64,000 nt of DNA from Bosea sp. 29B. GTDB taxonomy: Bacteria; Pseudomonadota; Alphaproteobacteria; Rhizobiales; Beijerinckiaceae. Under the pieces are notes generated by a model. That model was not told the origin of the DNA, did not search any database, and was given only the letters and a program-made list of their open reading frames with translations. A program made the translations under genes and the position numbers. The DNA is taken from the NCBI RefSeq assembly GCF_902506165.1, contig NZ_LR733817.1, positions 372,001-436,000 on the forward strand. The letters run 5' to 3'. Each line of letters opens with the position of its first letter. Position 1 is the stretch's first letter. Positions 1-64,000 of this stretch are shown piece after piece.

Positions 1-124
1 TGTCGCCCGCCATGGCCGCCGCCGGATCGCCCGGCCCGATATGCAGAAGCATGAAGACGACGACCAGGACCGTCAGCATGACAGGCAGCGTCGCCAGAAG
101 CCGCGAGAACAGAAAGCGCGCCAT
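1..124 (-). CDS. ABC transporter permease, DppB/OppB type (5' end only)
   Basis: Only the first 41 codons lie in the window; the gene runs off the left edge. The N-terminus is a short basic stretch (MARFLFSRLLATLP) followed by one hydrophobic segment and the motif HIGPGDPA. This is the classic start of the first inner-membrane permease of peptide/nickel-type ABC importers. It lies 66 bp downstream of the family 5 binding protein on the same strand, the usual order in these operons, so it should be the first permease of the same importer. The start at 124 is the only ATG that gives the standard N-terminus. The substrate cannot be inferred. Confidence 0.8.
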   Translation of the reverse strand, partial: MARFLFSRLLATLPVMLTVLVVVFMLLHIGPGDPAAAMAGD

Positions 125-190
125 GAGCAGACCTTGAAGGCACGGGCCGGATGCGTCGTCCCGGCCCGTCGAGCAGGAGGTGCGGCAGGA

Positions 191-1768
191 TCAGTCGGAC
201 TTGCGCACGTTCCAATAGGTCAAGGTAGGCCCCGGGACGAAACCGGACACGCTCTTGCGCCAGGCCGAGAGGTCGTTGAACTGCCCGAGCGGGATATACG
301 TCACGATCTCGTTCGAGCGGGCCTGCATCTCCACCGCGATCGCCTTGCGCGCGGCATCGTCGGAGGCCAGCAGGAATTTCTGCCAGAGCTCCTGCAGGGG
401 CTTGTCGCAGGGCCAGCCGACGAAGGCCTTCTCGCAGGCGCCGGTGACATAAGGGTTGGTCAAGGGGTCCATCAGCGCGTCGCCGGCGAAGCCGGTGATG
501 AAGACGTTCCAGCCGCCCTGCTTCGGCTGGTTCTTGTTGGTCCGCCGTGTGAACATCGTCGCGGTGTCCATCTGCACGTCCTCGACGGTGAAGCCGGCCT
601 TGCGCATCGAGTTCACCATCACCGTGCCGACGTCGCGCTGGACCTTGGCATCCATCGGATGGAGATAGACGATCGGCGTGCCGTCATAGCCGGCCTCCTT
701 CAGCAGGGCCTTCGCCTTCTCGAAGTCCTGCTTCATGAAGCGCTCGCTGCCGACATCGGTCTCGTAGGGACTGCCGCACATGAACAGCGCCGGGCAGAGC
801 TGGTAGAGGTCCTTGCGGCCGCCGAAGACCGCCTGCATCGAATCCGACTGGCTGATCGCGTATTGCAGGGCCTGCCTGACCTTGACGTTGTCCATCGGCG
901 GCTGGGTGTGGTTGATCACCACCTGGAAGTTCTTGCCGAGGACCGGCGCCTTGGCGACCTGGATCGACTTGTCCTTCTCCAGCACCGGCAGCATCTCGGC
1001 CGGCACCTCGGCGACATAGTCGATCTCGCCGGCGAGCAGCGCGTTGACCGCGCTAAGATCGTCGCTGAACTGGATGCGCTCGATGCGATCGACCCCGGCG
1101 GTCTTTCCGCCGGCTAGACCGCTCGGCGCCTCGCTGCGCGGCTTGTAGCCCGCATGCTTGGCGACGACGAATTTGACGCCTGGAACCCATTCGTCCGGCA
1201 AGAGCCTGAACGGGCCAGAGCCGACGAACTCCTTGAGCTCGGTCGTCGCCGGCGTCCTGGCGAGCCGCTCCGGCATCACGAACAGCGGATAGGCGGTCAT
1301 GCGGGCGAAGCCGTCGATCAGGCGGGCGAAGGGCTCCTTCAGCCGGACCTCGAACGAGGTCGCATCGATCGCCTTGATCGCATCGAGACGCTTCTCGACC
1401 TCGGCCCCGAGGCTGTCCTTCTTCATCCAGCGCTCGATCGAGGCGACGCAGTCCGCAGCTGTGACGGGCTTGCCGTCATGGAAGCTCAGGCCCTGGCGCA
1501 GCTTGAAAACATAGGTCTTGCCGTCGTCGGAGAGCGTGTGGCTCTCGACCATCTGCGGCTGGGCGCGGTAGTTGCCGTCGAGCGAGAAGAGCGTGTCGTA
1601 GATCAGATAGGCCATGTCCCGGACCGGGTAGGCCGAGGTGAAGAGCGCATCGAGCTGCTTGATGTCGGCGGTGTTCTTGATCTTCAGGACGGTTTCGGCC
1701 TGTGCCGGCGCGACGGCCGCAAGGCAAAACGCTCCGGCCAGCCCGGCCGCCATCACGGTTCTCAACAT
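191..1768 (-). CDS. ABC transporter substrate-binding protein, family 5 (DppA/OppA-like)
   Basis: A 525-residue periplasmic binding protein of the peptide/opine/nickel family (SBP_bac_5). Residues 1–24 form a Sec signal peptide ending in AQA. The mature protein carries the family signature region YVFKLRQGLSFHDG near residue 100 and the later NxTxPPxxNVxVRQAL block. The open frame continues upstream, but this ATG has a strong ribosome site (GGGAGGGGG, 4 bp spacing) and gives the signal peptide at the N-terminus. It is followed by the DppB-type permease at 1–124 and is divergent from a LysR regulator at 1917. Substrate unknown; peptides, opines and related compounds are all possible. Confidence 0.93.
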   Translation of the reverse strand: MLRTVMAAGLAGAFCLAAVAPAQAETVLKIKNTADIKQLDALFTSAYPVRDMAYLIYDTLFSLDGNYRAQPQMVESHTLSDDGKTYVFKLRQGLSFHDGKPVTAADCVASIERWMKKDSLGAEVEKRLDAIKAIDATSFEVRLKEPFARLIDGFARMTAYPLFVMPERLARTPATTELKEFVGSGPFRLLPDEWVPGVKFVVAKHAGYKPRSEAPSGLAGGKTAGVDRIERIQFSDDLSAVNALLAGEIDYVAEVPAEMLPVLEKDKSIQVAKAPVLGKNFQVVINHTQPPMDNVKVRQALQYAISQSDSMQAVFGGRKDLYQLCPALFMCGSPYETDVGSERFMKQDFEKAKALLKEAGYDGTPIVYLHPMDAKVQRDVGTVMVNSMRKAGFTVEDVQMDTATMFTRRTNKNQPKQGGWNVFITGFAGDALMDPLTNPYVTGACEKAFVGWPCDKPLQELWQKFLLASDDAARKAIAVEMQARSNEIVTYIPLGQFNDLSAWRKSVSGFVPGPTLTYWNVRKSD

Positions 1769-1878
1769 CGACCCCCTCCCGGCATTTTCGAGTGCCGCCC
1801 GGTGCTCGCCGGGCGCGTCATTGAGGGCCGAAGCTAGCGAAGCTTGCCGCTTGCACATAGGGCCGGAGTTGTGTTTCA

Positions 1879-1899
1879 GATATAGCAATTTGTTATATC
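1879..1899. promoter_or_regulatory. Inverted repeat, likely LysR operator
   Basis: A 21-bp imperfect palindrome with arms GATATAGCAA and TTGTTATATC (9 of 10 positions pair around one central base) lies in the AT-rich gap between the divergent binding protein (start 1768) and the LysR gene (start 1917). The TATA-N9-TATA spacing resembles a LysR T-N11-A box. Position and symmetry are seen; regulator binding is inferred. Confidence 0.55.
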
Positions 1900-1916
1900 C
1901 GAAAGGCATAACCGGA

Positions 1917-2834
1917 GTGAAGCTGCGGCAGCTCAAGAACGTCCTGGTGATCGCCGAGACCGGCAGTCTGATGAAGGCCGCCCTGCATCTGGGCGTGGCG
2001 CAACCCGCCCTCAGCCGGGATCTCCGACAACTGGAAGAGGAGCTCGCGACCCGCCTCTTCCACCGCGACGGGCGGGGCGTCTCGCTGACGCGCGACGGTG
2101 CGGCGTTCCAGGCCGCGATCGCCCCGCACATCGCTGGGCTCGACGCGGCGAAACAGGCCTTGGTCGGCCGACGGCCCGGCTATGCCGGCTCGATCCGCCT
2201 GGCCTGGACCGGCACGATCAGCATCCCGCTGGCGACGCCGATCATCTCGGCCTTCACCCAGCGCTTTCCCGAGGTTGAACTGCACGCCCGCGGCGGATCG
2301 AGCCTCCACATCGCCGAATGGGTGGCGCGCGACGAGATCGACATCGGCATCTTCAATTCTGAACGCCCGGCCACCGGCGCGCTCGTCGAGACATTGACCC
2401 GCGCGCCCCTGTTCCATGTCGCGCGGGCCGACGGGCCGGTGCCGCCGACCATCACCTTCGCGGAGGCCGCCGCCGGCCCCCTCTTCGTCCATAGCCGGCA
2501 GAACGCGCTCGGGCGCATCGTCGAGGCCTGCGCCCGCGAGCACGATATCCCCTTGAAGATCTATGCCGAGGTCGACGACTTCCTGGCAGTCCGGCCGATG
2601 ATCGAGGAAGGGCGAGCGGCGGCGATCGTGCCGCGCAGTCTTCTCTCCGGCGGCGACGCCACAAGGCTCGCCGTGCGGCGCGTGACGGAGCCGGAGCTGA
2701 CCTTGTACTTCCACCTCGCGGTCTCGAAAGTGAAACGCAGCCGCCCCGCCGTTCTGAGCCTGGCCGATGTGATCAGGTCCGCGGTCGCAGATGCGACCCA
2801 GGCCGGGCAGTTCGACGGCGAGCTCCGGAATTGA
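1917..2834 (+). CDS. LysR-family transcriptional regulator
   Basis: 305 residues. The N-terminal winged helix-turn-helix (about 1–60) contains the family pattern GSLMKAALHLGVAQPALSRD, followed by a periplasmic-binding-like effector domain to the C-terminus. The GTG start at 1917 has AAAGG 10 bp upstream and gives the typical LysR N-terminus (VKLRQLKNVLVIAETGS). The frame is open further upstream, but that sequence has no LysR character. It is divergent from the family 5 ABC importer with a palindrome between them, so it probably controls that importer. The inducer is unknown. Confidence 0.9.
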   Translation: MKLRQLKNVLVIAETGSLMKAALHLGVAQPALSRDLRQLEEELATRLFHRDGRGVSLTRDGAAFQAAIAPHIAGLDAAKQALVGRRPGYAGSIRLAWTGTISIPLATPIISAFTQRFPEVELHARGGSSLHIAEWVARDEIDIGIFNSERPATGALVETLTRAPLFHVARADGPVPPTITFAEAAAGPLFVHSRQNALGRIVEACAREHDIPLKIYAEVDDFLAVRPMIEEGRAAAIVPRSLLSGGDATRLAVRRVTEPELTLYFHLAVSKVKRSRPAVLSLADVIRSAVADATQAGQFDGELRN

Positions 2835-2875
2835 CCTGATCCGATGCTCTGGCCAGGCCCATGGGCCGGGACGAT

Positions 2876-3763
2876 CTACGCGGCCTCGTCGGCGAGAAGC
2901 GCGCGAAAGGCCTGCGCAGGCCGGCCGACATAGCGTTCCTTGTGCCGCAGCATGACGAAGCGGCGCGCGGGGATGTCGGCCGCGACCTCGGCGAGCAGGC
3001 CAGAGCGCAAGGCGTTGGCGACGACCAGCCTCGACATCAAGGCGGCGGCGGAGCCCGCATCGACGGCGCTGCGCACGGCCTCGTTGGCGGGCAGCTCCAG
3101 CAGGACGTCGAGGTCGGCGACCGAGCGCCCGGCGCCGGCGAGAACCGCCTCGAGGGCCTGCCGTGTCCCTGAACCGGGCTCACGCAGGACCCAGGGGCTT
3201 TCGACGAATTCCGCTGGATCGACGCGCGCCCTCCCCGCCCAGGGATGGCCGGGTGCGACGACGATCGCGAGCTCGTCCATCGCCACGACCTCCTGCGCCA
3301 GCAGCGGATCGTCGATCTCGCCTTCGACGAAGCCGATATCGGCAAGCCCGTCATGGATGGAAGCCGCGACCGTCTCGGTATTGCCGATCACCAGCGGCGT
3401 CTCGATACCCGGGTGCCGGGCACGAAACAAAGCAAGCTTTCGCGGCAGCCAGTAATTGCCGACCGTCTGGCTCGCCGCCAGGGACAGCCGCCCGCGCTTC
3501 AACCCGGCTAGATCCGACAGGACCCGCTCGCCCGTCGCGGCACGTGCGAGGATCGCGCGAGCTTCGGTCAGGAACAGGCGCCCGGCATCGGTCAGTACGA
3601 TCCGGCGCCCGACGCGGTCGAACAGCTTCACCGCGTGGCGATGCTCGAGTGCCGCGATCGCCGCGCTCGTCGCCGATTGCGTCAGGTTCAGCTCCGCGGC
3701 TGCGCGCGTGACATGCTCGCGCTCGGCGACCGCGACGAAGATGCGAAGCTGTTCGAGTGTCAT
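2876..3763 (-). CDS. LysR-family regulator, CysB/YeiE-like
   Basis: 295 residues: HTH at about 1–60 (MTLEQLRIFVAVAEREHVT) and an effector domain at about 90–290. The sequence style (LNLTQSATSAAIAALE, LAASQTVGNYWLP) is that of the YeiE/CysB-like subgroup. It is divergent from a YeiH-family membrane protein at 3938, the same arrangement as yeiE–yeiH in enterobacteria, which supports local control of that gene. It converges with the LysR gene ending at 2834 after a 41-bp gap. The assignment to the YeiE subgroup is from sequence style and context, not from a search. Confidence 0.88.
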   Translation of the reverse strand: MTLEQLRIFVAVAEREHVTRAAAELNLTQSATSAAIAALEHRHAVKLFDRVGRRIVLTDAGRLFLTEARAILARAATGERVLSDLAGLKRGRLSLAASQTVGNYWLPRKLALFRARHPGIETPLVIGNTETVAASIHDGLADIGFVEGEIDDPLLAQEVVAMDELAIVVAPGHPWAGRARVDPAEFVESPWVLREPGSGTRQALEAVLAGAGRSVADLDVLLELPANEAVRSAVDAGSAAALMSRLVVANALRSGLLAEVAADIPARRFVMLRHKERYVGRPAQAFRALLADEAA

Positions 3764-3937
3764 AAGCGTCGATCATTCCGCGGCCCCGAGCAGGCGCTGC
3801 AAACGCCCGGTTTCCGACTGCCAGCCGAGCCCACGCAGAGAATGATCGAGTTCATCGATCGAAACAAGAAAAACAACACGTTGGATTGCTTAGCCGAAAT
3901 AGCTCAGAACCCACGCATCGAATGGCCGGGTACTGTC

Positions 3938-5032
3938 ATGACGCTTGAAAGCCCAGATCGGACGAGTTTGGTTGACCGGACAGCCTCGGGCGCCAAGCGC
4001 ATCGGCCCGGGCCTGCTGCTGTGCCTCGCCGTCTCGGTCGCGGCGCTCGCCGCCGAGCATCTCGAAGCCTGGTTCTTCCAGCGCGCATGGCTCGAAGCGC
4101 TCGTCCTGGCGATCCTGCTCGGAACCCTGGTCAGGAGCCTCTGGAAGCCCGACAGCCGCTGGCGCCCAGGCATCGCGTTCTCGGCGAAGACGCTGCTGGA
4201 GATCGCCGTCGTGCTGCTTGGCGCCTCCCTGAGCGCCGCCACGGTCGCCGCCACCGGCGCCCCGCTCCTTCTCGGCATCGCCGCCGTGGTCTTCGTCGCG
4301 ATCGGCCTGAGCTACGGCATCGGCCGTCTGCTGGGGCTGTCGAAGCGGATGGCGATCCTCGTCGCCTGCGGCAATTCGATCTGCGGCAACTCGGCGATCG
4401 CCGCCACGGCGCCGGTCATCGGCGCCGATGGCGACGACGTCGCCGCCTCGATCGCCTTCACCGCGGTGCTCGGCGTCGTGGTCGTGCTCGGCCTGCCACT
4501 GCTGATCCCGGCGCTGGGCCTCAGCGTCCACCAGTTCGGCATCCTGTCTGGCCTGACGGTCTATGCGGTTCCCCAGGTCCTCGCCGCCACGGCGCCCGCA
4601 GGCGCCGCCGCGATCCAGATCGGAACCCTGGTCAAGCTGGTGCGCGTGCTCATGCTCGGGCCCGTCATCCTCGTGTTGTCGCTGCTGTCAAGCCGGCTGC
4701 GCGAGGAGGCAGACGGGCCGGCCGTGCAGATCGCGGCAGAGCGTCCCACGCCGCGCCCGGTCGGGCTGCATCGCCTCGTGCCCTGGTTCATCGTCGGCTT
4801 CGTGGTGATGGCGGCATTCCGCTCGGCCGGGATCATTCCACCGGCCTTGCTGGCCCCGCTGGCCACCGTCGCGAACGTGCTGACGATCGTCTCGATGGCG
4901 GCGCTCGGGCTTAGCGTTGACATCCGCTCCGTCGCCCAGGCCGGCCCGCGCGTCACCGCCACCGTCGTCCTCTCGCTGCTCGCGCTCGGGGCGATCTCGC
5001 TTGGCCTGATCCGCCTGCTCGGAGTGGCCTGA
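3938..5032 (+). CDS. YeiH/UPF0324 family putative sulfate exporter membrane protein
   Basis: 364 residues with about ten hydrophobic segments. The UPF0324 hallmark block CGNSICGNSAIAATAPVIGA lies near residue 150. The family is annotated as putative sulfate exporters, with little experimental proof. The frame is open upstream to 3635, and an ATG at 3842 would add 32 residues; I chose 3938 because the added segment is polar and unlike the family. The gap to the divergent YeiE-like LysR is 174 bp and holds the shared promoter. The gene ends 10 bp before the convergent MFS gene. Confidence 0.87.
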   Translation: MTLESPDRTSLVDRTASGAKRIGPGLLLCLAVSVAALAAEHLEAWFFQRAWLEALVLAILLGTLVRSLWKPDSRWRPGIAFSAKTLLEIAVVLLGASLSAATVAATGAPLLLGIAAVVFVAIGLSYGIGRLLGLSKRMAILVACGNSICGNSAIAATAPVIGADGDDVAASIAFTAVLGVVVVLGLPLLIPALGLSVHQFGILSGLTVYAVPQVLAATAPAGAAAIQIGTLVKLVRVLMLGPVILVLSLLSSRLREEADGPAVQIAAERPTPRPVGLHRLVPWFIVGFVVMAAFRSAGIIPPALLAPLATVANVLTIVSMAALGLSVDIRSVAQAGPRVTATVVLSLLALGAISLGLIRLLGVA

Positions 5033-5042
5033 GGCCGTCTCG

Positions 5043-6320
5043 TCAGCGTTTGGTTCGGGAGGGGCTCGTCAGGATTGCGAACGTGCTCGCCGTCGCGACC
5101 AGAACGATGGCCAGGAAGACCATGACCGCGCCGATCCCGAAACCCGCAGCGATCGGCCCCGTGCAGGATTGAAGAATGGCGGCACCGGCGAAGAACGCGA
5201 GATTGACCGCCGCGAGCGCCTTCCCGACATTCTCCGGGGCGACGACGACCCGCGCCATCGCGAACAGGAGCGGCTGCGACGCCAAAGCTGCGCCGAGCAC
5301 GAAGAACGCAGCGACATCGAAGCTCGGCGGGAGTTGCGTCAGCCCCATCCCGGTCGACAGCGGGCCACCCGGCCCGCCGGCAGCGACCGCCAGCAAGACA
5401 GCGGCCGCAATGAGATGGGTAAGCGTCAGGACGAGCCGGCGGTAGCCGAAACGCCGATCCGCGATACCATAGAGCATCGGGCCGGCGACGAGCGCGAGCG
5501 TCAGGGGAAGCAGGGCGTTGCCCGCCTCCAGACGGGAGATGTGCTTGATCTCCATCAACCAGACGCCGCCCCAGAGCCCTCTGATCGCGATCCCCGCAGC
5601 GAAGGAGGCGAAAGCGAGGATCACGACGCCTCGCACAGCCGGCGAGAGGCCGATCCTGACGACCTGCCTCGCCTCGGAGCGCAGCGTGGCCTTGCGCTCG
5701 GTCGCGTCAGGTGCGGCTTTCGGCACCGTCAGCCAGACGAGGAAGGCAACGGTCACCGCCAGTGCGGCGGAGAGGCCGAAGCCGGTCCGCCAGCCATGGT
5801 GCTCGACGAGCCAGGCCATCGGACTTGCCGAGAGCAGCATCCCCGAATTGCCGACGCCCTGGATCAGGCCGGACCACAAGCCGAATTTCTCGGCCGTGAG
5901 CGTCTTGGCGGCCAAGGTCATCGGGCAGAGCAGCATGCCGCAGCAGCCGATGCCGAGAATGATCTGGGCGGTCAGGAAGCCCGCGGCGCCGCCGATGCAG
6001 GCGGCCAGCACGGCCCCGATGGTCACGATCGCGAAAAGCGTCAGCGACACCGAACGGACGCCGTAGCGGTCGAGGGCGACGCCGACAGGGATCTGGCCGG
6101 CGGCGAAGGCGAAGTGATAGGCCCCCGTCAGGCTGGCCAGCGTATCGGGAGAAACCGCCAGATCGGCAGCGATGACGTCCGCAGCGACCCCGGGCAAGGT
6201 TCGCAGCAGGTTGGACAGCATGTGCCCCAGCGCCAGGACGAGCAGCGGCGTGCCGAACAGGAATGCGTTGCGGGCAGCGCTTCCCTGAGGCTGTCCGCGG
6301 CTGTCCGCGATGGACGTCAC
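5043..6320 (-). CDS. MFS transporter
   Basis: 425 residues with 12 predicted membrane segments. It shows the major facilitator loop-2/3 pattern (GVALDRYGVRS near residue 75) and a repeat of this pattern in the second half (GIADRRFGYRR). The open frame continues upstream, but the GTG at 6320 has GAGGA five bases before it, and the sequence upstream is not membrane-like. Substrate unknown. It is transcribed in the same direction as the aap genes, 115 bp below aapM, but need not be in that operon. Confidence 0.87.
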   Translation of the reverse strand: MTSIADSRGQPQGSAARNAFLFGTPLLVLALGHMLSNLLRTLPGVAADVIAADLAVSPDTLASLTGAYHFAFAAGQIPVGVALDRYGVRSVSLTLFAIVTIGAVLAACIGGAAGFLTAQIILGIGCCGMLLCPMTLAAKTLTAEKFGLWSGLIQGVGNSGMLLSASPMAWLVEHHGWRTGFGLSAALAVTVAFLVWLTVPKAAPDATERKATLRSEARQVVRIGLSPAVRGVVILAFASFAAGIAIRGLWGGVWLMEIKHISRLEAGNALLPLTLALVAGPMLYGIADRRFGYRRLVLTLTHLIAAAVLLAVAAGGPGGPLSTGMGLTQLPPSFDVAAFFVLGAALASQPLLFAMARVVVAPENVGKALAAVNLAFFAGAAILQSCTGPIAAGFGIGAVMVFLAIVLVATASTFAILTSPSRTKR

Positions 6321-6435
6321 GATGTCCTCGCTTGTCTGGTGTTCCGGACGAGTTTCATGGCGGGCCGCTTCTCCGATGCCACCATATGAACCTACGGCGG
6401 AAGCGCCGGCAGATGGATTGGGGCATGGCGGCCCG

Positions 6436-7518
6436 TCATTTGCGCTGCCCCGCGGCCAGCCTCGCCTCCAGCCAAAGGCTGTAGCGGGAGGCACAGAAGC
6501 AGACGAGGAAGTAGACCATGGCGGCGAAGACATAGGCTTCCCGGTAGAAGCCGAGCCAGTTCGGATCCGTCGCCGAGACACGCGCGGTGTTCAGGAAGTC
6601 GAACATGCCGATGATGATCACCAGCGTGGTGTCCTGAAAGATGCCGATCGCCAGATTGACGAGCGGCGGGATCACCGCGCGCAGCGCCTGCGGCAGCACG
6701 ACGAGGCGGATGGTCCACAAATAGGACAGGCCCAGCGCTTTCGCCGCCTCGTATTGGCCCACCGGAACAGCCTGCAAACCGCCGCGGACGACCTCGGCGA
6801 GATAGGCGGCGACGAACAGCGTCAGCGCCACCTCGGCCCGCAGGAACTTGTCGATCGCCGAGCCGGCCGGAAGCATCAGCGGGAACAGCAGCGTCGCGGC
6901 ATAGAGCACGGCGATGAAGGGCACGCCGCGCAGCACCTCGATGAAGATCACGCAGAGCAATCGCACGCCGCCCATCTTCGAGCGACGGCCCAATGCCAGC
7001 AGGATCGCCAGGGGAAAGGCGCCCGCGAAGGCTCCGATCGCCAGCAGGAAGGTGACCGGCAGCCCGCCCCAACGCTCCGTCGGCACGAACTCACCGACGG
7101 GCCAGCCAAGCAGAAGCAACGGCACGCCGATCAGCGCACCGCCCCAAAGAAGGAGCAGGCGGCGTCCCCAGTTTGCCGGCCAGGCCGTAACGCCGAGCAG
7201 CGCCAGCATGACGAGCAGCGCCAGGCCGGCACGCCAATGCAGATGCGGCGGATAGAACCCGAAGGTGATGAAGCGCAGCTTCTCGCCGATGAAGGCCCAG
7301 CATGCGCCTGTCCCCGCCGCCGCGCAGGCGGCGCCATCGCCCTGCCAGACCGCGTCGACGACGGCCCAGCGCAGGAAGGGCGGTGCGAGCCATAGGACGA
7401 GAAGGGCGACCCCGAGCGTGATCGCGATATTGGTGCGCGAGCCGACGAGGCCCTGGCGCAGCTTGCGCCAGCGCTCGCTCCGCGGGGCAAGCGCACCGTC
7501 CTCAGCCATGGCGCTCAT
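6436..7518 (-). CDS. aapM: General L-amino acid ABC transporter permease AapM
   Basis: 360 residues, long for a polar amino-acid permease because of the extended N-terminal part typical of AapM (first membrane segment near 30–50, periplasmic loop containing WAFIGEKLRFITFGFYP). The C-terminal half carries the HisMQ-type permease domain with the EAA motif region EAAKALGLSYLWTIRLVVLP. It overlaps the end of aapQ by 4 bp (ATGA), so the two are translationally coupled. With AapQ it should form the inner-membrane channel of the broad-specificity amino-acid importer. Confidence 0.95.
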   Translation of the reverse strand: MSAMAEDGALAPRSERWRKLRQGLVGSRTNIAITLGVALLVLWLAPPFLRWAVVDAVWQGDGAACAAAGTGACWAFIGEKLRFITFGFYPPHLHWRAGLALLVMLALLGVTAWPANWGRRLLLLWGGALIGVPLLLLGWPVGEFVPTERWGGLPVTFLLAIGAFAGAFPLAILLALGRRSKMGGVRLLCVIFIEVLRGVPFIAVLYAATLLFPLMLPAGSAIDKFLRAEVALTLFVAAYLAEVVRGGLQAVPVGQYEAAKALGLSYLWTIRLVVLPQALRAVIPPLVNLAIGIFQDTTLVIIIGMFDFLNTARVSATDPNWLGFYREAYVFAAMVYFLVCFCASRYSLWLEARLAAGQRK

Positions 7519-8720
7519 GCCGCGGATCGCTCCCGCAACGCCCAGCGCCGGTTATAGGCGTTCATCGCGATGGAGACGGCCAGACTCAGCGCAAGGTACA
7601 CGAGCATCATCACGAGGATGGCTTCGAGCGCCTGGCCGGTGGTGTTGGCGGTGGTGTTGAGGATGTTGACCAGATCGGGAAAGCCGATGGCAACCGCCAG
7701 GCTCGAATTCTTGGTCAGGCTGAGATAGCTCGACGTCATCACCGGGATGATCAGGCGCAAGGCCTGCGGCAACACGATCAGCCGCATGATCCGGCCATAG
7801 GACAGGCCGAGCGCCCGGCCCGCCTCCCACTGCCCTCCCGAGACGGACAAGATGCCGGCACGCACGGTCTCGGCGATGCTGGCCGAGGTGTTGACGACGA
7901 GCGCGATCAGCAAAGCCATGAACTCGGGCGAGAGCGAGATGCCGCCCCGGATGTTGAAACCGGACAGCCTCGGCAGATCGATGGCAGGCATGGCACCGAA
8001 GAATGCGGCGATGGCCACCGGCGGCAGGGCCGCAGCGAGCACGAGCGCCGCGCTCCGCTTGAGGTTCGAGCGGCCGGTCCGGCGGGTCCGCCATTTCAGC
8101 GCGACACCGACCAACACGGCGAGCAGGAAGCTGCTGGTCAGGATCACCGGGGTCACGCCATCGTCGGCGATGAAGGGAAAGAAGAAGCCGCGATTGCTGA
8201 GCAGCACGCCCGGCAGCGGCGACAAGGCCTGCCGCGGCCCCGGCAAGGCGTGGAACAGCGCGTTCCAGAAGAAAATCTGCAGCAGCAACGGCGTGTTGCG
8301 GACGATCTCGACATAGGCCTGCACCAGGCGCGACAGCAGCGGGTTCGACGAGAGCCGGGCAATGCCGAGCGCGACGCCGAGGATGGTGGCGAGGATGCAG
8401 CCGGCCAGCGAGACGCGCACGGTGTTGAGCAGCCCGACCGCGATGGCGCGCAGATAGCTGTCGCCGGCCGAATAGGCGAGCAGCCCCTCGCCGATCTCGA
8501 AATTGGCGGCATGGCCGAGGAAACCGAAGCCGGGCGTCAGGCCGACCCGCGCCATATTGTGCACGAGATTGCTGCCGAGCAGCGCGAAGCCAAGACCGAC
8601 GATCGCGAAGATCGCCAGCTGCGTCAGCGGCTTTTCACCCCACCATTCGGCGAGCGCACGCAAAAGGCCGGGCCCTTTCGGGCCCGGCACGGCCGCCTGC
8701 AAGGATGCGGGAGAGTTCAT
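7515..8720 (-). CDS. aapQ: General L-amino acid ABC transporter permease AapQ
   Basis: 401 residues, the usual AapQ length. It has a hydrophobic N-terminal anchor, a first permease block (VEIVRNTPLLLQIFFWN), a long periplasmic insert, and a second block with the EAA loop (EAGRALGLSYGRIMRLIVLP). It lies 16 bp downstream of aapJ and overlaps aapM by 4 bp. Its first 20 codons contain a strong terminator-like hairpin (8662–8688) that may set the ratio of binding protein to permease. Confidence 0.95.
   Translation of the reverse strand: MNSPASLQAAVPGPKGPGLLRALAEWWGEKPLTQLAIFAIVGLGFALLGSNLVHNMARVGLTPGFGFLGHAANFEIGEGLLAYSAGDSYLRAIAVGLLNTVRVSLAGCILATILGVALGIARLSSNPLLSRLVQAYVEIVRNTPLLLQIFFWNALFHALPGPRQALSPLPGVLLSNRGFFFPFIADDGVTPVILTSSFLLAVLVGVALKWRTRRTGRSNLKRSAALVLAAALPPVAIAAFFGAMPAIDLPRLSGFNIRGGISLSPEFMALLIALVVNTSASIAETVRAGILSVSGGQWEAGRALGLSYGRIMRLIVLPQALRLIIPVMTSSYLSLTKNSSLAVAIGFPDLVNILNTTANTTGQALEAILVMMLVYLALSLAVSIAMNAYNRRWALRERSAA
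8662..8688 (-). terminator. Terminator-like hairpin inside the start of aapQ
   Basis: On the minus strand a perfect 9-bp stem (GCCGGGCCC / GGGCCCGGC) with GAAA loop is followed by CTTTTG. This is an almost textbook rho-independent terminator. It is not intergenic: it encodes residues of the AapQ N-terminus (PGPKGPG). It would sit just downstream of aapJ in the transcript and could reduce read-through from the highly needed binding protein into the permease genes. The structure is seen; the attenuation is inferred. Confidence 0.6.
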
Positions 8721-8736
8721 CCCTGGGCGACGACGC

Positions 8737-9771
8737 TCAACGGAACGGCGGCGAATACAGCAGGCCGCCCTGCGACCACGGCTGATTGTAGCCGCGCTCG
8801 AAGCCGACCTTGCTCTTCTTGCCGATATTGCGCTCGAAGATCTCCCCGTAGTTCCCGACCGCCTTGACGATGTTGTAGGCGAACTTCGGATCGAGCTCGA
8901 GCGCTTCGCCGAGCGACTTGTCGATGCCGAGGAAGCGCTTGACGCCGGGATCCTCGCTCTTCAGGAACTCGTCGATATTGGCCTGGGTGATGCCGTATTC
9001 TTCGGCCTGGATCGTGGCGTAGACGGTCCAGTTGACGATCTCGAGCCAGCGATCGTCGCCCGAGCGGACGGCCGGAGCCAAAGGCTCCTTCGACAGGCGC
9101 TCGGGCAGGAGCACGTAATCGTCCGGCTTGCCGAGCTGGATGCGACGCAAGGCGAGATCCGAGGCATCCTGGGTGAGTGCATCGACGCGGCCGGATTCGA
9201 GCGCGTTGACGAACTCCTTGGTCTCCTCGATCACCACCGGCTTGAAGCTCTTCTTCGTCTTGCGGAAGAAGTCGGCGATGTTGAGCTCGCCGGTCGTGCC
9301 GCTCTGGATGCCGATCGTCGCGCCGTCGAGCTCGGCCGCCTTGCTGACGCCGAGCGCCTTCTTCACCAGCAGGCCCTGGCCGTCATAGAAGACGATCGGT
9401 CCGAAGTGGAAACCGAGCTTGAAGGAGCGTGTCGCGGTCTGGGTGACGCCCGAGAGCAGGATATCGAACTCGCCCGCCTGCAGCGCCGGCAGTCGCTGCT
9501 GCGGCGAGGACGAAGTGAAGCTGACCTTATCGGCGTCGCCGAACACGGTCACCGCCAGTGCCCGGCCGAAATCGACGAAGAAGCCCTGCCATTTGCCATT
9601 GCTGTCCGGAGAGAAGAAGCCCGGCGAGGTGCCGACGCCGACTTTGATCGAACCGCGCTGCTTGATGGCGTCGAGCGTCGGCCCGGCCCAGGCGGAGGTG
9701 CCCGCCAGCAGCCCGGCGAGGATGACGGAATAGCCCAGCCCACGTCCGAGCCTGTTGGATATCACGAGCAT
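8737..9771 (-). CDS. aapJ: General L-amino acid ABC transporter substrate-binding protein AapJ
   Basis: 344 residues. Signal peptide about 1–29 ending AWA, then the type 3 solute-binding fold starting TLDAIKQRGSIKVGVGTSPG. AapJ features include QGFFVDFGRALAVTVFGD and the C-terminal ERNIGKKSKVGFERGYN. The ATG at 9771 has GAGAGGA seven bases upstream and places the signal peptide at the N-terminus; the ORF extends 16 codons further without support. It binds many L-amino acids in the rhizobial homologue. First gene of aapJQM; aapP does not follow. Confidence 0.95.
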   Translation of the reverse strand: MLVISNRLGRGLGYSVILAGLLAGTSAWAGPTLDAIKQRGSIKVGVGTSPGFFSPDSNGKWQGFFVDFGRALAVTVFGDADKVSFTSSSPQQRLPALQAGEFDILLSGVTQTATRSFKLGFHFGPIVFYDGQGLLVKKALGVSKAAELDGATIGIQSGTTGELNIADFFRKTKKSFKPVVIEETKEFVNALESGRVDALTQDASDLALRRIQLGKPDDYVLLPERLSKEPLAPAVRSGDDRWLEIVNWTVYATIQAEEYGITQANIDEFLKSEDPGVKRFLGIDKSLGEALELDPKFAYNIVKAVGNYGEIFERNIGKKSKVGFERGYNQPWSQGGLLYSPPFR

Positions 9772-10415
9772 GATGGTCCTCTCGATGTGAGCGCTCGCGA
9801 ACGGACGCGGAGCCAGCAAAATAACTCACAATATCAATGGATTATTCAAAAGATCGTTCCTTATGTCAAATGGAATGTTCTTTTTAAGAAACGGCGACAA
9901 TGAGAAAAATTTCCGCAAACCCACCTCACTCCGGAGCAATTTTCGTGACATTCTGCAAGACGACTCCATGGCTTTCGGCAGAGAGAACAGCGAGCGCGAT
10001 GGCCCTCAATCCGGGAGAATGAATCTCCGCGTCGATCAAATTATTTAATCCATTAATTTAATTGACTTCCTATCCGAGCCTTTTGCGGCGCCTCAGCTTG
10101 TTCTGCCTCCGTCGTATCACCGACCGACCAAACCGCGGCAGGAATCGCCGTAATCCGAAGAAGCGTTTCTCAGAAAGAACGACACCTTACAAATCGCGGC
10201 CGGGAGCCGCGCCTCAATTCGGCAAGATGGTGCCAATTTAACCTGATTAAGACGAATTTGCTTTATCCAGGGCCCTAGCGGCAATAAACAACCTGTCTCA
10301 GATTGTTCTTCAAAAAGAACATTCTCGTTGACGCTTGGCCCATCGGATCGCAAGCTCAGCCATGGATCAGCGCGGTCTTGAGCACAGGTCAGCGCAGTGT
10401 TTTCAGGAGTTCGAC
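9772..10415. promoter_or_regulatory. Divergent AT-rich control region between aapJ and the transporter–RLP operon
   Basis: 644 bp with no convincing gene and clearly lower GC than its surroundings. It contains inverted repeats of the form GTTCTT…AAGAAC. The best is at 10305–10320 (GTTCTTCAAAAAGAAC, 6-bp perfect arms), 95 bp before the binding-protein start. A second at 9877–9892 (GTTCTTTTTAAGAAAC) lies about 105 bp before aapJ, and a weaker one (TTTCT-C-AGAAA) at 10166–10176. Short frames here (9863–10048 plus, 10117–10476 minus) lack codon bias and were not accepted. Confidence 0.6.
10305..10320. promoter_or_regulatory. Palindrome GTTCTT-N4-AAGAAC, candidate operator
   Basis: Perfect 6-bp arms separated by four bases, 95 bp before the start of the organosulfur-type binding protein. 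Related inverted repeats lie at 9877–9892 near the aapJ promoter and at 10166–10176. Repetition of one motif across a divergent promoter region suggests a shared regulator site. Which protein binds is unknown; the Rrf2 protein encoded at 15896 is one candidate. Confidence 0.5.
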
Positions 10416-11444
10416 ATGGCGATTTGGAAGAAGCTGTCGCGCCGGCAGGCGGCGACCTTGATGGTCGGCACGGCACTGTTCTTCAGCCTCTCCGGTGCGG
10501 CCTCCGCCGCCGAGGGCCAATTGCGCATCGCCAAGCAGTTCGGCGTCGTCTACCTGCTCCTCGATGTCGCCGCCGAACAGAAGCTGATCGAGAAGCACGG
10601 CAAGGCGACCGGCGTCGACATCAAGGTCGAGTTCACCCAGCTCTCCGGCGGAGCCGCGGTGAACGACGCGCTGCTCTCGAACTCGATCGAGATCGCCAGC
10701 GCCGGTGTCGGCCCGCTCTTCACGCTGTGGGACCGCACCGAGGGCAAGCAGAACGTCAGGGGCGTCGCCTCGCTCGGCAACTTCCCCTACTACCTCGTCA
10801 GCAACAATCCGAATGTGAAGACGATCGCCGACTTCACCGACAAGGACAGGATCGCCCTGCCCGCGGTCGGCGTCTCCGTGCAGTCGCGCATCCTGCAATG
10901 GGCCTCGGCCAAGCTCTGGGGCGACAAGGAATTTGCGAAGCTCGACAAGATCAGCGTCGCCCTGCCCCATCCCGAGGCCGCCGCCGCGATCATCAAGGGC
11001 GGCACCGAGATCACCGGCCATTTCGGCAATCCGCCCTTCCAGGAACAGGAACTGGCCGAGAACCCGAACGCCCACATCGTGCTCAAATCCTATGACGTCC
11101 AGGGCGGGCCGGCCTCCTCGACCGTGCTCTACGGCACCGAGAAGTTCTACAAGGAGGCGCCGAAGACCTATCGCGCCTTCCTCGACGCGCTAGACGAAGC
11201 CGCGAAGTTCATCACCAACAATCCCGAGCAGGCGGCCGACATCTATCTCAAGGCCAATGGCGGCAAGGGCGACCGCAAGCTGCTGCTCCAGGTCATCAGG
11301 AATCCCGAGGTGACCTTCAAGGTCGAGCCGCAGAACACGCTCGGCCTCGGCCAGTTCCTGCATCGCGTCGGCGCGATCAAGAACGAGCCCAAGGCGCTGT
11401 CGGACTATTTCTTCACCGATCCGCGCATCGCTGCGGGCAGCTGA
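10416..11444 (+). CDS. ABC transporter substrate-binding protein, SsuA/TauA/NitT family
   Basis: 342 residues. An N-terminal basic stretch and hydrophobic signal peptide end near ASAAEG (about residue 33). The mature domain is of the NMT1/THI5-like fold used for sulfonates, taurine, nitrate and thiamine precursors (QFGVVYLLLDVAAEQKLIEK; later SNNPNVKTIADFTDKDRIAL). The ATG is preceded by CAGGAG at 6 bp. First gene of a tightly packed operon with its ATPase 9 bp downstream. The neighbouring RLP, cupin and Rrf2 genes suggest an organosulfur ligand, but this is context only. Confidence 0.9.
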   Translation: MAIWKKLSRRQAATLMVGTALFFSLSGAASAAEGQLRIAKQFGVVYLLLDVAAEQKLIEKHGKATGVDIKVEFTQLSGGAAVNDALLSNSIEIASAGVGPLFTLWDRTEGKQNVRGVASLGNFPYYLVSNNPNVKTIADFTDKDRIALPAVGVSVQSRILQWASAKLWGDKEFAKLDKISVALPHPEAAAAIIKGGTEITGHFGNPPFQEQELAENPNAHIVLKSYDVQGGPASSTVLYGTEKFYKEAPKTYRAFLDALDEAAKFITNNPEQAADIYLKANGGKGDRKLLLQVIRNPEVTFKVEPQNTLGLGQFLHRVGAIKNEPKALSDYFFTDPRIAAGS

Positions 11445-11453
11445 GCCCCGGCC

Positions 11454-12338
11454 ATGACGCTCGTCGCCGAGAGACGACCGCAGGGCGGTCCGCTGCCCCT
11501 GCCCGCTCGCGCGGCTGCTCCAGCCGGCGAAGGACAGGCTTCGCCTGTCTTGCTAGCTCCGCTCCTCCAGGTCGACGGCGTCAGCCTCGAATACCGCACG
11601 GCCGAGACGATCGTGCGCGCCACCCACCGGGTCGGCTTCGACGTCTACGAGGCCGACCGCTTCGTGCTGCTCGGCCCGTCCGGCTGCGGCAAGTCGACCC
11701 TGCTCAAGGCGGTCGCCGGCTTCATCGCCCCGGTCGAGGGCGAGATCAGGCTCGGAGGCCGGCCGGTCAGCGGGCCGGGGCCCGACCGCATCGTCGTCTT
11801 CCAGGAGTTCGACCAGCTCCCGCCCTGGAAGACCGTGCTCCAGAACGTCGCCTTCCCGCTGACGGCCTCGCGCACGCTTCCGCGCCGCGAGGCGCTGGAG
11901 CGTGCGCGGCACTATGTCGAGAAGGTCGGGCTCGCCAAATTCGCCGACAGCTATCCGCACCAGCTCTCCGGCGGCATGAAGCAGCGCGTCGCCATCGCCC
12001 GCGCACTCGCCATGCAGCCCAGCATCCTCCTGATGGATGAGCCCTTCGCCGCGCTCGACGCGCTGACCAGGCGCCGGATGCAGGAGGAGTTGCTGGCGCT
12101 CTGGGACGAGGTCCGCTTCACCCTGCTCTTCGTCACCCATTCGATCGAGGAGGCGCTGATCGTCGGCAACCGCGTCGCGGTGCTGTCACCGCATCCCGGC
12201 CGGCTGCGGGCCGAGTTCAACAGCCACGAATTCGATCTCGCGAGCATCGGCGGCGCACCATTCCAGGCCGCCGTCCGGCGCCTGCATGAGCGGCTCTTCG
12301 AGCATGAACACGCCGGTGCAGAAGAGGCGAAGCCATGA
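11454..12338 (+). CDS. ABC transporter ATP-binding protein, SsuB/TauB family
   Basis: 294 residues. Walker A GPSGCGKST at about 74, Q-loop in VVFQEFDQLPPWKT, signature LSGGMKQR, Walker B ILLMDEPFAALD and switch VTHSIEEA are all present, so the ATPase should be active. The PPWKTV stretch is typical of the nitrate/sulfonate/taurine class. The first 40 residues are an unusual Pro/Ala/Gly-rich extension before the domain; a later start is possible, but none has a better ribosome site. It overlaps the permease gene by 4 bp. Confidence 0.92.
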   Translation: MTLVAERRPQGGPLPLPARAAAPAGEGQASPVLLAPLLQVDGVSLEYRTAETIVRATHRVGFDVYEADRFVLLGPSGCGKSTLLKAVAGFIAPVEGEIRLGGRPVSGPGPDRIVVFQEFDQLPPWKTVLQNVAFPLTASRTLPRREALERARHYVEKVGLAKFADSYPHQLSGGMKQRVAIARALAMQPSILLMDEPFAALDALTRRRMQEELLALWDEVRFTLLFVTHSIEEALIVGNRVAVLSPHPGRLRAEFNSHEFDLASIGGAPFQAAVRRLHERLFEHEHAGAEEAKP

Positions 12339-13204
12339 GCCTCGCCCAGCCGCCGATCCGGCCGGAATATGACCAACCGCTGCCGCCCTTCATCGCAACC
12401 ATAGTCGAACGCCCACGCCCATTGCTCGAGCGCCTCGCCGGGCAGGGCTGGCTGCGCAAGGGCCTGATCCTCGTCGTGCTCGCCCTGCTCTGGGAGGCGC
12501 TGGCGCGCTGGCAGGACAACGAGCTCCTGCTCCCGACTTTCCTCGCCACGGTGCAGGCGCTGGTCGAAGGGCTGGCGAGCGGCGAATTGATCGAGCGCGC
12601 CCGGCTCTCGCTGATCGTGCTGGCGCAGGGCTATGCTGCCGGGCTGACGCTCGCCTTCCTGCTGACGACACTCGCCATCTCGACTCAAGTTGGCCGCGAC
12701 CTGCTCTCGACCCTGACCGCGATGTTCAACCCGCTGCCGGCGATCGCCTTGCTGCCCTTGGCATTGCTCTGGTTCGGCCTGGGCTCGGGCAGCCTGATCT
12801 TCGTGCTGATCCATTCGGTGCTCTGGCCGGTTGCGCTCAATACCTTCGCCGGCTTCCAGGGCGTGCCGGACACGCTGCGCATGGCCGGCCGCAATTACGG
12901 GCTCAATGGCCTGCGCTACGTCTTCGGCATCCTGGTGCCGGCGGCGCTGCCCGCGATCCTGTCCGGCCTCAAGATCGGCTGGGCCTTCGCCTGGCGCACT
13001 CTGATCGCCGCCGAGCTGGTCTTCGGCGCCTCCTCGGGCCGCGGCGGCCTCGGCTGGTACATCTTCCAGAACCGCAACGAGCTCTACACCGACAAGGTCT
13101 TCGCCGGCCTGCTGCTGGTGATCCTGATCGGCCTTGTCGTCGAGAATCTCGTCTTCGCCGCAATCGAGAAGGCGACGATCCGGCGCTGGGGCATGGCCCG
13201 CTGA
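12335..13204 (+). CDS. ABC transporter permease, SsuC/TauC family
   Basis: 289 residues with about six membrane segments and the BPD_transp_1 domain. The EAA-loop region is MAGRNYGLNGLRYVFGILVP. It starts with an ATGA overlap with the ATPase, so it is translationally coupled and forms the channel of the same importer. The next reading frame starts at or shortly after its stop codon. Confidence 0.92.
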   Translation: MSLAQPPIRPEYDQPLPPFIATIVERPRPLLERLAGQGWLRKGLILVVLALLWEALARWQDNELLLPTFLATVQALVEGLASGELIERARLSLIVLAQGYAAGLTLAFLLTTLAISTQVGRDLLSTLTAMFNPLPAIALLPLALLWFGLGSGSLIFVLIHSVLWPVALNTFAGFQGVPDTLRMAGRNYGLNGLRYVFGILVPAALPAILSGLKIGWAFAWRTLIAAELVFGASSGRGGLGWYIFQNRNELYTDKVFAGLLLVILIGLVVENLVFAAIEKATIRRWGMAR

Positions 13205-13254
13205 TGCCGCTGTCGCTCGCTTTGACCCACGCCTTCCTGCACGGATCTCCATCC

Positions 13255-14133
13255 ATGACCGCTGCCCTGCACTTCGCCGACACTCCTCGCTCCGCAATCT
13301 CCGAGGCCTCCGCCGGAGACGATTCGAAGGCCTTGTTGCGGGCGCGCTATCGCGCCGAGGGTCAGCCAGAGCCTGCGCATTGGAACGAGGTCATCGGCCA
13401 GATCCTGGCGCATCGCTCAGTGCGCTCCTACAAGCCCGATCCGCTGCCGGACGGCACGATCGAGACGCTGGTCGCAGCAGGGCAGTCCGCCGCCAGCTCC
13501 TCCAATCTGCAGGCCTGGAGCGTGGTCGCCGTTTCCGATCCCGCCCGCAAGGCGCGGCTCGCCGAGGTCACCGGCAACCAGAAGCACATCCTGCAGGCCC
13601 CGACCCTGCTGGTCTTCCTCGCCGATCTCAATCGGCTGGGCGCGCTTGGTGCCGCGCGTGAGCATGCAGTCGAGGCTCTCGACTATATCGAGACGCTGTT
13701 CGTCGCGATCATCGATGCGGCGCTGGCGGCGCAGAACGCCGTGCTGGCCGCCGAGAGCCTCGGCCTCGGCACGGTCTACATCGGCGCCCTGCGCAACGAT
13801 CCCGAAAGGGTGGCAAACGAGCTCGGCCTGCCGCCGAAGGTGTTCCCCGTCTTCGGCCTCTGCGTCGGCTATCCCGCTCCCGAGGTGGTCACCGGCATCA
13901 AGCCGCGCCTCTCGCCCGCCCTTGTCCTCCATCGCGAGCAATACGGGGCCGGCTACGCGCCTGAGCCGGTTGCGGCCTATGACGGAGCGATCCAGGGCTT
14001 CCAGAGCGAGCAGAAGATCCCGCAGGTGCCGTGGTCGCGGCAGGCGCTCGCCCGGGTCGCCGGGCCGCAATCGCTGAGCGGGCGCGACCGCATGCGCGAT
14101 GCGCTGGCTGCACTCGGCTTCATGCTGCGCTGA
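13255..14133 (+). CDS. Flavin-dependent nitroreductase family oxidoreductase (NfsA-like)
   Basis: 292 residues from the chosen ATG; an upstream ATG at 13204 overlapping the permease stop (TGATG) would add 17 residues and is possible. The FMN-binding nitroreductase fold is marked by ILAHRSVRSYKPDPLPDG (phosphate-binding RS-R near residue 55), AASSSNLQAWSVV, and the distal GLGTVYIGALRNDPERVA. Length and C-terminal tail resemble NfsA/FRP-type NADPH reductases. Its place between the importer and the RLP gene suggests a redox step on the imported compound; the natural substrate is unknown. Confidence 0.85.
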   Translation: MTAALHFADTPRSAISEASAGDDSKALLRARYRAEGQPEPAHWNEVIGQILAHRSVRSYKPDPLPDGTIETLVAAGQSAASSSNLQAWSVVAVSDPARKARLAEVTGNQKHILQAPTLLVFLADLNRLGALGAAREHAVEALDYIETLFVAIIDAALAAQNAVLAAESLGLGTVYIGALRNDPERVANELGLPPKVFPVFGLCVGYPAPEVVTGIKPRLSPALVLHREQYGAGYAPEPVAAYDGAIQGFQSEQKIPQVPWSRQALARVAGPQSLSGRDRMRDALAALGFMLR

Positions 14134-14208
14134 GGTGCCTCCGCGACGGCAGCGCTATAATGGTGGTGTGAAACGGAATGGCGGAGCCCCGCCTCAGCGG
14201 GATCGACG

Positions 14209-15333
14209 ATGAGCTGGATCGAAGTCACCTATCACCTGCGCGGCTCGCCCGAGGATGCCCAGGCGCGCGCCAGGGCGATCGCCGTCGAGCAGAGCATCGA
14301 GATGCCACCCGAGGCGGTCGACGATCCCTTCGTCCTCGGCGAGATTCTGGGCCGTGTCGTCGCGGTCGAGCCCAAGGGCAGCGGCCTGCATGCGATCCGC
14401 ATCCTGCTCTCTGCCGCCACGGTGGGCGACGATACCGGACAGCTCCTCAACATGCTGTTCGGCAATTCCTCGCTGCATGATGACCTCACGCTCGCCGACG
14501 TCGCCTTGCCGCCCGATCTGCGCACCGCGTTCGGCGATGGCCCGCAGTTCGGGCTCGACGGCCTGCGTCAGCGCGTCGGCGCCACAGGGCGCGCTCTGAC
14601 CTGCTCGGCCCTCAAACCACAAGGACTGCCACCGGAGGAGCTGGCGCGCCTGGCCGAAGCCTTCGCGCTCGGCGGCATCGACTACGTCAAGGACGATCAC
14701 GGGCTGGCGACGCAAGCCTACAGCCCGTTCCCGCAGCGCGTTTCGGCCTGTGCCGCCGCGGTGCGCCGCGCCACCACGCGGACCGGCCATCCGACCCGCT
14801 ATGTCCCGAGCCTCTCCGGCAACCTCGACGCCGTGCGCGAGCAGTTGCGCATCCTCGCACAGGAAGGCCTCGACACAGCGATGGTGGCGCCGGCGATCCT
14901 CGGCCTCGCCAATGTCCAGCGGCTCAGGCGGGACTATCCCGATATCGCCTTGCTCGCCCATCCCAGCCTGGCCGGCGCGGCGCGGATAGACCCGGCCTGC
15001 CTGACCAGGCTCTGGCGGCTCGCCGGCATCGATGCGGTGATCTTCCCCAATCATGGCGGCCGCTTCGGCTATTCCGCCGAGACGTGCCAGCGCATCGCGC
15101 AAGCTGCGCTCGCGCCGGAGCCCGGGCTCGCAGCGATCGCTCCGGTACCGGCCGGCGGCATGAGCGTGGCGCGTGTGCCGGAGATGCTCGACTTCTACGG
15201 CCGCGACGTCATGCTGCTGATCGGCGGCAACCTGCTCGCCGAGGGCGACAGATTGAGCGAGGCCACGGCCGCGTTCGTCGCCACGGTCCATCAGCACTCG
15301 CAAGCACAAGCCCTGGCACAAACCCATGCCTGA
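14209..15333 (+). CDS. RuBisCO-like protein (form IV), non-carboxylating
   Basis: 374 residues spanning the RuBisCO N-terminal domain and TIM barrel. My hand alignment shows N86 (RuBisCO Asn123), K136 in LKPQGL (Lys175), K161 and D163 in YVKDDHG (Lys201, Asp203), H251 (His294), G316–G317 and G339–G340 (phosphate loops) kept. Changed are Q138 (Lys177), H164 (Glu204), P252 (Arg295) and A315 (Ser379), and the loop-6 lysine is absent. It therefore cannot fix CO2 but is probably an isomerase or enolase on a sugar phosphate. RLPs are known as 2,3-diketo-5-methylthiopentyl-1-P enolase, methylthioribulose-1-P isomerase and 3-oxo-isoapionate-4-P enzymes. Overlap of 8 bp with the cupin gene favours the second type. 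Confidence 0.92.
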   Translation: MSWIEVTYHLRGSPEDAQARARAIAVEQSIEMPPEAVDDPFVLGEILGRVVAVEPKGSGLHAIRILLSAATVGDDTGQLLNMLFGNSSLHDDLTLADVALPPDLRTAFGDGPQFGLDGLRQRVGATGRALTCSALKPQGLPPEELARLAEAFALGGIDYVKDDHGLATQAYSPFPQRVSACAAAVRRATTRTGHPTRYVPSLSGNLDAVREQLRILAQEGLDTAMVAPAILGLANVQRLRRDYPDIALLAHPSLAGAARIDPACLTRLWRLAGIDAVIFPNHGGRFGYSAETCQRIAQAALAPEPGLAAIAPVPAGGMSVARVPEMLDFYGRDVMLLIGGNLLAEGDRLSEATAAFVATVHQHSQAQALAQTHA

Positions 15334-15790
15334 CACGACCAAGGATGCTCCCAACCTGCGCCGGCATGAAGACGGCTTCGCCTGGCAGGGTGTTGAACGA
15401 CTCGCCTACAAGCAGGATGGCGATGCACCCTTCCGCGACGTCTCGCGCCAGATCCTGTTCTCGCGATCCGATCTTGCCGGCGAGCTGCGCTATTTCGAGG
15501 TCGGGCCGGGCGGTCACACCACATTGGAGCGCCACGGCCATGTCCATGGCGTGATGATCGTGCGCGGTCGTGGCCGCTGTCTCGTCGGCTCGCAGGTGAG
15601 TGAGATCGGCCCGCTCGATCTCGTCACCATCCCCGGCTGGACCTGGCACCAGTTCAAGGCCGCGCCCGACGAACCGCTCGGCTTCCTTTGCCTCGTCGAT
15701 GCCACCCGCGACCGCCCGGCTCTGCCGACGCCGGAGGAACTCGCGACCTTGCGCGCCTCGCCGGAGATCGCTGCCTTCCTCGACGGCTGA
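15326..15790 (+). CDS. Cupin-domain protein overlapping the RLP gene
   Basis: 154 residues, single small beta-barrel. Metal ligands are likely among H64, E68, H70, H72, H74 (GGHTTLERHGHVHG) and H108 (GWTWHQF). It overlaps the RLP gene by 8 bp. In Rhodospirillum rubrum a cupin next to the methylthioribulose-1-P isomerase RLP removes methanethiol from methylthioxylulose-5-P, giving deoxyxylulose-5-P. The same order here suggests a related job, but this is inference from neighbourhood and fold only. No mtnA, mtnK or mtnP gene is present in the window. Confidence 0.85.
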   Translation: MPDTTKDAPNLRRHEDGFAWQGVERLAYKQDGDAPFRDVSRQILFSRSDLAGELRYFEVGPGGHTTLERHGHVHGVMIVRGRGRCLVGSQVSEIGPLDLVTIPGWTWHQFKAAPDEPLGFLCLVDATRDRPALPTPEELATLRASPEIAAFLDG

Positions 15791-15895
15791 GCCGCAGCCG
15801 AAGCGCCATCGCCGGGCAACGTCCCTATAATCGCCCTCGCTTGCAGTTCCCGCAAAATAGATCGATATACTGTACTTCTAAGCGGGGGACGGGCA

Positions 15896-16345
15896 GTGCT
15901 GACCAACAAGGGCAAATACGGCATCAAGGCCATGGTCCACCTCGCCCGGCTCGATGCCGGCGAGACCGCCCAGATCGCCGAGATCGCCCAGCGCAACAAC
16001 ATCTCGAAGAAGTTTCTCGACGCGATCCTGCTGGATCTGCGCAATGCCGGCATGCTGCGCAGCAAGAAGGGTCCGGGCGGTGGCTACGCGCTGGCGAAAC
16101 CGGCCCGGACCATCAAGGTTGGAGCCGTCATTCGGGCCCTGGAAGGGCCGATCGCGCCGATCGACTGCGCCAGCCAATCGGCGTTCAAGCCGTGCCAGGA
16201 TTGCGGAGACATCGAAGCCTGCGTCGTCCGCGGGGTGATGCGGGAGGTCCGCGACGCCATGGCGGCGGTCGTCGACAACACGACGATCGCCGATCTCGTC
16301 GGCCGCGCCGCAGCCCACAAGCCCGAGATCGACTTCGCGATCTAA
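15896..16345 (+). CDS. Rrf2-family regulator with cysteine cluster
   Basis: 149 residues. Winged HTH at about 1–65 (LTNKGKYGIKAMVHLA; ISKKFLDAILLDLRNAG; KGPGGGYALAKP), dimer helix, and cysteines C91, C100, C103 and C109. IscR and NsrR use three cysteines in this loop to hold an Fe-S cluster, so a redox, NO or sulfur-sensing cluster is plausible. The GTG start has GGGGGAC 5 bp upstream. It follows the cupin gene by 105 bp in the same direction and is the obvious candidate regulator of the transporter–RLP genes. Confidence 0.9.
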   Translation: MLTNKGKYGIKAMVHLARLDAGETAQIAEIAQRNNISKKFLDAILLDLRNAGMLRSKKGPGGGYALAKPARTIKVGAVIRALEGPIAPIDCASQSAFKPCQDCGDIEACVVRGVMREVRDAMAAVVDNTTIADLVGRAAAHKPEIDFAI

Positions 16346-16421
16346 AATCTATTTCTTTAGTAGACAAATTATCACAAGAACCTATTTTCGATCGGAGCGG
16401 AAACCGCACTCCGGTGAAATC

Positions 16422-16574
16422 ATGAATCAACAGTTCGCCCCGCCCGTCGCCGCCGATATCCATTCCGACGCGTTCAAGGCGGTGATGCGCAATGTCGCGG
16501 GCGCGGTCAGCATCATTACCGCCTCGCATGACGGCGAGCGCGCCGGCCTGCCCGTCTTGCGGTTGAGCGTGTGA
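16422..16574 (+). pseudogene. Flavin reductase-domain protein, truncated N-terminal stub
   Basis: The first about 45 residues match the start of flavin reductase-like (FMN-binding split barrel) proteins: FKAVMRNVAGAVSIITASHD then GERAGL. Intact members continue with a TA.. stretch and about 110 more residues. Here the match ends after GERAGLPV near 16558 and the frame stops at 16574, next to IS sequence. It is co-directional with the Rrf2 gene (76 bp upstream) and was probably the last gene of the RLP operon. Such reductases serve two-component flavin monooxygenases, for example in sulfonate desulfonation. Confidence 0.75.
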
Positions 16575-16739
16575 AACGAAATTCGTTCGGCGGTCGACGC
16601 TGCCGTGTACAGCGCTACCGGACATGTCACCTCGGCAATCTTGAGGACGCCTTTCCAAACAGCGCGCGGTGCCGTGGATGTCCCCTAGGGTGGATAGGTG
16701 ATTGCTCTCCGCGGAGGAACTTGGTGGCGATGCTGATGG
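16575..16739. other. Unassigned segment between gene stub and IS remnant
   Basis: 165 bp with no gene that I can support. It is bounded on the left by the broken flavin reductase frame and on the right by the apparent left end of the IS3-type element. It may be a piece of an older mobile element; the minus-strand frame at 16627–16860 runs through it into IS sequence and matches nothing I know. Confidence 0.4.
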
Positions 16740-16819
16740 TGATCTGAGCCCTTAAGACTGGACCGCTTTGGGTTAGAGTTTCCGCGTCGTTTCCCTTGGG
16801 CTGGGAGGAGCGGAAGACG

Positions 16820-17086
16820 ATGAAGGATTCGAAGTTCTCGGACGCGCAGAAAGCGTTCATCCTGAAGCAGGGCGCAGACGGGATTCCGGTGGCGGAGATC
16901 TGCCGGCGGGCTGGAATCAGCCAGGCGACCTATTTCAATTGGAAGAAGAAGTACGACGGGCTTCTGCCGGCCGAGATGCGCCGGCTGAAGCAGCTCGAGG
17001 ACGAGAACGCGAAGCTGCGCAAGCTCGTCGCCGACTTCGCCCTGGACCGCGAGATGCTGCAGGACGTCATTCGCCGAAAGCTCTGA
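16820..17086 (+). CDS. IS3 family transposase OrfA
   Basis: 88 residues, full length for the IS407-like group. HTH residues IPVAEICRRAGISQATYFNW are followed by the leucine-rich coiled coil MRRLKQLEDENAKLRKLVAD, the standard OrfA layout. The start at 16820 is preceded by GGGAGGAG. OrfB normally arises by frameshift near the 3' end of this gene. Since orfB is truncated, OrfA is probably without function here. Confidence 0.92.
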   Translation: MKDSKFSDAQKAFILKQGADGIPVAEICRRAGISQATYFNWKKKYDGLLPAEMRRLKQLEDENAKLRKLVADFALDREMLQDVIRRKL

Positions 17087-17394
17087 GGCCTGGTCGCAAG
17101 CGCGAGCTTGTCGGCGCGATGTGTGGCGAGTGGCAGGTGTCGATCCGGCGGGCCTGTGCGGTCCTGGAGTTCGACACCTCGAGCTACCACTACAAATCAT
17201 GCCGGCCCGACCAGGCCCCCTTGGCAGCCCGGATCAAGGCGATCTGCGAGACCCGCGTTCGCTATGGCTATCGCCGCGTCGACGTCCTGCTGCGGCGCGA
17301 GGGCTGGCATGTCAATCAAAAGCGGATTCGAAGGATCTACAATGAGTTAGGCTTGCAGCTCAGGAACAAGACGCCCAAGCGCCGGGTCAAGGCA
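17083..17394 (+). pseudogene. IS3 family transposase OrfB, truncated
   Basis: The frame reads RPGRKRELVGAMCGEWQVSI…RNKTPKRRVKA, the N-terminal HTH_21 region of IS407-type OrfB. It ends near 17394, before the rve integrase core with the DDE residues. Downstream the same frame runs into unrelated DNA (a LysR 3' fragment) and stops at 17481. Intact OrfB proteins have about 270 residues, so roughly 60 percent is lost. Confidence 0.88.
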
Positions 17395-17693
17395 CCGCGA
17401 TTCCGGTCATGCTCAAGGAGACGATCGTTCTCGACGACCCGGAAGCGACCTGTCGCGCGGCGCTGCTCGGTCTCGGCGTGACCTTGAGCGCTGTGTGCCA
17501 TGTGCTGCCGCATTTGGAGAGCGGCGCGCTCGTCCGCCTGCTGCCACAGTGGTACATCGACGAGGGGCCGATCTCGATCTACTACGCGAGCCGCACGCTG
17601 CTCCCATCAAAGACCCGCGTCTTTGTCGATTTCGTCGCGGATGCGGTTCGACGCCAGCGGCTTGCGGAAAGATTTGCTGGCAGTCTTGGCTAG
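17391..17693 (+). pseudogene. LysR-family regulator, C-terminal fragment
   Basis: About 100 residues (GTAIPVMLKETIVLDDPEAT… to SLG) match the last third of a LysR effector domain, including the RAALLGLGVTLSAVCHVLPH block and the typical LLPQWYIDEGPISIYYA strand before the C-terminal helix. No DNA-binding domain, start codon or promoter remains; the fragment is fused to the truncated IS orfB. An ATG at 17409 could start translation but would give an incomplete protein. It marks the right border of a deletion. Confidence 0.82.
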
Positions 17694-17830
17694 CCATCCG
17701 TGCGACTTAAGGAGCACACGATGCCTGGCTTCTGTGACTGCATAGGCGAAGGCCTTGGAGCGTCGTCAACACCGTCGAACTCGACATCATCACCAACAGG
17801 GAGCGGACCTCTACTAAAGCCATCGCGGAT

Positions 17831-18316
17831 TCAGTCGTGAGCGCTGGCTTTCGCGGCTTCGTCTAGGCCCACCGCCTCGCGCATGCCCTGTCGCAGCCCC
17901 TGGACGCTTCTGTTGAGCGCGATCATCTGGGGGATCTCGAAGCCGGAATGGCGCAGCAGCGCATTGGTGAGGCAGCCGGTCTTCGGGTGGAGTTCCCTGC
18001 CCTTCTCGGTGAGATGAACCTCGACCAGACGCTCGTCGACGGTGCTGCGCCGGCGGCCGAGGAAGCCGGCCGCCTCGAGGCGCTTGACCGCGGGCGTGAT
18101 CGTGCTCGGCTCGAGCGCCAGGCGCTCGCCGATCGCGCTGATCGTCAGCCCGTCTCTCTCCCAGAGCGCGCTGAGCACGAGATACTGCGTATAGGTCACG
18201 CCCATCGCATCGAGCATCGGCTTGTAGACGCGCTGGATCGCCAGCGACGCCGAATAGATCGAGAAACAGAGTTGACCGTCGAGCGGCAGCGTCGGCGGGG
18301 CAGGGGCGTCGGTCAT
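17831..18316 (-). CDS. MarR-family regulator, OhrR-like (two-cysteine type)
   Basis: 161 residues. The N-terminal LDGQLCFSIYSAS carries Cys17, aligned with the peroxide-sensing cysteine of OhrR, and the LTYxQYLVL-type segment (VTYTQYLVLSALWE) is typical of OhrR. Winged HTH at about 55–95 with DERLVEVHLTEKG. A second cysteine, C115, lies where two-cysteine OhrR proteins keep their resolving residue. Organic hydroperoxide sensing is therefore likely. It is divergent from a secreted hydrolase with a palindrome between them; no ohr peroxidase gene is next to it. Confidence 0.85.
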   Translation of the reverse strand: MTDAPAPPTLPLDGQLCFSIYSASLAIQRVYKPMLDAMGVTYTQYLVLSALWERDGLTISAIGERLALEPSTITPAVKRLEAAGFLGRRRSTVDERLVEVHLTEKGRELHPKTGCLTNALLRHSGFEIPQMIALNRSVQGLRQGMREAVGLDEAAKASAHD

Positions 18317-18409
18317 GGCGGCTCCGGAATCGGCCTGTGTCGAGAAAAATGATATCGCGATAAAGAAACTGCTTTACAAGTCCGAAGTGGCTCCTATGAA
18401 GATGCATAT

Positions 18410-18428
18410 TGCGATAATTATTATTGCA
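18410..18428. promoter_or_regulatory. AT-rich palindrome, likely OhrR-type operator
   Basis: TGCGATAATTATTATTGCA is a 19-bp imperfect palindrome (16 of 19 positions symmetric). It lies 26 bp before the hydrolase ATG at 18454 and in the shared promoter with the OhrR-like gene. MarR/OhrR sites are AT-rich palindromes of this size, so repression of the hydrolase and autoregulation are plausible. Confidence 0.6.
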
Positions 18429-18453
18429 GATAGATCAACGAAAGGAGCCCGCC

Positions 18454-19212
18454 ATGACCAAGTCCCTGATCGCCGCCGCGACCTTCGCCCTCTCCGCCAC
18501 CGTCACTGCCATCCCGGCCCAGGCTGCGCCTGCCGTGAAGAACGTCGTCCTCGTCCATGGCGGCTTCGTCGACGGCTCCGGCTGGCAGGGCGTCTACACT
18601 GCCCTGAAGGCCAAGGGCTACACGGTCACCATCGTCCAGAACCCGACGACCTCGCTCGCCGACGACGTTGCCTTCACCAAGCGCGCCATCGCCCAGCAGG
18701 ACGGTCTGGTCGTGCTCGTCGGCCACTCCTATGGCGGCGGCGTGGTCAGCGAGGCCGGCACTGATCCGAAGGTGAAGTCGGTGGTCTACATCGCCGCCTT
18801 CGCGCCGGATGCCGGCGAGTCGGTCTCCTCGCTGATCGCCAACCCGCCTCCAGGCGCGTCCGTCCCGCCGATCCTGGCGCCGGTCGACGGCTTCCTCGCG
18901 CTCGACAAGGCCAAGTTCGCCGCCGCCTTCGCCGCCGACGTCGACGCCAGGACCGCCGCCTTCATGGCCGACTCGCAGGTGCCTTGGGGCGTCGCGGCCG
19001 CCGGGGGCGCCGTCACCTCCCCGGCCTGGAAGGTCAAGCCCGCCTTCTACCTCGTCGCCAGCGACGACCGCATGATCCCGCCCCCGGCCCAGCGCCAGAT
19101 GGCCAAGCGCGCCGGCGCCACCGTCGTCGAGACAAAGGGCAGCCACGCCCTCTACGTCTCCAGGCCAAAGGTCGTCGCGGAGTTCATCGAAAAGGCCACC
19201 GCGGCCAAGTAA
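18454..19212 (+). CDS. Secreted alpha/beta hydrolase
   Basis: 252 residues. Signal peptide about 1–24 (ends AQA). The fold shows the oxyanion segment VVLVHGGFVDGSGW, the nucleophile elbow GHSYGG (Ser near 90), an acid in VASDDRMIP and the catalytic His in KGSHALYVS. It belongs to the small AB-hydrolase group close to salicylate-esterase/hydroxynitrile-lyase-like proteins (COG0596). AAAGGAG lies 6 bp before the ATG. Divergent from the OhrR-like regulator, which probably represses it. Substrate unknown. Confidence 0.88.
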   Translation: MTKSLIAAATFALSATVTAIPAQAAPAVKNVVLVHGGFVDGSGWQGVYTALKAKGYTVTIVQNPTTSLADDVAFTKRAIAQQDGLVVLVGHSYGGGVVSEAGTDPKVKSVVYIAAFAPDAGESVSSLIANPPPGASVPPILAPVDGFLALDKAKFAAAFAADVDARTAAFMADSQVPWGVAAAGGAVTSPAWKVKPAFYLVASDDRMIPPPAQRQMAKRAGATVVETKGSHALYVSRPKVVAEFIEKATAAK

Positions 19213-19610
19213 ACGACAACCAGGCGACCGGACCGGTAGCAACCCAGCCCGGCACCAGCCAGAACAACAAAAGCGGGCCCGAAAGGGCCCGCTAACAGAT
19301 TCGACGACGTCGCTGCACGGCGTACAATTTTGGGATTGCGACTAGGCCTCAACGGCACGCCCGCGCCAGCAGCGGAAGTCGATCCCTTCCCTGAAAGGGG
19401 CCTCTAGGAGTGCCTGAAGCGTGCAGGCTCATAGAGGCGACACCGGTGACACCAGGTTGCTGCTCGCTAGTGCGAGTTTGAGCTGGAAAACGAAAACTTT
19501 TGCATCTCAGCATGCCATGGTTTTAGGTGATTAACAGCTCGTTAACCGTGGAAGCGTAATCTTTCTTCTGTGAGATTTCAATTCGCCAATCCTGTATGAG
19601 GAATTTGGCC
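19213..19610. other. Intergenic region with GC-rich hairpin
   Basis: 398 bp between the hydrolase and the pilus operon. A 9-bp perfect stem (AGCGGGCCC, GAAA loop, GGGCCCGCT) occupies 19272–19293. The T-rich tail that would make it a rho-independent terminator (TTTTGTTGTT) is on the minus strand, where no gene ends; on the plus strand it could only be a weak terminator for the hydrolase. The AT-rich last 100 bp should hold the pilus promoter. No other gene or repeat was seen. Confidence 0.5.
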
Positions 19611-20096
19611 ATGGCAAGAATAAGACTCTTGTCTGCGCTTTTAATGTGTACAATTACCTCTGGCGGAACCGAGGCAGCGACTGCTACCGGGAACTTCCAA
19701 GTTCAGATCAATATCCAGGCGAACTGCATCGTCGCCAGCGCTTCGGATCTGAATTTCGGCAATGCTGGCGTCTTGTCCGCGAATATTGATTCGACGAGTA
19801 CGATCAGCGTGCAATGCACCACGTCGACTCCCTACACGGTCGGCTTCAACCAGGGTGTGAACGGCGGCTCAGTCACGACCCGCCAGATGGCTGGGGCGGG
19901 CGGACTGATCAACTATTCGCTTTTCCGCGACACTGGCCGCACGCAGAACTGGGGCTCGACGGCGGGTAGCGACACCGTCGCGGGCGTCGGCAACGGGGCA
20001 GTGCAGAACTATACCGTCTACGGCCGGGTGCCTGCACAGACCACGCCCGCGCCTGCGCTCTACACCGACACCATCACGGTGACGGTCACCTACTGA
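19611..20096 (+). CDS. Spore coat U domain pilin subunit (CsuA/B-like)
   Basis: 161 residues. Signal peptide about 1–25, then one SCPU (spore coat U) domain with the hallmark pairs NFQVQINIQANCIVASASDL…FG and the C-terminal YGRVPAQTTPAPALYTDTIT. This is the secreted major subunit type of archaic chaperone–usher pili. The ATG at 19611 has GAGGA 8 bp upstream; an ATG at 19596 lacks a site. GC content is lower than in the next genes. First gene of a four-gene pilus operon. Confidence 0.92.
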   Translation: MARIRLLSALLMCTITSGGTEAATATGNFQVQINIQANCIVASASDLNFGNAGVLSANIDSTSTISVQCTTSTPYTVGFNQGVNGGSVTTRQMAGAGGLINYSLFRDTGRTQNWGSTAGSDTVAGVGNGAVQNYTVYGRVPAQTTPAPALYTDTITVTVTY

Positions 20097-20214
20097 CGAC
20101 GGCCAGAGCCGCCGGCCTGCTGACGATCGCTTCATGAGGCAACCGAGAGGCTGGACGACGCTGCTTGCGCGGCGCCGATCGCCTCCGCTTTGCCAGGACC
20201 AGGAGGAGGGCAGG

Positions 20215-20931
20215 ATGAGAAGCACGGCAATCGGCACGGCCCTCGCGGCCCTGGTCGCCGGAATGGCAGATGCGGCGTCGCTGCAGGTGACTCCCGTGCT
20301 GCTGGACCTTCCGACCCCGGGGAACGCAGCAACGATCACCCTGCGCAACACCGATGTCGAGCCGATCACGGCGCAGGTCCGGGTTTTCCGCTGGATCCAA
20401 CGTGACGGAACAGAACGGCTCGAGCCGACGGACGAGGTCGTCGCCAGCCCGCCCGTCGTGCAATTGCGCTCCCGCCAAGACTACATGGTGCGCGTCGTCC
20501 GGGTAACCGGCGGCCCGGCCGGCGGCGAGGCGGCCTTTCGGCTGGTCGTGGATGAGTTGCCCAAACCGAACCGAACGCCGGGAACCGTTGCGCTGGTCAT
20601 GCGCCATGTCATTCCCGTCTTTTTCACGGATCGCTCCGCATCGCCGGCATCGCTGACGTGGTCGGCGAGCCAACACGGGAAAAGCCTGGCGATCGGCGCG
20701 GCGAACAGCGGCGATCGCCGGGTCAGGCTCGCCGCTGTGACGGTTCGCGACGGGGCCGGGAAAGTGGTCGCGGTCAACAAGGGATTGCTCGGCTATTCCC
20801 TCGGCCATTCCGCGATGCAGTGGGTTCTCCCCTCACAGCCAGGCTCGAAATCGGGCGCTCACTTCACGATTTCCGGGCTGACGGAGGCAGGTCCGTTCAA
20901 TGCAACGCTGCCGATGTCAGCGGGCCGGTAA
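20215..20931 (+). CDS. Periplasmic pilus chaperone (CsuC-like, PapD family)
   Basis: 238 residues. Signal peptide about 1–23 (ends ADA), then two Ig-like domains. The N-terminal PapD domain shows LQVTPVLLDLPTPGNAATIT and LRSRQDYMVRVVR. The start at 20215 has AGGAGGAGGG directly upstream; the open frame reaches back to 20134 without support. It should hold pilin subunits in the periplasm and deliver them to the usher, whose gene overlaps its 3' end by 32 bp. Confidence 0.9.
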   Translation: MRSTAIGTALAALVAGMADAASLQVTPVLLDLPTPGNAATITLRNTDVEPITAQVRVFRWIQRDGTERLEPTDEVVASPPVVQLRSRQDYMVRVVRVTGGPAGGEAAFRLVVDELPKPNRTPGTVALVMRHVIPVFFTDRSASPASLTWSASQHGKSLAIGAANSGDRRVRLAAVTVRDGAGKVVAVNKGLLGYSLGHSAMQWVLPSQPGSKSGAHFTISGLTEAGPFNATLPMSAGR

Positions 20932-23356
20932 GCTCATGGTGCTGACGCTGGCGCTTGGATCAGCGTGGTGGACGGCTGTGCCGGCCCGCGGCGAAGACGC
21001 TCGGGACCGCAGCTTGCACCTGGACGTTCTTCTCAACGGTCAGTCGATCGGGCTGATCGGCGCATTCCGGCAGAACCAGCGCGGCGAGATCCTGGCGGCC
21101 CGCAAGGAACTCGAGGAGCTCGGGATCAGGGTTCCCGCGAGCTTCAAGGTCGAGGACGAGGTTGCGCTCGGCGCGATCCCGGGCGTGAGCTTCCATTACG
21201 ACGAGCCCGCGCAGCGCATCGACATCAAGCTGCCGCCTGATGGCCGCCTGCCCAAGACCTACGACCTGCAGCCCGGCACCGTACCCGGACCGGCTCCGGA
21301 ACGCAGCAGCATCGGCGCGGTGCTCAACTACACGCTGTTCGGAACGTCGGAAGACAAGCAGTTCCGCAGCTTCTGGCGTTATCCCACGCTGTCGGCGACC
21401 CTCGATGCCCGGCTCTTCAGCCCGGTCGGCGTCTTCTCGCAGACCGGAATCCTCAGCGACCAGTCACTGGCCGGCGGCGGGACGGACGCACTTCGCCTCG
21501 AGACGAGCTGGACCTATTCGGATCCCGGCAGCCTGGTGAGCTACCGCGCTGGCGATCTGATCTCGAGCGGCCTCGCCTGGACCCGGCCGGTTCGCCTCGG
21601 CGGCTTGCAGGTGCAGCGCAACTTCGGGCTGCGCCCGGATCTGATCACGCTTCCGCTTCCCGGCGTCACCGGCTCGGCTGCGGTTCCTTCGACGGTCGAC
21701 ATCTTCGTCAACGGAACGAAGACGATCTCGCAGGACGTCGGCAGCGGGCCGTTCCGCATCACCAATATTCCGATTCTCACCGGCAACGGCAATGCCAGTG
21801 TCGTGGTTCGGGACGCCTCGGGCCGCCAGAGTGAGTCGAGCTTGCCCTTCGTGGTGTCCAGCAATCTGCTGCGGCCCGGCCTCTTCGACTTCTCTGCGGA
21901 AATCGGCCTGCCGCGCCTGCAATACGGGCTGCGGTCCAGCATCTACGACGAGGGCATCGCGGGCTCGGCGAGCGGGCGCTACGGCATCACCGACATGATG
22001 ACGGTCGTGGCTCATGCCGAAGGGGCAAAGGGGCTTGGCACGGGAAGTCTCGGCGGGGTCTTCGGGCTCGGTCGATATGGTGTGCTGACGGCGGCCGGCG
22101 CGGGGAGCTGGCGGGACGGGCAACTCGGCGGCCAGTCCTATGTCTCTTTCGAGACCCAGCTCTGGGGTGTCTCCCTGATGGCGGCATCCCAAAGGACCTT
22201 TGGAGCCTACAGGGACCTCGCCTCCGTCAGCGGGACTCAGTTCGCCAACGGTTATGGCAACTACGTCGCCTCGGCGGCCTCGACGGCACAGACCGGGACC
22301 AACTGGGAGCGAACGCTGCTGCCGCCGCACGCCCTCGACAGGGCTTCGGTCAGCCTGCCGATACCGGCTCTGGGTGGGGCCATCAGCCTCGGCGTTGCCC
22401 ATGTGAAGCCGGCGGTCGGCCGTGCCAACCGGATCGTCAATGTGAGCTATACGCGCCCGCTTTGGGGCGGAGGCTCTTTCTACGCGATCGCCTATACGGA
22501 TTTGGCAGATCGCAGCTCCGCAGGCGTTTTTGCCGGGCTGTCATTTCCGTTCGGGACCAACATCACCTCCTCCGCCGGCGCCAATCGCGTCGGATCGGGC
22601 TGGTCCCTGGCTGCCGACGTCTACAAGCCCGTCGATCAGGAGATCGGCAGCGTGGGCTGGCGCATACGCAACGTCGAGGGTCAAGACGGACAGAAGCGAC
22701 GCTCGGCTTCGATCGCCTATCGCGGAAGTGCCGGGCTGATCGAGGCGGGCGCCGCGCAGGGCGCGTCGGGGTTCTCGGGCACCGTGCAACTCGATGGGGC
22801 GATCGCCATGGCCGGAGGCAGCATCTTCGCCGCCAATCGGATCGACGACGCCTTCGCCGTGGCGAAGGTCGGCGCGCCTGACGTGGATGTGCTCTTCGAG
22901 AACAGGGTGGTCGCGCGCACCAACGCGTCCGGCAACGCGCTCGTCCCAGGCTTGCGGTCCTACCAGCCGAACAAGATCTCGATCGACCCGCGCGGCCTCC
23001 CGATCGATGCCCTCTCGGAAACCACGGTCGAGGTGCGAGCACCCTCCGATCGTGCCGGCGTGGTGGTCGACTTTGGCGTCAGGTCGACCAGCAATTCGGC
23101 GATCGTCATCCTTCAGGATGCGGCTGGCCAGCCAATCCGGGTCGGGGCGACAGGCGCCGTTCAGCCGGGACTCAAGGGCACGAGCGCGGCAGGACCGGAA
23201 TTCGTCATCGGCTATGACGGCCGCGCGTTCATCGAGAATCTCGCGGCCGACAACGAAGTCCTCGTCAAGCTGGAGACGGGGAGCTGCAAGGCCCGCTTCT
23301 CCTTTGTCCCGCGTGCCTATACGCAAGTCTCGATCGGACCGGTGCGATGCCGATAG
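20900..23356 (+). CDS. Outer-membrane usher (CsuD-like, fimbrial usher)
   Basis: 818 residues, normal for archaic ushers. Signal peptide about 1–31. The N-terminal periplasmic domain (LHLDVLLNGQSIGLIGAF), the 24-strand barrel with the plug (VDIFVNGTKTISQDVGSGPF), and the C-terminal domain (VDFGVRSTSNSAIVILQDAAG) are in order. An alternative ATG at 20936 would give a shorter signal peptide without its basic start, so 20900 is preferred. It overlaps the chaperone gene by 32 bp and the tip-protein gene by 10 bp. Confidence 0.92.
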   Translation: MQRCRCQRAGKLMVLTLALGSAWWTAVPARGEDARDRSLHLDVLLNGQSIGLIGAFRQNQRGEILAARKELEELGIRVPASFKVEDEVALGAIPGVSFHYDEPAQRIDIKLPPDGRLPKTYDLQPGTVPGPAPERSSIGAVLNYTLFGTSEDKQFRSFWRYPTLSATLDARLFSPVGVFSQTGILSDQSLAGGGTDALRLETSWTYSDPGSLVSYRAGDLISSGLAWTRPVRLGGLQVQRNFGLRPDLITLPLPGVTGSAAVPSTVDIFVNGTKTISQDVGSGPFRITNIPILTGNGNASVVVRDASGRQSESSLPFVVSSNLLRPGLFDFSAEIGLPRLQYGLRSSIYDEGIAGSASGRYGITDMMTVVAHAEGAKGLGTGSLGGVFGLGRYGVLTAAGAGSWRDGQLGGQSYVSFETQLWGVSLMAASQRTFGAYRDLASVSGTQFANGYGNYVASAASTAQTGTNWERTLLPPHALDRASVSLPIPALGGAISLGVAHVKPAVGRANRIVNVSYTRPLWGGGSFYAIAYTDLADRSSAGVFAGLSFPFGTNITSSAGANRVGSGWSLAADVYKPVDQEIGSVGWRIRNVEGQDGQKRRSASIAYRGSAGLIEAGAAQGASGFSGTVQLDGAIAMAGGSIFAANRIDDAFAVAKVGAPDVDVLFENRVVARTNASGNALVPGLRSYQPNKISIDPRGLPIDALSETTVEVRAPSDRAGVVVDFGVRSTSNSAIVILQDAAGQPIRVGATGAVQPGLKGTSAAGPEFVIGYDGRAFIENLAADNEVLVKLETGSCKARFSFVPRAYTQVSIGPVRCR

Positions 23357-24324
23357 GCTCCCGCGTTCTGGCGCTCTGCCTGTGGGGCATGCTGATCGCG
23401 GCCGGCAGCCTGCTGGCAAGCCCGCGGGCCGCCGCGCAATCCTGCTCGCTGAACATCACGCCCCTGGTTTTCGGTGACGTCGATGTCACCGCCAATGCCC
23501 AGGTGAATGGAACGGCCACTGCGACAGTCTCGTGCACGGGGTCGGCGCTCCTGCCGGTCGGGGTCTGCATCGAACTCGGGCCCGGGACCGGCGGCGGCGC
23601 CAGCGCGGCGAACCGGACCCTGACGAACGGCGTCAACCAGTTGCACTACGGCCTGTTCTCCGATGCGGCAGCCAGCGTGCCCTGGGGATCGGGAGCCTGG
23701 CCTGCGGGCGGGGCTTCGGCGGTCGGCTTCAACCTGACCTTGTCCGTATCTGGCACCGGCAGCCGGAGCGTCACCATCTATGGCCGTGTCTACAGCGGCC
23801 AGGCTACCGCGGCGCCCGTCACCTACTCCAGCAGCTTCGCCGGCACCGATGCCCGGATCCGCTACGGGCTCCTGTCCTTCCTGCTCGGCTGCGAGCTCCT
23901 CACCGTGGTCCAGTCGACCAGCTTCACGGTCAGCGCGAACGTGCCGGCGACCTGCCGGGTGACGACAAGCGATCTCAATTTCGGCTCGGTCGGCGTACTG
24001 GCCGCGCCGCAGGACGCGTTCACGACCCTGGCGCCGACCTGCACGAATGGCACCGCCTATCAGATCGGCCTGAACGGCGGCTTGTCGGGTGCGACGAATC
24101 CAACGACGAGGCGCATGACGAAGGGAGCGGAGACGATCACCTACGGGCTCTATCGGGATGTCGCGCGAAGCCAACCCTTCGGCAGCACGCTCGGCCTCGA
24201 TACATTGACGGGCATTGGCTCCGGTCTGGCGCAGACGAGCCATGTCTACGGACGGGTCCCGGCCCAGGCCACACCATCGCCGGGGCCATACGCCGACACG
24301 ATTCAAGCGACGGTCACCTACTGA
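23347..24324 (+). CDS. Two-domain spore coat U protein, likely pilus tip adhesin (CsuE-like)
   Basis: 325 residues. Signal peptide about 1–31, then two SCPU domains (about 32–170 and 195–325), each with its own cysteines; the second ends YGRVPAQATPSPGPYADTIQATVTY-like and resembles the major subunit. The two-domain form is typical of the tip adhesin CsuE, whose first domain contacts surfaces. It starts 10 bp inside the usher gene and ends the operon. Confidence 0.88.
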   Translation: MPIGSRVLALCLWGMLIAAGSLLASPRAAAQSCSLNITPLVFGDVDVTANAQVNGTATATVSCTGSALLPVGVCIELGPGTGGGASAANRTLTNGVNQLHYGLFSDAAASVPWGSGAWPAGGASAVGFNLTLSVSGTGSRSVTIYGRVYSGQATAAPVTYSSSFAGTDARIRYGLLSFLLGCELLTVVQSTSFTVSANVPATCRVTTSDLNFGSVGVLAAPQDAFTTLAPTCTNGTAYQIGLNGGLSGATNPTTRRMTKGAETITYGLYRDVARSQPFGSTLGLDTLTGIGSGLAQTSHVYGRVPAQATPSPGPYADTIQATVTY

Positions 24325-24516
24325 AAATTGCAGCGGCTTTGCGCTGACCTTTCTCAGACGCTCATTAGCCCGCCGAGTACCCGTCAAGGGTCTGAATGCG
24401 CCAGAAGCGGAAGCTGGCGCCACGCCCGGAAGCGGACCTCTGAAGCGCCGTAAAGGCACGACCGAAAGCACGCCGGCTTCCTCACGCCTCTGTGAACATG
24501 TGATGCGGCAGGGGTG

Positions 24517-24527
24517 GGAATAAACCC
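24517..24527 (+). promoter_or_regulatory. Candidate ECF-type -35 element
   Basis: GGAATAAACCC lies 56 bp before the metallophosphoesterase ATG. GGAAT/AAC-rich -35 boxes are typical of ECF sigma promoters, and an ECF sigma gene is third in this operon, so autoregulation is plausible. I do not see a clear -10 element, so this is only a suggestion. Confidence 0.35.
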
Positions 24528-24582
24528 GCCGCTCTCTCGCTCTCCTCAGCATCTGCCATTGGCGGCAGCGCAGGAGATCGAC

Positions 24583-25530
24583 ATGACCCAGCACGGTAAT
24601 AATGACGAGCCTATCGACCGCCGGCATGCCCTCGAATGCATGATCTGGGCGGGCACCGGCGTGCTCTGGACGATCTCGGGCGGTGTGCCCGTCTCGCCAG
24701 GCCTGCTGGGCGAAGCCAACGCAGCCGAGGCGGCGGCAGGGTTCACCTTCCTGCAAATCTCGGACAGTCATGTCGGCTTCGACAAGGCTGCCAATCCGCA
24801 TGCCATCGACACCTTGCAGGAGGCGATCGGCAGGGTTCGGGCGCTGCCTGAAAAGCCCTCCTTCATGATCCACACCGGCGACATCACCCATCTGTCCACG
24901 GCCGCGCAGTTCGATGCGGCCGGACAGATCATCGGCGGCGCCGCGCTCGACGTGCACTATGTGCCCGGCGAGCACGACATCATCGACGAGAGCAACGGGC
25001 GGGCCTATCTCGACCGCTATGGGGCGGGCACCCGCGGCGCCGGCTGGTATTCCTTCGACCAGAACGGCGTGCACTTCATCGGCCTGGTCAATGTCGTCAA
25101 CCTGAAGGCCGGAGGGCTCGGCAATCTCGGAGCCGACCAGCTCGCCTGGCTCGCCGACGACCTGAAGGCGCTGAGCACCTCTACGCCCATCGTCGTCTTC
25201 GCCCATATTCCGCTCTGGGCGGTCTATCCGGAATGGGGTTGGGGCACCGACGATGCGGCGCAGGCGCTTGCCCTACTCAGGCGCTTCGGCTCGGTCACCG
25301 TGCTCAACGGCCATATCCATCAGATCATGCAGAAGGTGGAGGGCAACGTCACCTTCCACACTGCCCTCTCGACCGCCTTCCCGCAGCCGGCGCCTGGCAC
25401 CGCGCCATCGCCCGGGCCGATGACTGTGCCGGCCGGCCAGCTGCGCAGCCTCCTCGGCATCACCCAGGTCGCTGTGAAGCGGGGCAAGCAGGATCTCGCG
25501 ATCATCGACAGCACGCTGGCCGGGGCCTGA
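24583..25530 (+). CDS. Metallophosphoesterase, exported (calcineurin-like)
   Basis: 315 residues. An RR-containing leader (DRRHALECM…) and hydrophobic stretch to about residue 48 suggest Tat export. Calcineurin-type metal motifs are D61-S-H63, GD at 99–100, GEHD at 129–132, a later H in VFAHIPLW and NGHIH near 245. GEHD replaces the usual GNHD: Glu in place of the metal-bridging Asn is unusual. The ATG has CAGGAG at 6 bp; the frame extends 23 codons upstream without a site. First gene of a cupredoxin–sigma–anti-sigma operon. Confidence 0.88.
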   Translation: MTQHGNNDEPIDRRHALECMIWAGTGVLWTISGGVPVSPGLLGEANAAEAAAGFTFLQISDSHVGFDKAANPHAIDTLQEAIGRVRALPEKPSFMIHTGDITHLSTAAQFDAAGQIIGGAALDVHYVPGEHDIIDESNGRAYLDRYGAGTRGAGWYSFDQNGVHFIGLVNVVNLKAGGLGNLGADQLAWLADDLKALSTSTPIVVFAHIPLWAVYPEWGWGTDDAAQALALLRRFGSVTVLNGHIHQIMQKVEGNVTFHTALSTAFPQPAPGTAPSPGPMTVPAGQLRSLLGITQVAVKRGKQDLAIIDSTLAGA

Positions 25531-25559
25531 GCCTCGCATCGCATGGAAGGATGCCTTCA

Positions 25560-25904
25560 ATGATCCGCATAAGCCTCAGCCGCCGGCGGCTTGCCTCCGC
25601 TTTCGTCTGTCTTGGCATCATCGCCCTGGCGCGGTCCCCGCTTTGGGCCGCGGATGCCGCGCATGTCAGGATCGACAATTTCACCTTTGGCCCCAAGTTG
25701 CTCACCGTGAAGGTCGGGACGACCGTGACATTCGAGAATGGCGACGACATTCCCCATACCGTCGTCGCTAGCGATAATTCATTCCGGTCCAAGGTGCTCG
25801 ACACCGGCGATGCTTTCGTTTTCACCTTCACAAAACCCGGCGATTTTCCCTATTTCTGCTCTCTTCATCCGCATATGCAGGGTACGATCACCGTCACGCC
25901 GTGA
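25560..25904 (+). CDS. Amicyanin/pseudoazurin-like blue copper protein
   Basis: 114 residues. Signal peptide about 1–31, then one cupredoxin domain. Type 1 copper ligands are complete: H66 (DIPHT), C100, H103 and M106 (FCSLHPHMQG), with the short C-x2-H-x2-M spacing of amicyanin and pseudoazurin. GGAAGG lies 9 bp before the ATG; an ATG nine bases upstream is too close to that site. It may carry electrons in the periplasm or buffer copper. It lies between the phosphoesterase and the ECF sigma gene. Confidence 0.9.
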   Translation: MIRISLSRRRLASAFVCLGIIALARSPLWAADAAHVRIDNFTFGPKLLTVKVGTTVTFENGDDIPHTVVASDNSFRSKVLDTGDAFVFTFTKPGDFPYFCSLHPHMQGTITVTP

Positions 25905-25947
25905 GTTGTATCGAGCGGGCCGTTCCGGAGAACCGGATGATGCACCG

Positions 25948-26481
25948 GTGTTAGGCGACAAGGCTTCGGCGGAACGCTTCGGCGAGGTGGTCTTACCCTA
26001 CCTCGCCGACGCCCTGGCACTTGCCCGCTGGCTGACCGGCAATGTCGACGATGCCGAGGATGTGGTGCAGGAGGCCTGTCTGAAGGCGCATAAGGGGCTG
26101 GCGAGCTATGCGGGCGGCAATGCGCGGGCCTGGCTACTGACGATCGTGCGCAATACCTCCTATGCCTGGCTTGCCCGCAACCACCCGCGCCGCATCGTCG
26201 CCGTTGGCGATCTGGCCGATCTCGACGCCTTGGCCGCGAATGCCGAAACGGGGGCCGATACGCCGGAGGCCGCCTTGATCGCCAAGGCGGACACGGCCGC
26301 GCTGGAGGCTGCGATCACGATGCTGCCGCATTCTTTTCGCGAGGTTCTCGTGCTGCGGGACATCAACGGCCTCAGCTACCGGGAGATCGCGGCGATGCTC
26401 CATCTGCCGCTCGGCACGGTGATGTCGCGGCTGTCGCGGGCGCGCGGATTGCTGATGGCGGAACTCGGGGGTGCCCGATGA
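25948..26481 (+). CDS. RNA polymerase sigma factor, ECF family
   Basis: 177 residues from the GTG at 25948. Region 2 (LARWLTGNVDDAEDVVQEAC … AWLLTIVRN) and region 4 (ALEAAITMLPHSFREVLVLR, YREIAAMLHLPLGTVMSRLSRAR) are both complete. The start is uncertain: no good ribosome site is visible, and a TTG at 25906 would add 14 residues. The stop overlaps the next gene (ATGA), the usual sigma/anti-sigma coupling. Probably directs transcription of its own operon in response to an envelope or metal signal. Confidence 0.9.
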   Translation: MLGDKASAERFGEVVLPYLADALALARWLTGNVDDAEDVVQEACLKAHKGLASYAGGNARAWLLTIVRNTSYAWLARNHPRRIVAVGDLADLDALAANAETGADTPEAALIAKADTAALEAAITMLPHSFREVLVLRDINGLSYREIAAMLHLPLGTVMSRLSRARGLLMAELGGAR

Positions 26482-27278
26482 GAGACAGCATGCACTTGCC
26501 GTCCGACCCCACGGATCTGCGGCTGCTGCTTCACGCTCTGGTCGATGGCGAACTCGATGCCGCTACGACCCTGGCCCTGGAGCGGCGGCTGGCTGACGAT
26601 CCCGCGCTCGCGGTCGAGCACGCGCGCATTGCCGCCGTGCAGACTGCTGTCCGCAATCTGCCCCGCCCCGAAATCAGCAGCGCATTTCAGGCTCGCATCG
26701 CCGCACTGGGCGCTCGTCCCGAGAGGCCAGCGCAGCCGGGTCGCCCTCGCTTCGGTTCGATCGGCTGGCGTGCCATGGCGGCGTCGATCCTCGTCACCGC
26801 GGTTCTGGCAAGCGGACTGACCCAATGGGTGGTGACGCGCGATGCGCCCGACAGCTTCGTCGCAGCCATCGCCAGCAGCCACCGCCGCAGCCTGCTCGCC
26901 GCAAGCCCGGTCGATGTCGCCTCGTCGGATCGCCACACGGTCAAGCCTTGGCTCGACGCCCGCATCGGCCTGTCGCCTGGTGCCCCGGACCTGGCGAAGG
27001 GCGGCTTTTCACTCTTGGGCGGCCGTGTCGAAGTGATCGGGAGCAGGCCGCTCCCGGCGCTCGTCTACAAGCACCGCGAGCATCTGATCACCCTCGTGGC
27101 CGCGCCGCGGGATAGCGGAACCGCATGGATGCCGGTTGCAATGGAGCGTTCCGCCGGCGGCTTCTCCCTGGTCCGCTGGGCCGACGGCGCATTCTTCTAT
27201 TGGGCCGTGTCGGACACCGATCACGCCACCCTTGAAGATTTCGTCAGCCGCTTCCGGGAAGCTACCGCGGCGGGCTGA
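26478..27278 (+). CDS. Membrane anti-sigma factor
   Basis: 266 residues. A cytoplasmic N-terminal helical domain (LLLHALVDGELDAATTLALE, about 15–85) is followed by one membrane segment near 97–117 (AMAASILVTAVLASGLTQWV) and a periplasmic domain. The N-terminal domain has the DGELD-type helix of anti-sigma factors but no HxxxCxxC zinc motif. It overlaps the sigma gene by 4 bp and should hold it at the membrane until a periplasmic signal arrives. Confidence 0.87.
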   Translation: MRDSMHLPSDPTDLRLLLHALVDGELDAATTLALERRLADDPALAVEHARIAAVQTAVRNLPRPEISSAFQARIAALGARPERPAQPGRPRFGSIGWRAMAASILVTAVLASGLTQWVVTRDAPDSFVAAIASSHRRSLLAASPVDVASSDRHTVKPWLDARIGLSPGAPDLAKGGFSLLGGRVEVIGSRPLPALVYKHREHLITLVAAPRDSGTAWMPVAMERSAGGFSLVRWADGAFFYWAVSDTDHATLEDFVSRFREATAAG

Positions 27279-27588
27279 GTTTCGATCCTCAGGATTACCC
27301 CAAAAAGATTCGCTGAAATCGCCGCGCCCACCAGCGAATCTTCCCCCAATTGTGTCGTATCGCCAATTCTTTGGATATCGCCAAAGGACAGAAAAATTCA
27401 GGTAACTCATTGTTTTATTATGGAAATCGCGCTGGCGACTTCCGGCATCGGCTATGCACGGCATAGCGTGAACCTACCTCTTCCAAGACAACAGGTCCTG
27501 AAAGGGTTACATTGTCGTGGCTGCAGGCTCGGACCTTTGCGAGCCCTTCATCGCCCGCCGCTCGCTCGGCGCAAGCAGGGAAGATGAC
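27279..27588. other. Intergenic region with 11-bp-stem hairpin
   Basis: 310 bp, no gene accepted. An inverted repeat at 27305–27342 (AAGATTCGCTG / CAGCGAATCTT, 11 bp perfect, 16-base loop) could end the anti-sigma transcript. On the minus strand it is followed by TTTTT and would be a better terminator, but no minus-strand gene ends here. The rest is AT-richer than the surroundings and featureless. Confidence 0.5.
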
Positions 27589-27771
27589 ATGTCGACTGAA
27601 CGCTGCCGCGTGCTGATGATCTATCCGCGATTCAACCCGAATTCCTTCTGGAATTACAAGGCGACCTGCGAATTGGCCGGGGCATGCCACCCTGCCGCGC
27701 CGCTCGGCTTGATCACCGTGGCCGCGCTGCTCTCTGAGTCCTGGGAGACTCGGCTCGCTGATCCCCGTTGA
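27589..27771 (+). pseudogene. B12-binding radical SAM protein, N-terminal stub
   Basis: 60 residues (RVLMIYPRFNPNSFWNYKAT…AAPLGLITVAALL) match the start of B12-binding radical SAM proteins of about 500 residues; intact relatives continue with a DRN-type loop, while here the frame ends LADPR-stop. Neither the radical-SAM CxxxCxxC motif nor any other part of the gene is seen downstream, so most of it is deleted. A peptide could still be made, but it would be non-functional. Confidence 0.65.
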
Positions 27772-27878
27772 CCTCAATGCTTTCGTCGAAGTCCAAAAGC
27801 GCGCCAGGAGCGGACGTTCCAGACGGCAGCTGGGAACCATGGCAAGGTGACGCGGCTCTAAGCATTCCTGGAGCTAAA

Positions 27879-28220
27879 TCAGCAGGGCCCGCTTCGTGTG
27901 ATCAGTGACACGTGCCAACTATCCGCACTCCCCTTGCCGTCGGCATCGATGGTTTCGACCAGCATCTTGCACTGTCGATGCGCGGCCACGGTCGGCACGA
28001 AGCCGCGGCCTGGCACGATGATCGTGCTGGCTGGGCCATAGACGACGAACGTGCGTCCCGAGCTCGTCGGATACATGTCGGAGGGCGTCAGGCTGGTGCG
28101 CCGCATGAAATCAGCCATGGTGCCGCCGACGAGCGTTTGGAACTTTGCGTCGCGCTCGGCCTCAAGCTCGGCGGTGGTGCGGCAGCCACATAACAGGAAC
28201 GCAAGACCGCAAACGACCAA
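27879..28220 (-). CDS. Small putative lipoprotein
   Basis: 113 residues. The hydrophobic leader LAFLLCGC gives a lipobox-like site (Cys13). The mature part has ordered protein character (GGTMADFMRRTSLTPSDMYP; RTFVVYGPASTIIVPG; CKMLVETIDADG), with two further cysteines late in the chain. The only usable start is TTG at 28220, with no clear ribosome site, so the true start may differ. Function unknown. It stands alone between a degraded gene stub and tRNA-Glu. Confidence 0.6.
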   Translation of the reverse strand: MVVCGLAFLLCGCRTTAELEAERDAKFQTLVGGTMADFMRRTSLTPSDMYPTSSGRTFVVYGPASTIIVPGRGFVPTVAAHRQCKMLVETIDADGKGSADSWHVSLITRSGPC

Positions 28221-28304
28221 GTCCGAAACGGCGCCTGCTTCCGCGGCTATGTGGCACGTCTGTGTGGCTTGGCGCCGGGATCAAGCCTAAGTGCTTGATT
28301 TTGC

Positions 28305-28379
28305 TGGCGCTCCCATGGGGAATCGAACCCCAGTTTTCGCCGTGAGAGGGCGACGTCCTGACCGCTAGACGATGGGAGC
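28305..28379 (-). tRNA. tRNA-Glu (anticodon CTC)
   Basis: 75 nt including an encoded CCA end. Acceptor stem GCTCCCA pairs with TGGGAGC, discriminator G. Anticodon stem CGCCCT/ACGGCG with loop CTCTCAC gives anticodon CTC, reading GAG. The T-arm GGGGTTCGATTCCCC is perfect. All four arms fold, so the gene should be functional. Confidence 0.95.
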
Positions 28380-28448
28380 AGCGCGGCAAGGCCGTCCGTA
28401 TAATCGGCACCGGCCCGCGCTGCAAGCCCTTCCGTGCAGCCGAAGGCG

Positions 28449-28484
28449 AAAAACCTGCGGGCAGGATGAAGCACCGCCCGCAGG
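28449..28484 (-). terminator. Rho-independent terminator of the old yellow enzyme gene
   Basis: On the minus strand, 17 bp after the stop at 28501, a perfect 9-bp stem CCTGCGGGC / GCCCGCAGG with a 13-base loop is followed by TTTTT. It ends the transcript of the alkene reductase and separates it from tRNA-Glu. Confidence 0.85.
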
Positions 28485-28500
28485 AGCTTTCCTTCTCGCC

Positions 28501-29619
28501 TCAGCCGGCGGCGTGCGAACGTTCTGCCTGCGCCAGCGCCGGATAATCGGTATAGCCCTTGGCATCGCCACCATAGAAGGTCGCGACATCCGGCGTGTTG
28601 AGCGGGGCGTCGAGCTTCAGCCGCTCCGGCAGGTCGGGATTGGCGATGAAGAGCCGGCCGAAGGCGATGAGGTCCGCTTCGCCCTTCTCCACCGTCTCGA
28701 TCGCGAGTTCGCGGGTGAAGCCGTTATTGGCGATATAGGCGCCGCGGAAGGCCTTGCGCAGCGCCAGGTAGTCGAAGGGCAGATAGTCGCGCGCATCGCG
28801 CGTCGCGCCCTCGACGACGTGGATAAAGGCGATGCCGCGCTTGTCGAGTTCGCCGACGAGATGGCCGAACAGCGCCTGCGGGTCGGAATCGCGGGAATCA
28901 TTGGCCGGGCTCACTGGCGAGATGCGGATGCCGATGCGCTCCTTCGGGAACACCTTGCTCACCGCATCGACCACTTCCAGCGTCAGCCGGACGCGGTTCT
29001 CGATCGAGCCGCCATAGGCGTCCTGCCGCTGGTTCGAGCCGTCGCGCAGGAACTGGTCGAGCAGATAGCCATGGGCGCCGTGCAATTCGATGCCGTCGAA
29101 GCCGGCCGCCTTGGCATTCTCGGCCGCCCGGACGAAATCGGCGACGATGCCGGGGATTTCGTCGAGCGCGAGCGCGCGCGGCTCGGACACCTCGGCGAAG
29201 CCGCTCTCGATATAGGTCTTGGTCTTGGCCAGCACGGCCGAGGGCGCGACCGGTGCCTGGTTGCCCGGCTGCAGCGAGACATGGCTGACGCGCCCGACAT
29301 GCCAGAGCTGCGCGATGATCCGCCCGCCGGCCTCGTGCACGGCATCGGTCACCGCCTTCCAGCCGGCGACCTGCGCATCCTGGTAGATGCCCGGCGTCCA
29401 GATATAGCCCTGGCCCTGCTGCGAGATCTGCGTCGCCTCGGTGATGATCAGCCCGGCGCCGGCGCGCTGGCGGTAGTACTCGACATTGAGCGCGTTCGGC
29501 GCATCATCGTGCTTGTTGGCGCGGTTGCGGGTCAAAGGCGCCATCACGACGCGGTTCTTCAACTCGAGATCGCCGAGGCGGAACGGCGTGAACAGCTTGG
29601 CGGGGGAGGCATGACTCAT
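28501..29619 (-). CDS. Old yellow enzyme family alkene reductase (NemA-like)
   Basis: 372 residues, one FMN-dependent TIM barrel. Family marks are VVMAPLTRNRA, the substrate-binding HGAHGYLLDQFLRDGSN, the RIGIRISPVS strand and the phosphate-binding LIAFGRLFIANPDLPERL. These enzymes reduce activated C=C bonds, and nitroesters or nitro groups, with NAD(P)H. The ATG at 29619 opens the canonical N-terminus (LFTPFRLGDLELKNR); the open frame extends 55 codons further without homology. Single-gene transcript with its own terminator. Confidence 0.93.
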   Translation of the reverse strand: MSHASPAKLFTPFRLGDLELKNRVVMAPLTRNRANKHDDAPNALNVEYYRQRAGAGLIITEATQISQQGQGYIWTPGIYQDAQVAGWKAVTDAVHEAGGRIIAQLWHVGRVSHVSLQPGNQAPVAPSAVLAKTKTYIESGFAEVSEPRALALDEIPGIVADFVRAAENAKAAGFDGIELHGAHGYLLDQFLRDGSNQRQDAYGGSIENRVRLTLEVVDAVSKVFPKERIGIRISPVSPANDSRDSDPQALFGHLVGELDKRGIAFIHVVEGATRDARDYLPFDYLALRKAFRGAYIANNGFTRELAIETVEKGEADLIAFGRLFIANPDLPERLKLDAPLNTPDVATFYGGDAKGYTDYPALAQAERSHAAG

Positions 29620-29798
29620 CGTGGCGATCCTTGTCGCGAGGCGGCCGCGGGGCCGAGGGAGGCATCCATGGCGCCAGCCGCCGTCAGGCGGGCCGGAGCC
29701 GTCGCAAGGAAGATAGGCCAGATGGCAGGGATTGGCAGGGGCTGCCCCACCCCGCTCACGAGAAAGCGAAGATGCTCTCTTCACGGCAGCCGCCGCGC

Positions 29799-30599
29799 AT
29801 GAGCCTTTCCGAAAATCCCGAAGAGGCGGAAAAAACCCTCTCCATGCGCTGGCTGCAGCGCGGAGGAGGCTGGCTGCGGGCGGGCGTCACCAGCGCCGTC
29901 GGCCTGGTTTACCCACCTTCATGCGTCGGCTGCCGGGCTGCCACGAGCGAGGCGCAGGGCTTGTGTGCCCAGTGCTGGGCCGGGCTCGGCCTGATCGAGC
30001 GGCCCTATTGCGAGCGGCTCGGCACGCCCTTCGAAGTCGATCTCGGACCGGGGCTGATCTCGCCGGCCGCGATCGCCGATCCACCGGTCTTCGCCCGCGC
30101 CCGCGCCGCCTGCCGCTTCGACGGCACGGCGCGCGAGCTGGTGCACCGACTGAAATATGGCGACCGGGCCGAGCTTGCCCTGATGCTCGGACGGATGACG
30201 GTGCAGGCCGGCCGCGAGCTGATCTCCGACGCAGACCTGATCGTGCCGGTGCCGCTGCATCGCTTCCGCCTGTGGACGCGGCGCTTCAACCAAGCGGCGG
30301 CGCTGGCCGCAACGATTTCCCGGCAATCGGGTCGCCCTTGCGCGCCGCAGGCGCTTGCCCGCGTCAAGCGGACGAAGCAGCAGGTCGGGCTGACCAAGGC
30401 CCAGCGCGCCGACAATCTCCAGGGCGCCTTCAAGGTGCTGCCCGCCATGCGCCCGCTGGTCGAGGGCCGGCGTATCCTGCTCGTCGACGACGTGCTGACC
30501 ACCGGCTCGACCGTCAACGCCGCTTCGCGCGCCTTGCTGCGCGGCGGGGCGAGCGCGGTCGACGTGCTGACCTTCGCCCGGGTCGTGACGGAAGCGTGA
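29799..30599 (+). CDS. ComF family amidophosphoribosyltransferase-like protein
   Basis: 266 residues. A four-cysteine zinc ribbon (CVGC…CAQC, about 38–60) precedes a phosphoribosyltransferase domain with the PRPP loop ILLVDDVLTTGSTVNAAS near 232. ComF proteins take part in DNA uptake and replication-restart processes; their exact activity is unsettled. Alternative ATGs at 29772 and 29844 are possible. It begins a conserved alphaproteobacterial run of comF, glutaredoxin 3, nitrilase-like and DUF1178 genes. Confidence 0.9.
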   Translation: MSLSENPEEAEKTLSMRWLQRGGGWLRAGVTSAVGLVYPPSCVGCRAATSEAQGLCAQCWAGLGLIERPYCERLGTPFEVDLGPGLISPAAIADPPVFARARAACRFDGTARELVHRLKYGDRAELALMLGRMTVQAGRELISDADLIVPVPLHRFRLWTRRFNQAAALAATISRQSGRPCAPQALARVKRTKQQVGLTKAQRADNLQGAFKVLPAMRPLVEGRRILLVDDVLTTGSTVNAASRALLRGGASAVDVLTFARVVTEA

Positions 30600-30644
30600 C
30601 GGCTCCCTATATTACAAAGCGAACTCGTCTTTCGGGATAGGCTG

Positions 30645-30905
30645 ATGCCGCAGGTCACGATCTACACCACGGGCTGGTGCCCCTATTGCCATGCCGCCAA
30701 GGCGCTGCTGACAAAGAAGGGCGTCGCCTTCGAGGAGGTCGGCGTCGACGGCAAGCCGGAGCTGCGCCAGGAGATGACGGCGAAGGCCGGCGGGCGGACC
30801 TCGGTGCCGCAGATCTTCATCGGCGAGCGCCATGTCGGCGGTTCCGACGATTTGCACGCGCTCGATGCGCGCGGCGAGCTCGACCCGCTGCTGAAGGCAG
30901 CCTGA
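30645..30905 (+). CDS. grxC: Glutaredoxin 3
   Basis: 86 residues, full length for class I glutaredoxin. Active site C12-P-Y-C15, cis-proline segment TSVPQIFI and the glutathione-binding GGSDDLHAL are all present. It reduces disulfides and glutathionylated proteins in the cytoplasm. It lies 45 bp after comF and 13 bp before the nitrilase-like gene, probably in one operon. Confidence 0.96.
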   Translation: MPQVTIYTTGWCPYCHAAKALLTKKGVAFEEVGVDGKPELRQEMTAKAGGRTSVPQIFIGERHVGGSDDLHALDARGELDPLLKAA

Positions 30906-30918
30906 AGGAGACGAGCCG

Positions 30919-31782
30919 ATGACCGCGCCACGCTTTACCGCCGCCTGCGTCCAGATGCGCTCGACGCGCGATCCCCGGCGCAATCGCGACGATGCGGTCC
31001 GCCTGATCCGCGAGGCAGCGGCGGCCGGGGCGCAATTCGTCCAGACGCCGGAGGTCACCAATCTCTGCGAGCGCGACACCAAGGTCCTACGCGAGACCAG
31101 CCAGAGTGAGGACAAGCACGAGGTGCTGGCCGGACTGCGCGACGCGGCGGGCGAGGCCAGGATCTGGCTGCAGGTCGGCTCGCTCTCGGTCAGGGCCGGC
31201 GAGAAGATCGCCAACCGCGCCTATATGATCGATCCCACCGGCGAGATCGCCGCGCGCTACGACAAGATCCATCTCTTCGATGTCGACCTGCCCAATGGCG
31301 AGACCTGGCGCGAATCCAACACCTTCTCCGGCGGCGACCGGGCGAGCCTGGTCGAGACGCCCTGGGGGCTGATCGGGATGTCGATCTGCTATGATATCCG
31401 CTTCCCCTATCTCTACCGCGCCGAGGCCGAGGCCGGCGCCTTCATGCTGACCGCACCGGCCTGCTTCACCCGCCAGACCGGCGAGGCGCATTGGCAGGTG
31501 CTGCAGCGGGCCCGCGCCATCGAGAACGGCGCCTTCATGATGTCGGCGGCGCAGGGCGGCCTGCACGAGGACGGCCGCGAGAGCTACGGCCATTCGATCA
31601 TCGTCGATCCCTGGGGCCGCGTCCTCGCCGAGGCCGGCAACGAGCCCGGGCTGATCATGGCCGAGATCGATCTTGCTCTGGTTGCTGACGCCCGCCAGCG
31701 CATCCCGACGCTTCGTCACACCCGCTCCTTCGCGGTCGAGACCCGCAAGAGCGAAGCGCCGCGGCTCGATGCGGCCGAATGA
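30919..31782 (+). CDS. Carbon–nitrogen hydrolase, Nit2/omega-amidase-like
   Basis: 287 residues, single nitrilase domain with complete catalytic triad E45 (TPEVTN), K116 (YDKIHLFDVDL) and C157 (GMSICYDIRFP). The wording matches bacterial Nit1/Nit2-like proteins, which hydrolyse omega-amides such as alpha-ketoglutaramate or repair deaminated glutathione. Location beside glutaredoxin 3 fits the deaminated-glutathione amidase role, but sequence alone does not separate the two. GAAGGAG lies upstream of the ATG. Confidence 0.92.
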   Translation: MTAPRFTAACVQMRSTRDPRRNRDDAVRLIREAAAAGAQFVQTPEVTNLCERDTKVLRETSQSEDKHEVLAGLRDAAGEARIWLQVGSLSVRAGEKIANRAYMIDPTGEIAARYDKIHLFDVDLPNGETWRESNTFSGGDRASLVETPWGLIGMSICYDIRFPYLYRAEAEAGAFMLTAPACFTRQTGEAHWQVLQRARAIENGAFMMSAAQGGLHEDGRESYGHSIIVDPWGRVLAEAGNEPGLIMAEIDLALVADARQRIPTLRHTRSFAVETRKSEAPRLDAAE

Positions 31783-31848
31783 GCGTGAAACTTGTCGCGG
31801 AACGGCTGCGTCCTTATCTGCTGCCGTTACCGCCGGCCTTGAGTTGAA

Positions 31849-32346
31849 ATGATCCGTTACACCCTGACCTGCGACAACGCCCACGAGTTCGAGAGCTGGT
31901 TCGCGAGTTCCGCCAGCTTCGACGAGCAGGCGAATCGCGGCTTCGTCACCTGCCCGGTCTGCGACAGCGCCAAAGTAGAGCGCGCCGTGATGGCGCCGGC
32001 CGTGGCCCGAACGGATCGCGGCCCGCGGCCGGCAGGGGCTGCACCGGAGGTCACCGCGCCCTCGTCTGCCCCCGCTCCTTCCCCCGTTCCCGCGACCCAG
32101 CCCGCCGCGCTGATCGGTGAGAAGGAGATGGCGTTTCGCGCCATGCTGACGGCACTGCACGAGCATGTCGCCGCCAACGCCGAGCCCGTCGGCAAGAATT
32201 TCGCCGAGGAAGCGCTGAAGATTCACCACGGCGAGAGCGAAAGCCGCGCCATCTATGGCGAGGCCAGCGCCGAAGACGCCCAGATGCTGCATGAGGAAGG
32301 CGTCGAGTTCCTGCCCCTGCCGCGCCTGCCCGAAGGGCGGAACTGA
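31849..32346 (+). CDS. DUF1178 family protein
   Basis: 165 residues. The N-terminus MIRYTLTCDNAHEFESWF followed by CPVCDS is the conserved DUF1178 start with a CxxC zinc-ribbon-like pair and C8. A Pro/Ala-rich linker (about 55–85) leads to a helical C-terminal part (NFAEEALKIHHGESESRAIYG). Function unknown. Its constant place after grxC and the nitrilase-like gene in Alphaproteobacteria suggests a link to thiol or zinc metabolism, not proven. Confidence 0.92.
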   Translation: MIRYTLTCDNAHEFESWFASSASFDEQANRGFVTCPVCDSAKVERAVMAPAVARTDRGPRPAGAAPEVTAPSSAPAPSPVPATQPAALIGEKEMAFRAMLTALHEHVAANAEPVGKNFAEEALKIHHGESESRAIYGEASAEDAQMLHEEGVEFLPLPRLPEGRN

Positions 32347-32368
32347 GCGCTCCACCATCCGCCTTTGC

Positions 32369-32466
32369 GTCATGGTCGGGCTTGTCCCGGCCATCCACGT
32401 CTTCACCTCATAGATCGCAGTGCGGTGTTCAAGACGTGGATGCTCGCCACAAGGGCGAGCATGACG
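32369..32466. repeat. Palindromic intergenic repeat, family B (copy 1)
   Basis: An element starting GTCATGGTCGGGCTTGTCCC, passing through CCATCCACGTCTT and AAGACGTGGATG, and closing CACAAGGGCGAGCATGAC. The two ends can pair into a long hairpin. A second copy with the same ends lies at 63361–63491. Such REP-like elements are common between genes in Hyphomicrobiales. Confidence 0.8.
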
Positions 32467-32524
32467 AACGTTGAGCTCAATAGACCCGGCAAGCGACATT
32501 CAACCTCTTGCATTCGCTCTGTCA

Positions 32525-32538
32525 CGGGCATATACCCG
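32525..32538. promoter_or_regulatory. MarR operator candidate, copy 1
   Basis: CGGGCATATACCCG, a near-perfect palindrome just before the MarR start codon (32545). The identical 17 bases (with trailing CAA) recur at 32960–32976 before the MFS gene. Two copies flanking one MarR gene are strong support for an autoregulatory operator pair. Confidence 0.75.
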
Positions 32539-32544
32539 CAACCC

Positions 32545-32943
32545 ATGTCAGTTCCCTGCATCTGCACGACCTTGCGCTCGGCTTCCCGCCGGATGATCGC
32601 CTTCTATGACGAGACGATCGCTCCGGTCGGGGTCAACATCGCGCAATTCAGCCTGATGCGCTCGATCGCCCGGGTCGAGCCGGTGACGCTGACCGCGCTC
32701 GGCCGCCGAGTCGAGCTCGACCGCTCAACCATCGGCCGCAATGTCCGCGTGCTCGAGAAGATGGGTCTCGTCGAACTCGGCCGCGGCGAAGACCAGCGCG
32801 AGGCCACGGTCGCGCTGACTGAGGCCGGACACAAGGTTCTGGAAGATGGCGCTCCCCTCTGGGATGGCGCCCAGAAGTCCCTCGACGACCGTCTCGGCGT
32901 CGAATTCATGCGACAGCTTCATGTTGCGCTCGATTCACTCTGA
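32545..32943 (+). CDS. MarR-family regulator
   Basis: 132 residues. Winged HTH at about 40–100 with LTALGRRVELDRSTIGRNVR and the wing GRGEDQREATVALTEAGHKV. The ATG at 32545 is chosen because the CGGGCATATACCCG operator ends just upstream, and residues before it are unlike MarR. It sits 46 bp before the MFS transporter gene with a second identical operator between them, so it probably represses itself and the transporter until a ligand binds. Confidence 0.87.
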   Translation: MSVPCICTTLRSASRRMIAFYDETIAPVGVNIAQFSLMRSIARVEPVTLTALGRRVELDRSTIGRNVRVLEKMGLVELGRGEDQREATVALTEAGHKVLEDGAPLWDGAQKSLDDRLGVEFMRQLHVALDSL

Positions 32944-32959
32944 TTTTCTCATGCATATG

Positions 32960-32973
32960 CGGGCATATACCCG
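32960..32973. promoter_or_regulatory. MarR operator candidate, copy 2
   Basis: Second copy of CGGGCATATACCCG, 16 bp before the MFS start at 32990 and next to the AAAGGGAG ribosome site. Binding here would block initiation at the transporter gene. Confidence 0.75.
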
Positions 32974-32989
32974 CAAAAGGGAGCCACTC

Positions 32990-34303
32990 ATGCCGACCGA
33001 CCTCGCAGAACCAGTTCAACCCGTCGGCCTCGCCGCCACCTTCGCCCGGCGCGGCATCCATTATGGCTGGGCCGTCGCGGCAGTGACCTTCCTCACCATG
33101 CTGGTCACCGCCGGGGCCGTCGGCGCACCGGGCGTGCTGATCCTGCCGCTGCAGAAAGAGTTCGGCTGGGCGACCTCCGAGATTTCCTCGGCGCTGGCGA
33201 TCCGCCTCTTGCTGTTCGGGCTGATGGCGCCCTTCGCCGCAGCCTTCATGAACCGCTTCGGCGTCCGCCCAGTCGCGCTGGTGGCGCTCAGCCTGATCGC
33301 GGCGAGCATCATCGGCTCCTTCTTCATGACGCAGCTCTGGCAGCTGGTCCTGCTCTGGGGCTTCGTGCTCGGCTTCGGCACCGGCCTCACCGCCATGGTG
33401 CTCGGCGCCACCGTCGCGACCCGCTGGTTCGTGCAGCGCCGTGGCCTCGTCGTCGGCCTGCTCACCGCCAGCACCGCGACCGGCCAGCTCGTTTTCCTGC
33501 CGCTGCTCGCCGCCCTGACCGAGCAGGTCGGCTGGCGCGCCGCCATGACCTTCGTGCTCGGCATGATCGCGCTCGCGGCGATCGGCATCCTCGCTCTGAT
33601 GCGCGACCGGCCGGTCGATGTCGGCCTGGCCCCCTATGGCGCAACGCAGATCGTGCCGGCACCTGCTCAACCCGCCAGCCTCGGAGCGATGCTCGCCTCG
33701 CCGATCGTGGCGCTGCGTGACGCGGCGAAGACCAGCACCTTCTGGATCCTGTTCGGCACCTTCTTCGTCTGCGGCGCCAGCACCAACGGACTGGTGCAGA
33801 CCCATTTCGTCTCGCTCTGCGGCGACTACGGCATGGCGGCGGTGACAGCGGCGAGCGTGCTCGCCGTGATCGGTATCTTCGATTTCCTCGGCACGGTCGG
33901 CTCCGGCTGGCTCTCGGACCGCTATGACAGCCGCTGGCTGCTGTTCTGGTATTACGGCCTGCGCGGGCTCTCGCTGCTCTTCCTGCCCTTCACCGACTTC
34001 TCCTTCTACGGCCTCTCGATCTTCGCGATCTTCTACGGGCTCGACTGGGTTGCGACCGTGCCGCCGACGATCAAGCTCGCCGCCGACCGCTTCGGCGAGA
34101 AGGCGACACTGGTCTTCGGCTGGGTCTTCACCGGCCACCAGCTCGGCGCTGCCTTCGCCGCCTATGGCGCCGGCTTCAGCCGCACCGTCTATGACAGCTA
34201 TCTGCCGGCCTTCTTCATTGCCGGCGCGCTCTGTCTCTTCGCCGCCGGCTTCTGCATCATGATGCGCGGCGGCGAGCCCAAGCCGATCCCAGCCACCGCC
34301 TGA
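32990..34303 (+). CDS. MFS transporter, organic-acid type
   Basis: 437 residues, 12 membrane segments. The N-terminal HYGWAVAAVTFLTML and MNRFGVRPVALVALSLIAAS, and the mid-loop after segment 6, resemble the oxalate/formate-antiporter and monocarboxylate group of the major facilitator superfamily. A good ribosome site (AAAGGGAG) precedes the ATG. An SDR gene follows after 14 bp, so transporter and SDR are probably co-transcribed under the MarR regulator. Substrate unknown. Confidence 0.88.
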   Translation: MPTDLAEPVQPVGLAATFARRGIHYGWAVAAVTFLTMLVTAGAVGAPGVLILPLQKEFGWATSEISSALAIRLLLFGLMAPFAAAFMNRFGVRPVALVALSLIAASIIGSFFMTQLWQLVLLWGFVLGFGTGLTAMVLGATVATRWFVQRRGLVVGLLTASTATGQLVFLPLLAALTEQVGWRAAMTFVLGMIALAAIGILALMRDRPVDVGLAPYGATQIVPAPAQPASLGAMLASPIVALRDAAKTSTFWILFGTFFVCGASTNGLVQTHFVSLCGDYGMAAVTAASVLAVIGIFDFLGTVGSGWLSDRYDSRWLLFWYYGLRGLSLLFLPFTDFSFYGLSIFAIFYGLDWVATVPPTIKLAADRFGEKATLVFGWVFTGHQLGAAFAAYGAGFSRTVYDSYLPAFFIAGALCLFAAGFCIMMRGGEPKPIPATA

Positions 34304-34317
34304 ACGGAGACCTCGCG

Positions 34318-35010
34318 ATGACCTCCCTGCCCTATCGCAGCGCCCTGATCGTCGGCGCCGGCTCCGGCATAAGCGCCTCGGTTGCGCGGGCCCTGGCGGC
34401 GCAAGGCGTCAAGGTCGGCCTCGCCGCCCGCAATACCGACAAGCTCGCCGCGCTCGCCGCCGAGACCGGCGCCGCGACCTTCCAGGTCGACGCCTCCAAT
34501 CCGGCCGCCGTCGCAAGCCTGTTCGAAACGGCGGACGCCAAGATCGGCGAGCCCGATGTCGTCATCTACAACGCCAGCGGCCGGCTGCGCGGGCCGATCG
34601 CGGAGCTTGATCCCGCGGCGGTCGCGCAGGCGCTCGCGGTCACCGCCTATGGCGCCTTCCTGGTGACGCAGCAGGCGGCGAAACGCATGCTGCCGCATAG
34701 CCGCGGCGCCATCCTGCTGACCGGCGCCACTGCCGGCATCAAGGGCTTCGCGCTGTCGGCCCCCTTCGCCATGGGCAAGTTCGCCTTGCGCGGCCTCGCC
34801 CAGAGCGCCGCACGAGAGCTCGGGCCGAAGGGCATCCATGTCGCGCATTTCGTCATCGACGGCGCCGTGCGCAGCACCCGCCATCCCGATACTGACGACA
34901 ACACGCTCGATCCGGACGCCATCGCCCAGAGCTATCTCGACGTCCTCAGGCAGCCGCGCAGCGCCTGGTCGCTCGAGGTCGAGCTCAGGCCCTGGGTCGA
35001 GAGCTTCTGA
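34318..35010 (+). CDS. SDR-family protein with altered catalytic residues
   Basis: 230 residues with a Rossmann fold: nucleotide-binding GAGSGISASVA (a variant of TGxxxGxG) and YNASGR in place of NNAG. The usual YxxxK pair reads F150-AMG-K154, and the serine position before it is occupied by A137/T138. Without Tyr and Ser the normal dehydrogenase mechanism is doubtful; it may bind NAD(P) for another role or use a different proton path. Located 14 bp after the MFS gene; converges with the RraA-like gene. Confidence 0.85.
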   Translation: MTSLPYRSALIVGAGSGISASVARALAAQGVKVGLAARNTDKLAALAAETGAATFQVDASNPAAVASLFETADAKIGEPDVVIYNASGRLRGPIAELDPAAVAQALAVTAYGAFLVTQQAAKRMLPHSRGAILLTGATAGIKGFALSAPFAMGKFALRGLAQSAARELGPKGIHVAHFVIDGAVRSTRHPDTDDNTLDPDAIAQSYLDVLRQPRSAWSLEVELRPWVESF

Positions 35011-35016
35011 GAGCGC

Positions 35017-35688
35017 TCAGAGCTTCTCCATCGGCGGTACCTTGAAGGTCTCGACCGTCGAGGCGCCGCCGGCGAGCAGCACCTCCCATTCGGCCTCCGC
35101 CTTCACTCGCGCCAGACAGGGCGCGAGCTTTGCCTCGACCAGTGCATGCGGCACGAAGACGAGGCCGTCATCGTCGCCGACGACGAGGTCATGCGGATGG
35201 ACGGCGACGCCGCCGAAGACGATCGGCCCGTTGACGATGCCGCGCTCCATCGAGGACGGGCCGCGCGGCATGATCCAGCGCGAGAAGAAGACGAAGTCCG
35301 GCCATTGCGAGACCGGCCCGACATCGCGCACCGCGCCATCGACGACGACGCCGGCAATGCCCTTGCGCCGGGCGGCACCGCCGAGCAGGTCGCCGATCAT
35401 TGCCGCATCCTTGCGCCCACCGGCCGCGACCACCACGACATCGCCGCGCTCGGCAATGCTGATCGCGTGGTGCACCGGCCCGTAATCGGCCGGCTCGCAC
35501 CAGGCCGTGATCGCCTGGCCGACCAGGCGCTTGCCCGGCACGAAGGGCCGGGTCGGCCGGATTGCGGGATCGGCGTGACCGGTGCCGCCGAGCTGGTCGG
35601 CGATCACCGAGCTCGGCACCGCCTGCCAGGCGTCGATCAGAGCTTGCGGCAGGCGCGGATGGGCGGGCGTGGCGAGACGGGTCGGCAT
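35017..35688 (-). CDS. RraA family protein (HMG/CHA aldolase-like)
   Basis: 223 residues of the RraA/4-hydroxy-4-methyl-2-oxoglutarate aldolase fold: GDVVVVAAGG, GDLLGGAARRKGIAGVVVDG and the metal/substrate motif GAVRD. Members either cleave 4-carboxy-4-hydroxy-2-oxoadipate-type acids or are RNase E inhibitors; metabolic members are usual when next to transporters. It is the downstream neighbour of the PLP aminotransferase on the same strand (32 bp gap). Confidence 0.88.
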   Translation of the reverse strand: MPTRLATPAHPRLPQALIDAWQAVPSSVIADQLGGTGHADPAIRPTRPFVPGKRLVGQAITAWCEPADYGPVHHAISIAERGDVVVVAAGGRKDAAMIGDLLGGAARRKGIAGVVVDGAVRDVGPVSQWPDFVFFSRWIMPRGPSSMERGIVNGPIVFGGVAVHPHDLVVGDDDGLVFVPHALVEAKLAPCLARVKAEAEWEVLLAGGASTVETFKVPPMEKL

Positions 35689-35720
35689 CGGCGTTTCCTC
35701 GGTTTTTATGGCTTGTTGGT

Positions 35721-36953
35721 TCAGGCGGCCTGGCCGGGTCGCTCAGCGAGCAGGCGGCGCACCGCCCGCTCCAGCCGGCGCACGCCCTCGACCAGCACCT
35801 CCGGCGGCGAGCGGGTGAAATTGACCCGCATCGCGCTCTTCAAGGCGCCTGAAGGGTCGAACACGCTCGACGGCACGAAGGCGACATTTTCCGCCAGCGC
35901 ATGGGCATAGAGCGCGTCGGTGTCGATCGCATCGTCCTTGGCCCGCATCCAGACGAACATGCCACCCGGCGGCACCTCCCACTCGAACCAGTCGGAGAGA
36001 TGTGTCGCCCCAGCAGCGCACAGGGCGTCGCGACGCTCGCGATAGGTCGCGACGATTTTCGGGATGTGCTGCACCTCGAAATCGCTCTCGATCATCTCCA
36101 GCGCGATCGCCTGCGTCAGCAGGCTGGAGGCGATGTCGGTCGACTGCTTGGCCAGCGCCAGCGTCGAAATCAGCGAGGCCTCGGCCACGACCCAGCCGAC
36201 GCGCAGGCCTGGCGCCAGGCTCTTCGACAGCGTGCCGAGATAGATCACCGGCCCGGCATAGGCGCCGTTCGGATGGCGCTGCGCGTGATGGGCGAGCAGG
36301 CTCGGCCCGGCCGGCCCGTCGAATTGCAGCGGCAGATAGGGATCGTCCTCGAGCAGCCAGGTCCCGACCGCCTCGACCTTGTCGAGCAAGGCAGCACGCT
36401 CATCCTGCGACACCAGCACGCCAGTCGGATTGGAATAGTTCGGCACGGCATAGACGAACTTGGCCTGACGTAGCGCGGCATCCTGGCCGGGCGCTTGCAG
36501 GCTCCAGTCGAGCTTCTCATAGCGCGGCATGCGCGGGCGCCAGGCGTCGAGCGCGCCGAGATAGGTCGGAAATTGCGAGAGGATCAGCTCGCCGGGATCG
36601 ACCAGCGCCTTGCCGACGAGGTCGAGCCCCTGCATCGCGCCGGTCGTCAGCAGCACGTTCTCCGGCCCGAAGCGGCGCCCGGTCGTGGCGCTGAAGCGCT
36701 CGGCGATCGCAGCCCGCAGCGCCGGCAGCCCCTCGATCGCGCCATATTCGAGGATCTGCGTGCCCCAGCGCGTCAGCGCCCGCTCCTGCGCCGCAGCGAT
36801 CGCCTCGACCGGATAGATCTCGCTCGCCGGCAAGCCGCCGGCGAGGCTGACGACGTCGGGCCGCCCGCCGATCGCCATGAACTGCTGGGTGATGCTGTTG
36901 CCGGTCGAGAGCCAGCTGGCGAAAGCCGGCCGCCGCGCATCCGATGTCACCAT
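35721..36953 (-). CDS. PLP-dependent aminotransferase (class I/II, MocR/2-aminoadipate-like)
   Basis: 410 residues, fold type I. Start region SWLSTGNSITQQFMAIGGRP and SLAGGLPASEIYPVEAI, PLP contact LTTGAMQGLDLVGKALVDPG, VPNYSNPTG, and Schiff-base lysine in LGTLSKSLAPGLRVGW. It resembles LysN/2-aminoadipate and multi-substrate aminotransferases rather than GntR fusions (no HTH domain). The ATG at 36953 opens this N-terminus. Divergent from an Lrp regulator, which probably responds to the amino acid it handles. Confidence 0.9.
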   Translation of the reverse strand: MVTSDARRPAFASWLSTGNSITQQFMAIGGRPDVVSLAGGLPASEIYPVEAIAAAQERALTRWGTQILEYGAIEGLPALRAAIAERFSATTGRRFGPENVLLTTGAMQGLDLVGKALVDPGELILSQFPTYLGALDAWRPRMPRYEKLDWSLQAPGQDAALRQAKFVYAVPNYSNPTGVLVSQDERAALLDKVEAVGTWLLEDDPYLPLQFDGPAGPSLLAHHAQRHPNGAYAGPVIYLGTLSKSLAPGLRVGWVVAEASLISTLALAKQSTDIASSLLTQAIALEMIESDFEVQHIPKIVATYRERRDALCAAGATHLSDWFEWEVPPGGMFVWMRAKDDAIDTDALYAHALAENVAFVPSSVFDPSGALKSAMRVNFTRSPPEVLVEGVRRLERAVRRLLAERPGQAA

Positions 36954-37102
36954 GACCCTTGCACCATCCTTTTTCGGCCGAAACGGCCGCTTGTGAAGAT
37001 TTAGCACTCTCGAAGCGAGTGAATCCGTGCAATGATCGAGCACATCTTCTAATTGGCGCGATTTATCGCCCAGGAAGAGAAATCCTGGAGTGAAACTCGC
37101 TC

Positions 37103-37627
37103 ATGATCGAACTGGACCGTATCGACCGGAAGATCCTGGCCGCACTTCAGCAGAATGGCCGCATCTCGACCCTCGAACTGGCCGAGGCGGTCGGCCTTTC
37201 TCCAACGCCGTGTGCCCGCCGCATCAAGCGGCTGGAGGAGGCCGGCGTCATCAAAGGCTATGCGGCGAAGATCAGCCCGGCGGCGCTCGGCTTTGGCATC
37301 TGCGTCATGGTCAGCGTCAAGCTCGCCAAGCAGAGCCCGGACGCCGCGGAGCAGTTCATGAGCGCGATCCGTGACCAGCCGGAGATCACCGAATGCCTGC
37401 TGGTCACCGGCAATGTCGATTATCTCCTGCGCGTCTGGGTCAAGGATATCGAGGCGCTGCGCACCTTCATCAGCGAGGCCCTGCAGGCGATCCCCTGCGT
37501 CGCCGAGACCTCGACCATGGTCATCCTGGACACGCAGAGCTCGAACCGGCTGCTGAATGTGCCCGGCACGGCCCAGGGCCGCAAGGCGCAGCCCGCCCGA
37601 TCCGCACGCGAGGCGGACCGGGCCTAG
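37103..37627 (+). CDS. Lrp/AsnC-family regulator
   Basis: 174 residues. HTH_AsnC at 1–60 (LDRIDRKILAALQQNGRIST; LSPTPCARRIKRLEEAGVIK) and the RAM/AsnC ligand domain (VTGNVDYLLRVWVKDIEALR) to about 150, then a short basic tail. The upstream ATG region contains an AT-rich divergent promoter shared with the aminotransferase, its likely target. It ends 12 bp before the convergent amidohydrolase. Confidence 0.92.
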   Translation: MIELDRIDRKILAALQQNGRISTLELAEAVGLSPTPCARRIKRLEEAGVIKGYAAKISPAALGFGICVMVSVKLAKQSPDAAEQFMSAIRDQPEITECLLVTGNVDYLLRVWVKDIEALRTFISEALQAIPCVAETSTMVILDTQSSNRLLNVPGTAQGRKAQPARSAREADRA

Positions 37628-37639
37628 CGCTGCTCGCGC

Positions 37640-38977
37640 TTACTTCGCCGCAACCTTGGCCGGCGTCGCCTTGTGCACGCGGCCATTGCTCATCACGAAC
37701 AGCACGCGCTGCAACTCGGTGATGTCCTTGACCGGATCGGAGGCGACCGCGATCACGTCGGCGGCCTTGCCAGGCTCGAGCGTGCCGATCTGCTTGGAGA
37801 GGTCGAGCAGGTCGGCGGCATCGACCGTCCCCATCCGGATCGCGATATCGGCCGGAATGCCGGCCTTGACCATCAGCGCGAACTCCTCGGCATTGTTGCC
37901 ATGCTCGCTGACGCCGGTGTCGGTACCGAAGGCGATCTTGACGCCGCCGCGATAGGCGCGCCCGAGCATGTCGAGCATCAGCGGGCCGACCTGGCGCGCC
38001 TTGTCGCGCACCGCCGGCGGCAGATAGCCCTCCTCGTCCGCCATCCGCACCACGGTCGCGCCGGCGAGCACGGTCGGGACGAGATAGGCGCCGCTCTTCT
38101 TGAACAGGGCGATCGACTCGTCGTTGAGATAGGTGCCGTGCTCGACCGAATCGACGCCGGCCCGCAGCGCCGCATTGACGCCGTCGGCGCCATGAGCGTG
38201 CACCGCCACCTTGCGCCCCATGGCATGGGCCGCTTCGACGACGCCTTCGATCTCGTCGTCGAACATCTGCTTGCCGGTGCCGGCCGCCGTGTTGCTGAGC
38301 ACGCCGCCGGTCGCGGTGATCTTGATCACGTCGGCGCCGCGCTTGATCTGGTTGCGCGCCGCATGGCGGCACTGCTCGCGACCATTGCAGATGTTGTCGC
38401 CGAGCTCGGGGAAGACATCCGGCGCGAAGCCGTTGGTGTCGGAATGGCCGCCGGTCGCCGAAATCGACTGGCCGGCCGTAACGATCCTTGGCCCGGGCAC
38501 CTGCCCCTTGCGGATCGCGTCGCGCAAAGCGAGCGCCGGCGCCCCGCGCGAGCCGAGATCGCGCACCGTGGTGAAGCCGGCATCGAGCGTGCGCCGGGCA
38601 TAGACGACGCCGTCGAGCGCGACGTTCTCGCCGGTCTTCTTGACGCGCTGGAGTTCCGTATCGCGCGCCCGCTCCGAGGTGATGTGGACATGGGAGTCGA
38701 TCAGGCCCGGCAAGACATAGCGGTCGCCGAGATCGACGACCGTCACCGCTTGCGCCGGCGCGCCGATGCTGTCGGCCGCGACGAAACCGTCCTTCAGCTC
38801 CTGGATCAGGCTGTTCTTGATGATGATGCTGGTTTTGCCCCGGGCCGGAGTGCCGGGAACCGCGAGCACCGAGCCCGCATGAATGATCGTCCAACGGTCG
38901 CCGGCCGGCGCTTGAGCCAGGGCGGCCGGCGCCAGGACCGCGGTGAACGCGGCAGCAAGCATGATCGCTTTCGACAT
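37640..38977 (-). CDS. Exported metal-dependent amidohydrolase (Xaa-Pro dipeptidase/imidazolonepropionase-like)
   Basis: 445 residues. Signal peptide about 1–21 (ends ALA). Amidohydrolase superfamily motifs: LPGLIDSHVHI (HxH), carboxylated lysine candidate in DVIKITATGG, VAVHAHG, SVEHGTYL and the last aspartate in IAFGTDTGVSEHG. The group includes secreted prolidase-like and carnosinase-like enzymes. The ATG at 38977 has GGAGGAAG upstream and begins the signal peptide. Single gene, divergent from meaA over 333 bp. Confidence 0.9.
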   Translation of the reverse strand: MSKAIMLAAAFTAVLAPAALAQAPAGDRWTIIHAGSVLAVPGTPARGKTSIIIKNSLIQELKDGFVAADSIGAPAQAVTVVDLGDRYVLPGLIDSHVHITSERARDTELQRVKKTGENVALDGVVYARRTLDAGFTTVRDLGSRGAPALALRDAIRKGQVPGPRIVTAGQSISATGGHSDTNGFAPDVFPELGDNICNGREQCRHAARNQIKRGADVIKITATGGVLSNTAAGTGKQMFDDEIEGVVEAAHAMGRKVAVHAHGADGVNAALRAGVDSVEHGTYLNDESIALFKKSGAYLVPTVLAGATVVRMADEEGYLPPAVRDKARQVGPLMLDMLGRAYRGGVKIAFGTDTGVSEHGNNAEEFALMVKAGIPADIAIRMGTVDAADLLDLSKQIGTLEPGKAADVIAVASDPVKDITELQRVLFVMSNGRVHKATPAKVAAK

Positions 38978-39310
38978 CGGCTTCCTCCAGTGCAGCGACG
39001 TCACCGCCACGCGCCATCCTGCCTGCTGGCAGGGCGTGTTGCGTCGGGTGCGTCGCTTGATCTTGCGCAGGGACCTCCCTGCGGCTGGGCGCAATCTGCG
39101 GAGGAGAGCGGAAGACCGTCAATCGACAGGATGGCCGGTCACGCATGCCCTGGCCGCAACCCTCGCGTGTCCCGATCCTGGCCACCGCAATCCAGCGCGA
39201 GCCTCCGCCCAATGTCGTAGACGACGAGCCGCCCCACTGGCGTTATCTTCGCTGCAGTGCAACAATCGAGATTGCACGAGCACATCAAGACGGCACGGTA
39301 GGGAGCGACC
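38978..39310. other. Divergent gap between amidohydrolase and meaA
   Basis: 333 bp without an acceptable gene. It must hold promoters for both flanking genes. I see no clear palindrome, repeat or riboswitch-like conserved block; a B12 riboswitch is not evident. Confidence 0.4.
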
Positions 39311-41314
39311 ATGAACGCGATCGATCCGCTTCGGAATCAGGTCCAGCGCGACAAGGCTTTGCCGCGTGACAAGCCCTGGATTTTCCGGACCTATGCCGGC
39401 CATTCCGACGCGTCCGAATCGAACAAGCTCTACCGGACCAATCTCGCCAAGGGCCAGACCGGCCTCTCCGTCGCCTTCGATCTGCCGACCCAGACCGGCT
39501 ACGATCCCGACCATGTGCTCTCGCGCGGCGAGGTCGGCAAGGTCGGCGTTCCCATCACCCATCTCGGCGATATGCGGGCGCTGTTCGCCGAGATCCCGCT
39601 GGCGCAGATGAACACCTCGATGACGATCAACGCGACGGCGGCCTGGCTGCTCTCGCTCTACATCGCCACCGCCGATGAGCAGGGCGCCGACCGGGCTGCC
39701 CTGCAGGGCACGACCCAGAACGACCTCGTCAAGGAATATCTGTCGCGCGGCACATACGTCTTCCCGCCGCGCCCCTCGATGCGGCTGACCACCGACATCG
39801 TCGTGTTCACGGCGCGCGAACTGCCGAAATGGAACCCGACGAACGTCTGCTCCTATCATCTACAGGAGGCGGGCGCCTCGCCGGTGCAGGAGCTCTCCTT
39901 CGCCTTGGCGACCGCGATCGCTCTGCTGGAGTCGATCAGGGCCCGGCCGGAGGTCGCCCCCGAGGAGTTCGGCAGCGTCGTCGGCCGCATCTCCTTCTTC
40001 GTCAATGCCGGCATGCGCTTCGTCACCGAGCTCTGCAAGATGCGGGCTTTCGTCGATCTCTGGGACGAGATCACGCTGAAGCGCTTCAGCGTGCTGGAGG
40101 AGCAGCATCGCCGCTTCCGCTATGGCGTCCAGGTCAATTCGCTCGGGCTGACCGAGCCGCAGGCCGAGAACAATGTCTACCGCATCCTGATTGAGATGCT
40201 GGCGGTGACGCTGTCGAAAAAAGCCCGCGCCCGCGCCGTGCAATTACCGGCCTGGAACGAGGCGCTCGGCCTGCCCCGCCCCTTCGATCAGCAATGGTCG
40301 CTGCGCATGCAGCAGGTGCTGGCCTATGAGACCGACCTGCTCGAATTCGGCGACATCTTCGACGGCTCGAAGGAGATCGACGCCAAGGTCGAGGCACTGA
40401 AGGTCGCCGCGCTGGAGGAACTGGCGAAGATCGACGCCATGGGCGGTGCGCTCGCCGCGGTCGAGAGCGGCTACATGAAGATGGCGCTGGTCGAGAACGG
40501 CGCGCGCCGCATCGAGGCGATCGAGCGCGGCGAGCAGATCGTCGTCGGCGTCAACAAGTTCACCACCAGCGAGCCCTCGCCGCTCTCGGCCGGCGAAGGC
40601 AATGTCGTCACGGTTCCGGACTCGGTCGAGATCGAGGCCGTCGGCCGGCTGAAGGCCTGGCGCGCGGCGCGCGATGGCAAGGCGGCGGAGGCCGCGCTCG
40701 CCGAGCTCGCCAGTGCCGCCAAGGAAGACCGCAACGTCATGCCGACCTCGATCGCCTGTGCCAAGGCCGGCGTCACCACCGGCGAATGGGCGCAGACCCT
40801 GCGCGAGATCTTCGGCGAATACCGCGCCCCGACCGGCGTCGATACGACCAAACTCGGCGACGATACCGGGCTTGCCACCGTCAAGGCAGCGGTTGCCCTG
40901 GCGACCGAGAAACTCGGCAGGTCGCCGCGCTTCCTCGTCGGCAAGCCGGGACTCGACGGCCATTCGAACGGCGCCGAGCAGATCGCGGTGCGCGCCCGCG
41001 ACGCCGGCATGCAGGTCTCCTATGGCGGCATCCGCCAGACACCCGAGGAGATCGTGACGCAGGCGCAGGAGACCGAGGCCGACATTATCGGGCTCTCCAT
41101 CCTCTCCGGCTCGCATCTGCCGCTAGTGCGCGACGTCACGGCTCGGCTGCGTGTTGCCGGCATGGACGTGCCTGTCGTGGTCGGCGGCATCATCCCACCC
41201 GACGACGAGAACGCACTGAAGAACATGGGCGTGGCGCGCGTCTATACGCCCAAGGACTTCGCTCTCGACGGTATCATCGCCGATGTCGCGGGGCTCGCGG
41301 CGAAGAAGCGCTGA
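39311..41314 (+). CDS. meaA: Ethylmalonyl-CoA mutase (MeaA)
   Basis: 667 residues. The N-terminal catalytic barrel of methylmalonyl-CoA-type mutases begins WIFRTYAGHSDASESNKLYR and FDLPTQTGYDPDHVLSRGEV. The C-terminal B12 domain has the base-off motif GLDGHSNGAEQ and SILSGSHLPL, VVGGIIPPDD. The wording (AGHSDA rather than AGFSTA, DGHSNG) separates ethylmalonyl-CoA mutase from methylmalonyl-CoA mutase. It converts ethylmalonyl-CoA to methylsuccinyl-CoA in the ethylmalonyl-CoA pathway for C2 assimilation. The other pathway genes are not in the window. Confidence 0.95.
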   Translation: MNAIDPLRNQVQRDKALPRDKPWIFRTYAGHSDASESNKLYRTNLAKGQTGLSVAFDLPTQTGYDPDHVLSRGEVGKVGVPITHLGDMRALFAEIPLAQMNTSMTINATAAWLLSLYIATADEQGADRAALQGTTQNDLVKEYLSRGTYVFPPRPSMRLTTDIVVFTARELPKWNPTNVCSYHLQEAGASPVQELSFALATAIALLESIRARPEVAPEEFGSVVGRISFFVNAGMRFVTELCKMRAFVDLWDEITLKRFSVLEEQHRRFRYGVQVNSLGLTEPQAENNVYRILIEMLAVTLSKKARARAVQLPAWNEALGLPRPFDQQWSLRMQQVLAYETDLLEFGDIFDGSKEIDAKVEALKVAALEELAKIDAMGGALAAVESGYMKMALVENGARRIEAIERGEQIVVGVNKFTTSEPSPLSAGEGNVVTVPDSVEIEAVGRLKAWRAARDGKAAEAALAELASAAKEDRNVMPTSIACAKAGVTTGEWAQTLREIFGEYRAPTGVDTTKLGDDTGLATVKAAVALATEKLGRSPRFLVGKPGLDGHSNGAEQIAVRARDAGMQVSYGGIRQTPEEIVTQAQETEADIIGLSILSGSHLPLVRDVTARLRVAGMDVPVVVGGIIPPDDENALKNMGVARVYTPKDFALDGIIADVAGLAAKKR

Positions 41315-41496
41315 GAGCCGGTCGCCTTCCCCAGCTTCCGGCTCATGCGAAAAGCGCTCAGGGTTTCCCAAGCGCGTGCGGACGACTATCGTCTCGGTAC
41401 TGCTCGGCCGCGCCCGGTTCCCGCGGCGCCGGCCCGTGCCTGAAGGCGGTCGTCGGCAGGGCCGCGAGGGACCCGCTTGAGGAGAGGAAGAAGCGC

Positions 41497-42501
41497 ATGC
41501 CCGCATGGCTGCAGACCAATTTGACCGGGACCCATATTCGCGCCGCCTTCATCGGTGCCATGGGCCTTGCCCTGGCGGGCCCCGCCGCGGCCCAGACAAT
41601 GGGATTCGACCCCAGCGATTTCGGCAAGGTCAGCATGCCGCGCCGGCAGAGCACCGGCGACGCCGCGACCCAGATCGAAAACAACAAGGGTGCCTTCGAG
41701 CCGATCGCGGAGCTCGATCAGCGCGATCCGCTCGCCAAGATGGCCAAGCCCATCGGGCGCCTCGACATCCTCCTGAAGGACAACAAGACCGGCAAGCAGT
41801 CCGGCGCCCATTGCACCGGCGAGTTGCTGCCGGGCGACTATGTCCTCACCAACCACCACTGCCTGCCGCAGAGCGGCGAGATGACGCCGGTGCGCGCCAT
41901 CATCGTCATGGACTTCCTGACGCAGGACGGCAAAGGCGCGAAAGTCTTCGAGCTCGACCCCAAGCCGGTCGAGTTCAATGCCAACCTCGACTACGCCATC
42001 GCCAAGGCGAAGGGCAATCCAACCGCGACCTATGGCTCGGTCAAGCTCGCCGCGACGCCGTCGGGCGGTGCGCCTTCGCTGATGGTGATCCACCACCCGG
42101 CCGGCCGGCCGAAGGTGATGAGCCGCTTCCGCTGCATGGCGACGCGCCAGCAGGGCGACGCAGCCGAACTGCGCCATCGCTGCGACACGCTCGGCGGCTC
42201 GTCAGGCTCGCTCCTGTACAACGCCGGCAATGCGGGCATCGCGCTGCACAAGCAGGGCGGCCTCGCTCCCAATGACCCGAACAGCTACAACACCGCGACC
42301 AGCATGACCGCGCTGCTCCAGGCCAGCCCGTTGCTGCGCAAGATGGCCGGCGCGGGCGGGCAGGCTCCGGCCGCCTCGGACGGCGGCGCGGTCGCCTCGG
42401 GCGGCGGACAGGACGACCAGCCGAGTTCGACCGAGCGCAGCGCGGTGCGCGGCTCCGACAATCTCGACACCGACGGGATGAACTCGCTGCTGAAGAACTG
42501 A
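41497..42501 (+). CDS. Secreted trypsin-like serine protease
   Basis: 334 residues. Signal peptide about 1–32 (ends AAA). Complete catalytic triad: H121 (TNHHC), D165 (NLDYAI) and S236 (GGSSGS). Cysteines at C106/C122 and C213/C229 can form the usual disulfides. The C-terminal 60 residues are Gly/Ala/Ser-rich and disordered. It resembles V8/glutamyl-endopeptidase-like single-domain proteases; there is no PDZ domain, so it is not a DegP. GGAGAGGAAG precedes the ATG. Converges with the DUF1989 gene. Confidence 0.88.
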   Translation: MPAWLQTNLTGTHIRAAFIGAMGLALAGPAAAQTMGFDPSDFGKVSMPRRQSTGDAATQIENNKGAFEPIAELDQRDPLAKMAKPIGRLDILLKDNKTGKQSGAHCTGELLPGDYVLTNHHCLPQSGEMTPVRAIIVMDFLTQDGKGAKVFELDPKPVEFNANLDYAIAKAKGNPTATYGSVKLAATPSGGAPSLMVIHHPAGRPKVMSRFRCMATRQQGDAAELRHRCDTLGGSSGSLLYNAGNAGIALHKQGGLAPNDPNSYNTATSMTALLQASPLLRKMAGAGGQAPAASDGGAVASGGGQDDQPSSTERSAVRGSDNLDTDGMNSLLKN

Positions 42502-42513
42502 GGGCCTTCGCCC

Positions 42514-43386
42514 TCAGCTATCGGCCTCGCCGTGGCTGCGCCCATAGAGGCTGCGCTGCGGCGAGCACCAGCCTTCGAGAGTCGCGGGATCGGCCTCGTA
42601 AATCTCAACCTTGAGCGGGTGGCAGATTGCGACGTCGCTCGAATGGGTCTGGCCGCAATCACCGCCCGGACAGGCCGAGATCGCACCGAGCAGATCGATC
42701 TCGGCGAAGAGCTCGAGGAAGTCGCCGGGCCTGACCGGGCTCGCCTTCATGAAGTACTGCTGCGTGTCACGGGTGAAGCCCGTGCACATGAAGACGTTGA
42801 GCACGTCGTGGATGTGATGCTCGACCTCGCGCGCCGGCCGCCCCCTCGCCTGCCCCAGCGCTCGGGCGAGGTTCGAATGGCAGCAATGATGGTAGTCGCC
42901 GCCATCGCCGAGCAGCCGGTGGGTATAGGGGTCGCAGCGCGTGCCGATCACGTCGTGCACGCCGGCGCCGTCCTGGTCGAAGCCGTACCAGCCGAGCGTG
43001 TCATGGGTGATCGTCGCCATCGGCCGAAGATGCGGCAGGTTGCTCCAGAGCCGATCTCCCAACCCGACATGGGTCGCGTGAAGGGCGCGCGTCTTGCCGC
43101 TGAAGAAGCGCTCGTCGAGATCCTCCGCGTTCCATAGATTGAGGTCGCCGACCTGCGGCCCTTCGATACTGACGACCCGGAAGAAGTGGCCCTTCGGCAC
43201 GCGGAAGCTGCCGGCCTCACGCGGCGGCACGATGATCTCGTCGCGCTTGGTCAAGGTCTGGCGGGCACGCGCCAGCATTGCCATGTCGGCACCAGGCAGG
43301 CTGCCATTGGGATAGACCACGACCGGCGGCTTGCGCCGACGCTCCTCCGCATCGGCGGGAGCGATCACCTGCGAATCCATGGTCAT
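42514..43386 (-). CDS. DUF1989 (urea carboxylase-associated) family protein
   Basis: 290 residues. The DUF1989 core is marked by VPPREAGSFRVPKGHFFRVV, GDLNLWNAEDLDERF, CHSNL and the C-terminal PGGDCGQTHSSDVAICHPLK. Such proteins accompany urea carboxylase genes or glycine-cleavage-like proteins, and may handle aminated one-carbon units, but no activity is established to my knowledge. No urea carboxylase gene is near. The Cys/His-rich centre (YHHCCHSN) suggests metal binding. Confidence 0.87.
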   Translation of the reverse strand: MTMDSQVIAPADAEERRRKPPVVVYPNGSLPGADMAMLARARQTLTKRDEIIVPPREAGSFRVPKGHFFRVVSIEGPQVGDLNLWNAEDLDERFFSGKTRALHATHVGLGDRLWSNLPHLRPMATITHDTLGWYGFDQDGAGVHDVIGTRCDPYTHRLLGDGGDYHHCCHSNLARALGQARGRPAREVEHHIHDVLNVFMCTGFTRDTQQYFMKASPVRPGDFLELFAEIDLLGAISACPGGDCGQTHSSDVAICHPLKVEIYEADPATLEGWCSPQRSLYGRSHGEADS

Positions 43387-43459
43387 GACGTGCTCCGCCG
43401 ACTGATATGCCCGCGGATTTCCTATCGGGAGCAGAGAGCGCGGTCCAGACTGCGACGTG

Positions 43460-44068
43460 TCAGGCCAGCCCGTTGCTCTTCAGCGTCTGGTAGGCCTTGA
43501 GGATTTCCTGCAGCCGGCCCTCGCGCGAGCGGTCGCCGCCATTGGCATCGGGGTGGAAGCGCTTCACCAGTTCCTTGTAGCGCGCCTTGATCGCGACGCG
43601 GTCGGCGTTCTCGTCGAGGTCGAGCGTCTCCAGCGCCTTCTTCGCGAGGACACCGACCCTGGGTTCAGCCCGCTCCTGCTCGCGGCCGGCGCGACCACGG
43701 AACAGGTTGAAGGCATCCTCCATCTCCGGCCCGCCGGCCTCGCGCCCACGCTGCGCCATCCGCGCGGCGCTGGCATTGACGCCGAGCTTCCAGGTCGGCC
43801 GATGGCCGATCTCCTCCTGCTTGGCATAGGCCGCGAGCGCCTCGTCGTTCATGCCGGCGAAGTAGTTGTAGGTCGCGTTATAGGCCTTCACATGCTCGAG
43901 GCAGAACTGGAAGAACTTGCCTTCCTTGCCGCGCCCCATCGGCGCGCGGAACTCGCCCGCCTTCGTGCAACCCGGATGGTCGCAAAGACGCGCATCGGCC
44001 TCGACCACCTCTTCCGCCTCGGAAGGGCCGATCCTGATCCGGTCGAAAAGGCGCGAGCTGAAGTTCAT
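43460..44068 (-). CDS. J-domain protein with N-terminal Cys/His cluster
   Basis: 202 residues. A C-terminal J domain (about 145–200) carries the essential HPD (172–174, KRFHPDANGG) and so can stimulate a DnaK ATPase. The N-terminal half has C29, H31, C34 and C56, H59 (CDHPGCTKAGE, FCLEHV), which look like a small zinc site. J domains are usually N-terminal in DnaJ, so this is a distinct type found in Hyphomicrobiales. The start at 44068 follows the DPH.ETMNFSSRLF pattern. BolA lies nearby on the other strand. Confidence 0.88.
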   Translation of the reverse strand: MNFSSRLFDRIRIGPSEAEEVVEADARLCDHPGCTKAGEFRAPMGRGKEGKFFQFCLEHVKAYNATYNYFAGMNDEALAAYAKQEEIGHRPTWKLGVNASAARMAQRGREAGGPEMEDAFNLFRGRAGREQERAEPRVGVLAKKALETLDLDENADRVAIKARYKELVKRFHPDANGGDRSREGRLQEILKAYQTLKSNGLA

Positions 44069-44243
44069 CGTCTCATGGTTATGCGGGTGGAACGCTGCGC
44101 CGACAAGCCGACCGCCACGCGGATCGCTCCGCGCCTGCAGCAAGCCGATCGCCTTGGCGGCAGCTTGACCCTGATTGCTTAAAGAACCCGGCTCAGCCGA
44201 AGCGGCCGGGACGCCCTCTAGATAATATTTCCACGTTTCAAAC

Positions 44244-45878
44244 TCAACGGCCGCACGCCACATCGCCCCCGGCTGCGAGCGCAAGCTTCGTCCCGCGAGG
44301 CACGCGATAGATCGGCGCCTCGCCGGAAGCCGGCGCAGTTTCCACCACCCCGACGCCGACATGAGAGCCCGGAGAATCCGGCTCCAATGAGGCAGCAATC
44401 ACATTCGCCCCCGCCTGGGTCATCGGCACGAAGACGGCATTGGCCGGAACCTCCATCCGGCGCGGCCGAAGCTCGACCTTCACCGCCTGGTCCGGATTGA
44501 TGTTCTCGCGGTCGATCTTCTTCACCGGCCCCTTCTGCTCGACCATGAAGGCCTCGACCTCCAGCGTCGCCGGCGCGCTAAGCGCACAGCTGGCGATACC
44601 CTTGAGCTTGAGTGCATCGAGCGCTGCCTGTCCGGCCGGCAGCACGAGATAGCCTTCCGGCCGCGCCCGGCGGCTGGTCACCGTGACCTTGCGCGAGTCG
44701 CGGAATTCGACGGGGGTCGGCATGTCCACCCCGGTCGCCGGATCGACCAGCGGGATCGCGACCGTCTCGCTGGCGATGCGATGGGCGACGATCAATTCGC
44801 CCTGATTACCAGCCAGTTCCGCCCGCGCCGCCTTCACCGCGTTCAGCACGGCCTTGTCATTGGCCGCGACCGTGTCGAGCACGGCGCGCGCGATCACGTA
44901 ATGCGTGGCGATGCGGCGTTCCAGGTTCTCGAGTTGCAAGCCGACACCGCGCGTCTCGATCAGGAAGGAGACCGCGCCGGAGAGCCCGAACAGGTTGCGC
45001 GCGATGCCGGGCGCATTGCCGCCCATCGAGACCAGCTTGTCGTCCTTGCGGTAGCTGGTGGTGAAGTACCAGAACGAGCTCAGCCCCTTCTCCGCCATCG
45101 CCTTGTCCATGGCCGGCTTGACCATTTCTGAGGCGATCTTGGTCGTCGGCTGCGGAACCGCCGGATTGGTGGCGTAGAGGATCATGGCATCGGCCGCGTT
45201 GAGCCCACCGAACTTCTCCAGCCAGCGATTGGCGACCGAGAACTCGTGCACGTCGACGATCACGTCGGCCGGCAATTCGGCGAGCTTGGCATGCAGCGCC
45301 TTCGTCTCCGGCAGGGTCAGCAGCAGATGGTCGCGGTTGAGGTCGAAGCCGCTGGCGCCGGGCCGCTTGTCGGCCGCCGCGCCATCGGGATTGCTGCGCG
45401 GCACCATCACCACGACGAGCTTGTCGAGCACGGCACCAAGATCACCCAGCGCCAGATCATGCGCCAGCGCCAGCATCGCCTCGGCGCCCGCCGGCTCGTT
45501 GCCATGCTGCTGGCCGACGAACCAGACGATCGGCCGCCCCAGCGCCTTCAGGGCGGCGGGGTCCTTGAGCCCTTCCTTCGAGAAGACCAGATAGGGCAGG
45601 TCCCGGCCCTGCTGCGACTTGCCGAGCGAGCCGAGCACGACCTTCCCGGGCGCCTTGCCGGCGAGATCGGTGACGAAGGCTTCGAGTTCGGCCTGCGTCG
45701 TCAGGCCGGGCGTTCCGCGTGTCAGCGCCGGGGTCGCGAGCGGTATCGGCACCGGCTTGTAGCGCGCCAACACCGCCTCGCTCTGCTTGTAATCGGCGAC
45801 GCGCCCCTCGTCCTGCGCCAGCGCGGGGCCCGCAGCGACGCAAAACGCCAGGGTGAACATGCGCCATATCGTCATCAT
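44244..45878 (-). CDS. Exported M14-family zinc carboxypeptidase
   Basis: 544 residues. Signal peptide about 1–22 (ends ALA). Zinc ligands H125 and E128 (GQQHGNEPAG) and H211 (VDVHEF), substrate Arg/Asn region SNPDG and FDLNRDH, and catalytic E308 (FLIETRG) form a complete peptidase M14 site. The C-terminal about 200 residues are an added beta-rich domain. It should remove C-terminal residues from peptides or peptidoglycan fragments in the periplasm. Single gene between the J-domain gene and divergent bolA. Confidence 0.9.
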   Translation of the reverse strand: MMTIWRMFTLAFCVAAGPALAQDEGRVADYKQSEAVLARYKPVPIPLATPALTRGTPGLTTQAELEAFVTDLAGKAPGKVVLGSLGKSQQGRDLPYLVFSKEGLKDPAALKALGRPIVWFVGQQHGNEPAGAEAMLALAHDLALGDLGAVLDKLVVVMVPRSNPDGAAADKRPGASGFDLNRDHLLLTLPETKALHAKLAELPADVIVDVHEFSVANRWLEKFGGLNAADAMILYATNPAVPQPTTKIASEMVKPAMDKAMAEKGLSSFWYFTTSYRKDDKLVSMGGNAPGIARNLFGLSGAVSFLIETRGVGLQLENLERRIATHYVIARAVLDTVAANDKAVLNAVKAARAELAGNQGELIVAHRIASETVAIPLVDPATGVDMPTPVEFRDSRKVTVTSRRARPEGYLVLPAGQAALDALKLKGIASCALSAPATLEVEAFMVEQKGPVKKIDRENINPDQAVKVELRPRRMEVPANAVFVPMTQAGANVIAASLEPDSPGSHVGVGVVETAPASGEAPIYRVPRGTKLALAAGGDVACGR

Positions 45879-45972
45879 CGCCGCCTCCGACAGAAAGACG
45901 CGTTCCCGCCCTGCCCGTCAGGGACTATGAGACTGCCTCGGAACCCGAGCAAGCAACCGCAGAGAAACCCGC

Positions 45973-46245
45973 ATGCCGACCATGGCCAACCGGATTGCCG
46001 GCAAGCTCACCACGCAGCTCACGCCCGAGCATCTCAAGGTGATCGACGAATCCCACCAGCATCACGGCCATGCCGGCTGGCGCGAGGGTGGCGAGACGCA
46101 TTTCCGCGTCGAGATCGTCTCGCCCGCCTTCGCCGGCAAGAGCCGGCTCGAACGCCATCGCCTGGTCAACGCCGCGCTCTCCGAGGAACTCGCCGGTGGC
46201 GTGCACGCACTGGCGATCGCGGCGCGGGCGCCGGGCGAGGCCTGA
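45973..46245 (+). CDS. BolA family protein
   Basis: 90 residues, a single BolA domain (KLTTQLTPEHLKVIDESHQH, HFRVEIVSPAFAGKSRLERH RLVNAAL). The conserved histidine in RHRLVN is present, the ligand used with monothiol glutaredoxins to hold a [2Fe-2S] cluster. The start MPTMANRIAGKL fits the family N-terminus. It is transcribed alone, divergent from the M14 peptidase and convergent with an MFS gene. Confidence 0.93.
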   Translation: MPTMANRIAGKLTTQLTPEHLKVIDESHQHHGHAGWREGGETHFRVEIVSPAFAGKSRLERHRLVNAALSEELAGGVHALAIAARAPGEA

Positions 46246-46248
46246 GCC

Positions 46249-47442
46249 TCAGGCCGCCTTGCGCTCCGGCGTCGTCAGGTAGATCGCGGTCGAGACCAGC
46301 AGCAGCGCCGCGAAGCCCCAATGCATGTTGGCAAAGGCGAGCGCTGCGTCGCGCCCATCGGCCCGCTGCGCCGCGACGAACCAGCCGGAGCCCCACTGGA
46401 TCAGCCCCGCCCCGGCGATGAACAGGAAATTGATGAAGGTCATGCCACGCCCGACCAGATGCGCCGGGAAGAACTCGCGCGCATGCGCCATCAGGATCGC
46501 ATAGGTGAAACCCGTCGCGCCGACGACCGCGAACAGAACCACCGCCCCGAGCATGGAACGCGCGCCGAAGAGCGCGAGCAGACCGAAGCCGATCCCGGTC
46601 GCGACCGTCCCCCAGGCGACCAGCGCCTTGCTGCGCCCCGCCCGCTTCTGCAGCCCGCCATAGACGAAGGCGCCGACGATCATGGTCGTCGCCATCCCGA
46701 GCGTCGCATGGCCGGCGGCGATGCCGTCGAGCCCATGCACCTGCGTCATGTAAGGCGCGATCCACAGGCCCCGCGCCGTCGCGATGATCGCATAGCCGAC
46801 GAGGGTGATCGGCGCGAGCAGCCAGAGCGGCCCGATCGCGACGATGCTCTTCAGCCCCTGCAGCAGCCCCTCATGCTTGCCCGAGGCGTCGGTGACCGGA
46901 GGCGGATCGCGCACCAGCGCCGCGGCGAGCACAGTCGCGAGCAGGAAGGCCACGGCGAAGGCGAGCATGGTCGGGCGCCAGCCATAGGCCTGCGCCGCCA
47001 GCGCCAAAGGCGCAGCGCCGACGAGATTGCCGAGTGAGCCGAGGCCGATGAAGATCGAGGTCAAAAGGCCGAAGCGCGCCGGCGCCTCCGTCCGCGCGAA
47101 CAGATAAAGCGATGACATGAAGATCGGCGAGCAGCCGACGCCGACCAGCGCCATCGCGGCTGTGGCGGTGTTGGCATTGCCGGCCTGCGCGAACAGGACG
47201 GCGCCGACGCTGCCGATCGCCATGGTCACCGCCACCGTCCGGCGCGGCCCGAGCCGATCCAGCGCCCAGCCGACCGGAAACTGCGCCAATGCGAAGGCGA
47301 TGAACCAGGAGGCCCCGAGCAGGCCGAATTCGGCCGGCCCGATGCCGAGATCGCCCATCACCGGTCCGGCAATCACGCTCAGGAAGGAGCGGTAGAAGAT
47401 CGACAGCACATAGGCAGGCAGCAGCGCGAAGAAGATGATCAC
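46249..47442 (-). CDS. MFS transporter
   Basis: 397 residues, 12 membrane segments. Loop 2/3 motif GWALDRLGPRRTVAVT and PAEFGLLGASWFIAFALAQFP are typical of MFS. The protein begins directly with a membrane segment (MIIFFALLPAYVLSIFYRSF), and the ATG at 47442 is the only plausible start. Ends 3 bp after bolA on the opposite strand. It lies downstream of the thiolase gene (61 bp) on the same strand and may be co-transcribed. Substrate unknown. Confidence 0.88.
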   Translation of the reverse strand: MIIFFALLPAYVLSIFYRSFLSVIAGPVMGDLGIGPAEFGLLGASWFIAFALAQFPVGWALDRLGPRRTVAVTMAIGSVGAVLFAQAGNANTATAAMALVGVGCSPIFMSSLYLFARTEAPARFGLLTSIFIGLGSLGNLVGAAPLALAAQAYGWRPTMLAFAVAFLLATVLAAALVRDPPPVTDASGKHEGLLQGLKSIVAIGPLWLLAPITLVGYAIIATARGLWIAPYMTQVHGLDGIAAGHATLGMATTMIVGAFVYGGLQKRAGRSKALVAWGTVATGIGFGLLALFGARSMLGAVVLFAVVGATGFTYAILMAHAREFFPAHLVGRGMTFINFLFIAGAGLIQWGSGWFVAAQRADGRDAALAFANMHWGFAALLLVSTAIYLTTPERKAA

Positions 47443-47503
47443 GCCGCCTCTCCGGCCAGCTCGAAGATGGCCGCCGACTTGGATTCGACGGCGGCCCTGT
47501 TCG

Positions 47504-48673
47504 TCACTTCACCCGCTCGAGCACCGAGACGTAGTTCGCCACCGCAGCGCCACCCATGTTGAAGATGCCGCCGAGGCGGGCATCCTGCACCTGCATGCCC
47601 TCCGGCGCCTCGCCGACGAGCTGCATGGCCGAGAGCACATGCATGGAAACGCCGGTCGCACCGATCGGATGGCCCTTGGCCTTGAGACCGCCGGAGACGT
47701 TGACCGGCAGCTTGCCGTCCTTCTGGGTCCAGCCTTCCTTGATGGCGCGAGCGCCCTCGCCTTCCTTGGTCAGGCCCATCGCCTCGTATTCGAGCAGCTC
47801 GGCAATGGTGAAGCAGTCATGCGTCTCGACGAAGGAGAGGTCCTCGATCGCGACGCCGGCCTGCGCTAGTGCGTCCTGCCAGGCGCGCGCGCCGGCCTCG
47901 AACTTCAGGATGTCGCGACGTGACAGCGGCAGGAAGTCCTGAACATGGGCCATGCCGCGGAAGCCGACGGCGCGGCGCATCGACTTGGCCGTCTCCTCAT
48001 CGGCGAGCACGAGCGCGGCGGCGCCGTCCGAGACCAGCGAGCAGTCGGTCCGCTTCAGCGGCCCGGCAACGTAGGGGTTCTTCTCGCTCTCCTCACGACA
48101 GAAGGCGTAGCCGAGATCCTTGCGCATCTGGGCGTAAGGGTTGTCGACACCGTTCTTGTGGTTCTTCGCGGCGATCATGGCGAGCGCGTCCGACTGGTCG
48201 CCATGGCGCTGGAAATAGGACGAGGCGATCTTGCCGAAGACGCCGGCAAAGCCGCCCTGCACGTCGCTTTCCTGCGCGAGATAGGAGGCCTTCAGCAGGT
48301 TCTTGCCGATCTCTGGCCCGGGCGTCGTGGTCATCTGCTCGACGCCGACCACCAGCACGACCTTGGCAGCGCCGGCCTTGATGGCGCGCACGCCCTGATG
48401 AACGGCTGCCGAGCCGGTAGCGCAAGCGTTCTCGACGCGCGTCGCCGGCTTGAAGCGCAGCGCCGGGTCGGCCTGCAGCACGAGCGAGGCGGTAAAGTCC
48501 TGAGCCGAGAAGCCGGCGTTGAAATGGCCGAGCACGATCTCGTCGACCTGATCGGCGGTGATGCCGGCATCGACCAGCGCATCGGTGGCGACGCGCACGA
48601 TCAGACTCTCGACCGTCTCGGTATCCTGCTTACCGAAAGGCGTGTGGGCCCAGCCGACGATTGCAGCGCTCAT
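47504..48673 (-). CDS. Thiolase family acetyl-CoA acyltransferase
   Basis: 389 residues. Thiolase fold with nucleophile C84 (RVENACATGSAA), H in FVETHDCFT and the C-terminal GGLKAKGHPIGATG. The C-terminal active-site block has NMGGAAVANYV instead of the CxGGGxG loop with its second cysteine, as in SCP2/sterol carrier-type thiolases. It may cleave or form beta-ketoacyl-CoA. The ATG at 48673 has CAGGAG 6 bp upstream; an ATG six bases earlier overlaps that site. Confidence 0.9.
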   Translation of the reverse strand: MSAAIVGWAHTPFGKQDTETVESLIVRVATDALVDAGITADQVDEIVLGHFNAGFSAQDFTASLVLQADPALRFKPATRVENACATGSAAVHQGVRAIKAGAAKVVLVVGVEQMTTTPGPEIGKNLLKASYLAQESDVQGGFAGVFGKIASSYFQRHGDQSDALAMIAAKNHKNGVDNPYAQMRKDLGYAFCREESEKNPYVAGPLKRTDCSLVSDGAAALVLADEETAKSMRRAVGFRGMAHVQDFLPLSRRDILKFEAGARAWQDALAQAGVAIEDLSFVETHDCFTIAELLEYEAMGLTKEGEGARAIKEGWTQKDGKLPVNVSGGLKAKGHPIGATGVSMHVLSAMQLVGEAPEGMQVQDARLGGIFNMGGAAVANYVSVLERVK

Positions 48674-48888
48674 AGCCATCTCCTGGTTGATGTGCAGATA
48701 CACTATATCTGCCTCCGCGCACTCGTGGCCACAAGCCGGCAAGCGCGCATTCCTCCTGTGCGAGGAAAGGCCAACGGAAACCGGAGCAAGTCAAGCCGGT
48801 CCATTGCGCAGCGAAGCGGGAGCCGCCTCTGCGGACAGGACATGGCGGAGTACGGCAGGAATCGGCCCGTCGATCGATCGGTCCGGCG

Positions 48889-49284
48889 TCAGCGCAGCTT
48901 CTTCTCGACGGTGGACAGGGCTTTGTCCTTGCGGCAGACCGATAGCGGCCGTCCCTTGGACGAGACGATCTCGAGGATGTTTTTCTCCTCGGCATCGACC
49001 TTCACCGTCAGGCAAGCGCAGCCATAGCCATAGCTGTAACCGCCGCTTCTGCGCCATTCGCCTGGCTTGTAGACTGGCGGCCAGTCGCCCTTCGCCTGAT
49101 GATCACCCTGGATCGCGACCGTCCATCGACCATCCTTGTCATGCAGCCAGGCATTGCCCGGGCTCGGATTGTCGAACCAGCCGCAGCGCTGTTCGTTGCC
49201 TGGCTGCTGCGCCACCGCAATCCCAGCACCGAGGCCGAGGGTCAGAGCAGCCGCAGCGGCTACCAAGAACCATTGGCGGCTCAT
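48889..49284 (-). CDS. DUF4087 family exported protein
   Basis: 131 residues. Signal peptide about 1–26 (ends VAQ). The mature domain has the DUF4087 hallmarks RCGWFDNPSPGNAWL, QGDHQAKGDWP and YGYGCACLTV, with four cysteines (C34, C89, C91, C117) that could form two disulfides. Function unknown. Its ATG overlaps the stop of the GH19-like gene (ATGA), so the two are translationally coupled. A periplasmic protective role against that muralytic protein is conceivable but unproven. Confidence 0.85.
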   Translation of the reverse strand: MSRQWFLVAAAAALTLGLGAGIAVAQQPGNEQRCGWFDNPSPGNAWLHDKDGRWTVAIQGDHQAKGDWPPVYKPGEWRRSGGYSYGYGCACLTVKVDAEEKNILEIVSSKGRPLSVCRKDKALSTVEKKLR

Positions 49285-50234
49285 TGGAAGAACCTCGACG
49301 AGCCGGAGAAACGCTCTCCCGGCAGCGGCATACCCGCGAGGCTGGAATCGATCGGCGGCGGGAACTTGCCCGGCCGCTGCGGTCCGGCAGCCAGTAGGAT
49401 CGCCTCGAAAATTTCGGCGATCTCGGCGATCTCCTGGGCTCGGTTCGAGCCATTCACCATGGCGCGTGCACCGACATAGTTGCGCGACTTGCCGCTGAAA
49501 TAGGTCGAGAATGTGCGGCCATTGGCAAAGCCGAAACCTGTGCACATGCCGTGCGACATGAGAGCGTAAGCCGTGGCGGGATCCTTCACCGCCTCAGGGT
49601 CCAGCAACAGATCGAGGCCTTTACCGAGGGCAATTCCCGCCTTGATGTAATTCGACCACCAGGTCAGCTGAACATAGCCGCGGCCGTAATAGGCGTTCTC
49701 GACGCCGGTATCGTTCGTATAGACCTTGGCCGCCGCTCCGCCATCGGGCGAGCCCATCACGGCACCTTTGGTCAACTTGGAAATTTTGCCGGTCGTCGTG
49801 ACACTGAACTGATCGCCATCCTGCTCGGTGATACGAACGCTGCCGTCGGCAAGCTTCGCGACCTTAACCGGCTCGTGATAGTCCTTCTTCTTGCCATGGC
49901 CGACCTCGTCGATCGGTGCCATCACCATCAACCACGTTTGGCGCTTCAGCATCACCGGCTTCCCCGCCTTGTCGAGCAGCGGCTTGCCCTTCTTGTTCTT
50001 GGCGGGCACGAGCTGGTCGAAGCGGTTCGTCGTCTCGATCAGAACAGTGGCCAGCATGTAGGCGGCCCAGCGAACATCGGTGATGTTGGTGTCCCGGCTG
50101 ATCAGGCGCAGCAAGACGAGCGCGTTGGGAATCGTATTGGCGATCTGCGGCCTTTTGCCGAAGCGCTCCCTGAATTCCTGCTCAAAGATGCGTTCGTCGT
50201 AGGTTCCAACGTAATGATAGTTCGTCGCCATCAT
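49281..50234 (-). CDS. GH19/lysozyme-like muralytic enzyme
   Basis: 317 residues. The segment AYYGRGYVQLTWWSNY (about 181–196) is the substrate-binding core of GH19 chitinases and phage-type endolysins, and E68 in LATVLIETTNRF fits the catalytic acid position. The central part (about 75–175) holds an unusual Lys-rich insert. No signal peptide is visible, as in phage endolysins or secretion-system effectors. It is coupled to the exported DUF4087 protein by a 4-bp overlap. No phage genes are seen around it. Confidence 0.78.
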   Translation of the reverse strand: MMATNYHYVGTYDERIFEQEFRERFGKRPQIANTIPNALVLLRLISRDTNITDVRWAAYMLATVLIETTNRFDQLVPAKNKKGKPLLDKAGKPVMLKRQTWLMVMAPIDEVGHGKKKDYHEPVKVAKLADGSVRITEQDGDQFSVTTTGKISKLTKGAVMGSPDGGAAAKVYTNDTGVENAYYGRGYVQLTWWSNYIKAGIALGKGLDLLLDPEAVKDPATAYALMSHGMCTGFGFANGRTFSTYFSGKSRNYVGARAMVNGSNRAQEIAEIAEIFEAILLAAGPQRPGKFPPPIDSSLAGMPLPGERFSGSSRFFQ

Positions 50235-50300
50235 CCATCTCCGCAGGCCCGTCGTCCGGAAGCGGTAGGGAGCGACTGCGACGAATCCGTGTCTCGGTTT

Positions 50301-51203
50301 TTAAATCGCCAGCAGAAGTAGAGCACCGACACCGGCGACGATCATCGCCATGCCCAGAAGCTCGCGCCAGCTCGTGCCCTCCGCGAAGATCCGGCGCGAG
50401 GCGATTTGCGCCAGCGGCACCTCGACCAGCGCCAGCGTGCGCACATTGGCCGCCGTCGTCAGCGAGAAGCCGAGGAACCAGCATTGCGAGGCCGCAGCGC
50501 CCAGGAAGCCGGCGGTGAGCGAACGGCGCCAGTTGCGCAGGCTCAGGATCAGCGCCGGGCGGTTGGCGACGAGCATGTAGAGCGTCAGGAGCAAGGTCTG
50601 CAGCGCCAGGCCCAGGGCGAGGATCGTCGTCGCCCGCATCAGGAAGTGCCCCTCCGGCAGCGCCTGGATCGCGCCGCGGAAGCCGATCGCCGAGAGCGCG
50701 AAGGCGGCGCCGGCACCGATCCCGAGCGCCGCCGGGCGCATTCCCGCCGCGCTGAGCTTGTCGCCCGGCTTCCACGACATCAGCACGACGCCGGCGGTAG
50801 CGACGACGATCGCCGCGAATTTCGGCCAGCCCAGCGCGTCGCCGAGCAGCGCCGCCCCGAACAGCGCGACCTGCACCGGCTCGGTCTTGGTGTAGGCGGT
50901 CGTCACCGCAAAGGAACGCTCGCGCATCGCCGCCAGCATCAGAGCGGTGGCGAGGATCTGCGTCAGGGCACCGAAGACGGCGAAGCCGAAGGCGCGCGAG
51001 TCAGGCACCGGCGGCAATGCGCCGCTGGCGAGGCAGACCAGGACGAGGAAGAGCAGCGCGAAGGGCAGGCCGAACAGGAACCGCACCTGCGTCGCGCCGA
51101 CGACGCCGATCACTTCGGTCAACGAGCGCTGGGTCAGGTTTCGCGCCGTCTGCAGCAGCGAGGCGGCAAGCGTCACCGGTATCCACAGAAGGCTGAGACT
51201 CAC
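50301..51203 (-). CDS. EamA/DMT-family transporter
   Basis: 300 residues with ten hydrophobic segments and two EamA halves. The end of the first half has the family ESxxT-like region (AYTKTEPVQVALFGAALLGD), the end of the second VEVPLAQIASRRIFAEG. The GTG at 51203 starts just before the first membrane segment; no ATG is well placed. A single gene, separated by 66 bp from the GH19-like gene. Substrate unknown. Confidence 0.85.
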   Translation of the reverse strand: MSLSLLWIPVTLAASLLQTARNLTQRSLTEVIGVVGATQVRFLFGLPFALLFLVLVCLASGALPPVPDSRAFGFAVFGALTQILATALMLAAMRERSFAVTTAYTKTEPVQVALFGAALLGDALGWPKFAAIVVATAGVVLMSWKPGDKLSAAGMRPAALGIGAGAAFALSAIGFRGAIQALPEGHFLMRATTILALGLALQTLLLTLYMLVANRPALILSLRNWRRSLTAGFLGAAASQCWFLGFSLTTAANVRTLALVEVPLAQIASRRIFAEGTSWRELLGMAMIVAGVGALLLLAI

Positions 51204-51391
51204 GCGCTGGCATCCCGAAGAAAAAGCACCGCGGATGCTTTGGACCGCCACGCCCCGCTAGGCAAATCACCCGATGAGGGGTAGGTATGCGTCATCAGCG
51301 AGGCAGGATTGTCGCCCGCCGTCTCGAAAATGCCTCAAGCGTCGCGTTGAAGCCCTCGACTCCCGCCAAGACAGGTTCAAGACCTCTGCCG

Positions 51392-52960
51392 ATGATTTCA
51401 TTTCGCCTCGCTGCCGGCGCCACGTTCGCCTCGCTCCTCGCTGTCGCCGCTCCGGCTGAAGCCGGCACGAGCGTGGTGGTCGATGCCTCGAGCGGCGCCG
51501 TCCTGTCGAGCGAGAACCCGACCCAGGCCTGGCATCCGGCCTCCACCACCAAGATGATGACGCTCTATCTCGCGCTCAAGGCCGTGCGCGCGGGCAAGCT
51601 CGGGCTCGAGACCGCGATCCCCGCCTCGAAGCGGGCAGCCAGCCAGCCGCGGGTCAAGGTCTACATCAAGGCCGGCCAGGAGATCACGCTCGACAACGCC
51701 ATGCGCATCATGATGGTGAAGTCGGCCAACGACATCGCCTATGTCATCGCCGAAGGCGTCGGCGGCGATGTCGAGACCTTCGTCTCGATGATGAACGCCG
51801 AAGCCCGGCGGCTCGGCATGGCCGACACCCATTTCGTCAACCCGAATGGCTGGCACCACCCCGACCAGCAGACCAGCGCCCGCGACCTCGCGGTGCTCGC
51901 CATGGCGCTGATGAGCGAGTTCGGCGAGTACTCCGATTACTGGAACACCGGCGCGGTCCAGCTCGGCAAGCAGGTGCTCAACAACACCAACGGGCTGGTC
52001 GGCCGCTATTACGGCATCAGCGGCATGAAGACCGGTTTCGTCTGCGCCTCCGGCTTCAATGTCGTCTCCACCGCCACGCGCAATGGCCGCACCCTGATCG
52101 CCGTCGTCATGGGTGCCAGCTCCGGCGCTGAGCGCACCGTCAAGGCTGCGCAATTGCTCGATGAAGGCTTCGGCAAATGGGGCGGCTTCGGCGGCAGCAT
52201 CGCCAGCATGCCGGCCGGCAATGGCGGGCGCGCCTACAGCATCTGCGACAGCGTCCGCCGCGGCGGCCACGCGCTCGGCGACGATACCGAGACCTCCGGG
52301 CCAATCAGCTTCATCTCGACCAACAGCGGCGTCGGCGGCAATGCCGAGGGAACCTCGGACCGCTTTGCCGTGGCCACGCCGCAGGGCGGCTCCTCCGGCT
52401 CGGTGCTGACCCGCGCGCCCTCCGGCCGCATCACGCTCGGCCCGCGCGCCAAGTTCGAGCCGATCCAGGTTTCCTTCGGCCGCACGCCGGGCTCGGCTTC
52501 CGCGCCGCTCGCTGCCAATGCCGTCGCCAGGCCCGACACCCAGGTCGCGCGCGAGACGATCCAGCCGGGCGCCCCCGTCGCAGCCGGCCTCGTCGCCGGC
52601 AACCGTACCTTCTCGCGCAATGGCGCGATCCCGCCCACCTCCTCCGCCTTCGCGCCGGTCGCGCCGACGCCGGAAGAGCGGCCTGCCGCAGCCGCGCTCG
52701 GCTCCGGCCCCTTGCGTCTGCAGGGCGCGATCCAGCCCGGCGCTGCGACGCCCGCCAGTCTGCGCCCCGGCGCTGCTGCCGGCATCAAGGCCGCGAACAA
52801 GCCGGCCGCCAAGCCGCTGCTGACCAAGTCGAAGCAGGAGAAGGCGGAACCGGCCAAGGCCAGGCCGAGCCAGGCCCAGGCCAAGCCGCTGGCGAAGCCT
52901 CCGGCCCGCCCGGGGGCGAAGCCCGCCACCAAGCCCGACGCCAGCAAGCCCGACGCCTGA
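51392..52960 (+). CDS. D-alanyl-D-alanine carboxypeptidase (S11) with Pro/Ala-rich tail
   Basis: 522 residues. Signal peptide about 1–24. Penicillin-binding motifs STTK (51–54), SAN (111–113) and KTG (213–215) form a full active site, so it should trim the terminal D-Ala from peptidoglycan stem peptides in the periplasm. The catalytic domain ends near 300; the remaining 220 residues are Pro/Ala/Lys-rich and disordered, long compared with DacA-type enzymes, and may act as a wall-spanning linker. No membrane-anchoring amphipathic helix is evident at the C-terminus. Confidence 0.93.
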   Translation: MISFRLAAGATFASLLAVAAPAEAGTSVVVDASSGAVLSSENPTQAWHPASTTKMMTLYLALKAVRAGKLGLETAIPASKRAASQPRVKVYIKAGQEITLDNAMRIMMVKSANDIAYVIAEGVGGDVETFVSMMNAEARRLGMADTHFVNPNGWHHPDQQTSARDLAVLAMALMSEFGEYSDYWNTGAVQLGKQVLNNTNGLVGRYYGISGMKTGFVCASGFNVVSTATRNGRTLIAVVMGASSGAERTVKAAQLLDEGFGKWGGFGGSIASMPAGNGGRAYSICDSVRRGGHALGDDTETSGPISFISTNSGVGGNAEGTSDRFAVATPQGGSSGSVLTRAPSGRITLGPRAKFEPIQVSFGRTPGSASAPLAANAVARPDTQVARETIQPGAPVAAGLVAGNRTFSRNGAIPPTSSAFAPVAPTPEERPAAAALGSGPLRLQGAIQPGAATPASLRPGAAAGIKAANKPAAKPLLTKSKQEKAEPAKARPSQAQAKPLAKPPARPGAKPATKPDASKPDA

Positions 52961-52974
52961 TCCGGCGGCGTGAC

Positions 52975-53883
52975 GTGCAGGAGCGCGGCGCGTCCTCGGC
53001 CCAGCATGGCCTTGCCCTGGCGCTAGGCTCCGCCGCCGCCTTCGGCACCAACATCGTCAGCGCCCAGCTCGCCGGCCATGCCGGATTGAGCGGGCCGCTC
53101 ATCGTCTTCTACCGCGTCTTCCTGATGCTGGCGCTCGTCGTCGGCGCGGCGCTGATCTGGCGCGCCAGCCTCGTCGTGCCGCGCCGACATTGGTCCGCGC
53201 TCGCCTTGTTCGGCCTCAGCACAGCGCTCACCGCCTGCGCCTATCTCTCCTCGGTCGCCTTCCTGCCGATCACGGTAGCGGCCGTGGTGTTCTACACCTT
53301 TCCCATCCTGATCGTGCTCGCCGAGCCGTTCCTGACCCCGGCCCGCTTCAGCCTGGACCGTGTCGTGATCGCCCTCGTCGCCTTTTTCGGCGTCGCCATG
53401 GTGGTCGGGCCCGACTGGCACGGGCTCGACCCGCGCGGGCTGGCGCTCGCACTCGCCGCCAGCGTGCTGGCCGCAGTGCAGTTCTTCTCGGCGGCGCGCT
53501 GTGCCGACACCGGGATCGTACCGAAGCTGTTCTGGTCGCACCTCGTCATCCTGCCGGTGACGCTGGCGATCCTCGCCCTCACCGGCCTGTTCCAGCCACC
53601 TTCGGCGCTGCTGCTCGCACCGGTCGCGGTCGCGATCACCATCGGCGGCTACCTGATCGGCTTCCTGCTCCAGGTGATGGCGCTCGCCCGTGTCGCGCCC
53701 GGGCCGGCCGCGCTCGCCTTCTGTGGCGAGCCGGTCTTCGCCGTCGCGATCGCCGCCGTCTTCCTCGGCGAGCGCGTCGGCTCGCTGCAGTATGCCGGCG
53801 GCGCCCTTGTCGTCGCTGCGATCATCGCCAATGTAATATTGGAACAAAAGCGAGCCCGCCGATTGCCGGCGGTGGCCGCATAG
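52975..53883 (+). CDS. EamA/DMT-family transporter
   Basis: 302 residues, ten hydrophobic segments, two EamA halves (SSVAFLPITVAAVVFYTFPI; CGEPVFAVAIAAVFLGERVG). The GTG at 52975 begins shortly after the carboxypeptidase stop; no clear ribosome site is visible, so it may depend on read-through translation. A COG0523 GTPase gene follows after 15 bp. Metabolite exporter is the usual guess; substrate unknown. Confidence 0.87.
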   Translation: MQERGASSAQHGLALALGSAAAFGTNIVSAQLAGHAGLSGPLIVFYRVFLMLALVVGAALIWRASLVVPRRHWSALALFGLSTALTACAYLSSVAFLPITVAAVVFYTFPILIVLAEPFLTPARFSLDRVVIALVAFFGVAMVVGPDWHGLDPRGLALALAASVLAAVQFFSAARCADTGIVPKLFWSHLVILPVTLAILALTGLFQPPSALLLAPVAVAITIGGYLIGFLLQVMALARVAPGPAALAFCGEPVFAVAIAAVFLGERVGSLQYAGGALVVAAIIANVILEQKRARRLPAVAA

Positions 53884-53898
53884 GGAAATTGACCGTCG

Positions 53899-55023
53899 AT
53901 GTCCGAGCAGTCCGTCCGCCCCGAGCCGATCCCGCTGACGCTGCTGACCGGCTTCTTGGGCGCAGGCAAGACCACCCTGCTCAACCGCCTGCTCAAGGAC
54001 CCGTCGCTGGCCGACACGGTCGTGCTGGTCAACGAGTTCGGCGAGATCGGCCTCGACCATCTCTTCGTCGAAGGCATCGAGGACGGCATGATCCTGCTCG
54101 CCTCGGGCTGCCTGTGCTGCACGATCCGCGACGACCTGATCGTCACGCTCGAGGACCTGCTGCGCCGGCTCGACAATGGCCGCGTCGCGCCGTTCAGGCG
54201 CCTGGTGATCGAGACCACCGGCCTCGCCGACCCTGCGCCGGTCCTCAATGTGCTGATCAACCACCCCTATCTCGCCATGCGCTTCAAGCTCGACGGCGTC
54301 GTCACGCTGGTCGATGCGGTCAACGGCATGGCGACGCTCGACGCTCACCCCGAGGCGCTCCGGCAAGCGGTCGCCGCCGATCGGCTGGTGCTGACCAAGG
54401 CCGACATCGCGACAGACGGCGCAGCGGTCACGGCACTGCGCAAGCGGCTCGGCGAGCTCAATCCGGGCATCGCCATCCTGCCTCCCGATGCCCCTGCCGA
54501 AGCGATCATCGGCGCCGGCCTCTACGACATCGCCGAACGCCCGGACGAATTGCGGCGCTGGCTCGCGGCCGAAGCACTGGATGGCCACGATCACGACCAC
54601 CACCACGATCATGGCGACACCCACGGACACCACCATCACGACGGCCACGGCCATCATCACCACGACGTCAACCGCCACGATGCCAGCATCCGTGCCTTCA
54701 CCCTGACAGCGGAGACGCCGATCCGCGAGGCGACCTTCGACCTGTTCTGGACCCTGCTGCGCTCGACCCATGGCGCAAAGCTGCTGCGGCTGAAGGGGCT
54801 GGTTGCGCTCGCCGAGCACCCCGAAGAGCCGCTCCTCGTCCACGCCGTCCAGCAGATCCTGCATCCGCCGGTGCTGCTACCGACCTGGCCCGATGCCGAC
54901 CGGCGCTCCCGCCTCGTCCTGATCGTGAAGGATCTGGAGGAGGAGACCGTCGCGCGGCTCTGGTCGGCCTTCCTCGGCCGAGCTACCCCCGCCCAGTCCG
55001 AGCCCCACCACCACCACGCCTGA
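53899..55023 (+). CDS. COG0523 (CobW/ZNG-like) metal chaperone GTPase, His-rich
   Basis: 374 residues. GTPase P-loop GFLGAGKTT (18–26), the metal-binding C70-L-C-C73, base-recognition TKAD near 166, and a strongly His/Asp-rich stretch at about 229–260 before the CobW C-terminal domain (RLWSAFLGR). The His-rich insert is typical of zinc-handling members (YeiR/ZigA/ZNG1-like), so delivery of zinc to metalloenzymes is more likely than cobalamin synthesis. No Zur box was seen upstream. It lies 15 bp after the EamA gene. Confidence 0.92.
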   Translation: MSEQSVRPEPIPLTLLTGFLGAGKTTLLNRLLKDPSLADTVVLVNEFGEIGLDHLFVEGIEDGMILLASGCLCCTIRDDLIVTLEDLLRRLDNGRVAPFRRLVIETTGLADPAPVLNVLINHPYLAMRFKLDGVVTLVDAVNGMATLDAHPEALRQAVAADRLVLTKADIATDGAAVTALRKRLGELNPGIAILPPDAPAEAIIGAGLYDIAERPDELRRWLAAEALDGHDHDHHHDHGDTHGHHHHDGHGHHHHDVNRHDASIRAFTLTAETPIREATFDLFWTLLRSTHGAKLLRLKGLVALAEHPEEPLLVHAVQQILHPPVLLPTWPDADRRSRLVLIVKDLEEETVARLWSAFLGRATPAQSEPHHHHA

Positions 55024-55144
55024 CCAGTTTCCGCCGGCCCGCTTCTTGGTTCGTCACGCGCAGACCCCTGCCCCGCCCCGTGCTCACGTGCCGATCCGGC
55101 ACGGAAGCGCACCGAAGCGGGGCGAGCCGCGAAAGGGCTGCGCC

Positions 55145-56236
55145 ATGCCGAACCTCGCTGCATTCCCGGCTGCGCCGGACGAGACCGTGCCGAAGCAGAA
55201 TGCCGTCTCAAGCCCGGCTGGCCTCACGATCGAGCGCCGCCCGCTCGCTACCTGCGCCGCCATCGAGACCGAATGGCGCGACCTCGCCAGCCGCGCCATT
55301 GAGCCGAATCCGTTCTGCGAGCCCGATTTCGCCTTGCCCGCCGCGCAGCATCTCGTCGACTTCCGCGACGTCTCCGTGCTGCTGTTCTGGGATGGCCCGG
55401 CCGCGCCACGCCGCCTGCTCGGCTTCGTGCCGGCCCGCCTCCGGCGCAGGCTGCTGGGGCAGGACGAGCTGATCGGCTGGAACAATCCCCGGCTCGGCCT
55501 CGCCACGCCGCTGATCGACATCGATCAGGTGGAACGCGTCATCGCTGCCCTGCTCCACGCGCCCGGCCGCTGGGGCCTCGCCGATACGCAGAACCTGCAG
55601 CTGAGCCACCTCGATCTCGACGGCCCGCTGCTGCACAGCCTGTTGCAGGTCGCCGAGCAAACCGGCCACGCCGCCGCGCTCGATCCGGCACCGGCACCGC
55701 AGGCCACCGCGGACAGGCCCGATCTCGCCGCTCTCCGCCATGGCCTGTCACGCCATGGCAAGCTCTCCTTCGCCGAATCTGGCTCGCGTCAGGAGCTGCG
55801 CGACATGGTCGAGCACCATCTGGCGCTCGAAGCTTCAGGCTCGCTGGCGCGCGCCGGCGGCGCCGCGCTTCAGGACATCCGCGAGAGCGCCTTCCTGCGC
55901 GCGATGACCCGCAATCTGGCGCGCAGCCACCGCTGCCGTATCGGCCTGTTGAGCCTCGACGACAAGCCGATCGCCGGCGCGATCCTGATCGGTAAGAGTC
56001 CGCGCCTCTGGCTCTATTCGGGCACGCAGGACGAGCGCTTCGCCAGCTTCGCCCCGTTGGCCCAGCTCATAACCTGGCTTGGCCGGCGCAGCCGTCGGCG
56101 CGAGATCATCGCCGACCTGCCCGGACTTCACGCCGTCACGGCGCCGCAGCGACTCGGCAACATCCGCCTGTCCGCGACCGCGAAGGCTCCGCGCCGCACA
56201 ACGCCTTTCACCCGGCGTCGCGCAGCAGCCGCCTGA
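55145..56236 (+). CDS. GNAT-like acyltransferase (BioF2/CelD-type, COG5653)
   Basis: 363 residues. The layout WRDLASRAIEPNPFCEPDFA near the start and GARLWLYSG-like strand near the end (LLSLDDKPIAGAILIGKSPR; SGTQDERFASFAP) fit the BioF2-like acetyltransferase group found in polysaccharide loci. The C-terminus is short and basic. The ATG at 55145 is the first good start; the open frame to 55046 is unsupported. Its last 29 bp overlap the acyl-CoA synthetase gene tail to tail. Function not known. Confidence 0.75.
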   Translation: MPNLAAFPAAPDETVPKQNAVSSPAGLTIERRPLATCAAIETEWRDLASRAIEPNPFCEPDFALPAAQHLVDFRDVSVLLFWDGPAAPRRLLGFVPARLRRRLLGQDELIGWNNPRLGLATPLIDIDQVERVIAALLHAPGRWGLADTQNLQLSHLDLDGPLLHSLLQVAEQTGHAAALDPAPAPQATADRPDLAALRHGLSRHGKLSFAESGSRQELRDMVEHHLALEASGSLARAGGAALQDIRESAFLRAMTRNLARSHRCRIGLLSLDDKPIAGAILIGKSPRLWLYSGTQDERFASFAPLAQLITWLGRRSRRREIIADLPGLHAVTAPQRLGNIRLSATAKAPRRTTPFTRRRAAAA

Positions 56237-57824
56237 TGATCTTGCCGGTGGTGGTCATCGGCAACTCCTCGCGGAATTCGATCTCGCGCGGATATTCATG
56301 CGCCGCGAGGCGCTCGCGCACGAAGCCCTGGATTTCGGCGACGAGCTCCTTCGAGGGCGAGTAGCCGGGCTTCGGCACGATGAAGGCCTTGACGATCTCG
56401 GTCCTCAGCGCATCGGGCTTGCCGACCACCGCCGCGAGCGCGACCGCCGGATGGCGCAGCAGGCAATCCTCGATCTCGCTCGGCCCGATCCGGTAGCCGG
56501 ACGAGGTGATGACGTCGTCGTCGCGGCCGACGAAGCGGATATAGCCCTGCGCATTCTGCGAGCCTTGGTCGCCCGTCGTCATCCAGTCGCCGATGAACTT
56601 GGCTTCCGTGGCTTCGGGCTTGCGCCAGTACTGCAGGAACATCACCGGATCGGGCCGCTTCACCGCGATCTGCCCCTCCTCCTCCGGCTCGCACAGGCCG
56701 CCATCGGGCCGGATCACCGCGACCTCGTGGCCCGGCACCGCCTTGCCGATGAAGCCCGGCTTGACCACGCCGATTTCGGCGCAGGAGGCGAGCACGAGAT
56801 TGCACTCGGTCTGGCCGTAGAACTCGTTGATCGTCAGGCCGAGCTTCTCGCGCCCCCAGGCCAGCGTTTCGGCACCGAGCGCCTCGCCGCCCGAAGCGAC
56901 CGTGCGCAGCTTGAGATCATAGCGCTCGCGCGGATTCTCGACCGCCCGCAGCATGCGCAGCGCCGTCGGCGGAATGAAGCAATTGCGCACGCCGAGATCC
57001 GCCATCAGACGCAGCGCCTCGTCGGGGTCGAACTTCGCCGTCGGCCGCGCCACGATCGGGACGCCGTGATGCAGCGCCGGCAGGAGATTGTTGAGCAGGC
57101 CGCCGGCCCAGGCCCAGTCCGCCGGCGTCCAGAGCAGATCGCCCGGCTGCGGCAGGAATTCATGCGGCATCTCCACGCCCGGCAGATGCCCAAGCATCAC
57201 CCGGTGGCCATGCAGCGCGCCCTTGGCATTGCCGGTGGTGCCGGAGGTGTAGATCATCAGCGCCGGATCGTCCGGCCCGCTGTCGACCGGCGCGAAATTA
57301 TCGCTTTCAGCTTCCAGCAGGCGCGCGAGCCCTTCGGCTCTTCCGTCCGGCCCATCGGCCGAGATCACCAGCCCGAGATCCGGGAGCGGCTCCTCGATCT
57401 GGCCGAGCTTGGCGAGCCCGGCAGCATTGGTGATCAGCGCCGATGCCCCGCAATCGCGCAGGCGGTAGGACAGCGCGTCCGCGCCGAACAACGCCGCCAG
57501 CGGCACCGCGATGGCGCCGAGCTTGTAGGCTGCCATATGTGCGATCGGTACCAGGCGCCCTTGCGGCAGCAGGATCGCGACCCGATCGCCCTCGCCGACA
57601 CCGCGCTTGCGCAGCGCATTCGCAAGGCGGTTCGACTGCGCCCGCAACTCGCCATAGCTGACCGGCATGACCGACCAGTCGGGCTGGACCTCCAGGATCG
57701 CGATCTTCCCGGGATCGACCGCTGCCCAGCGATCGCAGCAATCGACGCCGATATTGTAGCGCTCCGGAATCTGCCAGCGGAAGGCCGCGCGCAGGCGCTC
57801 ATAGTCACGGATGTCGGGAAGCAT
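56208..57824 (-). CDS. AMP-binding acyl-CoA synthetase
   Basis: 538 residues. AMP-binding motif YTSGTTGNAKG near 200, NEFYGQTECN near 340, TGDQG and SSGYRIGPSEIE, and catalytic lysine in TTTGKIIRR near the C-terminus give a complete adenylating enzyme of the acyl-CoA synthetase class (medium-chain/acetyl-CoA synthetase-like). The acid substrate is not clear. It converges with the GNAT-like gene (29 bp overlap), and an NMT1-type binding protein gene lies upstream on the same strand. Confidence 0.92.
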   Translation of the reverse strand: MLPDIRDYERLRAAFRWQIPERYNIGVDCCDRWAAVDPGKIAILEVQPDWSVMPVSYGELRAQSNRLANALRKRGVGEGDRVAILLPQGRLVPIAHMAAYKLGAIAVPLAALFGADALSYRLRDCGASALITNAAGLAKLGQIEEPLPDLGLVISADGPDGRAEGLARLLEAESDNFAPVDSGPDDPALMIYTSGTTGNAKGALHGHRVMLGHLPGVEMPHEFLPQPGDLLWTPADWAWAGGLLNNLLPALHHGVPIVARPTAKFDPDEALRLMADLGVRNCFIPPTALRMLRAVENPRERYDLKLRTVASGGEALGAETLAWGREKLGLTINEFYGQTECNLVLASCAEIGVVKPGFIGKAVPGHEVAVIRPDGGLCEPEEEGQIAVKRPDPVMFLQYWRKPEATEAKFIGDWMTTGDQGSQNAQGYIRFVGRDDDVITSSGYRIGPSEIEDCLLRHPAVALAAVVGKPDALRTEIVKAFIVPKPGYSPSKELVAEIQGFVRERLAAHEYPREIEFREELPMTTTGKIIRRLLRDAG

Positions 57825-57948
57825 GCGGCAGGCCCAGGATCACGGATCGAGCACGCACCGGTCGGCACCTGCCCTAGCAAAAAGCGGCGCACGATAGGCG
57901 AAGCCTAAAGCCGCTGTCACCTTGGCCTAAGGTCAACTGCTCTGCCGG

Positions 57949-59013
57949 TCAGAACGCCCGCTCGGCCTCCGCCGGCAGGAAGCCTTCGGCGAAGGCGTTC
58001 CCGGCCTTGGCCTTGTCCTTGAACGAGACGGTCAGCCCGATTTGATCGAGCCCCTTCTGCCAGCGCGCCTTGTCTATGCCGCCGAAGCCGTTCGCCTTGA
58101 CGTTCGGCGTCATCACATAGTGGTCGAGCGCCATCTTCAGGCGCTCCAGCTCGATCTCAGGGCGGGCACCTTCATTGCGCTGGATCACCCCGGCGATCGC
58201 CGCCTCCGGCGCGGCGACGACATCCCGGACGCTGCGCGTGATCGCCCGCAGCAGGCCACGCACCGCTTGCGGCTTCTCCGCGAGCAGCTTCGGCGAGACG
58301 ATGACGGCATTGCCGTAGAGCTCGATGCCATAATCGGCCATCAGCAAGGTGACGATATCCTCGGCCGGCACGCCGCGCGCCTTCATGTTGATCACGGAGG
58401 TGTGGGCGAAGCCGAAGATCGCATCGAGTTCGCCCGACGCCAGCATCGGCTCGCGCACGGCAAAGCCGATATTCTCGAGCTTGATCTTGGCATCGTCGAT
58501 GCCGTTGATCTTCTTGAACACCGGCCATTGCGCGAAGGCGCCGTCAGCAGCGGGCGCGCCGAGCTTCTTGCCTTCGAGGCTCTTCGGATCGGTGCTGATG
58601 CCGCGGCTTTTGCGCCCGACGATCGCGAAGGGCGGCCGGTCATAGACCATCATCACCGCCTTGAGATCGACGGCCGGATTCTCGTCGCGAAAGCGGATCA
58701 GCGAGTTCACATCGCCGAAGCCGGCATCGAAACCGCCAGTCGCGACCTTAAGAGCGGCTTCGCGTGAGCCCGTTCCGGGCTCGATCGTGACGTCGAGGCC
58801 CTCGTCGCGGAAATAGCCCTTGTCCAGGGCGGTGAGGAACAGCGCCGCTGGTCCTTCGAAGCGCCAGTCAAGCGTGAAGCGCAACGGGATCGTAGCGGCA
58901 GCGATAGGCGCATTACGCAGCCCGGCCCAAGCGGCAAGCCCGGTTCCTACGAGGAAACGCCCGAACCCGCGCCGGGAGATCGGCGCGCCAAGCAGGGGCA
59001 TGGCAACGGACAT
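57949..59013 (-). CDS. ABC transporter substrate-binding protein, NMT1/THI5-like
   Basis: 354 residues. A Tat-type leader (SRRGFGRFLVGTGLAA) precedes the NMT1 domain (FTLDWRFEGPAALFLTALDKGYF, later FGFAHTSVINMKARG). The ATG at 59013 has CGGAG 7 bp upstream; a further upstream ATG is weaker. No permease or ATPase gene is adjacent, so partners must be elsewhere or the protein is an orphan. Pyrimidine/thiamine precursors, sulfonates and nitrate are typical ligands of the family. Confidence 0.88.
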   Translation of the reverse strand: MSVAMPLLGAPISRRGFGRFLVGTGLAAWAGLRNAPIAAATIPLRFTLDWRFEGPAALFLTALDKGYFRDEGLDVTIEPGTGSREAALKVATGGFDAGFGDVNSLIRFRDENPAVDLKAVMMVYDRPPFAIVGRKSRGISTDPKSLEGKKLGAPAADGAFAQWPVFKKINGIDDAKIKLENIGFAVREPMLASGELDAIFGFAHTSVINMKARGVPAEDIVTLLMADYGIELYGNAVIVSPKLLAEKPQAVRGLLRAITRSVRDVVAAPEAAIAGVIQRNEGARPEIELERLKMALDHYVMTPNVKANGFGGIDKARWQKGLDQIGLTVSFKDKAKAGNAFAEGFLPAEAERAF

Positions 59014-59198
59014 GGCAAACTCCGGAGCGACCATAGCCGACACGGACGCAAGTGCCTCTCCGACGGAACTCGTGGAGCACCATACCGGGGACGCAACGCA
59101 ACCAAGACCTCCCTAGCCGGCAGGTCAAGCACCAACAGGGCAAGAACACGGCGAAATCGCGGAAATGGTTACGTTTTTCTGCGGCAGTGCTGCAGGAG

Positions 59199-59672
59199 TC
59201 ACAACGGCAGCGCGCCGTCGGTCTTGACCTCCTCCATCACCGCATAGGTGCGCGTCTCGCGGACGGCCGGCAGCGCGAGCAGGACTTCGCCGAGAAAGCG
59301 CCGATAGGCGTTCATGTCGGCGACGCGGGTCTTGACCAGATAGTCGAAGCCACCAGCGACCATATGGCATTCGAGCACCTCGGGAGCCCGCTTCACTGCC
59401 GCCGCGAAGCGCTCGAACGCATCGGGTGTCGTCTTGTCGAGATAGACTTCCACGAAAACCAGGAGGTGCAGGCCGAGCTTCACCGGATCGAGCGTCGCGC
59501 GGTAGCCGGTGATGAAGCCCTCGCGCGCCAGCCGCTTCAGCCGCTCGCCGGTCGCGGTCGGCGACAGCCCAACCTTTTCCGCCAGCTCGACGCCGGCAGC
59601 GCGGCCGTCGTTCTGCAGCAGGGCGAGCAAGCGCCGGTCGGTTCTATCGAGAACCGGATTATTCTCTGCCAT
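59199..59672 (-). CDS. putR: Lrp/AsnC-family regulator of proline utilisation (PutR-like)
   Basis: 157 residues. HTH_AsnC (LDRTDRRLLALLQNDGRAAG; LSPTATGERLKRLAREGFIT) and the RAM domain (YLVKTRVADMNAYRRFLGEV; ETRTYAVMEEVK). It is divergent from putA over 113 bp, the arrangement of the proline-responsive activator PutR in rhizobia and Agrobacterium. The AT-rich gap contains several short TA-rich stretches likely to hold its binding sites. Proline response is inferred from this context. Confidence 0.9.
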   Translation of the reverse strand: MAENNPVLDRTDRRLLALLQNDGRAAGVELAEKVGLSPTATGERLKRLAREGFITGYRATLDPVKLGLHLLVFVEVYLDKTTPDAFERFAAAVKRAPEVLECHMVAGGFDYLVKTRVADMNAYRRFLGEVLLALPAVRETRTYAVMEEVKTDGALPL

Positions 59673-59785
59673 ATAAATTTCCTACGAGATAAATCACTAT
59701 ATCTTCGCCGAAATCTCCATTGATATCCAGCCCGCTTGCGATGATTCTGCAGATCATCCCGCCGCCGAGACCCGGAGCTCTCTTC

Positions 59786-62700
59786 ATGGCCGCCCCTGCA
59801 CCCGTCTTCCGCGCCCCCTATGCCGAGGACGATGCCGCGATCGCCGGTCGCCTGCTCTCCGGCGGCCGCCGCGATCCCCTGGCCAAGGCGAGGATTGACG
59901 CCCGCGCCACGTCGCTGGTCGACGCGATCCGCACCCGCAAGGTCGGGCTGGGCGGCATCGAGGAATTGCTGCGCGAGTACTCGCTCTCGACCAAGGAGGG
60001 CCTTGCGCTGATGGTGCTGGCCGAGGCGCTGCTGCGCGTGCCCGACGCCGCCACCGCCGACCGGCTGATCGAGGACAAGCTCGGCCAGGGCGACTTCGCC
60101 CATCACGAATCCAAGTCGGACGCCTTCCTGATCTCGGCCTCGTCCTGGGCGCTCGGCATCACCGCCCGCATCATCCAGCCGGGCGAGACCCCGACCAGCA
60201 TCATCGGCAACCTCTCCAAGCGCCTCGGCCTGCCCGCCGTGCGCACCGCGACGCGCCAGGCCATGCGCGTCATGGGCAACCATTTCGTCCTCGGCCAGAC
60301 CATTGAGGAAGCGCTGAAGCGCGCCCGCTCCGGCTCGGGCAAGCTCTACCGCTACTCCTTCGACATGCTCGGCGAAGGCGCACGCACGCAAGGAGACGCC
60401 AACCGCTATTACGCATCTTACGCCGACGCGATCGACGCCATCGGCCACTCGGCCGGTAACGACAGGCTGCCGAACCGCCCGGGCATCTCGGTCAAGCTCT
60501 CGGCCCTGCATCCGCGCTATGAGGCAACCAATCGCGAGCGCGTGCTGGCCGAGTTGACGCCGAAGGTGATCGAGCTCGCCCGCCAGGCCAAGACCTACGA
60601 TCTCAACTTCACCGTCGATGCCGAGGAGGCCGACCGGCTCGAGCTCTCGCTCGACGTCATCGCCGCAGTGATGGCCGATGCCTCGCTCGCCGGCTGGGAC
60701 GGTTTTGGCCTCGCCATCCAAGCCTATCAGAAGCGCGCCGCGGCGGTGATCGACCACATCGCTGCCCTCGCCGAAACCTATGACCGCCGGCTGATGGTCC
60801 GCCTGGTCAAGGGCGCCTATTGGGACACCGAGTTGAAGCGCGCCCAGGAGCGCGGCCTGCCCGACTATCCGGTCTTCACCCGCAAGGCGATGACCGACCT
60901 GAACTACGAAGCCTGCGCCAGGCAGCTCCTGGCGCTGCGCCCGCGCATCATTCCCCAGTTCGCCACCCATAACGCACTGACCGTCGCGACCGTCGCCGAG
61001 CTCGCCGGCGACGCCGAGAATTTCGAGTTCCAGCGCCTGCACGGCATGGGCGAGGCGCTGTATGAGCGCCTGCTGCAGTCGGATTCCGGTTTCGCCTGCC
61101 GCACCTATGCGCCGGTCGGCGGCCATCAGGACCTGCTCGCCTATCTCGTCCGCCGCCTGCTCGAGAACGGCGCCAACTCCTCCTTCGTCTCGGTCTCCGG
61201 CGATCCGGACGTGCCGGTCGCGCAGCTATTGGTGCCGCCGGCCGACCTGATCGGCACGCCCAGCGCCGCCCGCCATCGCCGCATCCCGCTGCCGGCCGAG
61301 CTCTTCGGGACGAGCCGCCGCAACTCCGCCGGCGTCGAGCTCGGCGATGCGGAAAGCCTCGCGACCCTGCTCGCCGAGATCCACGCCGCAGCGGCCAAGC
61401 CCGTGCCCGAGGCCGTGCCGCTGATCGACGGCAAGCCCGGCTCCGGCACCGCCCGCGACGTGCTCTCGCCGATCGACGGCAAGCCGGTCGGCCGCGTCAC
61501 CGAGGGCGATGCCGCCAGCGCCGAGAGGGCGGTGGCCGCCGCCAAGGCAGGCTTCCACGCCTGGAACGCGACGCCTGCCCGCAACCGCGCCGCCAGCCTT
61601 CGCCAGGCCGCCGACCTGATGGAAGCGCGCCGCGGACCGATCCTGGCGCTACTCCAGTCCGAGGCAGGCAAGACGCTGGACGACGCCATCGCCGAGCTGC
61701 GCGAAGCCGTCGACTTCCTGCGCTACTACGCCGCCGAAGCCGAAACCAAGTTCGCCGTGCCGACCGCATTGCCCGGCCCGACCGGCGAGGAGAACCGGCT
61801 GATCCTGCGCGGCCGCGGCCCGTTCGTCTGCATCGCGCCGTGGAACTTCCCGCTCGCGATCTTCGTCGGCCAGGTCGCCGCCGCGCTCGTCGCCGGCAAC
61901 AGCGTCGTCGCCAAGCCGGCGCCGCAGACCCCGCTGATCGCCGCGCTCGCCGTGCGCCTCCTCCACGAGGCCGGAATCCCGAAGACCGCGCTGCACTTCG
62001 CTCCCGGCGACGGCAAGCTCGGCGCGGCGCTGATCGCGCACAGGGACGTCGCCGGTGTCGCCTTCACCGGCTCGACCGCGACCGCCCGGGCCATCAACCG
62101 CGCGCTTGCCAACAAGGACGGCCCGATCGTGCCGCTGATCGCCGAGACCGGCGGCCTCAACGCCATGATCGTCGACGCGACCGCGCTGGCCGAGCAGGTC
62201 GCCGACGACGTCGTCCTCTCCGCCTTCCGCTCGGCCGGCCAGCGCTGCTCGGCGCTGCGCCTGCTCGTCGTGCAGGAGGACGTCGCCGACAAGATGGTCG
62301 AGATGATCGAGGGCGCCGCCCGCGAGCTCACGCTGGGCGATCCGCGCGCGATCGAGACCCATGTCGGCCCGGTGATCGACGCTGCCGCCAAGGAGCGGCT
62401 CGACGCCCATATCGCCGCGATGCGCGCCGCCGGCCGCGTGACTTACGCCGGCAAGACGCCGTCATTGCCCGGCACCTTCGTCGCCCCGCACATCATCAGG
62501 CTCGACAAGGTCGCCGACCTCGCCGCCGAGCATTTCGGCCCGATCCTGCATGTCGTACGCTGGAAGGCGGGCCAGCTCGACAAGGTGCTCGCCGAGATCG
62601 AGGCGACCGGCTACGGCCTGACCTTCGGCCTGCATTCGCGCATCGAGACCACGGTCGAGCTGGTCATCGACCGGCTTTCGACCGGCAACATCTATGTCAA

Positions 62701-62878
62701 CCGCAACATGATCGGCGCGGTCGTCGGCGTGCAGCCCTTCGGCGGCCACGGCCTGTCGGGCACCGGCCCCAAGGCCGGCGGCCCGAACTATCTGCCGCGC
62801 TTCGCCACCGAGCAGACGGTGACGATCAACACCGCAGCGGCGGGCGGCAATGCCTCGCTGATCGCGATGGGGGAGTGA
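59786..62878 (+). CDS. putA: Bifunctional proline dehydrogenase / L-glutamate gamma-semialdehyde dehydrogenase
   Basis: 1030 residues. Proline dehydrogenase barrel at about 60–470 (FTVDAEEADRLELSLDV; RLVKGAYWDTELKRAQERG; YAPVGGHQDLLAYLVRRLLE) and aldehyde dehydrogenase at about 520–1000 with APWNFPLAIF, ETGGLNAMIVD and catalytic Cys in FRSAGQRCSALRLL. It lacks the N-terminal ribbon-helix-helix DNA-binding domain of E. coli PutA, so control falls to the divergent PutR. The ATG at 59786 has GGAG 8 bp upstream; earlier starts (TTG 59720, ATG 59741) lie in non-conserved sequence. Confidence 0.96.
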   Translation: MAAPAPVFRAPYAEDDAAIAGRLLSGGRRDPLAKARIDARATSLVDAIRTRKVGLGGIEELLREYSLSTKEGLALMVLAEALLRVPDAATADRLIEDKLGQGDFAHHESKSDAFLISASSWALGITARIIQPGETPTSIIGNLSKRLGLPAVRTATRQAMRVMGNHFVLGQTIEEALKRARSGSGKLYRYSFDMLGEGARTQGDANRYYASYADAIDAIGHSAGNDRLPNRPGISVKLSALHPRYEATNRERVLAELTPKVIELARQAKTYDLNFTVDAEEADRLELSLDVIAAVMADASLAGWDGFGLAIQAYQKRAAAVIDHIAALAETYDRRLMVRLVKGAYWDTELKRAQERGLPDYPVFTRKAMTDLNYEACARQLLALRPRIIPQFATHNALTVATVAELAGDAENFEFQRLHGMGEALYERLLQSDSGFACRTYAPVGGHQDLLAYLVRRLLENGANSSFVSVSGDPDVPVAQLLVPPADLIGTPSAARHRRIPLPAELFGTSRRNSAGVELGDAESLATLLAEIHAAAAKPVPEAVPLIDGKPGSGTARDVLSPIDGKPVGRVTEGDAASAERAVAAAKAGFHAWNATPARNRAASLRQAADLMEARRGPILALLQSEAGKTLDDAIAELREAVDFLRYYAAEAETKFAVPTALPGPTGEENRLILRGRGPFVCIAPWNFPLAIFVGQVAAALVAGNSVVAKPAPQTPLIAALAVRLLHEAGIPKTALHFAPGDGKLGAALIAHRDVAGVAFTGSTATARAINRALANKDGPIVPLIAETGGLNAMIVDATALAEQVADDVVLSAFRSAGQRCSALRLLVVQEDVADKMVEMIEGAARELTLGDPRAIETHVGPVIDAAAKERLDAHIAAMRAAGRVTYAGKTPSLPGTFVAPHIIRLDKVADLAAEHFGPILHVVRWKAGQLDKVLAEIEATGYGLTFGLHSRIETTVELVIDRLSTGNIYVNRNMIGAVVGVQPFGGHGLSGTGPKAGGPNYLPRFATEQTVTINTAAAGGNASLIAMGE

Positions 62879-62885
62879 CTAGCCC

Positions 62886-63005
62886 CCTTCTCCCCTCGGG
62901 GGAGAAGGTCCCGGCAGGGGGATGAGGGCGCCTCGACCGGGTGAGCCCTCCTTCCCTCATCCGTCAGCGCTACGCGCTGCCACCTTCTCCCCCGAGGGGA
63001 GAAGG
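62886..63005. repeat. Palindromic intergenic repeat, family A (copy 1)
   Basis: About 120 bp. It starts CCTTCTCCCCTCGGGGGAGA, itself a hairpin, passes GCAGGGGGATGAGGG and CCCTCATCCGTCAGCGC, and ends with the inverse CCTTCTCCCCCGAGGGGAGA. The whole unit can fold into a long stem. A second copy begins at 63885. It sits between putA and the convergent small gene and may act as a bidirectional terminator. Confidence 0.85.
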
Positions 63006-63014
63006 AAGAGCCTT

Positions 63015-63278
63015 CTACTCCGCCGCCCTTGCCGCCGCCTGCTTCAGCCGGGCGAGCGCTTCCTCGGCCCCGGCCTTGACTGCCGGATCCGTCACCTGCC
63101 CCTCTTGCGCGACCCGCTCCGCCAGCGCCGCGACGCTGAGCTCGCCGCCGGCGGCGACGAGCTTCAGCACCGCGTTCGACAGCACGTTCGGCCAATAGGC
63201 CGCGCCGCCCTTGGCCAGCCCCTTGGCCTTGCGGCCCTCGAATTCCTTGGTGAGCTGTTCGGGGGTTTTTCTGGCCAT
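63015..63278 (-). CDS. Conserved small hypothetical protein
   Basis: 87 residues, no membrane segment or cysteine. It begins MARKTPEQLTKEFEGRKAKG and ends in an Ala/Glu/Lys-rich helix; the central part (NVLSNAVLKLVAAGGELSVA) could be a short winged-helix-like domain. The ATG at 63278 is chosen because upstream sequence in this frame is repeat DNA. Function unknown; it lies between two palindromic repeats on the same strand as the next small gene. Confidence 0.7.
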   Translation of the reverse strand: MARKTPEQLTKEFEGRKAKGLAKGGAAYWPNVLSNAVLKLVAAGGELSVAALAERVAQEGQVTDPAVKAGAEEALARLKQAAARAAE

Positions 63279-63360
63279 GGCGCTGAGCTTTCGGTGAATC
63301 GTGTCTGAGCCGAGCTTATAGCAGCCTGCCGGCAAAGAGCGCGGGGCCTCTCCCTCCTCC

Positions 63361-63491
63361 GTCATGGTCGGGCTTGTCCCGACCATCCACGTCTTGCGCC
63401 GCCGATCGCAGACGCGCCCGCCAAGAATGGCCTCCGGCACCTTGTCGAAACCGGGCGAAGACGTGGATGGTCGCCACAAGGGCGACCATGA
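63361..63491. repeat. Palindromic intergenic repeat, family B (copy 2)
   Basis: Starts GTCATGGTCGGGCTTGTCCC, includes GACCATCCACGTCTT and AAGACGTGGATGGTCG, and ends CACAAGGGCGACCATGAC, so the two ends are inverse. It matches the copy at 32369–32466 at both ends but has a longer, different centre. Confidence 0.82.
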
Positions 63492-63518
63492 CGGAAGAGG
63501 CGCTCTCCCGGCGCCGAC

Positions 63519-63863
63519 CTACCGCTCCCCCCGCAGCGGAGTCGCCTCGAGCTGCGCCTTGTGTTTGGCGATGCGTCGCTCGGCCTCGCGCCAGGCTTGC
63601 CTGCCCTCGACGCCCTGGCCGCGCAGGCGGATCGCTTCCTGGAAGGTCGCGCGCATCTCGTCGGAGAGGGCCTGCATGAACTCGCCTGAGCATTGCAGGC
63701 TATCCGCCCCGCGACAGGCCTTGGCCCGCCGGCAATCCTTGCGGCCGCAGAAGCGCCAGCACTGCAGCAGTGTCGCGAACTGGCGCAGCATGATCGGCCG
63801 CTCACGCTGGAAGCGCTCGAACTCCTCGCGGGTCGCGCCGCGATGGTCGGGATTGCGAGGCAT
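63519..63863 (-). CDS. Conserved hypothetical Cys-rich protein
   Basis: 114 residues. The middle carries CWRFCGRKDCRRAKACRG followed by another Cys in LQCSG, a C-x3-C-x4-C-x5-C spacing that could bind zinc or an Fe-S cluster. Flanking parts are helical and charged (ATREEFERFQRERP; AWREAERRIAKHKAQLE). No signal peptide. I do not recognise the function. It is flanked by repeat copies of families A and B. Confidence 0.75.
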   Translation of the reverse strand: MPRNPDHRGATREEFERFQRERPIMLRQFATLLQCWRFCGRKDCRRAKACRGADSLQCSGEFMQALSDEMRATFQEAIRLRGQGVEGRQAWREAERRIAKHKAQLEATPLRGER

Positions 63864-63884
63864 GGAGTGTCCTCCAAATAGCCT

Positions 63885-64000
63885 CCTTCTCCCCTCGGGG
63901 GAGAAGGTCCGGCAGGGGATGAGGGCGGTACGACCGGGTGAGCGTTGTGCAGGACTTCCCTCATCCGTCAGCGCTTCGCGCTGCCACCTTCTCCCCCGAG
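63885..64000. repeat. Palindromic intergenic repeat, family A (copy 2, cut by window end)
   Basis: Same ends as the copy at 62886: CCTTCTCCCCTCGGGGGAGA at the start, GCAGGGGATGAGGGCGG in the middle and GCTGCCACCTTCTCCCCCGA at the edge. About 120 bp, so nearly complete. Only about 880 bp separates the two copies. Confidence 0.85.

Follow-up and report, generated by a model that had tools for sequence, protein, structure and literature searches.

What a RuBisCO-like protein (RLP) and a cupin are doing within an operon for an organosulfur-type importer is the question raised by a gene string of Bosea sp. 29B, which lies in the stretch of 64,000 nucleotides analysed here (hereafter the window). 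A preliminary description, made from the sequence alone, reported seven co-directional genes with overlaps of 4 and 8 bp and proposed that the whole operon might import and degrade one new methylthio- or sulfo-sugar. The genes and their neighbours are as follows:

10416..11444, + strand: substrate-binding protein (SBP) of the SsuA/TauA type (Pfam NMT1-type; below the TIGR01728 cut-off; fold search)
11454..12338, + strand: ABC ATPase, nearest to taurine/nitrate importers (below equivalog cut-offs)
12335..13204, + strand: ABC permease, nearest to SaoP/SsuC/nitrate/taurine permeases (below cut-offs)
13204..14133, + strand: nitroreductase-family flavin enzyme, NfsA/flavin-reductase-like (190.7 bits against NfsA equivalog PRK10765, cut-off 223)
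14209..15333, + strand: RLP of the RLP–cupin clade, predicted 5-methylthioribulose-1-P isomerase (profiles, PDB match, tree, cupin adjacency)
15326..15790, + strand: cupin, predicted 1-methylthioxylulose-5-P methylsulfurylase, Rru_A2000 orthologue (PDB 3jzv)
15896..16345, + strand: Rrf2-family regulator with four cysteines, C-x8-C-x2-C-x5-C (Pfam; alignment)
16422..16568, + strand: cut-off start of a flavin reductase gene (49 codons; 65% to residues 1–49 of the intact L189 gene)
16796..17086, + strand: IS3-type transposase OrfA, downstream of the cut flavin reductase gene (45 of 160 bits against the IS3 model)
6436..9819, − strand: divergent neighbour operon with an amino-acid-type SBP (8737–9819), two permeases (7515–8720 and 6436–7518) and its own palindrome

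The seven plus-strand genes at 10416..16345 were confirmed as open reading frames, with Pfam supporting each name (in order, NMT1-type SBP, ABC_tran, BPD_transp_1, Nitroreductase, RuBisCO_large, Cupin_2 and Rrf2). Both overlaps were found as reported, at 12335–12338 between ATPase and permease (4 bp) and at 15326–15333 between RLP and cupin (8 bp); permease and nitroreductase share a further 1 bp. Gene identities thus rest on homology, and the functions proposed below are read from them. The ORF caller used on relatives loses some real genes and retains antisense ones; tblastn searches with proteins of the window or its relatives, at a 50% query-coverage cut, therefore decided on gene presence. 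The complete SBP-to-cupin order recurs in five of the seven close-group loci, window included (RLP 84–91% identical to that of the window), and the cupin gene adjoins the RLP gene in 66 of 70 loci counted, which argues against a chance arrangement. In relatives a flavin reductase gene, intact in L189, follows Rrf2.

From their sequences, RLP and cupin resemble the pair that is known from the methylthioadenosine (MTA)–isoprenoid shunt, in keeping with the Rhodospirillum rubrum type proposed at the outset. The best solved relative of the cupin is PDB 3jzv (Rru_A2000; E 1.1e-62, residues 3–154), whose function as 1-methylthioxylulose-5-P methylsulfurylase is taken from the consulted parts of PMC4958253. 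The best PDB match of the RLP is 3qfw (358 bits, next structure 128), for which no relevant paper was found in the open-access literature. The shunt calls for an RLP of the DeepYkr type; that of the window scores below the MtnW, OiaX and RuBisCO cut-offs (158.7 of 409 bits for MtnW, 78 of 700 for OiaX), and the grouping with isoapionate or enolase RLPs, considered earlier as a counter-indication, was not seen by profile score. In a tree built without the R. rubrum and R. palustris RLPs, it groups with the cupin-partnered clade of 69 rows (support 100/100), separate from 19 rows without a cupin found; some rows come from the same or near-same assembly (L051 and L052, which are identical; L030 and L065), and one clade member, L072 of genome G203, sits on a long branch without a cupin. 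The 70 loci counted for cupin adjacency comprise the window, L144, L145, L003–L059 and L061–L071, minus L042, which is cut by a contig end. Outside this count lie L072–L089 from the same search (18 loci, 34–43% identical), none of which gave a cupin match in flanks of about 1.5 kb.

The preliminary description had also noted that mtnA, mtnK and mtnP are missing, which holds for the window; mtnA (C1:124817–125809) and mtnP (C1:126639–127349), however, are present in the genome, scoring above their curated cut-offs about 257 kb from the operon. A known route to the RLP substrate is therefore encoded: MtnP and MtnA would make 5-methylthioribulose-1-P from MTA, the RLP would isomerise it, as in R. 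rubrum, and the cupin would then free methanethiol, leaving deoxyxylulose-5-P. Presence of the two genes is not specific, because RLP-free Bosea genomes have both (21 genome handles searched, including the genome of L030 and G167, which are the same or near-same assembly). A fucA-like class II aldolase gene adjoins mtnA, which may mean that the genome also encodes the other branch of MTA use described for R. palustris.

The importer appears to be of the organosulfur type, as first proposed, with an SsuA/TauA-like SBP and family scores below the cut-offs. The SBP reached 70.2 bits against TIGR01728 (E 1.6e-19; cut-off 163.5), and a fold search placed TauA at ranks 1–2 and SsuA at rank 3, all below 20% identity, at which the fold distinction is weak. 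Four monooxygenase queries returned no match to an FMN monooxygenase in the window. RLP-free Bosea genomes carry the set of SBP, ATPase, permease, nitroreductase, Rrf2 and flavin reductase, whole or in part, beside FMN-dependent monooxygenases; a monooxygenase gene stands beside the set in G406, G443 and G398. G406 encodes the SBP (85%), ATPase (87%), permease (87%), nitroreductase (75%) and Rrf2 (79%), plus flavin reductase and a divergent monooxygenase, and G443 has monooxygenase, nitroreductase, Rrf2 and flavin reductase. By our own reading, G406 holds an additional nitroreductase-like gene on the opposite strand, between nitroreductase and Rrf2. Seven genomes of the order that gave no RLP match at 1e-40 also encode SBP orthologues (76–80%); there the importer stands without nitroreductase or RLP, and a monooxygenase gene follows the permease in four of the seven loci and is missing from three. 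Given their occurrence in RLP-free relatives beside flavin-dependent monooxygenases, importer, nitroreductase and Rrf2 have a job of their own.

These distributions bear on the original proposal of a dedicated pathway, in which the importer would take up a methylthio- or sulfo-sugar, a kinase encoded elsewhere would activate it, and RLP and cupin would split off the thiol. The tightly packed single gene string with its overlaps speaks for it, as do two loci (L010 and L034) in which RLP–cupin adjoins other TauA/SsuA-type importers and the distant RLP of G203, where a related Rrf2 gene precedes RLP, mtnK and an ABC importer (L202). The proposal is nonetheless quite improbable: importer and nitroreductase occur without RLP in G406, the seven other genomes of the order have the importer without nitroreductase or RLP, three Bosea loci (L005, L006 and L007) have RLP–cupin without this importer, no sugar kinase was found by Pfam among the seven genes, and mtnA and mtnP exist in the genome. 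The idea that the whole operon degrades one new sugar was not borne out.

With regard to the history of the locus, the gene order is retained in most of the close group, but no more than 8 of the 67 Bosea genomes have this RLP; a ninth match, in G415, is of another kind (33%). Absence of the order from related genomes, named at the outset as a counter-indication, thus applies in part. Among the eight loci, the importer is present in five and absent from three. L007 has another SsuA-family SBP 7 kb downstream of RLP–cupin. In L006 the nitroreductase gene survives as its 3′ end, ahead of the RLP, and in L005 the SBP promoter survives with a weaker palindrome (two mismatches; no exact-pattern match) directly before the RLP; in both relatives the importer was lost at a later stage and left these relics. 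In the clade of the window, RLP–cupin is placed between nitroreductase and Rrf2, and we infer that the pair was inserted into the operon here rather than lost elsewhere.

A rival view is that the position is an accident, with RLP–cupin a drifting two-gene housekeeping unit that has no physiological link to the operon. RLP–cupin neighbours elsewhere are many different genes, the importer is missing from three of the eight Bosea loci, and the consulted parts of PMC5893883 report that the rate of methanethiol release from MTA by R. palustris stays constant whether or not sulfate is present, and term its MTA use housekeeping. We regard this view as rather unlikely, since the order is retained in most close-group loci, L005 has lost the importer yet keeps its promoter directly before the RLP, and levels of RLP, MetN/MetQ and O-acetylhomoserine (OAH) sulfhydrylase rise in R. 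rubrum when MTA replaces sulfate, according to the parts of PMC4958253 consulted.

The promoter region further points to sulfur. A palindrome of the form GTTCTTT..AAAGAAC lies upstream of the operon, and three palindromic sites were mapped between the divergent operons:

9876..9893, no strand: operator-like palindrome TGTTCTTTTTAAGAAACG, 66 bp upstream of the divergent amino-acid-type SBP gene (differs from the perfect form at three positions; fits the degenerate pattern exactly)
10164..10181, no strand: second palindrome, core GTTTCTCAGAAAGAAC, 243 bp upstream of the SBP gene (degenerate-pattern match)
10304..10321, no strand: perfect palindrome TGTTCTT-N4-AAGAACA, 103 bp upstream of the SBP gene

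A −35-like TTGACG (10328–10333) directly follows the perfect palindrome, and both are present in L003, L004, L144, L145 and L189; a site at a distance like that of 10164..10181 occurs in L004, L144, L145 and L189. The window holds two matches to the perfect form at up to three mismatches, with 0.33 expected and 4 of 100 shuffles reaching two. A looser palindrome, GTTCTTNNNNAAGAAC with two mismatches, proved useless (244 matches versus 217 in the reversed control) and gave way to a tighter pattern, derived from sites known by then and having an A/T-rich centre. Tight-pattern sites were found in 47 of the 67 Bosea genomes, with 104 matches versus 8 for the reversed pattern, summed over the genomes. 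Genes of methionine, organosulfur or glutathione type (metN-like, monooxygenase, organosulfur/amino-acid-type SBP, nitroreductase, OAH sulfhydrylase or GsiB-like) lie behind 64 of all 81 distinct exact sites in the 67 genomes, a proportion that is descriptive because the genes asked were chosen after part of the loci had been viewed; 13 sites stand before an importer that has no known role in sulfur use, and the remaining 4 before none of the queried genes. The metN-like genes begin 556–821 bp behind their sites, the OAH sulfhydrylase gene, whose product could reuse methanethiol, is that of G405, and in G417 (L286) the same amino-acid-type operon with its palindrome lies divergent to an NtaA/DmoA-type monooxygenase.

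Allowing one mismatch gave 7 + 7 sites in the own genome versus 3 + 4 in the control, so single sites of this kind mean little; of two new ones viewed, L269 precedes a methionine-type importer and L270 has no assigned gene. Five promoters of the own genome are marked, namely those of the SBP operon, the divergent amino-acid-type operon, two monooxygenase genes or operons, and the methionine-type importer (one-mismatch site). RLP–cupin is kept in L006, which has lost the palindrome promoter, and in L007, which has no palindrome at up to three mismatches. Overall, the link of the operon to sulfur, suggested earlier, is strong.

The same evidence weighs on a possible thiamin link, whereby a THI5/NMT1-kind importer would bring in the pyrimidine precursor and deoxyxylulose-5-P from the cupin would feed the thiazole half of thiamin. 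Pfam names the SBP NMT1-like, the thiamin-binding SBP 4nmy stands at rank 9 of the fold search, and RLP–cupin of Bosea lathyri is followed by convergent thiE and two genes read as thiG and thiO (thiG without an NCBIfam match). Against these observations, TauA and SsuA outrank 4nmy, within a weak fold distinction at <20% identity, relatives' operons contain sulfur-type monooxygenases, and the palindrome marks methionine and organosulfur genes, which leaves this link very improbable indeed.

As to the regulators, the C-x8-C-x2-C-x5-C cysteines of the Rrf2 protein are invariant in 21 aligned sequences, window included, and lie in the region of the Fe–S ligands of IscR and NsrR. Together with the neighbouring genes, they make a sulfur or redox sensor plausible. 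The Rrf2 gene adjoins a flavin reductase gene in 8 of 13 further loci. Rrf2 was considered as the palindrome binder and rejected as the main reading, the palindrome being present in 29 of 46 Rrf2-free genomes and missing from 3 of 21 with Rrf2; a weak positive association is possible (Fisher p 0.085), and the regulator of the palindrome is probably another protein. The Rrf2 gene could have an operator of its own in the conserved stretch that precedes it. SamR and SahR were likewise discarded, as the site does not fit the 24-bp SamR and 20-bp SahR palindromes, whose common part is ATC-10 nt-GAT in the parts of PMC4239095 consulted.

We therefore favour, with a probability of roughly two in three, a reading in which sulfur limitation controls methylthio salvage jointly with organosulfur uptake, and not a new sugar pathway. 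The RLP–cupin pair of the Bosea clade would have its place within an organosulfur operon older than this arrangement, flanked by the nitroreductase and the Rrf2–flavin reductase unit. The importer would bring in a sulfonate-like substrate of flavin-dependent monooxygenases whose genes lie elsewhere, and the nitroreductase may provide reduced flavin. The two halves of the operon would be linked by shared control via one palindromic site, which also marks methionine import and organosulfur monooxygenases, as well as OAH sulfhydrylase in a single genome, and which would place both under sulfur limitation, sulfur being the presumed signal; MTA sulfur would thus be salvaged as methanethiol when sulfur is scarce. 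That RLP–cupin instead acts on an imported thio-pentose or related organosulfur molecule rather than the cell's own MTA, a nutritional RLP use under sulfur-starvation control, we consider decidedly unlikely. If the favoured reading is true, RLP-based methylthio salvage in the Bosea lineage is an arm of a sulfur-starvation regulon, not housekeeping, with methanethiol and an isoprenoid precursor as its outputs. The palindrome offers a concrete handle, with its five promoters in the own genome and a testable genus-wide regulon.

Among known systems, IscR, NsrR, RirA and CymR share the Rrf2 domain with the window protein, which differs in scoring below each cut-off (CymR 96.2 of 195, IscR 84.6 of 207.55, NsrR 66.4 of 182 and RirA 63.9 of 193 bits), in its four invariant cysteines and in the flavin reductase neighbour seen in 8 of 13 further loci. 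The ssu/tau and NtaA/DmoA-type operons, comprising ABC importer, FMN-dependent monooxygenase and flavin reductase, resemble the window operon in importer type and SBP fold, and relatives of the latter have the monooxygenase and flavin reductase neighbours; the window operon itself deviates in giving no monooxygenase match, in its cut flavin reductase and in the presence of RLP–cupin. No RLP inside a sulfonate operon was found in the open-access literature on RLPs, the shunt, Bosea sulfur use and Rrf2, as covered by titles, abstract beginnings and parts of PMC5893883, PMC4958253, PMC6302742 and PMC4334135, and the consulted parts of the first two describe no operon like that of the window for R. 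rubrum or R. palustris. The shunts of R. rubrum (RLP Rru_A1998, cupin Rru_A2000) and R. palustris (RPA2169, RPA2170) have the RLP beside the cupin, as in Bosea, whose cupin is orthologous to Rru_A2000 and whose mtnP and mtnA are located elsewhere. Unlike these, the Bosea pair lies inside an importer–nitroreductase–Rrf2 operon, behind a sulfur-type palindrome.

The seven genes of the operon, their order and the two overlaps (4 bp between ATPase and permease; 8 bp between RLP and cupin) claimed in the preliminary description were all confirmed. In this 6.33-Mb genome, genes for a substrate-binding protein (SBP), an ATPase, a permease, a nitroreductase, a RuBisCO-like protein (RLP), a cupin and an Rrf2 regulator span window positions 10416–16345 on the forward strand. 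A flavin reductase gene 3′ of Rrf2 retains its first 49 codons only, being cut off ahead of an IS3-type gene. The stretch ATAGATCGATATACTGTACTTCTA at 15850–15895, ahead of the Rrf2 gene, is near-identical in four related loci (L003–L006) and may be that gene's own promoter or operator. Further downstream, a chaperone-usher pilus-like gene set was recognized by ORF reading at 19596–24324.

For the cupin, a clear relationship was found to Rru_A2000 (PDB 3jzv; E = 1.1e-62), identified as the methylthioxylulose-5-P sulfurylase in PMC4958253. Among solved structures, the RLP matched 3qfw best (358 bits, versus 128 for the runner-up), and it scored far under the NCBIfam cut-offs of MtnW and OiaX. 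A tree of 88 RLPs placed it within a 69-row clade (support 100/100) and, inside this, in an eight-row Bosea group that includes Bosea lathyri. The closest named RLPs, at 88–90% identity, were those of a Rhizobiales isolate (2SD), Bosea sp. Tri-44, a MAG labelled Methylobacterium and Boseaceae bacterium BT-24-1. The cupin gene was adjacent to the RLP gene in 66 of the 70 loci counted, more distant in two and not found in two; none was seen in 18 more distant RLP loci outside this count. Residues K161-D162-D163-H164 of the RLP and E68, H70, H72, H74 and H108 of the cupin, all present in the window proteins, are among those at least 97% conserved across the 70 loci. The genome also carries mtnA and mtnP, ~257 kb from the operon, with a fucA-like class II aldolase gene adjoining mtnA. 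Across 21 genomes, including RLP-free Bosea, mtnA and mtnP scored above cut-off in 21 and 18, respectively; the RLP substrate can therefore be made, which does not imply that the RLP needs it.

A second RLP group (loci L203, L321–L332 and L202), 34–43% identical, gave no cupin match. By ORF reading, 13 of the 14 loci viewed have one or both transketolase-like halves beside the RLP, nine of them both; those of L322 were checked by NCBIfam and fell below cut-offs. Matches to mtnK plus mtnA were found in 8 of the 12 loci L321–L332, some with a ribose-type importer, and in L325, L327 and L331 a ~765-codon gene, read from its ORF as a molybdopterin-type S- or N-oxide reductase, adjoins the cupin-less RLP. 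The group appears to be a further RLP route, for methylthioribose-like sugars; a literature search on an RLP–transketolase route for methylthioribose returned none. L202 (genome G203, 5867–14660) combines Rrf2 (65%), mtnK (above cut-off), a glycerol-1-P-dehydrogenase-like gene and a distant RLP with a PfkB-like kinase (our own reading) and a NitT/TauT-type importer; the window's amino-acid-type importer genes recur nearby. The other RLP of Bosea sp. 29B (G000:C1:2522470-2525033) is closest to OiaX, and the product of the adjoining gene to OiaK, both below cut-off; with TRAP importer-like genes alongside, this is probably an acid-sugar operon.

The SBP–ATPase–permease–nitroreductase block precedes RLP–cupin in five of the seven close-group loci (window, L003, L004, L144 and L145) and is absent there in L005, L006 and the more distant L007 (Bosea lathyri). 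Rrf2 lies behind the cupin in five of the seven, and elsewhere in the genome for L144 and L145. Upstream of the RLP, L006 has 238 bp at 82% to the window, spanning the nitroreductase 3′ end and spacer, and L005 has 52 bp at 81% to the window SBP promoter, including the −35 and the palindrome described below (two mismatches). Retaining such relics, both loci seem descended from the full operon, and L005 has kept the SBP promoter for its RLP. In L007 (9373–13160), a flavin reductase relative (48%) is immediately 5′ of RLP–cupin, which is followed by convergent thiE and probable thiG.

In RLP-free Bosea, the importer, nitroreductase and Rrf2 set stands by itself, in whole or in part. In genome G406, the SBP, ATPase, permease, nitroreductase, Rrf2 and flavin reductase genes follow in that order; a monooxygenase gene is divergent to them, and one extra nitroreductase-like gene lies on the opposite strand, separating nitroreductase from Rrf2. 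The set of G443 lacks the importer and consists of monooxygenase, nitroreductase, Rrf2 and flavin reductase, with no known gene between the last three. Relative to this set, the window RLP–cupin thus occupies the position between nitroreductase and Rrf2. Insertion of the pair into an older set is the most straightforward reading, with loss of RLP–cupin from other Bosea genomes as a less simple one. At 13 further Rrf2 loci, flavin reductase adjoins Rrf2 in eight, and a monooxygenase match occurs somewhere within the 18–19-kb stretch in eight.

Upstream of the SBP gene, the following sites were found (window positions, palindromic, ahead of the forward-strand operon):

10304, perfect palindrome TGTTCTT-N4-AAGAACA, directly 5′ of TTGACG
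10164, weaker palindromic site
9876, weaker palindromic site

The pattern GTTYYTHWDARARAAC, derived from sites already seen, was present in 47 of 67 Bosea genomes, with 104 matches on two strands versus 8 for the reversed pattern. Classed by a gene list drawn up after part of the loci had been seen, the 81 distinct places comprised 34 ahead of a metN-like gene, 30 preceding organosulfur SBPs, monooxygenases, the window's amino-acid-type SBP, nitroreductase, O-acetylhomoserine (OAH) sulfhydrylase or GsiB-like genes, 13 ahead of a branched-chain-type importer and four before none of the genes asked. OAH sulfhydrylase and NtaA/DmoA scored above their NCBIfam cut-offs; the names metN, GsiB and alkanesulfonate monooxygenase come from top matches below theirs. 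Of the five exact sites in Bosea sp. 29B, three are in the window; the other two precede an NtaA/DmoA-type monooxygenase operon and an alkanesulfonate-monooxygenase-like gene, respectively. A one-mismatch site lies ahead of genes resembling metNIQ by gene order. The palindrome's regulator is probably not Rrf2. At metN-like loci (L271, L272 and others), the palindrome lies 556–821 bp 5′ of the gene, with a recognizable short ORF ending VTLEQLGI.HWS.HT.F in between in 20 of 34. At the 13 branched-chain-amino-acid-type importer sites (L277–L280, L285 and others, in several Bosea genomes), it lies 96–352 bp upstream, and this importer may take up a sulfur compound.

Within the order, SBP relatives at 1e-40 were found in 52 of 397 genomes. 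The fold of the SBP model (mean pLDDT 87) most resembles those of TauA and SsuA; a thiamin-binding SBP ranks ninth. In the alphaproteobacterial loci L010 and L034, RLP–cupin stands beside other SsuA/TauA-type importers. Most likely, the importer and RLP–cupin halves share control, not substrate. As a whole, methylthio salvage by RLP–cupin, under sulfur-limitation control together with organosulfur uptake, is the best explanation, at a probability of roughly two in three. That RLP–cupin sits in the operon by accident of position, with no physiological link, is considered improbable. Seven SBP relatives of 76–80% identity come from genomes without an RLP match, and the permease is followed by a monooxygenase gene in only four of these seven loci (two being named, as NtaA/DmoA-type above cut-off and alkanesulfonate-monooxygenase-like below it), which slightly strengthens the accidental account and slightly weakens the salvage reading.

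The enzymes themselves are already known; no description of the operon context, its sulfur-type site or the genus-wide site list was found in the consulted parts of the literature searched. Shared control fits Rhodospirillum rubrum, in which, according to PMC4958253, RLP, MetN/MetQ and OAH sulfhydrylase are jointly elevated on methylthioadenosine (MTA). By contrast, Rhodopseudomonas palustris releases methanethiol from MTA irrespective of sulfate, as stated in the abstract of PMC5893883, and it is this difference that makes the Bosea arrangement interesting.
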